From the NCBI GenBank assembly GCA_029856085.1, contig JAHQWI010000113.1, forward strand, positions 1 through 33,299: a stretch of 33,299 bases of DNA, given 5' to 3'. Shown here in pieces: positions 1-33,299 of this stretch. The translations under genes and the position numbers were made by a program. The DNA is from Promethearchaeia archaeon. GTDB taxonomy: Archaea; Asgardarchaeota; Lokiarchaeia; Sigyniarchaeales; SOKP01. Numbering within the stretch: position 1 is the stretch's first letter; the number at the start of each line of letters is the position of its first letter. The notes under the pieces were generated by a model. That model worked only from the letters and a program-made list of their open reading frames with translations, was not told where the DNA came from and ran no database searches.

Positions 1-275
1 GGAGAATTTGGCTCTTTTAAAGCTGCTAGAGCATATAAATAAACATTATCAACGAAGTTAATAGCGATCGTACCATATTCTTTAAGATTCTTATAGGTAG
101 TCGTGCTATAGAAAGGTGATATCTGAATTTGATCTCCCTCTATCATTCTAATACCCATACAGGACGCATTAGGCTTAATATCTTTATCTTTTGCTGTTAT
201 AGAATAAGTTGTAGCAATAATTTCATATAAATTATCTTTCTTCAACCCAAAATCTTGATAATCAAACATTTTCAT
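1..275 (-). CDS. DUF447-family (FMN-binding split-barrel-like) protein, C-terminus truncated by window edge
   Basis: Reverse-strand translation from ATG at 275: MKMFDYQDFGLKKDNLYEIIATTYSITAKDKDIKPNASCMGIRMIEGDQIQISPFYSTTTYKNLKEYGTIAINFVDNVYLYALAALKEPNS; pattern E-I-x-A-T...PNA..MG...P..TYKNLK...AINF.D typical of DUF447. Not in the ORF track because it runs off the window. Confidence 0.7.
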   Translation of the reverse strand, partial: MKMFDYQDFGLKKDNLYEIIATTYSITAKDKDIKPNASCMGIRMIEGDQIQISPFYSTTTYKNLKEYGTIAINFVDNVYLYALAALKEPNS

Positions 276-337
276 TTAATACTATTGTTATTTTCTTCAT
301 TTTGCCATTTTTGATTTCTCTATGGAAGAGAAAGAAG

Positions 338-1216
338 TTAAAGACTAAATTTGGTCACCTTAGGCCTTGTTTCAATTTCAGGGTAAATTTTGCCAGTAAT
401 AGGGGGAGAACTGTTGTATATTTCTTCAATATCTATTAATCCAAATTCAATATCTTCGACTTTTTGAATACTGGTAAAGGTTCCTTTTACAACTTGACTG
501 GCCATATCGAAATTAGCACCAATTACAGCGACTTTTGAATTAACGGGAATCTGTAATAAATCTTCCTTCGAATCTGCTAATGGGAAATAGAGTCTATTAT
601 AATCAACAGTATTTATTTGAAGATTTGGTATAATTAAAGGATAACCATCAGAAGAATCAATATATGCAATCGCTCTAACACCTATTGGATCTGAAAATAG
701 CTTATATCCAATAACATTTAATCGTTTCTCCTCTAGTCCGGTTTTTGCTTCTTTTCTAATAGTTCTAATAATTTTTCTTGGTATACTACTAGGTGGTAAA
801 TTTCTAATGGGAGTTACAGCAATAACCTTATTATAAAAGACTTTATAGACGTTAATATACGTAAAATAACGAAAAAACTCTGATCGATTAAAATAATCAA
901 GGTCTTCTCCTTTGGTTTTAGTATGAGTAAAATCAGCTTTTACTTGAATAAATTTAAATGGAGGTTGTGAGGTCATATAAAAAATTCCTTGTTTTGGATT
1001 TTTTTGTACATTTTCCTTACTAGTACCAGCAAAAAATTGTCCCCATACTATTTGATCCCTACTTATCGCCCGATTTGATGTAATAATAGTAATATGGGGC
1101 CATCCCCGTGAATCTATAGTTGAGACTAATTTTACCATTACATCTGGTTGAGTAAAATCAATAAGTTTATCTGAAAATTCAGGAACCCAACCTAATTTAT
1201 TATTATTTTCCCTCAT
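338..1216 (-). CDS. Pyridoxamine 5'-phosphate oxidase-like FMN-binding split-barrel protein, probably duplicated domains
   Basis: 292 aa; 'VKLVSTIDSRGWPHITIITSN' resembles PNPOx N-terminal strand pattern, with a second similar segment 'GVRAIAYIDSSDGYPLIIPNLQ'. Confidence 0.55.
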   Translation of the reverse strand: MRENNNKLGWVPEFSDKLIDFTQPDVMVKLVSTIDSRGWPHITIITSNRAISRDQIVWGQFFAGTSKENVQKNPKQGIFYMTSQPPFKFIQVKADFTHTKTKGEDLDYFNRSEFFRYFTYINVYKVFYNKVIAVTPIRNLPPSSIPRKIIRTIRKEAKTGLEEKRLNVIGYKLFSDPIGVRAIAYIDSSDGYPLIIPNLQINTVDYNRLYFPLADSKEDLLQIPVNSKVAVIGANFDMASQVVKGTFTSIQKVEDIEFGLIDIEEIYNSSPPITGKIYPEIETRPKVTKFSL

Positions 1217-1244
1217 AATTCATCAATTTATTTAATATTGTTTT

Positions 1245-2249
1245 TTAATCTACATTATCAACAAGATGGCGATCTTGATTTTTCATTATATTTTCATTGT
1301 TTTTTATACTTCTTATCAGTCCAGACCAATGAGGATTTTTAACACCTGTAGATTCGGCAATATTGAGAAAATGTTCCATTTCCTCCTTTTTCATTAATAA
1401 AATGTCTTTTAACGACCAATCTATATTTAATCTCTCATACTTTGAGACACAAAGGTTATTAAAAGAAAGAAGATCCCATCTTTCAGGAAAATTATTTAAT
1501 TTATTTACAATGAACTCTCCTATTCCTTTAATATTTTCCTCAATAGCAGTATAAAGGGGGATAATGGGAGTTCTTATCCACATTTTTTTACCATTTCCTT
1601 TTAAATAATTAGAAATCCAAATAGCGTTTTCCAATATTGCTTCATTAGGTACTCCTGTAAATTCCTTATGCTTATCAGAATCTATATGTTTGATATCTAA
1701 AAGCACTAAATCTACATAGGGTAAAATTTGTTCATAAACCTTTTTAGAAGCATATCCACATGTATCTACAGCAGTAGATATGCCATTTTCTTTACATTTT
1801 TTCAAAAAATCAGCTACAAAATCAGGTTGTTGTGTCGGTTCACCGCCTGAAACAGTTACTCCTCCATTAGATTCAGTGTAATAGATCTTATCTTTTTCAA
1901 TTTCATAGAAAAGATCTTCTAACTTCCACCATCTACCTAACATATTTAATGCGGTAGAAGGGCATTCCACAACACACTCTCCGCATTCAGTACATTTTTC
2001 TCGATCAATATTAAGTCCATTCTTATCAAAGGATAGTGCTTTTTGTTGACATGTTTCTATGCATATCTTGCATCCAATACATTTATGCTTAAACCACTCA
2101 AGTTGAGGAATTTTAAGTATAGATTCAGGATTATGACACCATATGCATTTTAATGGACAATGTTTAAAAAACACAGTTGTTCTGATGCCTGGACCATCCT
2201 CAGTTGAAAATTTCTGAATTTGAAAAATTAAAGCTTCAGATGCTGCCAT
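1245..2249 (-). CDS. Glycyl-radical enzyme activating enzyme (radical SAM, PflA-like with two ferredoxin-type 4Fe-4S motifs)
   Basis: CxxxCxxC-type motif FKHCPLKCIWCHNPES; CIGCKICIETCQQKA and CTECGECVVECPSTA; SGGEPTQQPDF. Start probably MAASEALIFQIQKFSTEDGPGIRTTVF at 2249, not 2354 as in the ORF track, which overlaps the upstream gene. Confidence 0.92.
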   Translation of the reverse strand: MAASEALIFQIQKFSTEDGPGIRTTVFFKHCPLKCIWCHNPESILKIPQLEWFKHKCIGCKICIETCQQKALSFDKNGLNIDREKCTECGECVVECPSTALNMLGRWWKLEDLFYEIEKDKIYYTESNGGVTVSGGEPTQQPDFVADFLKKCKENGISTAVDTCGYASKKVYEQILPYVDLVLLDIKHIDSDKHKEFTGVPNEAILENAIWISNYLKGNGKKMWIRTPIIPLYTAIEENIKGIGEFIVNKLNNFPERWDLLSFNNLCVSKYERLNIDWSLKDILLMKKEEMEHFLNIAESTGVKNPHWSGLIRSIKNNENIMKNQDRHLVDNVD

Positions 2250-2301
2250 TATCTTAATTTTATTTAGTTTTAATAATAATTGTAAAATTAATAAAAAATT
2301 T

Positions 2302-4806
2302 CTACATTCTATGAGATTCTCTTGCGATAATCTCATTTTGTAATTCTCTTCCAATAGCAGTAAAGTATGCGTTATAACCTGTTACTCTAACTAGAAGATT
2401 AGTATAATTTTCAGGGTTTTTTTGAGCATCTTTTAACATTTTGACATCGAGCATATTGATTTGTAGAGCAGTGCCTCCGTTTTCTATATAACCTCTTAAA
2501 TAAGCTTTAAATTTTTCTTTATGCTCTGGATCTCTAATTATAGATGGATTAAATGTAATTGTATGACTTGCTCCATTGGGTAAGTAATTAATATATTCTC
2601 CAGATTCAATTTTACCTCCTAATGTCTTACCAACAGAATTAGTAACCGCAGTAGGTCCCTTCATATCAGCTCCATCGGTAGGACAAATAGCATTTGACAG
2701 AAATGATCCATTATTTCGTCCATTTGGAGTAGCTATTGTATAACTAGCATCAGCTCCTGCCCAATAGTTCCATGATAACATTCCTGGACGATATTGATGA
2801 TTAGTTGGTGTTTTATAAATCCAACATTCTTCTGCCCATGTTTCCATTACCATTCTAGCTAGTTCATCAGCATCATCTTCATCGTTTCCATATTTTGGAG
2901 CCTTATTCCTTAAGTATGTTTGCATTATCTCATTTCCTTTGAAGTCACTCATAATGGCATCCTTAATCTGCGCTATTGTATATTTCTTATCTTCATAAAC
3001 TAGCTTTTTAATTGCTAATAATGAATCTACTGTTGTAGCAAAACCCACACCTTCAACAGTAATAAATCTCAATTCCGGACCGCCATTTGTAATATCTAAA
3101 CCTTGCTCTATACATCCCCGAACCATCGATGATAAGTATGGAGTACGAATAAAATCTCCTCGAAGTTCTTCGCACATATTATTCAAATCTACAGTATATT
3201 TAATTATAAATCTCACTTGTTCTTTCCAAGCGTTATAAAAATCCTCCCATGTTTGAAATTTTTCAGCGTCTCCCCTTTCTGGTCCGATTTGCTCCCCAAG
3301 TTTAGTAATAATATTATCCCCCGGCATATTTTGTCCATTCCACAATGTTAACTCTATAGATTTAGTTAAATTAGGATTGCAATTTACAGTTCCACTTCTA
3401 TCATTGCCTTGCATTGTGTTTTCCAAACAACCTACTACTCCATAATTCCAAGCTTCTTCTTTACGTATGCCTTCTTTAATCATTCCAGCAATACTCCTCT
3501 CATCAAAATTTAGAATGAATGGAGAACCCTGAGCTCTAGCAATCATATCTACTAAAATATCTAAAAGTTTATCAGGAGAATTTCTATGAATCCTTACATT
3601 CGGTTTAGGCTCAAGACTAGGGTACCACGAATCTATAACTTCAAGCATAGTATATGTAAGTTCATTTGTTAAATCTTCTCCATTTGGACCACACCCTGAG
3701 AGCGTTATAATTTGACCAAATGCTGATGTTATTCCCTGTTTACCAGCTTTGATCATTGCATCATAAGTTGTATTACAATGAAACCAGAAACTACCTAAAA
3801 TCTCTTTTGCAAACTCTTTAGTGATCTTTTTTTGCTCAATAACGTCTTTTTTATACAAATCCCATAGGTATTGATCAAGTCTCCCAAAAGAAAGGCCTGC
3901 TCCGGGGTAAGATTCTTCAGCCATTACTAACATATGAATGAGCCAAACTGTTTGAACCCCCTGCCAAAAAGTCTCAGCAGGTTCCCATGGCACTCTTTCT
4001 AAATTTCTTGACATTTGTTCAAGTTCTTGTATTCTTTCAGGTTTAAATGTATCTTCTTTTAATTTTCGACATTCTTCAGCGTACTTTTTTGCTAATTCCC
4101 TTGGAATTTCTGCTGAGATCATCATTGCCCTAAGTTCTTCTCCTTTTGAACCACTTTTTTCCTCTTCGCTAAGGTTATCGTATGTCTTTCTGGCTTTTTC
4201 ATAAATATATTTAAATCCTTCTTTAACTACTGTTTCATAATCAGGTATAATATGACCTGATGTTGCTCCTAGATTTCCGAAACCAGATTTATGATATTTA
4301 AAAACAGCTTCTCGATTTTTTATATTTTTTTTCCAATATTCTTTCGCTTCTTCTTCATTAAAACATTTGCTTAATTGTGTATTAAATCTCCCACCTGCAA
4401 TTAAATCATTTTCAGAAATAATTTCCTGAGGAATATAGTCAAGCATAACTTTTTCGAAAAATATTGCTCTTCGTTCGGGTAATGATAATTCCCAAAAATC
4501 ATCTGGTAATTCTATTGGTATAGCCATTGATCTAAAAGATGAAGCAAATACACCTTTATCATTTTTTCCCAAAATTTGGATATAGCTATATACATCAGGA
4601 GACACATAAAAATCTCCCTCATGAAAAACAATATCCCAATCTGTTCCTGTTGTAAATGGCATATATTGGTTATTCCAACCTCGTTTTAATCCCTTAAAGT
4701 AATAATTTCTAAGCCATTTAGAACGAGGAGAAAGATCATGAGGTTCAGCAATAGGAAATTTAGGCTCTTCTTTTCGATTATCTTGATTTCTATTAATGTT
4801 AATCAT
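2302..4806 (-). CDS. Glycyl radical enzyme (pyruvate formate-lyase superfamily, substrate unknown)
   Basis: 834 aa; active-site Cys loop WNYGVVGCLENTMQGND and C-terminal glycyl radical motif LLVRVTGYNAYFTAIGRELQNEII; next to its activase. Confidence 0.93.
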   Translation of the reverse strand: MININRNQDNRKEEPKFPIAEPHDLSPRSKWLRNYYFKGLKRGWNNQYMPFTTGTDWDIVFHEGDFYVSPDVYSYIQILGKNDKGVFASSFRSMAIPIELPDDFWELSLPERRAIFFEKVMLDYIPQEIISENDLIAGGRFNTQLSKCFNEEEAKEYWKKNIKNREAVFKYHKSGFGNLGATSGHIIPDYETVVKEGFKYIYEKARKTYDNLSEEEKSGSKGEELRAMMISAEIPRELAKKYAEECRKLKEDTFKPERIQELEQMSRNLERVPWEPAETFWQGVQTVWLIHMLVMAEESYPGAGLSFGRLDQYLWDLYKKDVIEQKKITKEFAKEILGSFWFHCNTTYDAMIKAGKQGITSAFGQIITLSGCGPNGEDLTNELTYTMLEVIDSWYPSLEPKPNVRIHRNSPDKLLDILVDMIARAQGSPFILNFDERSIAGMIKEGIRKEEAWNYGVVGCLENTMQGNDRSGTVNCNPNLTKSIELTLWNGQNMPGDNIITKLGEQIGPERGDAEKFQTWEDFYNAWKEQVRFIIKYTVDLNNMCEELRGDFIRTPYLSSMVRGCIEQGLDITNGGPELRFITVEGVGFATTVDSLLAIKKLVYEDKKYTIAQIKDAIMSDFKGNEIMQTYLRNKAPKYGNDEDDADELARMVMETWAEECWIYKTPTNHQYRPGMLSWNYWAGADASYTIATPNGRNNGSFLSNAICPTDGADMKGPTAVTNSVGKTLGGKIESGEYINYLPNGASHTITFNPSIIRDPEHKEKFKAYLRGYIENGGTALQINMLDVKMLKDAQKNPENYTNLLVRVTGYNAYFTAIGRELQNEIIARESHRM

Positions 4807-4932
4807 TTAAAAGATCACAAATTGATATTTCCACTTGAAAATATATTTTAATATTTAATCTAACTAAAATAAAGCAAATTCAATTATAAAATTTTAAATT
4901 TATAATTATTAGAAATATTAGAAATTCTAATT

Positions 4933-5465
4933 TTACTTAAGTCTTGCTTCAGAAAGATGTAAATGATCGGTCTCTACTTCTACAAAAGCTTGGAATATTT
5001 CTTTTACTCGTTCATTTTTAGCCTCTGCTGCCGCTTGTCCATAAAACTTAATTGCTCTGTCCTCCCTACTGTGCGATTCCTCTAAATTTTGATTGAATTC
5101 AGGAGCACATTTGTCGTACTTGGGGAATTCGATTTTATCCATCTTTAAAATCTTCTTCCAGCAGGCCGCGTGTTCTGCCTCAACCTTAGCAAGGATCTTA
5201 AACAGCTTTTGACCATCTAATTCAGGAGTCTTCTTACTCGCACATTTATAAAAAATATTATTAGAAACTTCCACTTCTAAAGCTTTTTCAGCATTCGCTT
5301 TATCTTTTTCATTTAATTCAACATCCCAAGCACCTGTATCATCATATTCTGTTGATTCTACGAAATATTTTTCGAAAGCTCCGCAAAATGGACAGCGACT
5401 TGGTGCTTCCTCGCCAATATACGCTTCTCCACATATTTTACAAACATAAACTTTTACAAAAATCT
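4933..5465 (-). CDS. Rubredoxin-rubrerythrin (reverse-rubrerythrin-like) protein; N-terminal extension beyond the ORF call
   Basis: ORF 4933..5274 has ferritin-like segments (KVEAEHAACWKK; FVEVETDHLHL). The same frame stays open upstream and encodes FVKVYVCKICGEAYIGEEAPSRCPFCGAFEKYFVE (two CxxC). No ATG/GTG/TTG precedes this in frame; an ATT at about 5465 is the best candidate start. Confidence 0.75.
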
Positions 5466-5673
5466 CTATCCACCCCTTTTACAAAAAATTTAAATTCGAT
5501 ATTAAGGTATTAAAAATTCCACAGTTTTTATATTTTTAACTTAATTTCTAAAAACAGATGTTGTTAATTGTAAACTAAAAATAATAAACTTACACATATA
5601 GAAATATAAAAAAAAAATAGGATATAAGAAGAAATATTAATTTCTTATCACACATTAAAAAACTTGTCTGAAT

Positions 5674-6777
5674 TTGCCTGAAAAAAAACTGACTTGTCTT
5701 GGAATAGATCCAGGGTCGAAGAGTTGGGACTTTTATGCTTTAAATGGAAACGAAGTAATCCTAGACACATCTTTACCCACTAAAGAATTGATAAATGATC
5801 CTCAAAAAGTAATTACTATCATTGATTCTGTCAAAAATCTTGATATGATGGTTGCTCCAAGTGGGTTTGGACTCCCCTTAAAAGATGTAAATGAAATAAC
5901 TGAACAAGATATCTTTTTTACATTATTAAAATTTAACCAGAAAGCAAAAAACAAACTTATTGGTCTTGGAGAAGTTTTACGATTGATCAAAGCCCAAAAT
6001 ATACATGGCGTTATTGTTCCTGGAGTCAAACATCTCCCTACTGTTCCTAGATATCGTAAAATTAATAAAATTGATATGGGTACTGCTGATAAAATATGTA
6101 CAGCAGTAACAGGGATTAAAGATCAAATGGAACGGTTAAATATTCCTCCTGAAAGTACAAATTTTATTATGGTTGAAATCGGTTATGGGTTTACCGCTGT
6201 TTTAGCAATTGAAAACGGGCAAATAATTGATGGCATTGGTGGATCCAATATAATGGGTTTTAGAGCTTGTGGATCTCTTGATGGAGAATTAGCTTATCTA
6301 ATAAAAAATATTCATAAAGATAATATTTATAAAGGTGGGGTTGCCTTCATTGCAGGTTATTCTGATTTAAGTTTAAAAGAAATAACATTATTAGCTGAGA
6401 GGGATGAACAAACTAAAACTGCCCTTAAAGCTTATATGTCAAGTGTAAAAAAAGCTGTTTTTGGCATTTCTTCATCTTTTTCACAAAAAAACAAAATAAC
6501 AGAAGTTTTGTTGGCTGGTAGAGGTTCAAATTTATCATTTTTAAAGGACAAAATGATCCACGGTTTGAGAGACGTTGCACCTGTGAAAATAATGAATTCA
6601 TATAGTCAAATAGCAAAACGTGCTGCTCAAGGTGCTGCTTTCATTGCAAACGGGATTCTTGGTGGTGATTTTGAGCCATTAATTAATAACTTAAAAATTA
6701 AACAAGCTTCTGGCTCAATATTAGATGATATTTATATTCCATTTGAAAAAGAAAAGTGGATACGTGATTTAGATTAA
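5674..6777 (+). CDS. DUF1464-family protein (ASKHA-fold, predicted archaeal butyrate-kinase-like)
   Basis: 367 aa; LGIDPGSKSWDFYAL, NKIDMGTADKICTAV, VEIGYGFTAVLAIENGQIIDGIGGS, LLAGRGS; ASKHA phosphate/adenosine motifs. TTG start. Confidence 0.75.
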   Translation: MPEKKLTCLGIDPGSKSWDFYALNGNEVILDTSLPTKELINDPQKVITIIDSVKNLDMMVAPSGFGLPLKDVNEITEQDIFFTLLKFNQKAKNKLIGLGEVLRLIKAQNIHGVIVPGVKHLPTVPRYRKINKIDMGTADKICTAVTGIKDQMERLNIPPESTNFIMVEIGYGFTAVLAIENGQIIDGIGGSNIMGFRACGSLDGELAYLIKNIHKDNIYKGGVAFIAGYSDLSLKEITLLAERDEQTKTALKAYMSSVKKAVFGISSSFSQKNKITEVLLAGRGSNLSFLKDKMIHGLRDVAPVKIMNSYSQIAKRAAQGAAFIANGILGGDFEPLINNLKIKQASGSILDDIYIPFEKEKWIRDLD

Positions 6778-8347
6778 AATTTTAATAATCACTGGGCAAA
6801 ATAGCTATAACATAATAGAAAAGATAGTTATTTCTGTAAAAGAACATAGAATAAATATAATTAAAGCACCTACATCAATTTCGGCGTTTCTGACAGAGCA
6901 AGAAACATCATCAATTTTAGAAAAGACACAAATTTTTAACTATGATTTGGTCTTATTACCTGGTTTTGTCCAATGGGATTCATCGAAATTAGAAGAAATT
7001 TTTTTTATTAAAATTAGAAAAGGACCTGAATTTGCTTCTGATTTACCAGTTATCTTAAAAAATCTAAATAAAATTGAGTTGTCAACCAACCTTCCAGCAA
7101 ATAGATTATTAGAGGTTTCCGGAGAAAGTGATTATCATGATTTTGTAAAAAACCAACTAATAATTGCAAAGGAAGAGCTAGGGTATCATACATTTTATAT
7201 CAATAAAGAAAAATCCAATCTAATAATAGGTAGGTATTTACCACCACCAATAATAGCTGAAATAGTAAATTGTACAAATAAAGATAATGATAATATCCTT
7301 AAAAAAGTAAAGCATTATATAGCTTCAGGGGCAGACATTATAGACATTGGATGTATATCTAATAAACCTAATCCAGAAAGAATTAAGGAAATAATCGACT
7401 TAGTTAGGTCTAAATATGATGTTTTAATAAGTATTGATTCTATGGATAGTAAAGAAATCAATGCAGCAATAGATCAAGATATTGATCTTATTCTAAGTCT
7501 AGATTTGGGTAATTACAAAGAATTCTTGAATCTCCCTAAGAATATTCCTATCGTTATTCTCCCTACTAATATGAACCAAGCATATTTTCCTAAAGACCCT
7601 GATGTACGGGTTAAAAATTTGTTCAAATTGACTGAAATATTACAGAATAACGGATTTCAAAAATTAATTGCTGATCCCTTATTAGAAACGCCTATCAGCC
7701 CGGGAATATGTAATTCCTTAGAGACTTATTTTCTTTATAAAAAACAAATTACCCTTGAGAATTATAAAGGGTTTGAACTCCCCTTATTCTTTGGAATTTC
7801 AAATGTTGTTGAACTTATGGATATAGATTCGGTGGGAATAAATGGTCTTTTAGCTAGCATTGCAACGGAGCTAGATATTGGTATTCTTTTTACTGTTGAA
7901 CACAGTACAAAATTAATGGGAGGAGTAAGGGAGTTAAAAGAGAGTTTGAAATTGAATTATATTGCAAAATATAAAGAAACACCGCCGATAAATCAAGGAT
8001 TATCCGTTTTTAAGGCGAAAGGAAAAACTAGTCAAGAGACACCACATATAAATAAAAAAGGAGCGATCATAGTTAATTCTTTAAATCCTCAATATGATCC
8101 AGATGAGAAAGGGTATTTTAAAATTTATGTAAATCATTATTCTAAACAAATCTACATTTTACATTTTTCAAATACGCATGCAATATTAAATACTATGGTA
8201 GGAACAAATGCTGAAACGATAAGCAAGAAAATAGTCGAATTAAATATAACTGATCATATTCAGCATGTTAATTATCTTGGAAGAGAGTTAATTAAAGCAG
8301 AAATATGTTTGCAAACAGGAAAACCATACATTCAAGATGAAAAATAA
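6773..8347 (+). CDS. Dihydropteroate synthase-related protein (archaeal DHPS-like family), N-terminus extended upstream of the ORF call
   Basis: ORF 6947..8347 has GADIIDIGCISNKPNPERI and DVLISIDSMDSKEINAAI. The frame is open back to 6773 (first codon after TAG) and encodes IKILIITGQNSYNIIEKIVISVKEHRINIIKAPTSISAFLTEQETSSILEKTQIFNYD before the TTG start used in the track. Confidence 0.75.
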   Translation: MKILIITGQNSYNIIEKIVISVKEHRINIIKAPTSISAFLTEQETSSILEKTQIFNYDLVLLPGFVQWDSSKLEEIFFIKIRKGPEFASDLPVILKNLNKIELSTNLPANRLLEVSGESDYHDFVKNQLIIAKEELGYHTFYINKEKSNLIIGRYLPPPIIAEIVNCTNKDNDNILKKVKHYIASGADIIDIGCISNKPNPERIKEIIDLVRSKYDVLISIDSMDSKEINAAIDQDIDLILSLDLGNYKEFLNLPKNIPIVILPTNMNQAYFPKDPDVRVKNLFKLTEILQNNGFQKLIADPLLETPISPGICNSLETYFLYKKQITLENYKGFELPLFFGISNVVELMDIDSVGINGLLASIATELDIGILFTVEHSTKLMGGVRELKESLKLNYIAKYKETPPINQGLSVFKAKGKTSQETPHINKKGAIIVNSLNPQYDPDEKGYFKIYVNHYSKQIYILHFSNTHAILNTMVGTNAETISKKIVELNITDHIQHVNYLGRELIKAEICLQTGKPYIQDEK

Positions 8348-8375
8348 AAAAGTTGTTGGCTGTACCTTAATCCAT

Positions 8376-8663
8376 TTATACTATCTCAAAACAAGTTTTT
8401 AAATCCATACCCTTTTCCAATAAAGGTTGTAGTTTCGCCATATTTTTTCCCAAATTAGCCATGTGTGCCTTAATTGCATCTCCGTCTTTGTATTTCTCAT
8501 ACCATACTATTGTATTTTCTTGATCTTTTACCGTGTGGGGGATATAAGCTAATAAACCTGGCTCGGATGCTCTTACCTTTGGCACGATTTCTTTCAAAAC
8601 TTCTTTTGCTTCTTCCATTTTGCCTTCTTTAACATGTATGGTCGCAATAATTGAAATTGTCAA
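8376..8663 (-). CDS. Antibiotic biosynthesis monooxygenase (ABM) domain protein, quinol monooxygenase-like
   Basis: 95 aa dimeric alpha-beta barrel pattern: IATIHVKEGKMEEAKEVLKEIVPKVRASEPGLLAYIPH...NTIVWYEKYKDGDAIKAHMAN. Confidence 0.8.
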   Translation of the reverse strand: MTISIIATIHVKEGKMEEAKEVLKEIVPKVRASEPGLLAYIPHTVKDQENTIVWYEKYKDGDAIKAHMANLGKNMAKLQPLLEKGMDLKTCFEIV

Positions 8664-8780
8664 ATACTTTATACCTCCAAATTAATGATGAAATTTATAA
8701 TGATAATTCAAATTTAAATGATTTCTAAAGTAAAATTGTAGCAGAGGTCAATTATAGTTTAAAAAAATTCAAAAGGGAAA

Positions 8781-8794
8781 AAATATATTTAAGA
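8781..8794 (+). promoter_or_regulatory. Candidate archaeal TATA-box (aaatatatttaaga) upstream of the Glu dehydrogenase-CBS gene
   Basis: A/T-rich TATA-like element in the intergenic region about 75 nt before ATG 8867; weak given the AT-rich background. Confidence 0.3.
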
Positions 8795-8866
8795 ATGAAA
8801 TCTTTAAAAAATTGCTAAGTTGAATAATCCTATTGTCATAGTAACTAAATTAAAAGGAAGGAAATT

Positions 8867-10723
8867 ATGATTCCAAAAAAAATGGAAAAGTTACTTAACG
8901 AACGATTACCGAAAGCTACTCTTAAAACCCATCTTAAAAAAGATAATGGAAAGTGTTATTTAGAATTTAGTAATGTAGATGAACATCTTTTATCCAGACT
9001 TGGAATTATTGTTGATAAATTAGGACCTTACCTCGTTTCATGCATTTGGGATGAAAAATCACCAATAGAAATTGGGGGTTATCTTGTAGTCGACAATCTA
9101 AGTATGGGGCAACCGAGTATGGGGGGAATTAGGATGCTACCTAATATAACACCTTCAGATATTCATAATTTAGCTAGAGGTATGACATTAAAAAATGCAG
9201 CGGCTAATCTTCCCTACGGTGGAGGGAAGTCTGGGATCGTTGCGGAGAGAGATATCACTATAGAGCATCGGAATGAAATTATTCATGGTTTTGCTAAATT
9301 AATACACCGATATATCGACATTTATTTGCCCGGACCAGATGTTGGCACTAATGATGCTGATATGAAGACTATTGCAACAGAAAATGGTATAGATTGCGTT
9401 CTATCGAAACCTGCTGACATGGGGGGTAATCGAATTGATGAACTCGGTGCAGCTGCGGGAGGTGTGGTTATTGCATTACAAACATTATTAGAAATCATGC
9501 CTAGATTAAGAGTACTCTCTCAATTTGCTAATTTAGAAATTCCAGAATCTAATGATCTTAAAGTCTTAATTCAGGGTTTTGGTGCTGTTGGAGCACATGC
9601 TGCACGCATAATGAAAGAAAGAATCCCTGAAGCTAAGGTAATCGGTATAAGCGATTTAGAAGGTTATTTATATAATAAATCTGGTTTGCCGATTAATGAA
9701 CTTTTCAAATTATGGGAAGAAAAAAGCCTAGTAACTAATAATTATTTTCGAGAAAAAATAATATCAGAAGGCTATAAACACCCTACCAAATTTTCGACAA
9801 ATCGAAATAACTTACTCCTTGAGAATGCCTTTTGTTTAATCCCTGCAGCTCCTGTTTTTAACTATTTAGGTGTACGTCTTTCTGAATCTCCCTCAATAAC
9901 GGTTGACCGTATGGGTGACTGGGCGTTAATTGTAGAAGGAGCTAACACATACAGTCCAGATCCAAACAGAAAGGCTGCACGAACTCGAATGGAACAAATT
10001 GTATATAGAGAGAAAGGTGTAATGATCGCCAATGATTACTTAGTTAATTCTGGTGGTGTAATCTTTGCTGCTCAAGAACATCTTATTAAATCACCGGATT
10101 ATTTACAAATACCTGAAGAAATGTTAGGCAATAGTAAGGTTGTAGAAAAATGGTTGAAAGATCATGCAAAAGATTTTTCTGAGCTGTCAAAACGGCGCTT
10201 AAAAGCTGGAGAGGAATATAGAGAAGATGTTATTCATCACAATATGATTGAATTAGTTGATTTACTAGCAGCGAATCCAGATATGCTCCCTTCAACAGCA
10301 GCCGAACGTATTAGTCTTCAACGTTTAACCGCTAAGGAAAGTGAACGTACGGCAAAAGATATTATGATTTCAATACCAACTATTGATGTAAATAGCAGGA
10401 TCCAAGAAGCTGCTGCCTTAATGATTGGAAAAAATAGTGGAATAATCGCTGTACTTTCTCACGATAAGCTTGTAGGAGTAGTAACAGATTGGGATGTAAC
10501 TTCTGCCGTAGCTACTAATAGTTGTGATGTCGTACTTGAAAAAGTAATGACTAAGGATGTCATTACGGCATCTCCAGAGTTTTCTATCCTAGATATTGTT
10601 CGAGAACTAGAGCAATATCAAATTTCTGCGATGCCTGTAGTGGAACAAGGAAAAGTGTTAGGTATGGTTAATTCAGATCTAATAACACAACGCTATTTCT
10701 TAGAATATTTACAAACTCTCTAA
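8867..10723 (+). CDS. Glu/Leu/Phe/Val-type dehydrogenase fused to a C-terminal CBS-domain pair
   Basis: MTLKNAAANLPYGGGKSGI, PGPDVGTNDADMKTIA, VLIQGFGAVGAHAARIM, VEGANTYSPD; then AKDIMISIPTIDVNSRIQEAAALMIGKNSGIIAV...VMTKDVITASPEFSILDIVRELEQYQISAMPVVEQGKVLGMVNSDLI. Confidence 0.92.
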   Translation: MIPKKMEKLLNERLPKATLKTHLKKDNGKCYLEFSNVDEHLLSRLGIIVDKLGPYLVSCIWDEKSPIEIGGYLVVDNLSMGQPSMGGIRMLPNITPSDIHNLARGMTLKNAAANLPYGGGKSGIVAERDITIEHRNEIIHGFAKLIHRYIDIYLPGPDVGTNDADMKTIATENGIDCVLSKPADMGGNRIDELGAAAGGVVIALQTLLEIMPRLRVLSQFANLEIPESNDLKVLIQGFGAVGAHAARIMKERIPEAKVIGISDLEGYLYNKSGLPINELFKLWEEKSLVTNNYFREKIISEGYKHPTKFSTNRNNLLLENAFCLIPAAPVFNYLGVRLSESPSITVDRMGDWALIVEGANTYSPDPNRKAARTRMEQIVYREKGVMIANDYLVNSGGVIFAAQEHLIKSPDYLQIPEEMLGNSKVVEKWLKDHAKDFSELSKRRLKAGEEYREDVIHHNMIELVDLLAANPDMLPSTAAERISLQRLTAKESERTAKDIMISIPTIDVNSRIQEAAALMIGKNSGIIAVLSHDKLVGVVTDWDVTSAVATNSCDVVLEKVMTKDVITASPEFSILDIVRELEQYQISAMPVVEQGKVLGMVNSDLITQRYFLEYLQTL

Positions 10724-10726
10724 TAA

Positions 10727-11857
10727 TTAATAATATTTCAATATTTTATATAAAGTATCTCTCTGAGCTGGTTTCTTGCCAGCTGCTTTAATTATTTTAA
10801 TAATTTCTTCTGGAGCCAAATACTGACCAAATTCCGCTCCAGCACTTCTTGATATATTTTCCTCCATTAAGGTTCCTGAAAAATCGTTTACACCATAATT
10901 TAAAGAGACTTGAGCAAGTCGAGGTCCAAGTTTTACCCAAGAGCATTGTAAATTATCAATGTAATTATTTAGAAATATTCGAGACAAACAAAATAATTTT
11001 AAATCTGCCATCCCATAACTTGGTTTTAAGGGATGATCTTCTAATCTAGATAAAATAGGATTTTCTTTTACAAATGGTAAAGGTACGAACTCTGTAAATC
11101 CATTAGTCTCCTTCTGAATACCTTTCAAAACTTCTAAATGTTTAATCCTATCCTCCAGAGATTCAATATGTCCATACATTATAGTTGAAGTTGTTGGGAT
11201 TTCCAGGTTATGTGCCATAGTGATAATATCAATCCATTGCTGCGTGGAAATTTTATTAGGGCATACAATTTTCCTAATTTCATCAACTAAAATCTCAGAT
11301 GCCGTTCCTGGAATTGAATCTAATCCTGCTTTTTTTAGCTCTTTTAAGGTATTTTCTATTGAACTTCCATATAATTTCGACATGAAGTAGATTTCTTGTG
11401 GAGAAAATGCATGGGTATGCATATTTCTATCAACATTTTTAACCACTTTGAGAATATCTAAATAAAAATCAAAATTTAATTCAGGATTTATTCCACCTTG
11501 AATACACACTTCTGAGCAATTTGAATTTTTCGCTTCAAATACTCTATCTCTAATTTCATCTAAAGATAGTAAAAACGCATCTTTGTGATTAGCTGGTAAA
11601 CTAAATGAGCAAAATTTACAACCCTGAAAACATATATTTGTAAAATTTATATTTCGATTAATCACAAAAGTTATGATATCTTCTTTCTTTTCAAAACAAA
11701 TTTTATTTGCTACATACTGTAATGCAAAAAATTCTTTTCCACTAACTTTTAATAATTTTAACGCTTCATTAGAGGAAATTTCTTCATTTTTCAACGCTTT
11801 TTCTAAAATTTCCTTTATATCCGTTTTTATTTGACTGAACATCTGAGAAGCTAACAT
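10727..11857 (-). CDS. cofH: Fo synthase subunit CofH (radical SAM)
   Basis: NICFQGCKFCSFSLP radical SAM motif; ending GVNDFSGTLMEENISRSAGAEFGQYLAPEEIIKIIKAAGKKPAQRDTLY as in CofH; paired with CofG. Confidence 0.92.
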   Translation of the reverse strand: MLASQMFSQIKTDIKEILEKALKNEEISSNEALKLLKVSGKEFFALQYVANKICFEKKEDIITFVINRNINFTNICFQGCKFCSFSLPANHKDAFLLSLDEIRDRVFEAKNSNCSEVCIQGGINPELNFDFYLDILKVVKNVDRNMHTHAFSPQEIYFMSKLYGSSIENTLKELKKAGLDSIPGTASEILVDEIRKIVCPNKISTQQWIDIITMAHNLEIPTTSTIMYGHIESLEDRIKHLEVLKGIQKETNGFTEFVPLPFVKENPILSRLEDHPLKPSYGMADLKLFCLSRIFLNNYIDNLQCSWVKLGPRLAQVSLNYGVNDFSGTLMEENISRSAGAEFGQYLAPEEIIKIIKAAGKKPAQRDTLYKILKYY

Positions 11858-12960
11858 TAATAATTTATATTATCTATAGTTTTTTTAATACTTTTTGGGC
11901 AAAAGCCTTTTTTATTTATAAACTTATCATAGATTGGGAGCCTCTCTTTAAGTATATAACCTTTAGATCCACAGATATTTTTTAATTCATCAATCTGAGG
12001 CCACTTATGTTCTGGATTTATATAATCTAAAGTAACTGGAGATATCCCGCCAAAATCATTTATTCCCATTTCAATTAGTTCTTTTTCATATCCAGATATT
12101 AGATTAGGTGGAACTTGGATGGAAATTTCATTTTCAAAAATAATTTTCGCAATCCCTACAATTCTTAAAATATCTTCAATTTTAATTGCTATTTTTGGTT
12201 TATACAAAATACCTGGTTTTTCTACAAAGTTTTGGATTATTACCTCTTGTATATGGCCATAGGATTCGTAAATGCTTTTAATTAATAACAAATCTCTTAT
12301 TCTATCATCGAAAGATTCTCCAATCCCTAATAATAATCCTGTGGTAAAGGGTATTTTTAATTTTCCTGCATTATTTATATGCTCAATCCGTTTAGAAGGG
12401 ATTTTTCCTGGTGATTGTTCATGTACCTCACCTTTCTTGAATAATTTCATACTAGTACTCTCAAGCATCAAACCCATACTAGCGTTATAATCTTTTAATA
12501 GTCTCAATTCATCAAAAGTAAGTATTCCTAAATTAGTGTGAGGTAATAGATTAAAATCTAATAAATATGCAGTTATATCCTTTACAAATTCAATAAAATC
12601 ACTACAATCTCTTTTTTTTAGTTCATCCTTCACTTCCTTAAAACTATCAGGTTTTTCTCCAGACATTATTAAAGCTTCTTTACAATTGAAGCTAATACCT
12701 CTCTGGATTATAGTTTGCATTTGCTCGTTTCCAAGTAATATGATATTTCGTTCTCCATCTATTTTAGGAATTTTATGGTTATAGAAACAATAACTACAGA
12801 AATTTTGACAATAATTTGATAATGAGAGTGTAAAATTTTTTGAATAAGTAATCACAAATCTTTTTTCGTTTGGTACTGCGGATTTTATATCTTTGACTTT
12901 CTCTCTTAATTTTTTAATAGAAAGACTTTTTAGCAGTTCAATTTTTTCTTCATTCATCAT
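11857..12960 (-). CDS. cofG: Fo synthase subunit CofG (radical SAM)
   Basis: NYCQNFCSYCFYNHKIPK; TTGLLLGIGES; GINDFGGISPVTLDYINPEHKWPQI, characteristic of CofG. Confidence 0.92.
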   Translation of the reverse strand: MMNEEKIELLKSLSIKKLREKVKDIKSAVPNEKRFVITYSKNFTLSLSNYCQNFCSYCFYNHKIPKIDGERNIILLGNEQMQTIIQRGISFNCKEALIMSGEKPDSFKEVKDELKKRDCSDFIEFVKDITAYLLDFNLLPHTNLGILTFDELRLLKDYNASMGLMLESTSMKLFKKGEVHEQSPGKIPSKRIEHINNAGKLKIPFTTGLLLGIGESFDDRIRDLLLIKSIYESYGHIQEVIIQNFVEKPGILYKPKIAIKIEDILRIVGIAKIIFENEISIQVPPNLISGYEKELIEMGINDFGGISPVTLDYINPEHKWPQIDELKNICGSKGYILKERLPIYDKFINKKGFCPKSIKKTIDNINY

Positions 12961-13625
12961 TGCTTCCTACGATATCTTAAAATTACATAATTATTCCTGT
13001 TATTTATTTCGATTAAATCAAATCTTAATGCTTCAGTCATTTTATCAAAACCTATTCCCTCCACTAAACTAATTGCTTCTTTCCCCCCTACAATCCAAGG
13101 TGCTATAGTAAGTCTTATTTCATCAATTAAATCTTCTTCTATAAAACTCCAATTCAAATTTCCTCCACCTTCTAGTAAAATAGAATTTATTCCACAATCC
13201 TTTAAAAGTGGCATGAGTTTTTTTAAATCTACACGTTTTCTCGTTCCCGCTTTGATAACTTTAACTTTTTTCTCTTCATACTTTTTTATCTCATTGAGAG
13301 ATACGTTTTCAGTTGTGCAAATTATTGTAGGATAAATCTCTGGTTGAAAAGAAATGACATTGGATTCAATTGGGATGGTAAGGTTGCTATCTACAACAAT
13401 TCTATAGTAGCCAGTATGGTCATAAAATTTAATATGCAATTTTGGATTATCTTTTAAAATTGTACCTTTCCCAACCATTATAGCATCAACCTGTGTTCTT
13501 AATTTATGAACTTCTTTCCAATCAACTTCATCAGATAACTCCGGATCTCCCGTTTTAGAAGCAATTTTTCCATCGATCGTCATCGCTGAGCTTAATATGA
13601 TATATGGTTTTTCAGTTTCTCTCAA
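12957..13625 (-). CDS. arfC: 2,5-diamino-6-(ribosylamino)-4(3H)-pyrimidinone 5'-phosphate reductase (RibD C-terminal-like)
   Basis: PYIILSSAMTIDGKIASKTGDPELSDEVDWKEVHKLRTQVDAIMVGKGTILKDNPKL; LLEGGGNLNWSFIEEDLIDEIRLTIAPWIVGG. Confidence 0.9.
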   Translation of the reverse strand: MRETEKPYIILSSAMTIDGKIASKTGDPELSDEVDWKEVHKLRTQVDAIMVGKGTILKDNPKLHIKFYDHTGYYRIVVDSNLTIPIESNVISFQPEIYPTIICTTENVSLNEIKKYEEKKVKVIKAGTRKRVDLKKLMPLLKDCGINSILLEGGGNLNWSFIEEDLIDEIRLTIAPWIVGGKEAISLVEGIGFDKMTEALRFDLIEINNRNNYVILRYRRKQ

Positions 13626-14781
13626 ATACCACTTCTCCTTTTATATAGGTTTTTATAATATTTTCTGATCTTGTTCTTTGAACAATTAAATCAAGGATAT
13701 TGCTTTCATCTAGCTCATTTATGTAAAGGTTTGAATCATTTAAGTTTATCACGAAGAAATCTGCATATCTTCCTACTGATATAGCACCATGTTTAGTCTC
13801 CAAATGAAAGTTTTTAGCTGCATTAATTGTCACCATTTTTAATAATTCTTTAGAGGTTAATTGTATTGTTTTATCATAACTCCCTAAAACCCTTGAAATT
13901 CGATATAAATAACGCATTTCTTCAAATAAATCAGAATTATTAGCCATTAAATTATCTGTTCCTAAAGATATAGGGATTTTTAATCTTAGAATTTCTGTAA
14001 TAGGTGGAAATCCCACTCCAAAATATCCATTACATCGAGGACATAAAACTAATGATATCTTTTCTTTTTGAATTCTTTCTAAATCCTCCTTAATAAATTT
14101 TGTTCCATGAACGATTATATCAACTAAATTATCGTTAAACAAATCACTTATTAACCTTAAATTGCGATTTCTTTCAGCGCAATGGCAAGAAATTAGTTTT
14201 TTAGTATTTTGTTTTGATTTAGAAACGAATTTCTTATTGTTAGCAGAAATTTTGTCATAACTAGCCAATCCAAGACCATCCGCTAATTCAAAAATTAAAT
14301 CTATTTCACTCTCATCCATAAATCGACCGAAAATTAAACAATTAATTGGAAATTGTTCTATAGATTTTTTTAAAAGCTTTACACCATCAACACCCCCTTC
14401 CCTGAAATCAATAAAACAAGTTATTCCATTTGAAAGCATTTCTAAGGTTGCATTTTTAATACCTTTAATTATGATCTCTTCAGAAGTTTGCCTAAGCAAT
14501 TTATGCTTGAGACCAAACGGTGGTGCTACAACTTCAGCTAAGTCTTTATTAAATCCTAATTCTTTCGCAAAATTATCTCCAATATGGGTATGAGAATTAA
14601 TTAAACCTGGCAATAATATATGATTTTGCATGTTTTCCGCAATTTCGATAGATGTTTCTGGATTTTTATGATTAATTTCAAAAATAATTCCATTTTCATC
14701 TATTTCTATAAAAACATCTCTCTTAAGCACTAAATCCTCTCCGATTAGTGCAAATTTGCTGAAAACTCTTTTATTGGGCAT
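13612..14781 (-). CDS. Metal-dependent amidohydrolase (COG0402-like deaminase family)
   Basis: HILLPGLINSHTHIGD; SCHCAE; IIVHGTKF; ISLGTDNLMANNSDLFEEMRYL; AISVGRYADFFVINL. Overlaps the ArfC-like gene by 14 nt. Confidence 0.88.
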   Translation of the reverse strand: MPNKRVFSKFALIGEDLVLKRDVFIEIDENGIIFEINHKNPETSIEIAENMQNHILLPGLINSHTHIGDNFAKELGFNKDLAEVVAPPFGLKHKLLRQTSEEIIIKGIKNATLEMLSNGITCFIDFREGGVDGVKLLKKSIEQFPINCLIFGRFMDESEIDLIFELADGLGLASYDKISANNKKFVSKSKQNTKKLISCHCAERNRNLRLISDLFNDNLVDIIVHGTKFIKEDLERIQKEKISLVLCPRCNGYFGVGFPPITEILRLKIPISLGTDNLMANNSDLFEEMRYLYRISRVLGSYDKTIQLTSKELLKMVTINAAKNFHLETKHGAISVGRYADFFVINLNDSNLYINELDESNILDLIVQRTRSENIIKTYIKGEVVFERN

Positions 14782-14854
14782 ATACTTGAGAAAATCAAAT
14801 TATTTGAAAGATATAATATAAAATATATCTAATCTTTTTTAAGAATAGAGAAAA

Positions 14855-14874
14855 TAAAAATAAATATTTAAAAC
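14855..14874 (+). promoter_or_regulatory. Candidate archaeal promoter (aaataaatatttaaaactgg region) upstream of mptA
   Basis: TATA-like sequence about 30-45 nt before ATG 14902, compatible with a short-leader transcript; weak in an AT-rich background. Confidence 0.35.
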
Positions 14875-14901
14875 TGGTGTTTCAAAATTCATAAATTTAA
14901 A

Positions 14902-15846
14902 ATGGATTTACAGGATTCTGATTCAGCAATAGATATTGCTATAGATAAAGTTGGAATAGTTGAAATGGAGAAAAAAGTTGAAATCGTACAAGAGAACAAA
15001 AATTACTCTTTTTATCCTAAGATTTCAGCATTAATCGATCTTCCTGCCCAACAGCGCGGTATCCATATGTCGCGAACTACTGAAACCATAGAGGAAGTTA
15101 TAAATGAAGTAATATATAAACCAACTCCTACAATTGAATTGGTAGGTGATAGAATTGTTAAAAGGTTACTAGAACAACATCCATACACTTCAAAAGCAGA
15201 AGTAAAATTAGAGGGAAAGATTATCGTACAAGTAAGAGAAAATAACACTAGGAACATCCAAAAATCTTACAGTATTAGTTCCTACGTCAATGCTAACAGA
15301 AAATCGTCTGATGAAATTGAATATCTCTACTTCATTGGAGCAAGTGCTGTGGGGATGACAGTATGTCCCTGTGCAAAAGAAATGTCTCAAGAATACGCCA
15401 CAGAAATTATTAAAACTAGAAAAGATATAAAAATCAATGATGAAGATCTTAAGAAATTAATAAATATACTCCCCTTTTCCTCACATAATCAAAGATCCAT
15501 TGGTACTATTATGGTTCAAATAAAAGACTTAACTGGTCAAAAGATTGATGTTTTAGATATCATTGATGTAATTGAAGAATCTATGAGTGGCAAGATACAA
15601 TCTGTATTAAAAAGACCTGAAGAAGCCGAATTAGTAAGAAGTGCTCATTTAAAACCTTTATTCTCCGAAGATGTTATCAGGGAAATGGCAAAAAATTTCA
15701 TTTTGAGAGACTTTCCAAACATAGAAGATAATTATGAAATAATATTTAAAGTTGAATCTTTTGAAAGTATTCATGTCCATAATGTATATGCTGAATTAAA
15801 AACTACGATTGGGGATTTAAAGGAAAGGTTAAAAATAAAAAATTAA
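14902..15846 (+). CDS. mptA: GTP cyclohydrolase MptA / FolE2 family
   Basis: LPAQQRGIHMSRTTETIEEVI; GMTVCPCAKEM; LPFSSHNQRSIGTIMV, canonical FolE2/MptA motifs. Confidence 0.92.
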   Translation: MDLQDSDSAIDIAIDKVGIVEMEKKVEIVQENKNYSFYPKISALIDLPAQQRGIHMSRTTETIEEVINEVIYKPTPTIELVGDRIVKRLLEQHPYTSKAEVKLEGKIIVQVRENNTRNIQKSYSISSYVNANRKSSDEIEYLYFIGASAVGMTVCPCAKEMSQEYATEIIKTRKDIKINDEDLKKLINILPFSSHNQRSIGTIMVQIKDLTGQKIDVLDIIDVIEESMSGKIQSVLKRPEEAELVRSAHLKPLFSEDVIREMAKNFILRDFPNIEDNYEIIFKVESFESIHVHNVYAELKTTIGDLKERLKIKN

Positions 15847-15871
15847 ACTACTTAGATTTCTCTAGGGAATC

Positions 15872-17077
15872 CTATTTCTTATTATTCACAAAGTGTTTTA
15901 AGACGATTATATAATTTTTTACTGTTAAAATTTTTGGATTCTTTCGATAATTCACTGGAATTGGGGCATTACATCGAGAGCAGAGATTTGAACTTCGTAA
16001 CCAATCCTTAAATTCGTCTGCGTGAGCAGGATATCGACAATTAGGACACAATATTATTCCTCTTCCTCTGTCTTCAGGGATTTTCGGTAATTTAAAACAG
16101 AAGATACATTTAAAATCCTCTGTTGATAAGCGTGCGGCTTTTGGCTTATATTGATTAAAATTTGTTATTTTTCTAGTACTTTGTTTACTTCTTACTTGTG
16201 TTCCCGTTGGACCTCTACTTGTAGTTCTATTTGTTGTTTTAGATCTTGATGTTGTAGATCGTCTTTGTGATGTTGGTGTTGATCTTGATGAATAACTAGC
16301 TGATCTTGATCTATTAGTTACAGTTCTATTTGAGGGTGTTGGAGATGATCTTGTTGTTGTTCGAGTGCTTTCTCTATATCTTCGAGGAGTTGTATTTCTT
16401 CTAGGTGATGCCAATTGATTTAACCTATTTGTACGTTGTGTTATGTAATCTCTTGTTAATTGGGGTAACCGTGATCGCGTCCCAAATAATCCAGGGATAA
16501 TAATTATTAATATAGTACTGATAAGCAATGCTAAAAGATTAAGATCTATTAAAAAATGAAGAGGTATTAAATGGAGTTCATAGAAGTCGATAAGTGAATA
16601 AAAGCTTATCCAATAAATAATTATAAAAAACAGAATTGAGATACCTAAAATATATCCAAATTTACGTGCATTTACGGATTTCGTTCCAAAATAAATTACA
16701 TTATATTTTTTGAAACAACGATATAGAGAAATTGACCCATATAATATATAAGGAAATCCAAATAGAATACTCCACCAGCTTAAATACAAATCTGTATCTT
16801 CTAGAAGATTTTCTCCCAATAAACCTGTAAAATTTCCCCAGATTGAATAAAAAATTCCAATAAAAACAGGAGCAATTGTAAAAAATGCAGTATTATGAGG
16901 TGAATTAAATTCGCGATATTGCTTAATATTTTTTAAAACCTTAAATGAAAATATTAGCCAGATTCCAATTAACAACCAACTTACAAAGACATTAACAGAA
17001 TTTAGAATAGCACCATGTATTATGCCGATAATTGAAAATGCAATTAATAGTAGAGCTATTGATTTAGTTTTCACCAC
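15872..17077 (-). CDS. Multi-pass membrane protein with SR/T-rich linker and C-terminal RING-like zinc finger; candidate E3 of the adjacent ubiquitin-like system
   Basis: About 6 hydrophobic segments (ALLLIAFSIIGIIHGAIL; FVSWLLIGIWLIFSF; FFTIAPVFIGIFYSIW; SILFGFPYILYGSISLY; GYILGISILFFIIIYWISF; LLALLISTILIIIIPGLFG), then a Ser/Thr/Arg low-complexity region, then CIFCFKLPKIPEDRGRGIILCPNCRYPAHADEFKDWLRSSNLCSRCNAPIP. Same strand and just downstream of the JAMM gene. Confidence 0.75.
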   Translation of the reverse strand: MVKTKSIALLLIAFSIIGIIHGAILNSVNVFVSWLLIGIWLIFSFKVLKNIKQYREFNSPHNTAFFTIAPVFIGIFYSIWGNFTGLLGENLLEDTDLYLSWWSILFGFPYILYGSISLYRCFKKYNVIYFGTKSVNARKFGYILGISILFFIIIYWISFYSLIDFYELHLIPLHFLIDLNLLALLISTILIIIIPGLFGTRSRLPQLTRDYITQRTNRLNQLASPRRNTTPRRYRESTRTTTRSSPTPSNRTVTNRSRSASYSSRSTPTSQRRSTTSRSKTTNRTTSRGPTGTQVRSKQSTRKITNFNQYKPKAARLSTEDFKCIFCFKLPKIPEDRGRGIILCPNCRYPAHADEFKDWLRSSNLCSRCNAPIPVNYRKNPKILTVKNYIIVLKHFVNNKK

Positions 17078-17106
17078 GGCTTAATAACCTCCTTCTATAT
17101 CATAAT

Positions 17107-17934
17107 TTAATCTTCGTCATATTCTAAATAAACTGGTTTCCCTTGAATAATAGGATTCATAAATGCTAAGATATCTGGTAACATTCGTATGTCTAATGAG
17201 CCTTTAATTCCATATAATAATGGATACCAAGTTTTTGTCTTCAGATTTGCTCGATAAATCTCAAAACCCGCTGAAGTTCCATCAATAAGGTAAGGATCAA
17301 TAACAAGTGCAACGGCTTTATCCCAGAGTTTTTGATATCTTTCTTGAGTGCCTATATCTTCACTAGACATGAAACAGCCAAAAGTTGGATGTGAATGATA
17401 CCATCCACACAAAAATAATTTCTGTTTTTTAATATCTCTATAAGCTCTCACATAATTCTTATAATCTTTAATTTCTGCATAAACTGCGGTTCCATGCCCC
17501 ATTGGGTAAGCATCTTCGATATGTAGTATATCATTTTTATCTAATTTTCCTCCAAGAAGCCCTATAACTTCCACCCAATTTACTTTTGGAATCTTATTAT
17601 TAGCATATTTAAGCGCATGGCTTGCTATTTTAAGGATTGCTTTTAATGATATATAGATTTCCTTTTGGATTTCCAGTTCAATTTGAGTTTCAACATTTTT
17701 TTTCTCTATCATTTTAGCTGTAGGTTCTTTTGAATGTTTTATAATTGGTTTAGCATTTGATTTCTGTGTAAGCATAGAAGTGATTTCTTCTGTTAATTCT
17801 TCTTCTTCTAATTTAAGCTCTTCACATATTTCATCTAATAATTCTTTTTTTATTTTTTCCTTAATTTTCCTCTTAATTTGATCTTTTATTGAATTATTAG
17901 ATAATTGTTTTTCTTCCATTAGGAAAATCACCAC
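17107..17934 (-). CDS. Rpn11/CSN5-like JAB1/MPN+/JAMM metalloprotease (candidate deubiquitinase)
   Basis: Full JAMM motif CGWYHSHPTFGCFMSSEDIGTQERYQ with upstream catalytic-type Glu (VNWVEVIGLLGG); ALVIDPYL as in Rpn11-type proteins; charged N-terminal extension. Confidence 0.95.
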   Translation of the reverse strand: MVIFLMEEKQLSNNSIKDQIKRKIKEKIKKELLDEICEELKLEEEELTEEITSMLTQKSNAKPIIKHSKEPTAKMIEKKNVETQIELEIQKEIYISLKAILKIASHALKYANNKIPKVNWVEVIGLLGGKLDKNDILHIEDAYPMGHGTAVYAEIKDYKNYVRAYRDIKKQKLFLCGWYHSHPTFGCFMSSEDIGTQERYQKLWDKAVALVIDPYLIDGTSAGFEIYRANLKTKTWYPLLYGIKGSLDIRMLPDILAFMNPIIQGKPVYLEYDED

Positions 17935-18455
17935 TTCTTATTTGCATACTTTTTTACTAAGTTTTTAACTTTTTTCTCGAAAAACTTAGGATTTTTCATC
18001 ATTTCTATTGCTGCTTTTTTATTAAAAACATCTGTTGGATTTACATATTTACCACGGGTGTTTAACATAGCAATTATTGCTTGAACAACTGTTACTGCTT
18101 TTTTTGATGGGCTCCATCCACCTTTTTTACCAATTAGAGAGGGATCTACTAAAGCTAAACAAATATTCCTCTGTCCTTTATATTCGGTAGGTTTTGGCCA
18201 AAAATTTGGATGCCATATTGGAGTATGCATTCTTACAAAAGGCGGTTGTTTAGGATACTGAGTAGGAAATTTCATTTCCAATTTAAAGACCCCCCCCCCA
18301 TATGCAGTACCCTTAGGACCTTTTATAGCTAGAGCTAAATGGTCAATACTCTTCTTTTTAGGATTAAATGGTTTTAATTGAACAATGGTTCCTTCCTTAA
18401 GCATTTTTTTTAATCCTGCAAAATCTTGGGAAATACGACTACTTCTTATACTCAT
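17928..18455 (-). CDS. E2 ubiquitin-conjugating enzyme-like (UBC fold)
   Basis: IKGPKGTAYGGGVFKLEMKFPTQYPKQPPFVRMHTPIWHPNFW...RNICLALVDPSLIGKKGGWSPSKKAVTVVQAIIAML: HPN motif and catalytic Cys in 'NICL'. Confidence 0.96.
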   Translation of the reverse strand: MSIRSSRISQDFAGLKKMLKEGTIVQLKPFNPKKKSIDHLALAIKGPKGTAYGGGVFKLEMKFPTQYPKQPPFVRMHTPIWHPNFWPKPTEYKGQRNICLALVDPSLIGKKGGWSPSKKAVTVVQAIIAMLNTRGKYVNPTDVFNKKAAIEMMKNPKFFEKKVKNLVKKYANKKW

Positions 18456-18556
18456 TTTTTCATACCTTTTTATTATTTCTTCTAATTCTTTATTATTATA
18501 TTTTTTTTTAATGTTTTTTTGTTAAATTTTATATAAAATATTTTTTGGTTAAATTC

Positions 18557-19792
18557 TTATCTCAATTTTAAGGTTACAAAAATTTCTCCATCTTTAAATC
18601 CTGCAGCTGTAATTAATTCATAATTTCTCAAACCATTTTCATCAGCGGTCTGTTCTAAATCTACAATCTTTATATCATTGAAATCTAATAAAGTAAGGAC
18701 TGGCTCAGAATCTTTATCCAGTTCAAAACCATTATTTTTCAATATCTCAATTAATCTTCCACAGGGTGATTGAGATCTTAATTTTATAGATACTCTTCGA
18801 ACATTTTTACCACATTGAGAACATTCTGGATTTCTTTGTTTTTCAATATGATAAAATTTCATGGTCATTGCATTTAAGATTATATAACTTTGAACAGGCT
18901 CACCTAATGCTTTATGTCCTTTTCTCCAATGAAGAATTTTTACTGCTTCATGTGATTGTAATGCAGAAATAACTGCATTTATGGTTATTATTCCAGGATC
19001 ATGTCTATCAATAATTATTACAATATCATCTTCTGTATATTCAGGTAAGAAATTATGTTTATTAACTAATTCATTTGCAACTTTTTGAATGAATTTAATA
19101 TCATTTATATTCTTTGGATTTGGATCTCTGTCAAATTTTTCTTTAAATGCCATATCTCCTTTAAAAACGCAATGAATTCTTTTTCGGGGAATTCCTACTA
19201 CCGTGCAAGCCGCCATCTCATCATTTCCTCCCATAGGCAACGGATTGCATTCATAACAAGCATTTTGATAAGGAAAAATTGTATATACATGGCCATGATA
19301 ACCAGATACACCTCCATCCACTAAAGGCTTTTTAAATCTTATACATTGAGCATTTAAGTTTAAACGTGCATTCATCGAATCAAGGCCACCTATGATAACA
19401 TCAGCAGCCTGATATATCGCAGGATTCAATCGTTCTAATGAAGTATAATATCCCTTGATAATGATATTAGGATTAATTTCCCTTAGTTTTCTAGCTGCAA
19501 TAATTGCCTTAGGCTCTCCGATCTTTGCTCCACTGAAAAGAATTTGTCGGTTCAAATTAGAGTGTTCAATGATATCTAAATCGACGAGATCTAAACAACC
19601 AACTCCAAGCATAGCTAAGTTCTTAGCAATTTCACAACCTAAACCACCAACACCAGCTATTAACACTCTCGAGTTTTTTACCAATTTCTGAGACCAACCC
19701 TCAAGACGAAACTGGCGATCATACAAATTTCTCTCTTCCACTGATAATTCTTTTCCGAAAAATTCTGAACCCTTATCCAATATTATCACCAT
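18557..19792 (-). CDS. E1-like ubiquitin-activating enzyme (UBA3-like: ThiF adenylation domain, catalytic Cys segment, two CxxC, UFD-like C-terminus)
   Basis: YDRQFRLEGWSQKLVKNSRVLIAGVGGLGCEIAKNLAMLGVG; DLDIIEHSNLNRQILFSGAKIG; CYECNP...AACTVVGIPRKRIHCVFK; NPECSQCG; C-terminal IEILKNNGFELDKDSEPVLTLLDFNDIKIV...ELITAAGFKDGEIFVTLKL. Confidence 0.95.
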   Translation of the reverse strand: MVIILDKGSEFFGKELSVEERNLYDRQFRLEGWSQKLVKNSRVLIAGVGGLGCEIAKNLAMLGVGCLDLVDLDIIEHSNLNRQILFSGAKIGEPKAIIAARKLREINPNIIIKGYYTSLERLNPAIYQAADVIIGGLDSMNARLNLNAQCIRFKKPLVDGGVSGYHGHVYTIFPYQNACYECNPLPMGGNDEMAACTVVGIPRKRIHCVFKGDMAFKEKFDRDPNPKNINDIKFIQKVANELVNKHNFLPEYTEDDIVIIIDRHDPGIITINAVISALQSHEAVKILHWRKGHKALGEPVQSYIILNAMTMKFYHIEKQRNPECSQCGKNVRRVSIKLRSQSPCGRLIEILKNNGFELDKDSEPVLTLLDFNDIKIVDLEQTADENGLRNYELITAAGFKDGEIFVTLKLR

Positions 19793-19871
19793 TAATTTTA
19801 ATAAAAAAAATAAAAAAAGTTGAAGGGCTAAACACCCTTATATTATAAATTATAAAGAAAATTATTTAAGT

Positions 19872-20207
19872 TTACCCAGCAGTACTGGCAGGAATCAAAA
19901 GAATATCATCTCCATCATTTACATGATATTCTTTTAATGAGCCATTTTCATCCATTGTCACTCCACCAGATGATAAATGAAAGTCATTAGGATCAAGTCC
20001 ATATAAATTTCCTAATGTTTGTTTAATGTCATCAACGCAATTTCCGTCATTCACAGTTAATTTTTCCTTCTTTTCACCAGGACCAATAGTTGACATAAAA
20101 TATAAAGTTATTTTCTTTCCTGTTGAAGGGATTTTAGTCATGGGTGTTTTAGATTTCATAGGTTCTTCCCCAACTAAATCCTCATCAAATTCTTCTTCAA
20201 AACTCAT
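19872..20207 (-). CDS. Ubiquitin-like modifier (Ubl-1), beta-grasp with acidic N-terminal extension, C-terminus ...PASTAG
   Basis: KKITLYFMSTIGPGEKKEKLTVNDGNCVDDIKQTLGNLYGLDPNDFHLSSGGVTMDENGSLKEYHVNDGDDILLIPASTAG; first gene of the E1/E2/JAMM/RING set. Confidence 0.9.
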   Translation of the reverse strand: MSFEEEFDEDLVGEEPMKSKTPMTKIPSTGKKITLYFMSTIGPGEKKEKLTVNDGNCVDDIKQTLGNLYGLDPNDFHLSSGGVTMDENGSLKEYHVNDGDDILLIPASTAG

Positions 20208-20366
20208 TTATATCACTTCCAATTTTTTTTATTTTTAATTTTTTTTTTTTTTATAACTTAATAAAATCGGAGCAAAATGATATTATAAAACCCTTTGGCA
20301 TGATTTTGAAGTTTTTCAAGCAATTTTTCAAAACTATAAAAAATATGGTTGTAGTTAATCTACTTA

Positions 20367-22709
20367 TCATGGCATGAAGGAAAATAGTTCCTCAATCTCA
20401 TCAATAGGTAATCTTGAAATAATTGAAGACGTGGGAGTTATAATCTGCCTTGATAACTTTCTTTTTTCCTCCAGTAGTTTATCAATCTTTTCTTCTATTG
20501 TTCCTGTAGCAACAAATTTATAAACATTAACATTCTGATCTTGACCAATCCGATAAGCTCTATCAGTAGCTTGTGACTCCGTGCTAGGATTCCACCACCG
20601 ATCTACATGTATTACAGTTGTTCCTTGGGTTAAATTTAAACCAAAACCACCAGCTTTTAGGGAAACAATTAGAATTTTTGAACTTACCTCTTTACTTGAT
20701 TGAAAATCCTTTACAATCTTATCTCTTTGATTGGGATTCAAGCTACCATGAAAAAATGATATTATTTCCCCAAATTTAGCGTTAAAAGCCATTAGTAAAA
20801 TATCCCCCAACGTTTTATACTGTGAAAATATGAGAACCTTTTGGTCATTTTCAAGAATGTTCTCAACAATATCAAAAATCCTCGCGATTTTAGGAGATTG
20901 TATTAGAAAATCCTTGAGGTTTTTCTTAAAATCATATTTGGCTGGATCAATTTTAAGATATTGTAATGGGTGATTGCAAAGTTGTTTTAGCTTAGTTAAT
21001 AGTTTAAGTACAAGCCCACTTCGCATTTTTGCACTATCATAATTTTCTCTTATATCCTTAATGACTTCATCCACGATTTTTTTGTATAGGCTTATTTGGA
21101 AGGCAGACAGGTTAATATATATCGTTATTTCATTTTTTTCCGGTAAATCTTTAATCACATTTTTGTCTGCTTTTAAACGTCTCAATATAAAGGGATCTAT
21201 AATTGCTTTTAGCTTTTTGATTTTTTCGACATTTTGATAAACCTCAATCGGATTGACAAATGTTTTCCTAAACTCACTCAATGAACCTAATAGTCCAGGA
21301 TTTAGAAAATTAAAAAGCGACCATAATTCATCGAGACGATTTTCTATGGGAGTACCACTTAATGCGATTCTAAAAACCCCTTTTAATTGGTAAATGGATT
21401 TGGCTCTTTTGGAATTAGAATTTTTAATATTTGTCGACTCATCAATTATAATACCATTAAATTTTATATCTTTTAGGAAGTCTATGTCGTTTCTTATGAC
21501 TCCGTAGGAAGTTAAAATTATTTGGTGAGCAATAAGAAAGACATCTCTCTTATCACGGAGATTCCCCCTATTCGGGCCATAGTATTTCAAAACCTTCAAT
21601 TTGGGAGAAAATCTCATTATCTCATGCTCCCAGTTAGTTAATAAGGATGTAGGACACACGATTAAAACGCTACCTTCTTCATTAGGATAATTCTCTAGTC
21701 GGTATAAGAGATAAGCTAGAATTTGTATGGTCTTACCGAGGCCCATATCATCTCCCAAGCATACTCCTAACCCTATATCACATAACATCGCTAACCAAGA
21801 AAGTCCCACCTGCTGGTAATCCCTTAGTTCACCCACGAAATCTTTTGGGACCTCTATTAGTTTAAAATTTAACTTATTCTTGATATTATTTATTTTTATT
21901 CTAAGATCTCCTAAAAATTTAATTTTATAATCTCTTCTCAAAAGTAAATTCGTGTATTTATCTATTAGCTCTAATTTTATTACCTCTGCTATCTTCATTT
22001 TACCAGAAAATCCATTACTAGCATAAATCTTCTTTAAAAAATCTAGATCTTCCTTGTTAATGAAAACCCATTTATTATCTCTCCATTTTATCAACGGATT
22101 ATCCATTTTCGATAATTTTTTCAATTCGTCTAATCCTACAGGTTTTCCGAAAAGAATAATTTCCCATCTGAAATCTACCAGAGAATCTAAACTAAAATCA
22201 GATTTAATTTTAAATGTTTTGGACTCGATCAATAATCTGGCCGATAAACCTCTCTTCTGTGTCAATCTTAATTTGGCGGGGTATTGAACCTTAAATCCAA
22301 TATATTTAAGTAACTCTATTGGATGGGTAAGAAATTCAGAAACCTCGGAAGAAGTCATCTCAATATTTTGGGGGTATTTGTTCTTTAAAGCGCGGTTTAA
22401 GGGAGGAAATACTTTAGTTGCTATTCTCATCGAATCTAAAAGCATGTTTAGAAACTTCTTTTTTTTTAAAAGAATGCTCACAAGCTTTTCACGAAATAAC
22501 TCATCATAATTCCACAAATCAGCCAATGGTGTAAAAAAGTTATCATTATGGAATTTTAGATAAAATTTGATTGGCCATCTATCCGACTCGTTTTTAGGCA
22601 ATTCTATCGAGATATAGAACTCCACTGTTTTATGAAAGATTGGCTTAAGTTTTGCTTGAAATTTTGGATCAAACTTCTTATTATTAGAGAAATCTTCTAT
22701 AAACTCCAA
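20367..22709 (-). CDS. SNF2-family DNA-dependent ATPase/helicase (N-terminus probably extends to 22767 through an apparent frameshift)
   Basis: LRDYQQVGLSWLAMLCDIGLGVCLGDDMGLGKTIQILAYL; IIIDESTNIKN; ALSGTPIENRLDELWSLFNFLNPG; QSSKEVSSKILIVSLKAGGFGLNLTQGTTVIHVDRWWNPSTESQATDRAYRIGQ. Confidence 0.95.
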   Translation of the reverse strand: MEFIEDFSNNKKFDPKFQAKLKPIFHKTVEFYISIELPKNESDRWPIKFYLKFHNDNFFTPLADLWNYDELFREKLVSILLKKKKFLNMLLDSMRIATKVFPPLNRALKNKYPQNIEMTSSEVSEFLTHPIELLKYIGFKVQYPAKLRLTQKRGLSARLLIESKTFKIKSDFSLDSLVDFRWEIILFGKPVGLDELKKLSKMDNPLIKWRDNKWVFINKEDLDFLKKIYASNGFSGKMKIAEVIKLELIDKYTNLLLRRDYKIKFLGDLRIKINNIKNKLNFKLIEVPKDFVGELRDYQQVGLSWLAMLCDIGLGVCLGDDMGLGKTIQILAYLLYRLENYPNEEGSVLIVCPTSLLTNWEHEIMRFSPKLKVLKYYGPNRGNLRDKRDVFLIAHQIILTSYGVIRNDIDFLKDIKFNGIIIDESTNIKNSNSKRAKSIYQLKGVFRIALSGTPIENRLDELWSLFNFLNPGLLGSLSEFRKTFVNPIEVYQNVEKIKKLKAIIDPFILRRLKADKNVIKDLPEKNEITIYINLSAFQISLYKKIVDEVIKDIRENYDSAKMRSGLVLKLLTKLKQLCNHPLQYLKIDPAKYDFKKNLKDFLIQSPKIARIFDIVENILENDQKVLIFSQYKTLGDILLMAFNAKFGEIISFFHGSLNPNQRDKIVKDFQSSKEVSSKILIVSLKAGGFGLNLTQGTTVIHVDRWWNPSTESQATDRAYRIGQDQNVNVYKFVATGTIEEKIDKLLEEKRKLSRQIITPTSSIISRLPIDEIEELFSFMP

Positions 22710-22996
22710 AAAAAATGCATTCCTCCTTCAAAATTTTAATTGTTTCTTTAAACTTATCTTTTTCCATTTCTCAATATAAAACTTAACGCGTTTCCTAAAG
22801 ATAAGATTTGACATAATAAAAGTTGAAGTCTTTCAAGCCATTTTTAAAAATGCAAAAGAATATAGTAGAAGGCGAAAGAAATTAGATTATAAATTGAATG
22901 GATGCCTATTAATATATATTATATTTAAAATATTGTTGTAGAGCGCGTTTTATACTATAATTACAACGTAATGAAACGAAAAACCAATATTGGCTT

Positions 22997-23668
22997 ATGA
23001 GTTCCTTGGATAATTTAGAATCTATTGTTTTTAAATTAGTAAAAGAATATTTGACGAAAAAGACATTCTTTTCGATTAATGATATTGTAGAATTTATAAG
23101 TAACCGTGTCAGATTAAATCCCGAAATCAACCGAAATAAAATTGAGTTAATTATAAAATCGTTAATAAGAAAAAAAACGATTATTCCTGGAACGAGATTA
23201 ATGAAGAATAATATCATTGAAAATCCAAAAAGGAATGAGATCTACAATTTCATAAAAAAGAATCCCTCTAATATTAATGAGATAATGAGAAATCTAAAGA
23301 TTGGAAGCAATCAAGCATTATGGCACCTATCTTGTTTAGAAAAATTTGAATTTGTCAGATCAAAAAAACTCAATAACCATCGGATTTTCTTTGAATTTGA
23401 TTCAAATCCAAAGCTTGATAAGTTTTACTATTATTTGAATAAAGACATAGTTCTAAAATTAATAGAATTTCTGAGTAGAGAAGGTCGGCCATTCAAAATA
23501 ACTGAAATAGCAAATGGTATGAAAAAGAATCACACTACTATAAAAAAGTACATCACCATTCTAGAAAATCTGAAATTAGTAGAAACTGAGAAAGACAAAA
23601 ATAGAATATTATTCAAATTAGATATTAAAAAGTATAATAAGGTTAGGAAATCAATTCAAGGTGGTTAA
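22997..23668 (+). CDS. Winged-helix/HTH transcriptional regulator (two HTH-like segments)
   Basis: NEIYNFIKKNPSNINEIMRNLKIGSNQALWHLSCLEKFEFVRSKKLN and REGRPFKITEIANGMKKNHTTIKKYITILENLKLVETEK. Confidence 0.75.
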   Translation: MSSLDNLESIVFKLVKEYLTKKTFFSINDIVEFISNRVRLNPEINRNKIELIIKSLIRKKTIIPGTRLMKNNIIENPKRNEIYNFIKKNPSNINEIMRNLKIGSNQALWHLSCLEKFEFVRSKKLNNHRIFFEFDSNPKLDKFYYYLNKDIVLKLIEFLSREGRPFKITEIANGMKKNHTTIKKYITILENLKLVETEKDKNRILFKLDIKKYNKVRKSIQGG

Positions 23669-23753
23669 AATAAAAAAGTCTGTTCTATACCAATGGTATT
23701 TTTAAATTAGAAAAAAAATTAGAAAATTAGAAAAAAAATTTAACTAAAAAATT

Positions 23754-24551
23754 ATGAGGAAAAAATATAGAACATTAAGCGTTATTACTCTCTACGCTAT
23801 TTTTGTTTTAATTTACATAAGTTTTTTCCTATTTGGAATAAATAATACCCCGTTATTTCTTACACTAACAATTGGGAGTGTTGCAGTTCTCTCAACTAGT
23901 ACAATCTACACAGTTATCCAATCTAAAGGTTATCAACATGATAAAATAAGAGATAAGAAATATTCACCGAAACCTAAGTCTATCCATAATATAGACGAGA
24001 AAATTATTGATGATTATCTTGAGGCTTTGCCTTCAATAGAAGAATATCTTGATTCAAATGAAACTTATGAGGATATACCAATGATCAATAAATACATTTT
24101 TTCAGTTTTTAGTAAGGAAGAATTGGGAAAAATAAACTATCTTGGATTGTCAAAGCTTGACAAAATACTATTTATTAGAGAAATGCTCTATTTTGATGAA
24201 GATGAGCGAAAAGTATTAATCGACAACATGCTTAAGAACAGAGATAAAACTGATGAGGAAATATTTTATATACCCCCAAAGAATACAGTTAATCTAAAGG
24301 ATCAGATCCGCGTTTACATAAGGTCTTTAGCCGAGGCCGGCGAGATAACAAAGTTGATCATTGTTGATACAACTGAATTAATTAGTACTATTAAAGAGAG
24401 AGTAGGAGTATTATTTAATTATGAATTGAAGGATTTCCTGTTATCTTCAGGGGGCATCTTACTATCAGAAGAAAAGAAAATACAAGACTATGATATTGAT
24501 GACGATGATGAAATTGCTCTGATTCCCTCTAGAAAAAAAAAAAATAATTAA
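23754..24551 (+). CDS. Membrane protein with two N-terminal TM segments and a C-terminal ubiquitin-like domain lacking a conjugatable tail
   Basis: TM1 TLSVITLYAIFVLIYISFFLFGI, TM2 PLFLTLTIGSVAVLSTSTIYTVI; C-terminus LIIVDTTELISTIKERVGVLFNYELKDFLLSSGGILLSEEKKIQDYDIDDDDEIALIPSRKKKNN aligns without gaps to Ubl-2 (KLLINSGNLVGDIKETVANLFGLDPDDFYLSSGGVTMDEQNPLKDYYVDDGDDILLIPASIAG). Confidence 0.8.
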   Translation: MRKKYRTLSVITLYAIFVLIYISFFLFGINNTPLFLTLTIGSVAVLSTSTIYTVIQSKGYQHDKIRDKKYSPKPKSIHNIDEKIIDDYLEALPSIEEYLDSNETYEDIPMINKYIFSVFSKEELGKINYLGLSKLDKILFIREMLYFDEDERKVLIDNMLKNRDKTDEEIFYIPPKNTVNLKDQIRVYIRSLAEAGEITKLIIVDTTELISTIKERVGVLFNYELKDFLLSSGGILLSEEKKIQDYDIDDDDEIALIPSRKKKNN

Positions 24552-24597
24552 AAAAAAGAGTATCGTATATTAAAAAGCAAAATTTTTTCTAAATGAT

Positions 24598-24969
24598 TTA
24601 ACCAGCAATACTTGCTGGAATTAAAAGTATATCATCTCCGTCATCTACATAATAATCTTTTAAAGGGTTCTGTTCATCCATTGTTACTCCTCCAGAACTT
24701 AAATAAAAATCATCTGGATCTAAACCAAATAAATTTGCTACTGTTTCTTTAATATCTCCAACAAGATTTCCAGAATTTATGAGTAATTTTTGTTTTTTCT
24801 CACCAGGGCCAATAGTTGACATAAAATATACTGAAATCTTTTTCCCCTCAGGAACAGCCTTCGCAGCAGGAGTTTTTGAATTTATTTCTTTCCCGGGGAT
24901 TTGATCCATTTCTTCATCCAGATCTTCATCAAGTTCTAATTCTTCATCAAATTCTTCATCAAATCCCAT
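24598..24969 (-). CDS. Ubiquitin-like modifier paralog (Ubl-2), highly acidic N-terminal extension, C-terminus ...PASIAG
   Basis: KKISVYFMSTIGPGEKKQKLLINSGNLVGDIKETVANLFGLDPDDFYLSSGGVTMDEQNPLKDYYVDDGDDILLIPASIAG; ungapped alignment with Ubl-1. Confidence 0.88.
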   Translation of the reverse strand: MGFDEEFDEELELDEDLDEEMDQIPGKEINSKTPAAKAVPEGKKISVYFMSTIGPGEKKQKLLINSGNLVGDIKETVANLFGLDPDDFYLSSGGVTMDEQNPLKDYYVDDGDDILLIPASIAG

Positions 24970-25173
24970 TAAATATACACCGTTGAATTTTATAATCTAT
25001 ATGTAATTTCCATGATCTTTTTTATAGTAACTACATGAGAATAATGTAAATTAAACTATATAAGTTGAATTAACAAATAAATGAAATTAAATATTAGAGC
25101 TTTAAATTACAAACACTTTAGAGTTAAAATTCATATGAATTTATTAGTAAAATAAGATGATAAATGAACGTCT

Positions 25174-26310
25174 ATGAATGATAAACCTATTCCTAAGTAT
25201 CAAATTCGAGAAAAAACACCTGATGAAGAAGTAGATTCGATTTCAGATAAAAAATTGTTAAAAAAAATAAAAAAAGAAAAAATTGCTTTAGATAAAGAAA
25301 AGAGTGAATGGGAAAGAGTTGTTAATCAGATTGAAAATTATAATGATAACATCAAAGATCTTGAAAAAAAAAGGAAAGATATTGAGCTCGAAGTTAAAAA
25401 TCTTCTTGAGCGAAGGGATCACTTACGGAGTGAATTAAAAAGATCGAAAAATGAGCTAGACCAGAATAGAAATGAATTAGCTATCAAAGAAAGGCAGTTT
25501 AAAGAAAAAATCATTAGAAAGAATGGAGATTTAGATCAAAAAAATGCTCAATTAGAAAAATTTCAAGCTAAATTAGATATACTACGTGAAGATATTGGAA
25601 AGGAAAAGATTAATTTAGAGAGAGAAAAAGCAAGAACAGAAGATCGTGTAAAGGAAATTAAAACTAAACTGCCTGGCATGGAAAGAAGAGAAAGTGCTTT
25701 AGAGAGAACTATTAAAGATTTAGAAAATCAATTAATGGATTTAAGGAATGAAGTTAAGGATTTAACTAAAGAAAAAGATAATTTAAATAGGGAAATTAAT
25801 AATCAAAAGAGGGAGATTACTGATGAAAAAAATCGAATCTCTGATGCAAAGAGAAAACTAAAAGAAGAAAGAGAAAAAACACGATATACAAAGCAAGATT
25901 TAGATCTTAAAGCTCGTGAAATTGATAAGAAAAAAGCAGATTTAAAACATTATAGGGATAAGGTTGAAAGAGATGTAAAGGATTTAGAAAATAGAAAGCG
26001 ACAGCAAGAAGCAAGGTTTAAAGAGTTAGAAAGAAAAATCCCTCGGGCAGAAGATACATATTACTCATTAACGAAAAAAATTCCTGATTTAGAGGAAAAA
26101 CTTAGAAAACTAAATAATGAATATAAACAAATAGCAAAAGAAAAATCATTATTAGATAACAAAAAAAATACTATTAAACGTGAAAGAGAAAAGCTAGAAA
26201 AAGATAAACAAAGATTTCTAAATGAAAAACGAGATTTTGAAAAAGAATTAAGAAAGATCAAAACTATTCCAAAACATAAAATTAAAACTAAGACTCCTTC
26301 AAAATACTAA
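25174..26310 (+). CDS. Long coiled-coil protein of unknown function
   Basis: 378 aa, continuous heptad-like K/E/L-rich sequence (e.g. LEKKRKDIELEVKNLLERRDHLRSELKRSKNELDQNRNELA). Confidence 0.75.
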   Translation: MNDKPIPKYQIREKTPDEEVDSISDKKLLKKIKKEKIALDKEKSEWERVVNQIENYNDNIKDLEKKRKDIELEVKNLLERRDHLRSELKRSKNELDQNRNELAIKERQFKEKIIRKNGDLDQKNAQLEKFQAKLDILREDIGKEKINLEREKARTEDRVKEIKTKLPGMERRESALERTIKDLENQLMDLRNEVKDLTKEKDNLNREINNQKREITDEKNRISDAKRKLKEEREKTRYTKQDLDLKAREIDKKKADLKHYRDKVERDVKDLENRKRQQEARFKELERKIPRAEDTYYSLTKKIPDLEEKLRKLNNEYKQIAKEKSLLDNKKNTIKREREKLEKDKQRFLNEKRDFEKELRKIKTIPKHKIKTKTPSKY

Positions 26311-26321
26311 TCAATTATATT

Positions 26322-27371
26322 GTGACCTTTATGAAAAATATTAAGGGAATTGAAGGAGATTATATAGAAACTAAGGATCATAATTTATTTTTTGATGTTA
26401 AAGGATTATTTCATCCAAATGACAGAAAGATTTGTTTTTTAAGATTCTATCCTCATCCTGAAGGAGATAGGATAAAAAAAGGTATCAAGTTCAAAAAAGT
26501 ATATGATTTAGAGGAACGCTATTCTCTACTAAGAATTAAGTATCCTAAGTACCTTTTTTATTCTGAAGAGCTTGATTTAGAGGTACAAGGGGTAAAAAAT
26601 CAAGATATTAAAAAAATTTATACTCCCCAAGAGTGTTTAAAGAATTTGGAAAAAAAAGAAAACCTCTCCAATGTGGAAAAATATTCTAAAAGTTTGTGTG
26701 AATTATTTATAAATAAAGGAGGGATTTCTAAGAATTCAATAGGAGTTACTGGGTCTAGCATGGTTGGTTTAGATAAAGATGACTCTGATATTGATATAAT
26801 AGTCTATGGGACAGAAACCGGCCTTAACTTTCAAGAAAATTTAAACCTATTATTAGACGAATCGAATAATTTTAGAAAATATAATTTAAAAGAATTTAGA
26901 TCTCATTATACATGGAGAGTTGGAGGATCTGACATCTTATTTGAAGATTTTATGAAAAGTGAGCAAAGAAAACTCCATCAAGGTAAATACAGAAATTACC
27001 ATTATTTTATCAGATATATAAAAAGTCCAGAAGATTGGAATGGAGATTATTATGATTTTCAATATAAAAATTTTGGAAGAATTAAACTTAAAGCAAAAAT
27101 TTTAGATTCAAAAGATACAATTTTTACTCCTTGCTCGTATAAAATTAAGCCTTTGAAAGTTTTAGATAAAAAATCAGTTTTAAACAAAGTTAAATTAAAA
27201 GATATTTTAGAGATAAATTCCTATAGAGCACGCTTTTGCGAGCATGCTAAGGACGGGGAGATAGTTTTGGTTGAGGGAAAAATAGAAAAAGTCAATTATA
27301 AAAATAGATTAGAGTATTATCGAGTTTTATTAACTGATCAAACACAAGACAAAATGCTTATTTTAAATTAA
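26322..27371 (+). CDS. Predicted nucleotidyltransferase-fold protein
   Basis: GVTGSSMVGLDKDDSDIDIIVYG matches the NTase GS...D.D.D signature; C-terminal segment beta-rich, possibly OB-like (DGEIVLVEGKIEKVNYKNRLEYYRVLLTD). Confidence 0.7.
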   Translation: MTFMKNIKGIEGDYIETKDHNLFFDVKGLFHPNDRKICFLRFYPHPEGDRIKKGIKFKKVYDLEERYSLLRIKYPKYLFYSEELDLEVQGVKNQDIKKIYTPQECLKNLEKKENLSNVEKYSKSLCELFINKGGISKNSIGVTGSSMVGLDKDDSDIDIIVYGTETGLNFQENLNLLLDESNNFRKYNLKEFRSHYTWRVGGSDILFEDFMKSEQRKLHQGKYRNYHYFIRYIKSPEDWNGDYYDFQYKNFGRIKLKAKILDSKDTIFTPCSYKIKPLKVLDKKSVLNKVKLKDILEINSYRARFCEHAKDGEIVLVEGKIEKVNYKNRLEYYRVLLTDQTQDKMLILN

Positions 27372-27430
27372 AATCAAATAATTAACCCATAATTAAAATC
27401 TTTTTATTGAATCAAGGTTTATAATAACTG

Positions 27431-28741
27431 ATGGATATATTTTGTGCTGATCTCCACATACATAGCCCCCATTCAATAGCAGTATCGAAATCATTAAATT
27501 TAGATACTATGTTGGAGACTTGTAGGAAGAAAGGTCTAAACATTCTTGGTACGGGTGATATTTTGCAACCAGAATGGCTTAAATACATGGAAAGTAATTT
27601 GAACAAGGAAAGAGATGGTTCATTTTCATACAAAGATGTTTTTTTTATCCTTCAGACAGAAATAGAAGATATAGAAAGTATACATCATGTAGTATTATTT
27701 CCTGACTTCAATTCAGTTAAACAAATTCAAAATAAATTAAAATCACACTCAAAAAATATTTTAGATGAGTGGGGTGGAAGACCCAGAGTTAACTTATCAC
27801 CCCCCGCACTGGTTGATATAATATCAGATGCTGGAGGTATGATTGGTCCTGCACATGCCTTTACACCCTTTAAAGCAATTTTTCGTCAAGGTAAATTCGA
27901 AACATTAAAGGATTGCTATCAAGACGCAACTAAAAATGTCCATTTTTTAGAATTAGGATTGTCCGCTAACACAGATTTAGCAGACAGGCTTGAATCTTTA
28001 AAAAATGTGTCATTCTTAAGTAACAGTGATGCTCACTCTCAAAATCCTAGATCTTTGGGACGAGAATTCAATAGGTTCGATATTGATAATCCCTCTTTTG
28101 AGGAAATTTCATTAGCACTAATGAGAAAAAATGGGAGAAAGATAATTCTTAATGTTGGTCTCCATCCTAAACTCGGTAAATATTATAATATGTTTTGCTA
28201 TAAATGCAGAAGAAGGATTCTATTTAGGAAAGCGAAAAAGCAAGTAAGTACAGTCTTTAATCAATACTCAATAACAGATAATTTCGTTATATCTTATTCG
28301 AATAATCCTAGTTCTTCAAGACTAGACTATATAGAACAAGTATCTAAAAATAAAATGAATTGTCCGGCTTGTAAAGAGGAAAAAAATAAAAATTTTAAAA
28401 TTAAGTTGGGAGTTAGCGAAAGAATTGAAAAAATATCTACATATAATGAATTTAAAAATCCAGATCATCGACCTCCTTATATCAATGCGGTTCCTTTAAT
28501 AGATGTAATCCGTTCAATCAAAGGTATCAAAAGTACAGCAAGTAAAACAGTTCTAAATGAATATAATAAAGTTATAAAAACACTTGGAACAGAGTTTGAG
28601 ATTTTAATTGATACTCCAATAAGTAAAATTGAAGAACATGATCATACTCTCGCCTTAGTTGTAAACGCTCTTAGAACTAATGAAATTAATTATACTCCTG
28701 GTGGTGGAGGCACATATGGGAATATTGATTTGGATCTTTAA
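27431..28741 (+). CDS. Endonuclease Q-like PHP-domain protein
   Basis: FCADLHIHSPHSIAVSKSLNLDTMLETCRKKGLNILGTGDILQPEWL; HFLELGLSANTDLADRL; SNSDAHSQNPRSLGREFNRF; Zn motif CYKC...CPAC; C-terminal PGGGGTYGNIDL typical of EndoQ. Confidence 0.85.
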   Translation: MDIFCADLHIHSPHSIAVSKSLNLDTMLETCRKKGLNILGTGDILQPEWLKYMESNLNKERDGSFSYKDVFFILQTEIEDIESIHHVVLFPDFNSVKQIQNKLKSHSKNILDEWGGRPRVNLSPPALVDIISDAGGMIGPAHAFTPFKAIFRQGKFETLKDCYQDATKNVHFLELGLSANTDLADRLESLKNVSFLSNSDAHSQNPRSLGREFNRFDIDNPSFEEISLALMRKNGRKIILNVGLHPKLGKYYNMFCYKCRRRILFRKAKKQVSTVFNQYSITDNFVISYSNNPSSSRLDYIEQVSKNKMNCPACKEEKNKNFKIKLGVSERIEKISTYNEFKNPDHRPPYINAVPLIDVIRSIKGIKSTASKTVLNEYNKVIKTLGTEFEILIDTPISKIEEHDHTLALVVNALRTNEINYTPGGGGTYGNIDLDL

Positions 28742-28822
28742 GATGATGATTCAAATTTGAACTTAAAGATCTTTAGCAATAATTGGATAAGAATAAATAA
28801 TTCAGTTACTAATTAGTTAGGA

Positions 28823-29131
28823 CTAAAAATTAAACTCTAAATCAAGCTTTATTAAATCTCCACATTTATTACATGTAATAAACTCGAAGACTTTAACTGC
28901 TACCGTGAGTAATTCCAAATCTTTCCTAAGAAATTGATTTTTAAACTTCTTCTTGTAGCCACAGTTAGGGCAAGAAATTATTGCCTTGACCTTTATTAAA
29001 TCGTCACTTTTTGAGCCATCCATAGACTCTTTGCTACTAGTTTTCGTATTATCAATTTCCATATTTTGATTTACCCCTAAACCAAGATAAACATGATAAC
29101 ATAGACTTATAAATTTTATTCTAATATTCAT
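28823..29131 (-). CDS. Small zinc-ribbon protein of unknown function
   Basis: CPNCGYKKKF ... CNKCGDLIKL, 102 aa. Confidence 0.5.
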   Translation of the reverse strand: MNIRIKFISLCYHVYLGLGVNQNMEIDNTKTSSKESMDGSKSDDLIKVKAIISCPNCGYKKKFKNQFLRKDLELLTVAVKVFEFITCNKCGDLIKLDLEFNF

Positions 29132-29278
29132 TATCCTTTATTTCAGATGAAAAAACAGATTAGGGAAAATTTTAGATGTTTCAATTTAATATTGCATATT
29201 TCGCTAATATTATCTTCATATTACTTCCATATATTATTCTGATATTTTTCTCGTATTATAAAAACCTCATTTTGTTAG

Positions 29279-30427
29279 ATGAATTTTATGAGTGTTGATG
29301 ATATTTTAAACATGGCAAAATCTCGAACATCAGTAAGAGAGAGATTCAATGAAATCGCTCAACATAACCAAAATCCTAATACAAACCCAAATTGTGATGA
29401 TGATGAGTATTTAGCAGATTTATTGAAAGTTTTAAAAATTAAATCATTGGTAGTTGGAGTAGGGGGCGCGGGAAACAATACCGTTTCACGTTTGGAGGAT
29501 ATGGGTATAAGCAATGCTGATACAATATGTATAAATACTGATGCACATGACTTGTATTATTCAAATGCAAGCCAGAAAGTTTTAATCGGTAAAGAACGAT
29601 GTAAAGGATTAGGTTCAGGAAACGACCCTTTAGTTGGAGGGGAGGCAGCTAAAGAAGATCGCGATAGATTGAATAAAGTACTTAGTGCTGATATAGTCTT
29701 CTTAACATGTGGATTAGGTGGAGGAACTGGGACTGGTGCAGCACCTATTATAGCCGAAGAAGCAAAAAAGAATAATGCTATTGTAGTCACCTTTTGTTCA
29801 CTTCCATTCAAATCAGAAGGGGTTCAACGAAGCGTAAGAGCAAAATTAGGACTTAAAAATCTAGCAGATTATTCTGATTTTCTAATAACTGTCCCAAACG
29901 ATAACCTTTTGGGTATTGTTGGAAAGATCCCGATGATAACAGGATTTAAAATAATGGATGAAGTCTTAATTAGAAATATTGGAGAAGTTGTTAACTTAAT
30001 TAACAATTGTGGATTAGTTAATATAGACTTTGCTGATGTGAAAAGAATCTTTGTTAAGAAAGAAAAATATCCAACTGGGTTAGTTGGTATAGCTGAATCT
30101 ATGGGCGATGACTCAGATCTAATAGAGAAGTCAAGATTAGCTCTAAATAATCCACTTTTACAACCTGATACAAGCCAAGTTCAGAGATGCATTGTATCAG
30201 TTACAGGAGATCATAATCTTTCTTTATCCAAAGTTAATAGCATTGTATCTACTATTACGAATGGAATTCCTGAAGAAGCTCAATTAAAATTTGGAGTTCA
30301 AAATAAACCAGATATGGGTTCCAAGGTAAAAATCATGGTTCTAGCAAATGGACCAGTATCTCCTTATGTACAAGCTGCCGTAGATTCAGATAATGATTCT
30401 AAACCAATTAACGTTGTTGGATTCTAA
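29279..30427 (+). CDS. ftsZ: Cell division protein FtsZ
   Basis: VVGVGGAGNNTVSRL; tubulin/FtsZ signature FLTCGLGGGTGTGAAPIIA; FCSLPFKSEG; NDNLL. Confidence 0.95.
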   Translation: MNFMSVDDILNMAKSRTSVRERFNEIAQHNQNPNTNPNCDDDEYLADLLKVLKIKSLVVGVGGAGNNTVSRLEDMGISNADTICINTDAHDLYYSNASQKVLIGKERCKGLGSGNDPLVGGEAAKEDRDRLNKVLSADIVFLTCGLGGGTGTGAAPIIAEEAKKNNAIVVTFCSLPFKSEGVQRSVRAKLGLKNLADYSDFLITVPNDNLLGIVGKIPMITGFKIMDEVLIRNIGEVVNLINNCGLVNIDFADVKRIFVKKEKYPTGLVGIAESMGDDSDLIEKSRLALNNPLLQPDTSQVQRCIVSVTGDHNLSLSKVNSIVSTITNGIPEEAQLKFGVQNKPDMGSKVKIMVLANGPVSPYVQAAVDSDNDSKPINVVGF

Positions 30428-30510
30428 TTTGGGTTTAAATCTTTTTCTACTCATTTTCTAAAATTTATCTTTATCTATTCATTTTACATTTATAGTTAAA
30501 CTTAACTGAT

Positions 30511-30969
30511 GTGATATTTGAAATGACTAATCAAAAAATGCCAGAAGAGGAGTTAAAAAGAGAAATTAGAGAGTATATAGATAAAAGAAAAGTACTTGTT
30601 TTATGTACAAGTAGTAATAATATCCCTCGTGCGACCCCTATGGATTTTTATACTGAAAAAAACAGCTTTAATATTTATGTTGGCCCTGCTCCCGGGAGAA
30701 AGGTTAAAAATATGGAAGAAAATCCTAACATAAGTATAGGGATTTATACACCTTTATCTGAAGGAAAAATACAAGGTATGCAAATCACCGCTTCAGGGAG
30801 AGATAGATTGATCTTTTTAAGAGAAGGAGATGAAGAATTCGAGAAGGCTCAAAATATTGTACGAGGAAAGCGAAAATTATTATTAAAGATAATTCCAGAA
30901 AAAATAGAATTACTCGATTATGATTTTGCGAAAAAGGGATATTCACGACTTCAAATTTTAAAACTATAA
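30511..30969 (+). CDS. Pyridoxamine 5'-phosphate oxidase family protein
   Basis: IREYIDKRKVLVLCTSSNNIPRATPMDFYTEKNSFNIYVGPAPGRKVKNMEENPNISIGIYTPL. Confidence 0.8.
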   Translation: MIFEMTNQKMPEEELKREIREYIDKRKVLVLCTSSNNIPRATPMDFYTEKNSFNIYVGPAPGRKVKNMEENPNISIGIYTPLSEGKIQGMQITASGRDRLIFLREGDEEFEKAQNIVRGKRKLLLKIIPEKIELLDYDFAKKGYSRLQILKL

Positions 30970-30992
30970 AAAAAAAAATAAAGCTATTAAAA

Positions 30993-31295
30993 TTAAAGAA
31001 AATTTTGAATCGCTTCTTGAGCATCTATTAATACTTCAGGATAGTATTTGTAACCCTCTACTGTAGCATATAAGGTATATCTTTTCCCAATTGCTTTCAA
31101 TCCGTCTATTATTTTATCATCTGGGCATTCATACACGGCATATGCTTTAATCCGACCCTCCGGAGATATTGTAATCCAATGATTTATTTTTTTTATAAAA
31201 TCGGGGTATGCAGGTTTATCTTTTGACATATATACTTTTAACATTTCTCTTACTTTATTTTGCGGGGTCCAATTTGTAACTAAAATATGAGCCAT
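30993..31295 (-). CDS. Small alpha/beta (dimeric-barrel-like) protein of unknown function
   Basis: 100 aa ORF, MAHILVTNWTPQNKVREMLKVYMSKDK...ISPEGRIKAYAVYECPDDKIIDGLKAIGKRYTLYATVEGYKYYPEVLID; coding-like but family uncertain. Confidence 0.55.
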   Translation of the reverse strand: MAHILVTNWTPQNKVREMLKVYMSKDKPAYPDFIKKINHWITISPEGRIKAYAVYECPDDKIIDGLKAIGKRYTLYATVEGYKYYPEVLIDAQEAIQNFL

Positions 31296-31525
31296 TTGAA
31301 TTCTACCTCTTTTTAAAATTAAAAATTAGATTTTTTTGTAAGTAAAAATTAACATAATAGTATAAAAGCTTTATCAGTGGAGTAGTATTGACAACATTAC
31401 TGCTTTATATTAAAAGCATATTCTCAAGAATATTTTTCAGTAATTGGTTGAATTTAATCAACGCTTTCTGTGGCGTGTCAAAACCCTTCTTATCTTTTAA
31501 CCAAATGAAGGATGCTCTAAAGAAA

Positions 31526-33031
31526 TCAAATGGTGTAGGGGTGGTTTTTAACTATCTTCACGCGCATTCGAATCAACTGCTCGATCTCTTTTAATTGTTG
31601 GCGTTGGCTCTTTTCGCAGAATGCAAAGGCAGTCCCTCCCGCACCCGCTCTTGCCGTCCGGCCGATGCGATGCAAATAGGTTTCAGACACATCTGGTAAG
31701 TCAAACTGGATGACATGTGAGATGTTATCTACGTCAAGGCCGCGCGAAGCAACATCAGTAGCTACCAGTACTCGAGCTTTTCCGGTGCGAAAGTTTTTAA
31801 GCGCATTTTGACGTGCAGATTGTGATTTATTTCCATGTATCGAGTCGGTGCGTATTCCCTTCCTTTGCAGTTTCTTAACGACTCGATTTGCGCCGTGCTT
31901 GGTGCGCGTAAAAACCAGCGCTCGTGTAATAGTTGAATCGGCGAGTAAATATTCCAACAACGCTTGCTTTTTCTCTTTCAATATAAAAAATGCAGCCTGT
32001 TTAATAATTTCCAAGGTGGGTTCGTCGGGAGATATATTTATATTGACGGGATCATGTAGAATATTTTTTGCGAATTTAATTATTTCATGAGGTATTGTAG
32101 CAGAAAAAAGCAAGGTCTGTCGGTTCTTTTGTGGCACCATCTTGATGATAGAACGAATATCGTGGATGAAACCCATATCAAGCATTCTGTCGCCTTCGTC
32201 CAAGATCAACACCTCGACATGGCTCAGATTTACATGTCCTTGTCTCATCAAGTCGAGTAATCGACCGGGTGTCGCAACTATAATATCTACACCTTGCTGT
32301 AATTTTTTCACCTGTGGGTTTTGTCCAACACCACCGTAAATGACAGCGTTTTTTAGTCCAGTGTACCTTCCATAAATGCTGAAACTATTTGCAATCTGGA
32401 TTGCCAGCTCTCTCGTGGGCGAAAGTACTAACACCCGTATTTTACGTATTATTTTGTACTTGTTGTTATTTATGATATTCAATCTGTCCTTGCTTGGGGT
32501 ATTCATCAATCGCTGCAGGGTCGGAAGTGCAAATGCTGCAGTTTTACCCGTTCCCGTCTGGGCACATCCTAGCAAATCTCGCCCCTTCAAAACGATAGGA
32601 ATTGCCTGGGCTTGAATTGGTGTAGGGTCCACATAGCCAGCATAGCTTATAGCGCGTAATAATTCTGGGTTCAAGCTAAGATCCGTAAAAGCCTTACTCA
32701 TTTTTTCAGCAATTTTTTCATGAATTTTACTATCAATCTTGCTACTACTTTTACCGATACCAGCTTCTTGGTCGGACTCTATCACCTCACTTTCATCTGA
32801 AAAGTATTTCACTTCTAGAGCCGCAAGTCCTTTTTTTTGATTTTGGATTTTGAAGGTAATTCGATCACCAGTGACGACCTGTACCTCCTCTTGTGGTTGC
32901 AGTGCTGTATGGTGTAAAAACACATCTTCACCCGTCCTATCAGAGGTTATAAATCCATATCCTTTCTTCTCATTATACCATTTGACCGTTCCGGTCATTC
33001 TATATGTTTCTTTTAACATTTTTATTCTCAT
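31526..33031 (-). CDS. DEAD-box RNA helicase (RhlE-like) with N-terminal cold-shock domain; likely horizontally acquired
   Basis: MTGTVKWYNEKKGYGFITSDRTGEDVFLHHTALQ (CSD) followed by PTPIQAQAIPIVLKGRDLLGCAQTGTGKTAAFALPTLQ, VLILDEGDRMLDMGF, LLFSATIP, VLVATDVASRGLDVDNISHVIQFDLPDVSETYLHRIGRTARAG. Visibly higher GC than neighbours. Confidence 0.95.
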   Translation of the reverse strand: MRIKMLKETYRMTGTVKWYNEKKGYGFITSDRTGEDVFLHHTALQPQEEVQVVTGDRITFKIQNQKKGLAALEVKYFSDESEVIESDQEAGIGKSSSKIDSKIHEKIAEKMSKAFTDLSLNPELLRAISYAGYVDPTPIQAQAIPIVLKGRDLLGCAQTGTGKTAAFALPTLQRLMNTPSKDRLNIINNNKYKIIRKIRVLVLSPTRELAIQIANSFSIYGRYTGLKNAVIYGGVGQNPQVKKLQQGVDIIVATPGRLLDLMRQGHVNLSHVEVLILDEGDRMLDMGFIHDIRSIIKMVPQKNRQTLLFSATIPHEIIKFAKNILHDPVNINISPDEPTLEIIKQAAFFILKEKKQALLEYLLADSTITRALVFTRTKHGANRVVKKLQRKGIRTDSIHGNKSQSARQNALKNFRTGKARVLVATDVASRGLDVDNISHVIQFDLPDVSETYLHRIGRTARAGAGGTAFAFCEKSQRQQLKEIEQLIRMRVKIVKNHPYTI

Positions 33032-33299
33032 TTTTCTTTCTGTTGTGGGTTTCTCCTATACTTACGCTCACATAAATCGTCCTGCTTTTATTTTGGAAGA
33101 ATACATGAGCGGGTTTCATCATTAAAATAATTAAATACCCCATCTCAGAAGAAGAAATCATAATTGATGCAATTATTTAGAAAGCATCTAAAATGTCTTA
33201 TTATTCGACGAATAAATCTTCAATATTTAGAAGTAATAATTACTAAAAAAAACCCCATTATTTAGTAAAAAAGAGTTACATTGCCTATATACTCTTGGT

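Follow-up and report, generated by a model that had tools for sequence, protein, structure and literature searches.

A candidate Ala-Gly-terminated ubiquitin-like modifier pathway with a membrane RING-like protein in Asgard archaea

Results

A one-strand ubiquitin-type cassette in a Lokiarchaeial genome

The window analysed here is the whole 33,299-nucleotide stretch GCA_029856085.1 JAHQWI010000113.1:1-33299, contig C113 of a Lokiarchaeia MAG of 3.26 Mb that is 80% complete. The closest named relative, among the 80 matches listed of 110, was Candidatus Lokiarchaeota isolate CSMAG_1226, whose E1 is 93% identical. Five ORFs, all on the minus strand, occupy positions 15872-20207 in the order ubiquitin-like modifier (Ubl), E1, E2, JAMM and RING-like protein (Table 1). 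ORF and Pfam analyses bore out the coordinates of the initial annotation and its E1, E2 and JAMM assignments; it had described the five genes as a compact one-strand cassette. The 7-nt overlap between E2 and JAMM that it also reported holds with a GTG start at 17934, but not with an in-frame ATG at 17919 (MEEKQ...), which leaves an 8-nt gap; the nearest orthologous ORF (L005) starts at this ATG, and translation of JAMM may do so too. A second Ubl and a membrane-anchored ubiquitin-domain protein (mUbl) lie nearby, as they do ahead of the operon Ubl in 28 of 80 named loci, and the winged-helix protein beside mUbl is a candidate regulator.

Table 1. Genes of the cassette and its neighbourhood
Feature	Position	Strand	Basis
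AG-terminated ubiquitin-like modifier Ubl1, 111 aa, end LLIPASTAG	19872-20207	-	PF00240 4e-5; tail invariant in 136 distinct ORFs
E1, 411 aa: ThiF adenylation domain, catalytic-Cys domain, two Zn CxxC pairs, C-terminal beta-grasp (UFD-like) domain	18557-19792	-	ThiF 2e-57; conserved columns; AF2
E2, 175 aa, UBC fold, predicted catalytic Cys99 after HPN	17928-18455	-	UQ_con 5e-25; HPN and C99 invariant
Rpn11-like JAMM metalloprotease, 275 aa	17107-17934	-	JAB 1e-16; PDB match CsRpn11; motif
Multi-pass membrane protein, 401 aa, C-terminal RING-like domain, candidate E3	15872-17077	-	Orthologues, synteny, alignment, Pfam over members, AF2 and fold comparison, TM scan
Second AG-terminated Ubl paralogue Ubl2, 123 aa, end LLIPASIAG	24598-24969	-	
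mUbl, membrane-anchored Ub-domain protein: N-terminal TM, C-terminal Ub domain	23754-24551	+	PF00240 7e-6, above cut-off; tails; TM
Winged-helix protein, conserved mUbl neighbour	22997-23668	+	HTH_5 1.5e-8; synteny
Coiled-coil protein, conserved neighbour, divergent from a Ubl gene in most class loci	25174-26310	+	Synteny

E1, E2 and JAMM retain their catalytic residues

The Pfam matches of E1, E2 (to PF00179) and JAMM were all over the curated cut-offs. In E2, H82-P83-N84 and C99 were invariant in the alignment, with HPN..C present in 99 of 99 sequences; the protein matched E2 structures in the PDB, and thus combines the UBC fold with HPN and the catalytic Cys, the spacings from HPN to Cys and from Cys to WSP being long. 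For JAMM, the best PDB match was Rpn11 of Caldiarchaeum subterraneum (CsRpn11, 6fjv; 1e-15), residues E122, H180, H182, S190 and D193 were invariant, and all 87 JAMMs carried H[ST]HP-x6-S-x2-D, the Rpn11-like JAMM/MPN+ motif. Profile searches, PDB matches and catalytic residues thus agree with the earlier reading of a UBC-fold E2 and an Rpn11-like JAMM, the latter with a predicted role in both Ubl processing and deconjugation.

A strict motif recognised just 64 of 90 E1 sequences, so conservation of E1 was taken from alignments instead; there A195-C196 and C179/C182/C324/C327 were invariant, and Cys196 is the predicted catalytic Cys. The AF2 model (pLDDT 81.5) matched ThiF/MoeB in addition to SAE2 (Z 25.8) and UBA3 (Z 24.9), and has a beta-grasp-like domain at its C-terminal end, in the place of the UFD. 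All parts of a ubiquitin-type E1 were found: a ThiF fold with nucleotide motifs, a catalytic-Cys domain and a C-terminal UFD/UBL domain. The description of this protein as 'UBA3-like' stands for its architecture, but SAE2, UBA3 and UBA1 matched about equally well, and no gene for an inactive ThiF partner subunit was found in the cassette. With one adenylation domain per chain and no such partner in the cassette, a homodimeric E1 is likelier than a heterodimeric one.

The modifier ends in an invariant Ala-Gly

The window Ubl scored 23.8 bits against PF00240, slightly below the curated cut-off of 25.4, which some of its orthologues exceeded. A search with a profile built on AG Ubls recovered 170 distinct complete Ubl ORFs, of which 136 carried the tail I-P-x-S-x-A-G at their C-terminal end; the pattern used for this tally fixed I, P, S and G and left the Ala position free. 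Ala-Gly was present in all 136, as the initial annotation had proposed for the modifiers of this locus, and the C-terminal Gly-Gly of the ubiquitin family, mature or processed, in none; nor did any Ubl ORF over 60 bits in the AG-Ubl profile search end in GG. Independent occurrence in many genomes rules out a sequencing artefact as the source of these tails. Of the other 34 ORFs, most represent the membrane-anchored form. Proteins of this form end in charged residues, as mUbl does with IPSRKKKNN and no Gly at its end, and are unlikely to be conjugated.

Eighty of the 136 AG-tail ORFs end at the Gly, while 56 extend 1-7 residues beyond it with no common sequence (for example YF, K, RLI, SSNRS and QDKHRFF). 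Tail entropy rose above 2 bits immediately after the Gly, against zero at each of the residues I, P, S, A and G. A variable stretch of 0-7 residues behind an invariant AG is the pattern expected of a pro-modifier that is processed, and then activated, after AG, and these tails look as a pro-Ubl trimmed to AG should. In Caldiarchaeum, Rpn11 trims nine residues off pro-ubiquitin, exposing GG (PMC5654768; PMC6043591), which makes the cassette JAMM the obvious predicted processing enzyme for the pro-Ubl.

The cassette is conserved across Asgard archaea

The cassette recurs in dozens of loci, with Loki-, Hel-, Sigyn-, Sif-, Borr-, Heimdall- and Hodarchaea as named hosts among the matches listed, and all 80 listed of the 110 matches in the occurrence scan were Asgard. 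Gene order was the same in at least 20 loci of the class; other Asgard groups showed either this order or two blocks, E2-JAMM-RING and Ubl-E1. A synteny search, which the initial annotation had put forward as a check, thus recovered the arrangement across both class and phylum, and conservation of the Ubl-E1-E2-JAMM-RING order in so many loci excludes a chance cluster of ORFs. Of 83 genomes of the class, 63 have both the membrane RING-like protein and a close orthologue of the E2, 18 have neither and 2 are discordant; in these two, one gene of the pair sits close to the end of a contig. Both genes are missing from genus g2, which has only a divergent E2 (~40% identity) and two genomes of which are reported to be 100% complete.

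The membrane protein carries a RING-like domain

A TM scan of the fifth protein indicated about 4-6 TM segments, with four clear hydrophobic segments in the window protein and three to six in its orthologues. These are followed by a basic, S/T/R-rich linker of 132 residues (30 K/R versus 4 D/E) and a C-terminal domain with the elements C-x2-C, C-x2-C-x4-H-x2-E-x3-W and C-x2-C. The positive-inside rule predicts that linker and domain lie on the cytoplasmic side. Ligands of the domain are spaced as in a RING, and it has the conserved Trp through which known RINGs contact the E2. The ligand pattern, C-C-C-C-H-E-C-C, puts Glu (E355 in the window protein) in place of the sixth Cys/His ligand in 80 of 81 sequences and so differs from the eight Cys/His cross-brace ligands of RING finger E3s; the R/K directly after the last Cys is also absent from the domain.

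On its own, the window protein had no significant Pfam match; zf-RING_16, at E 0.32, was far below the cut-off. Over the family, 40 of 41 orthologous domains matched zf-RING_16 and Prok-RING_1 with E up to 1, the best at 3e-5 and 4e-5. The AF2 model of the domain was of moderate quality (pLDDT 73.5). The best VIA-align matches were mostly RING and U-box domains (RNF4, RING1B, U-boxes) at Z of 5.9 or less, too low to establish a fold on that basis alone; the top match was the RNF4 RING-type chain 2xeu (2.3 A over 57 residues, Z 5.9), and the best Foldseek E value was 0.03. Weak Pfam matches to zinc ribbons mean that the domain may be a plain zinc ribbon, a reading opposed by the preponderance of RING and U-box domains among the structural matches. 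We regard assignment as a RING as probable, not proven. The membrane RING-like candidate ligase of the initial annotation accordingly survives as a multi-pass membrane protein with RING spacing and as an E3 candidate, but Glu at ligand 6 and the missing R/K restrict the domain to 'RING-like'.

The modifier pathway might also operate with a membrane protein that is not its E3, the zinc domain having a structural or binding role (as a Ubl receptor or membrane anchor) and E2 acting alone or with other RINGs. The insignificant single-sequence Pfam matches and the two departures from the RING pattern just described are consistent with this, as is the occurrence elsewhere in these genomes of other proteins with related zinc domains. 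We nevertheless consider it unlikely, given the strict synteny and co-occurrence with E2, the RING spacing with its conserved Trp and the RING/U-box domains at the top of the structural matches; moreover, a search with the profile of the membrane RING-like protein brings up the small RINGs of GG operons as well.

AG cassettes form a lineage apart from GG-ubiquitin loci

Asgard GG ubiquitins and ubiquitin-ESCRT clusters are known (Hatano 2022, PMC9192718; mBio 2024, PMC10936438), and they resemble the cassette in clustering Ub, E1, E2, RING and JAMM genes. The GG-type loci of the same phylum nonetheless encode a different ubiquitin, ending in RTEGG or, in Lokis, in QAGG plus one or two residues; their RINGs are 75-100 aa long, 9 of 12 having the complete C4-H-H-C2 set, and their E1s are about 340 or 530 aa. 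In maximum likelihood trees, which contained no eukaryotic sequences, the AG-cassette E1s grouped together (100/98) and did so in each of 200 bootstrap trees; the AG E2s fell within one clade (100/97). Only one row of that E2 clade, L144, lacks the AG label; it comes from a short contig on which no Ubl was seen. AG cassettes are therefore a separate lineage, with E1 and E2 clades apart from those of the GG-ubiquitin loci.

The Loki kind of GG ubiquitin was found in 65 of the 83 class genomes, among them G041, G046 and G047, which are close relatives. It was not found in the window's own MAG, which is 80% complete, and coexistence is seen in the relatives.

These results bear on whether the cassette is simply the reported Lokiarchaeal ubiquitin cluster, in which AG would be a trivial substitution and the cell's usual ubiquitin enzymes would serve the GG protein too. 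Published Ub/E1/E2/E3/DUB clusters in Loki-, Hel- and Heimdallarchaea (PMC5654768; PMC9192718) speak for such a reading. We judge it improbable, however, since most class genomes encode a distinct GG ubiquitin with another E2 and E1 alongside, the AG ending does not vary in several Asgard groups, and the AG-cassette E1s and E2s fall in separate clades. The same evidence revises the view of the AG ending as a local variant of a known operon type: the cluster is of a general kind known from Caldiarchaeum and Asgard archaea, but it belongs to a cassette lineage of its own that spans several Asgard groups, in genomes that mostly have GG ubiquitin too.

Discussion

Archaeal ubiquitin operons, Asgard ubiquitin clusters and trimming by JAMM are already known (PMC5654768; PMC6043591; PMC9192718; PMC10936438). 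Our literature search, which did not extend to the 2017 Asgard genome paper or the supplement of PMC5654768 (clusters I-III), turned up no AG-tailed Asgard modifier and no cluster of this type with a membrane RING.

The nearest parallel is the C. subterraneum operon of Ub, E1, E2, srfp and Rpn11 genes (Hennell James 2017, PMC5654768; Fuchs 2018, PMC6043591). Both systems cluster Ub, E1, E2, JAMM and RING or RING-like genes covering the same steps, with a C-terminal UBL domain on the E1, a RING E3 (here a RING-like candidate) and a neighbouring Rpn11-like JAMM, which in Caldiarchaeum trims pro-ubiquitin. They differ in the tail, GG plus nine residues in Caldiarchaeum and AG plus 0-7 residues here, and in the E3: small RING proteins (srfp) are found there and in the surveyed GG-type loci, whereas here the RING-like domain, with Glu at ligand 6, sits on a 401-aa multi-pass membrane protein. 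The NEDD8 pathway (UBA3-APPBP1, UBC12, CSN5) is similar in the layout and fold of its E1, which are those of UBA3/SAE2, and in its JAMM deconjugase, and by-eye alignment shows that most tails have an Ala at the position of NEDD8 Ala72; however, NEDD8 ends in GG, its E1 is a heterodimer, and there is no evidence of orthology. HRD1-type membrane RING ligases of ERAD share the layout of multiple TM helices with a RING-like domain at the cytosolic C terminus, a likeness by analogy only, no sequence relationship having been shown for the membrane part.

We think it probable that the cassette encodes a dedicated conjugation pathway of Asgard archaea for an AG-terminated Ubl, with a membrane E3, running parallel to GG ubiquitin. 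By analogy with the families to which the proteins belong, we infer each catalytic step, the E3 activity and the membrane substrates as follows. The newly made Ubl would either end in Ala-Gly already or carry a short extension, which the cassette JAMM would cut back to Ala-Gly. E1 would adenylate the C-terminal Gly and then form a thioester at Cys196, from which the Ubl would pass to Cys99 of E2, aided by the UFD-like domain of E1. The membrane RING-like protein would recruit charged E2 to the cytosolic face of the membrane and direct transfer of the Ubl to lysines of membrane-associated targets, and JAMM would take the modifier off again. That the Ubl is instead a sulfur carrier or SAMP/Urm1-like protein, with conjugation secondary, is very improbable and we reject it: E1 does also resemble MoeB/ThiF, but SAMP/Urm1 systems pair E1 and Ubl without E2 or RING, whereas this cassette has a dedicated E2, a RING-like partner and an E1 with catalytic-Cys and UFD-like domains, it contains no rhodanese gene, and its Ubl matches ubiquitin in Pfam.

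For the conjugation pathway proposed here, the evidence tips slightly towards two orthogonal systems in one Asgard cell, GG ubiquitin and an AG modifier with its own E1, E2, JAMM and membrane E3. If this is true, division of labour among Ubl pathways and control by a membrane-embedded E3 would predate eukaryotes, and the several AG Ubl paralogues per genome, together with AG Ubls fused to other proteins, would belong to the repertoire of signals. Eukaryotes have many parallel ubiquitin-like pathways, most of them Gly-Gly-tailed, and such parallel pathways may have existed before eukaryotes. A second, Ala-Gly pathway in a prokaryotic lineage close to eukaryotes, with its own E1, E2 and protease and a candidate membrane E3, would open two questions to experiment: at what point parallel Ubl pathways diverged, and by what means E1 and JAMM enzymes discriminate one tail from another. 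The natural extensions behind the invariant AG are ready test substrates.

Neighbouring genes in the window

The cofactor gene block beside the cassette is a conserved neighbour, adjoining it in class genomes as well. On the other side, the SNF2-family helicase gene lies between Ubl1, the operon modifier, and the block formed by the winged-helix gene and mUbl, the membrane-anchored Ub-domain protein. Among the loci compared, a helicase of this family occupies that place only in the window and in genome G047; the gene was therefore probably inserted recently.

Features within and outside the window
Feature	Location	Strand	Remarks
Putative glycyl-radical (pyruvate formate-lyase-like) enzyme and its activating enzyme	1245-4806		predicted from translation alone
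Cofactor gene block	10727-15846		CofG- and CofH-like, RibG-like reductase, amidohydrolase, GTP cyclohydrolase MptA
SNF2-family helicase	20367-22709	-	
E1-like protein, second system	L084 3416-4846		476 aa; about 530 in relatives
E2, second system	L084 7925-8443		
Third AG Ubl	G000:C207:11625-11954 (= L261 3626-3958)		
CDC48_N-like/von Willebrand A/Ubl protein	L079 2424-4121		565 aa
HerA-like ATPase-AG Ubl	L134 1910-3718		602 aa
HerA-like ATPase-AG Ubl	L135 12072-13814		580 aa
Ub-domain protein	L075 11770-12660		also L201, L202, L204
GG-ubiquitin-like domains in long frames	G075:C1:47350-47583; G075:C219; G075:C59; G027, several contigs		

Additional modifiers and a second system

The window's own genome (G000) also encodes a divergent second system at locus L084 (contig C185), comprising a long E1-like protein and an E2 in which 20 residues separate Cys from WSP, compared with 14 in the cassette E2. 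The same genome holds, outside the window, a third AG Ubl that is 86% identical to the operon Ubl. Genomes of relatives contain up to six matches each, so that it is usual for a cell to have several AG Ubl paralogues. GG-ubiquitin-like domains of some family members are found inside very long open frames, from about 550 to over 4000 aa.

AG Ubls fused to other domains

AG Ubls also occur as C-terminal domains of larger proteins. Two Borrarchaeum HerA-like ATPases, encoded near the cassette, end in an AG Ubl. Some genera encode, downstream of their cassette, proteins roughly 260-300 aa long; these combine an N-terminal stretch that seems zinc-ribbon-like with a C-terminal Ub domain whose tail reads STAG, RVAG or RVAE. 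In the Sigynarchaeota genome G081 (locus L079), CDC48_N-like and von Willebrand A domains precede a C-terminal Ubl with the tail STAG+T, a fusion through which an unfoldase or a proteasome-like receptor might be connected with the AG system.

Follow-up and report, generated by a model that had tools for sequence, protein, structure and literature searches.

A six-TM protein with a tethered RING-type finger as a candidate E3 component of the Asgard ubiquitin operon

Where does ubiquitin act in an archaeal cell? The archaeal ubiquitin cascade that has been reconstituted used a small soluble RING, and the published operon RING, the small RING finger protein (srfp, an E3) of Caldiarchaeum subterraneum (PMC5654768), is small and soluble, as the original prediction for this locus had stated. 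The window analyzed here, the whole 33,299-nucleotide stretch of a Promethearchaeia archaeon (contig JAHQWI010000113.1), holds a ubiquitin operon in which a membrane-tethered counterpart may take that place. We call its gene TMR, and we asked what its product is and whether it could bring ubiquitin to a membrane.

The TMR gene and its operon

The open reading frame proposed at 15872-17077 was borne out, and we place it on the minus strand, which the prediction had not given. The gene starts with tandem GTG codons and is the last of five on one strand, the others encoding, according to Pfam, a ubiquitin-like modifier, E1, E2 and a JAB isopeptidase (Table 1). The E2 gene overlaps that of JAB by 7 bp, 29 bp lie between JAB and TMR, and folE2 follows TMR in convergent orientation. 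TMR occupies the place of the co-operonic RING partner in the archaeal ubiquitin operon (Ub-E1-E2-RING-JAB). Searched alone, the window TMR protein matched no Pfam family above cut-off, and the NCBIfam search gave nothing usable.

Table 1. Features of TMR and its operon in the window
Feature	Position	Strand	Details
Helix C-terminal to finger, aa 386-399	15881..15922	minus	AlphaFold2
RING-type finger, aa 320-371	15965..16120	minus	C324 C327 C344 C347 H352 C366 C369; E355 at the sixth position
Tether, aa 201-305	16163..16477	minus	R/S/T-rich, largely disordered, lysine-depleted
Membrane domain, aa 1-200	16478..17077	minus	six predicted TM helices; AlphaFold2, charge pattern
TMR gene (name used here)	15872..17077	minus	401 aa; predicted six-TM protein, tethered C-terminal RING-type finger
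Shine-Dalgarno-like AAGGAGG	17088..17094	minus	sequence; 10 nt upstream of first GTG
JAB/Rpn11-like isopeptidase	17107..17934	minus	PF01398 E 1e-16; HSHP-x6-S-x2-D motif in sequence
E2	17928..18455	minus	PF00179 E 5e-25; HPN, catalytic C99
E1, ThiF family	18557..19792	minus	PF00899 E 2e-57
Ubiquitin-like modifier	19872..20207	minus	C-terminus IPASTAG; PF00240 E 4e-5, just below cut-off

The distribution of TMR across Asgard lineages rules out a genome-specific oddity. Homologs were found in 86 of 99 relatives (E <= 0.01, finger-only matches included), and the collection scan recovered carriers in Lokiarchaeota, Helarchaeota, Sigynarchaeota, Sifarchaeum, Borrarchaeum, Prometheoarchaeum sp., Lokiarchaeum ossiferum, Hodarchaeota and Heimdallarchaeota. 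An ortholog in identical gene order is present in Candidatus Lokiarchaeum ossiferum, whose genome is complete (L128, CP104013). Among the 73 loci having upstream DNA, a JAB gene lies directly upstream of TMR in 72, from Lokiarchaeia to Heimdallarchaeia; the complete Ub-E1-E2-JAB-TMR order occurs in 55 loci, and Heimdallarchaeota keep E2-JAB-TMR together with Ub-E1 a few kb downstream. The comparison with other Asgard loci that the original prediction had called for therefore identifies the gene as a conserved operon component in several lineages.

We tabulated the co-occurrence of TMR with the operon E2 using cut-offs of our own choice (TMR, E 1e-37 plus one split gene; E2, E 1e-45). Of 232 Asgard genomes, 102 carried both and five, mostly draft assemblies, were discordant, these being raw counts over related genomes. 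One genus of the same family, which includes members 90-100% complete, has neither TMR nor the operon E2 and carries only a different E2. All three trees, of TMR, E2 and JAB, recover the Hod and Heimdall groups, and their patristic distances show a correlation of 0.93, a pattern consistent with vertical co-inheritance.

Other ubiquitin-system genes were observed in and around these loci. A second, separate pair of E1 (476-530 aa) and E2 (about 172 aa) occurs in L172 (the genome of the window), L176, L177 and L189, and is retained in the genus without operon E2 and TMR. In the window, the ubiquitin gene is directly preceded on its own strand by a gene for an SNF2-type helicase, judged by sequence motifs (20367-22709, minus). 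The operon ubiquitin and a second ubiquitin (24598-24969, minus) have a conserved C-terminal LLIPxS[TIV]AG (orthologs L073-L152), with up to about 5 additional residues behind it in some genomes; the Ala-Gly instead of Gly-Gly terminus spans the Loki, Hod and Heimdall lineages, and the ubiquitin of another Asgard lineage (L237) terminates in GG. Divergent to the second ubiquitin gene is a gene, conserved in many relatives, for a protein of 265 aa whose C-terminal domain is ubiquitin-like (23754-24551, plus; PF00240 E 7e-6).

Membrane domain and tether

About six TM segments had been proposed for TMR, and AlphaFold2 with 54 orthologs supports this count, with long helices at residues 2-25, 28-57, 60-80, 101-123, 137-162 and 179-197. 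We based the count on the model and the charge pattern rather than on a simple hydropathy threshold, which gave five segments in the window protein and two to six in orthologs. The net charges of the N-terminus, the loops and the C-flank in the 54 orthologs are, in turn, +1.9, -0.5, +2.0, -1.9, +5.6, -1.3 and +3.4, and by the positive-inside rule this alternation would place both ends and the finger in the cytoplasm. TMR is therefore predicted to be a six-pass membrane protein with cytoplasmic N- and C-termini, and the lumenal or extracellular finger that had been named as fatal to the E3 proposal is ruled out by the charge pattern. A structure search against the PDB library returned no match to the TM domain, only matches to RING parts. 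Homology to known membrane proteins is unsupported, the PFF1_TM match of one ortholog being below cut-off.

The SR/T-rich disordered linker of the original prediction was recovered as the tether. Residues 226-301 are predicted to be disordered (AlphaFold2 pLDDT < 50), and S, T, R and P make up 67% of the 105-aa linker. The tether ranges from about 60 to 120 residues and is poorly conserved in sequence (identity 0.24 among orthologs), with a persistent composition. Its median K/(K+R) is 0.22, against 0.73 for the operon enzymes, and it falls below the operon-enzyme background in 72 of 72 loci having a background value; Sifarchaeum and Borrarchaeum have tethers without strong lysine depletion. 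No other basic segment in 563 proteins of two Lokiarchaea (overall K/(K+R) 0.70) is as poor in lysine as the window tether. Lysine deserts occur in eukaryotic ubiquitin-system proteins, many E3s included, and lysines added to such deserts lead to more ubiquitylation (PMC10169902). By analogy, the lysine-poor tether may avoid self-ubiquitylation; S/T/R codon slippage is a possible alternative origin of its composition.

The TM domain without known relative, the low identity of the tether and its S/T/R repeats, which could come from slippage, would also fit an unrelated membrane protein, its zinc finger being structural and its place in the operon incidental, with the tether a neutral by-product of repeat slippage. 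We regard this as very improbable, given that TMR co-occurs and is co-inherited with the operon, that the genus without the operon E2 is also without TMR, and that the finger is homologous to the operon RING described below.

Two kinds of TMR paralog were observed. In four Lokiarchaeal genomes (L138, L140, L141 and L142), a paralog without TM helices adjoins another ubiquitin gene and combines a short basic, possibly amphipathic N-terminus and a near-repeat R/T tether with the same finger. A finger-less TM paralog immediately follows TMR in loci of the Hodarchaeota type (L143:6733-7317, L144:6682-7227 and L149:11119-11664).

The RING-type finger

The Cys/His motif quoted in the original prediction is exact in the sequence, and the full finger pattern reads C324-I-F-C327-x16-C344-P-N-C347-RYPAH352-ADEFKDW359-L-x5-C366-S-R-C369. 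None of the 56 sequences departs from the seven Cys/His ligands, W359 or R368. The finger lacks a complete eight-ligand C3HC4/C3H2C3 set or known variant, the sixth ligand position being Glu in 55 of 56 and Ala in one Helarchaeon. Within TMR, the finger is the region of strongest conservation and selection, with a dN/dS of 0.035-0.09 as compared to 0.10-0.20 for the TM region and 0.25-0.51 for the tether (dS saturated in some pairs). Together with the homologs and the position kept behind JAB, these values rule out a chance reading frame.

The isolated finger was modeled by AlphaFold2 with a pLDDT of 87 and a pTM of 0.75, and the model has the beta-beta-alpha core of the cross-brace fold. The Foldseek top 50 comprised RINGs and U-boxes together with the RING-like ends of IFT144 and GATOR2, at modest E-values (best 0.0056; Prp19 U-box, 1.8 A over 64 columns). 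No plain zinc ribbon was among these 50 and the profile matches were also RING; a PHD finger is not supported by the fold and profile results. The RING-like assignment thus survived the structure check proposed for it, as a RING/U-box fold whose profiles match Asgard RINGs.

The TMR family profile matches Asgard soluble RINGs (alignment A5) in hhalign at 98.6%, E 1.3e-15, and these in turn match eukaryotic RINGs (RNF24 1.4e-7, Listerin 9e-7; also Arkadia and AMFR). The significant relation to known RINGs runs through these soluble proteins, the direct TMR profile-to-PDB match being weak (RNF24, E 0.014). In another Asgard lineage (L237), the gene of an 83-aa soluble RING overlaps the ubiquitin gene start, followed by E2 and E1; this RING aligns with the TMR finger at 97.5%, with the CPxCxxPAH core common to both. 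This homology and the operon position suggest that TMR is the operon RING plus an added membrane domain.

The soluble Asgard RINGs share with TMR the spacing C-x2-C ... C-P-x-C-x4-H-x2-[H/E] ... W-x6-C-x2-C, and differ from it in that most have no membrane domain, have His as sixth ligand and CPxC, and lie outside the Ub operon in Lokiarchaea. A soluble protein of 175-184 aa, its RING canonical in appearance (H-x2-H, Lys following the last Cys), was observed outside the operon in Lokiarchaea (L171:640-1167, in the genome of the window; L182 and L183). In other Asgard proteins the same finger type recurs with a C-terminal TM helix (L072:5681-6385), behind helical-repeat-like regions (L231 and L234), in a large L235 protein with two hydrophobic segments, and in another carrier, L232.

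We compared the finger with srfp, in which I30, W58 and R69 matter and mutation of I30 or W58 impairs ubiquitylation, and in which the third and fourth ligands are displaced and an extra cysteine is present (PMC5654768). Like srfp and the L237 RING, TMR is encoded in or beside the Ub-E1-E2 genes, and like srfp it has displaced third and fourth ligands, an extra cysteine and an E2-face hydrophobic residue plus Trp, a likeness taken from the published description, with the 83-aa Asgard operon RING as stand-in for sequence alignment. Unlike these two short soluble proteins, TMR has six predicted TM helices and a long tether (401 vs 83 aa), Glu instead of His as sixth ligand, and no Arg linchpin. 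The predicted E2-face residues of TMR are the hydrophobic residue before the second Cys (position 326, F or I in 56/56) and the helix Trp (W359, 56/56), corresponding to srfp I30 and W58. The operon E2 retains the RING-facing motifs PxxPPF and WSP in the alignment. The E2-binding surface whose absence had been expected to tell against an E3 is therefore predicted from invariant residues, and the sequence gives good support to E2 docking by the finger.

Activation of transfer is less supported than E2 docking. A cationic linchpin, as in RING E3 ligases, is absent: position 370, after the last Cys, is D, N, S, G or A in the 56 sequences and never Arg or Lys. The CPxC position is CSRC or CARC, with Ser or Ala for Pro. 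Because of these features and the Glu sixth ligand, E2~Ub activation may be weak; that the invariant R368 substitutes for the linchpin is speculation. The same features would suit a pseudo-RING scaffold that binds the operon E2 and concentrates E2~Ub at the membrane without activating transfer itself, with the E2 by itself or a different RING, such as the canonical soluble one with a Lys linchpin in the same genome, supplying the chemistry. The structural and profile matches include IFT144 and GATOR2, whose RING-like domains have a structural role and are not established as ligases. However, H352 and W359 are invariant in TMR and the aligned IFT144 segment has neither. In addition, RBX1 is active with an Asn linchpin, its activity being tuned by that residue (PMC12326332), and Asn stands at this position in Hod and Heimdall TMR. 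We consider a scaffold without activation of its own unlikely.

The gene order, in which TMR is coupled most tightly to JAB, and weak Pfam zf_UBZ matches in 52 of 56 fingers raise another alternative, a ubiquitin- or JAB-binding adaptor that keeps JAB or the modifier at the membrane, where deubiquitylation or processing would take place, and has no direct E2 role. The UBZ match of the window finger spans only 13 residues and is below cut-off, the fold and profile matches are RING, and the E2-face residues are invariant; we judge an adaptor of this kind quite improbable.

Proposed role at the membrane

Our preferred explanation, to which we assign a probability of about 0.68, is that TMR serves the Asgard ubiquitin operon as its RING E3 (or E3-like) component, carried on a six-TM anchor by a flexible lysine-poor tether. 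The membrane domain would anchor TMR with both ends cytoplasmic, and the tether would let the RING sweep the nearby membrane surface. The RING would dock the operon E2~Ub, with the PxxPPF and WSP loops of the E2 against F326 and W359, and deliver it to membrane-embedded or membrane-associated proteins, and the neighboring JAB would mature the modifier, remove it, or both. We infer E2 binding, ligase activity and membrane substrates from the computed features, and TMR may act as an E2 scaffold or a weak ligase.

The original prediction likened TMR to eukaryotic ER-membrane E3s. Hrd1/synoviolin and gp78/AMFR have several TM helices, a cytosolic RING and disordered cytosolic sequence. The likeness holds for the architecture only: the TM domain of TMR has no solved structural match, and the PDB library structure search found neither a homologous multi-TM domain shared with Hrd1/gp78-type E3s nor evidence for common descent of the membrane parts. 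The long tether of TMR sits between TM domain and RING, unlike in Hrd1 and gp78. The RING of Listerin (Ltn1) is a eukaryotic precedent for the spacing, with CPTC-x4-H-x2-C, and differs from TMR in its Cys sixth ligand, the Arg after the last Cys and the lack of a TM domain. We found no description of the TMR protein in the open-access literature that we searched, and term searches in the main text of the Asgard ubiquitin-ESCRT paper revealed no RING partner.

The eukaryotic ubiquitin-ESCRT machinery sorts ubiquitylated membrane proteins, and TMR would connect naturally to its Asgard counterpart. That TMR is kept next to the ubiquitin genes in many Asgard archaea suggests membrane-based attachment of ubiquitin in these relatives of eukaryotes. 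It is conceivable, at slightly less than even odds, that ubiquitylation at the membrane by a polytopic RING was the default ancestral form of the operon in the ancestor of Lokiarchaeia, Hodarchaeia and Heimdallarchaeia, in which case a tethered E3 would predate eukaryotic endomembranes and their membrane-bound ligases. Conserved within the operon in Asgard lineages close to eukaryotes, TMR is a concrete candidate answer to where ubiquitin acts in the archaeal cell.

Follow-up and report, generated by a model that had tools for sequence, protein, structure and literature searches.

An Ala-Gly-Ending Ubiquitin-like Protein of Lokiarchaea and Its Putative Dedicated Cascade

Ubiquitin-type modifiers are generally regarded as ending, almost without exception, in Gly-Gly. 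The window analyzed in this study, namely the whole stretch of 33,299 nucleotides from contig JAHQWI010000113.1 of a Lokiarchaeal assembly, encodes a free ubiquitin-like protein, Ubl-1, whose translation closes with Ala-Gly, and this raises the question of whether such an end belongs to a protein modifier and, if so, which enzymes would handle it. Our analysis makes it rather probable, on the strength of sequence comparisons, that Ubl-1 is a ubiquitin-type protein modifier with Ala-Gly (AG) as its mature reactive end, served by a dedicated cascade beside a Gly-Gly (GG) ubiquitin cascade. This reading is based on the sequence itself, the operon, conservation, motif integrity, covariation between E1 and modifier, and the coexistence of both systems.

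Terminus and predicted fold of Ubl-1

Ubl-1 is encoded at 19872..20207 on the minus strand as a protein of 111 aa with an acidic N-terminal extension, a beta-grasp domain and the C-terminus PASTAG (...DDILLIPASTAG). The 3' codons are CCT GCC AGT ACT GCT GGG TAA; Ala110-Gly111 corresponds to GCT GGG (19875..19880, minus strand), directly followed by TAA (19872-19874), so that Gly111 is the final residue and the terminal Gly is exposed, as in ubiquitin-like modifiers. The canonical Gly-Gly is replaced by Ala-Gly across the homologues, and the canonical Arg72 of ubiquitin is likewise missing, its position being occupied by Ala107.

The Pfam family PF00240 matched Ubl-1 with an E value of 3.9e-5, just under the cut-off. 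In the AF2 model, strands were predicted at residues 32-39, 46-53, 76-80 and 101-106 and helices at 58-69 and 91-94, with a pLDDT of about 78-87 in the domain and 36 in the C-terminal residue block. The top Foldseek matches of this model were to the ubiquitin of Caldiarchaeum (CsUb), and E values of about 1e-7 to 1e-6 were obtained against CsUb, SUMO, ISG15 and NEDD8. The predicted structure is that of a beta-grasp fold with a flexible C-terminal tail.

The same genome carries two more AG-type copies: Ubl-2 in the window (123 aa, 24598..24969, minus strand), which ends ...LLIPASIAG before its stop codon, and one on contig C207 with the end ...LLIPASTAG. Because both of these also end in -AG, a single-base error is excluded for Ubl-1. 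The assembly is metagenomic and fragmented (3.26 Mb, 80% complete, 214 contigs), as would suit a sequencing or gene-calling artefact hiding a true GG end or a longer tail; however, three separate copies in the genome and 155 distinct homologues in which AG closes the last conserved block refute this explanation, to which we assign a negligible probability. The same codons, copies and homologues bear out the initial annotation, which had read -AG in place of GG.

Beside Ubl-2, an arrangement conserved in Lokiarchaea, lies a gene on the plus strand (23754..24551) for a membrane protein that contains a Ubl domain of the Ubl-1 family. Its basic, AG-less end (IPSRKKKNN) provides a natural control without the AG terminus, and the protein may serve in the membrane as a decoy or as a receptor that binds non-covalently.

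Conservation of Ala-Gly and the variable tails

Homologues were collected by a Ubl-1 protein search and by an alignment-based search, the latter of which found the family in 109 of 227 Asgard genomes and in 25 of 61 genera. An earlier AG count had required the last model column, which would favor AG; an identical result was obtained with a core-only profile, from which the last nine columns were dropped, so that AG was not selected for and the residues after the profile could be read. In this terminus-blind comparison with related archaeal Ubls, which had been proposed in the initial annotation as a check, Ala-Gly was conserved in 155 of 155 distinct free homologues from at least 11 Asgard families, all in fetched loci that were retrieved with the Ubl-1 family or Pfam ubiquitin, so that a strongly diverged AG-less member could have escaped. 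The non-AG matches of the core-only profile comprised 34 membrane-bound paralogues that end in IPSRK or a like sequence, a single fragment of 49 residues, and a single GG-ubiquitin at an E value of 0.001. Since these membrane-bound paralogues (UblTM) lack AG, the fold itself does not need it.

All four Ala codons (GCT 71, GCA 44, GCG 35, GCC 5) and all four Gly codons (GGT 62, GGA 51, GGG 28, GGC 14) are used at the AG site of the 155 homologues, and the conservation is therefore at the protein and not the DNA level. In the homologue alignment, the column entropy was 0 at the P, S, A and G of the PASTAG-type end, 1.64 bits at the residue following Pro, and 2.9 bits at the first position beyond Gly; conservation ends at the Gly of AG. 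The protein stops at this Gly in 91 of the 155 homologues, and the remaining 64 have one to seven variable residues beyond it (44 distinct tails), as in the PASTAGKA end found in the genus of Ubl-1 itself. This distribution indicates that AG is the common mature end, and that trimming would be needed in many species and not for the window copy. The earlier claim that there is no tail and no maturation consequently stands for the window copy, in which TAA directly follows Gly, and fails for the family, for which the idea that no precursor exists was rejected.

Nor is AG an isolated exception: it invariably marks an entire Asgard cascade, which exists alongside a GG cascade. Literature searches, which covered mainly openly available main texts, found no published report of an AG-ending Asgard ubiquitin.

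AG-type Ubl domains were also observed at the C-terminus of large proteins (L116:1895-3715, L117:8075-9829, L118:241-2019, L113:11122-12000 and L114:3427-5358), the large proteins being a HerA-like ATPase and a VWA protein with a CDC48-N-like domain. These fused domains end at AG or at most two residues from it, as if the whole fusion protein could be conjugated.

Operon partners and the proposed cascade

The gene order in the window (15872-20207) is Ubl, E1, E2, JAMM and membrane RING-like protein, all in one direction. The cognate E1 (18557..19792, minus strand, 411 aa) has a ThiF/UBA fold with a GVGGLG loop at 47, the catalytic Cys196 (AACT), and the gate residues His168 and Tyr170. The E2 (17928..18455, minus strand, 175 aa) contains the HPN motif and a catalytic Cys (RNICLAL) and matched PF00179 at 4.6e-25. 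Its gene shares seven bases with that of an Rpn11-like JAMM/MPN+ metalloprotease (17107..17934, minus strand), in which the motif E...HSHP...S..D is intact and for which CsRpn11, the Rpn11 of Caldiarchaeum, was both the top sequence match and the closest solved structure. The last gene (15872..17077, minus strand) encodes a membrane protein and putative E3, composed of a transmembrane N-terminal region, a low-complexity Ser/Thr/Arg linker and a C-terminal RING-like finger (C..C...C..C..H...C..C), which had no Pfam match.

The full set of clustered ubiquitin, E1, E2, RING protein and Rpn11-like JAMM was present in the window and in most full-length loci, and recurred in the Asgard families f1, f2, f3, f4, f7, f15, f17, f18, f19, f27 and f28. 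Some AG loci were rearranged or ended by a contig edge, and in f15 the E2-JAMM-RING part lies on the opposite side of the Ubl-E1 pair. In the AG operons, the E1 cysteine motif, the E2 HPN/Cys motif (23 of 23 E2s) and the JAMM motif (HSHP-x6-S-x2-D, visible in the protein sequences and the alignment) are all intact, and the RING-like finger was found in 22 of the 24 frames scored as this membrane protein, one of the misses being masked by N. This conserved operon supports the earlier expectation that the neighboring E1, E2 and JAMM are the partners that must accept -AG.

The arrangement resembles the cascade of Caldiarchaeum subterraneum (CsUb, E1, E2, srfp, CsRpn11), which is likewise an operon of ubiquitin, E1, E2, RING protein and Rpn11-like JAMM. 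CsUb ends in GG once a tail of 9 aa is removed (PMC5654768, PMC6043591). In contrast, the window system has AG, a short tail or none, a Ubl extended by an acidic stretch at its N-terminus, and a transmembrane RING-like protein in place of srfp. A GG modifier matured by Rpn11 is thus not what was found: the terminus is AG, Ubl-1 has no tail, and tails of 1-7 aa occur in 64 of 155 homologues. Judged from these features, the AG system is a variant of the archaeal ubiquitin cascade, one that departs from the Gly-Gly rule in a conserved manner.

The initial annotation aptly compared Ubl-1 with UFM1, which ends in Val-Gly. The UFM1/UBA5/UFC1 system shares a small non-Gly residue before the terminal Gly, a small E1 (about 410 aa for the minimal E1 of the window) and a short-tailed pro-form, and UBA5, too, carries His where the window E1 has His168, so that the cascade could be taken for an archaeal UFMylation system. 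Nevertheless, this is highly unlikely, and a UFMylation ancestor was rejected on the E1, the E2 and the operon protease. The best PDB matches of the E1 were UBA1, UBA2 and UBA3 (E values of 1e-37 to 1e-33), whereas UBA5 reached only about 1e-15, so that the alignment scores do not place it on the UBA5 branch. The E2, an HPN-type enzyme, has ubiquitin E2s and UBC9 as its nearest relatives, and by these matches both enzymes belong to the ubiquitin/SUMO/NEDD8 branch; the protease encoded in the operon is of the JAMM type and not a UFSP cysteine protease; the terminus is AG, not VG; and UBA5 and UFM1 were absent from the best structural or profile matches.

A different role was also considered, in which Ubl-1 would carry sulfur or bind partners without being conjugated, in the manner of MoaD/ThiS or Hub1. 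ThiF-type E1s serve sulfur carriers too, the beta-grasp fold and ThiF-type activation are common to SAMP, MoaD and ThiS, whose tail IPxxxGG is similar to IPASTAG, and Hub1-like Ubls without GG exist, Hub1 being among the structural matches of Ubl-1. However, these carriers end in GG and have no E2, whereas Ubl-1 has AG and a dedicated E2; sulfur transfer offers no function for the JAMM, the RING-like protein or an ever-present E2 with HPN and Cys; the terminal Gly never varies; and the genome of Ubl-1 has its own three MoaD/ThiS sulfur carriers, all ending in GG, together with MoeB. We consider this role very improbable.

For a protein modifier with an Ala-Gly end, the operon points to the following cascade. 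Gly111 of Ubl-1 would be adenylated by the neighboring E1 and then held as a thioester on Cys196, from which Ubl-1 would be handed to the neighboring E2. The membrane-anchored RING-like protein would probably assist ligation by steering Ubl-1 to lysines near the membrane, its anchoring being suggestive of membrane-associated targets. The neighboring JAMM protease may take Ubl-1 off again and, in other members, also trim the precursors with 1-7 extra residues.

The short diagnostic AG remnant that had been anticipated after trypsin digestion did not hold: since K92 is the last trypsin site in Ubl-1, trypsin leaves a remnant of 19 residues (EYHVNDGDDILLIPASTAG) and not an AG stub. Searches for Asgard ubiquitylation by K-GG antibody or GG mass shift would miss AG conjugates.

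The E1 gate and the coexisting Gly-Gly systems

In UBA1, Asn574 and Gln576 form a pocket for Arg72 of ubiquitin, and the counterparts in UBA3 are Asn188 and Arg190, facing Ala72 of NEDD8 (PMC3731359). His168 and Tyr170 of the window E1 were aligned to GNVQ of UBA1; in place of Arg72 read by an E1 Gln (UBA1 Gln576), the pair here is Ala107 in Ubl-1 and Tyr170 in the E1. Among 114 neighboring ubiquitin-E1 pairs, E1 position 170 tracked modifier residue 72, with Gln for Arg72 in 31 of 31, Arg for Asp72 in 5 of 5, and Tyr for AG-Ubls in 75 of 75 (67 of 67 by pattern and 8 by eye, with three AG pairs left out), although close relatives are among the pairs counted, which cannot be taken as independent events. 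This covariation supports each Ubl as the substrate of its adjoining E1. The combination recalls NEDD8/UBA3 in its uncharged residue 72 and its bulky gate residue instead of Gln (Arg190 in UBA3, Tyr170 in the window), but NEDD8 ends in GG and UBA3 acts as a heterodimer.

In L190, L191, L193, L212 and L213, the modifier ends in SSDIEGG and the paired E1 has an H-x-R gate, which looks like an exchange of charge at position 72 that pairs Asp with Arg. Position 168 was also considered: His168 as a reader of the penultimate Ala at first matched the AG-E1s, L168 and UBA5 (VG modifier), and was rejected because His E1s likewise accompany the GG modifiers of these same five loci.

The locus L168 (4754-6266, genome G052) encodes a more ubiquitin-like protein, which ends in VVRSIAG plus the tail LCFGRGSI and has its own E1, E2 and JAMM. 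It keeps Arg72 alongside -AG, and its E1 gate is H-x-Q; as this Asgard ubiquitin combines both, Arg72 and -AG are separable tail features, and L168 is possibly a second origin of AG.

The canonical GG ubiquitin of Asgard archaea (RTEGG, RTTGG and similar) occurs in the same phylum, often in the same genome, and is also a beta-grasp modifier with its own E1 and usually also an E2 and a small RING protein. It differs in its Arg72 and GG tail, in an E1 gate of N-x-Q like that of UBA1, and in its separate E1 clade. Eight genomes (G053, G054, G072, G096, G100, G106, G108 and G109) contained both AG and GG modifiers, each with an adjoining E1, and in the E1 tree the 28 AG-linked E1s formed one clade (99/99) with the 10 GG-linked E1s on the opposite side.

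Based on this evidence, the tail, namely AG with an uncharged residue at the Arg72 position read by Tyr170, may help to separate the AG and GG cascades. Two points speak against this reading: His168 is not AG-specific, and L168 uncouples Arg72 from -AG. Alternatively, Ubl-1 might be conjugated with an AG that has no separating role and became frozen in the lineage once an ancestor had acquired it along with its E1 and JAMM; residue 72 and the globular surface would then define its identity. The single clade of AG-linked E1s would fit one such historical event, residue 72 is what is known to distinguish ubiquitin from NEDD8 (PMC3731359) and covaries here, and L168 carries AG together with Arg72. 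On the other side, the Ala column has zero entropy, in contrast to the preceding Thr and the Ala/Val following Pro, both of which vary, implying that Ala itself is selected, and engineered penultimate changes strongly affect canonical cascades. In Caldiarchaeum, Gly77Ala, an engineered -AG end, was processed much more slowly by Rpn11, and a penultimate Val abolished processing (PMC6043591); the human enzymes UAE and NAE have a strong preference for Gly75, and with many other residues there the modifier fails at E2 or E3 (PMC3731359). The same impairments count against the AG reading as well, and a natural AG cascade must therefore have adapted enzymes. We regard the frozen trait as a credible explanation that falls somewhat short of even probability.

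Concerning the separating role, we only tentatively propose that an Asgard cell has two or more insulated ubiquitin channels, with the penultimate Ala/Gly and the residue-72 gate as the separating code, and consider this rather doubtful at present. If true, the use of several modifiers side by side, as eukaryotes do with ubiquitin, NEDD8 and UFM1, would be older than eukaryotes themselves, and the AG channel would act at membranes. The AG family next to the GG family is a natural experiment on how tails are read by E1, E2 and JAMM enzymes, and suggests parallel modifier pathways before eukaryotes.

A further small GG ubiquitin, ending in MATQAGG (L154-L158, L204 and L207-L209), is highly conserved in Lokiarchaea without an E1 or E2 alongside. 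It occurs in most Lokiarchaea of the genus of Ubl-1, which have a second large E1 elsewhere, and was looked for and not found in the genome of Ubl-1; genus g7 has this ubiquitin and the second E1 without an AG-Ubl. The genome of Ubl-1 encodes a second ubiquitin-type E1 of 476+ aa on contig C185 (L098:1525-1620), with an in-frame TAA at the nucleotide-binding loop, which reflects either decay or misassembly; in most close relatives, the second E1 is a frame of about 530-540 aa that is open across this site.
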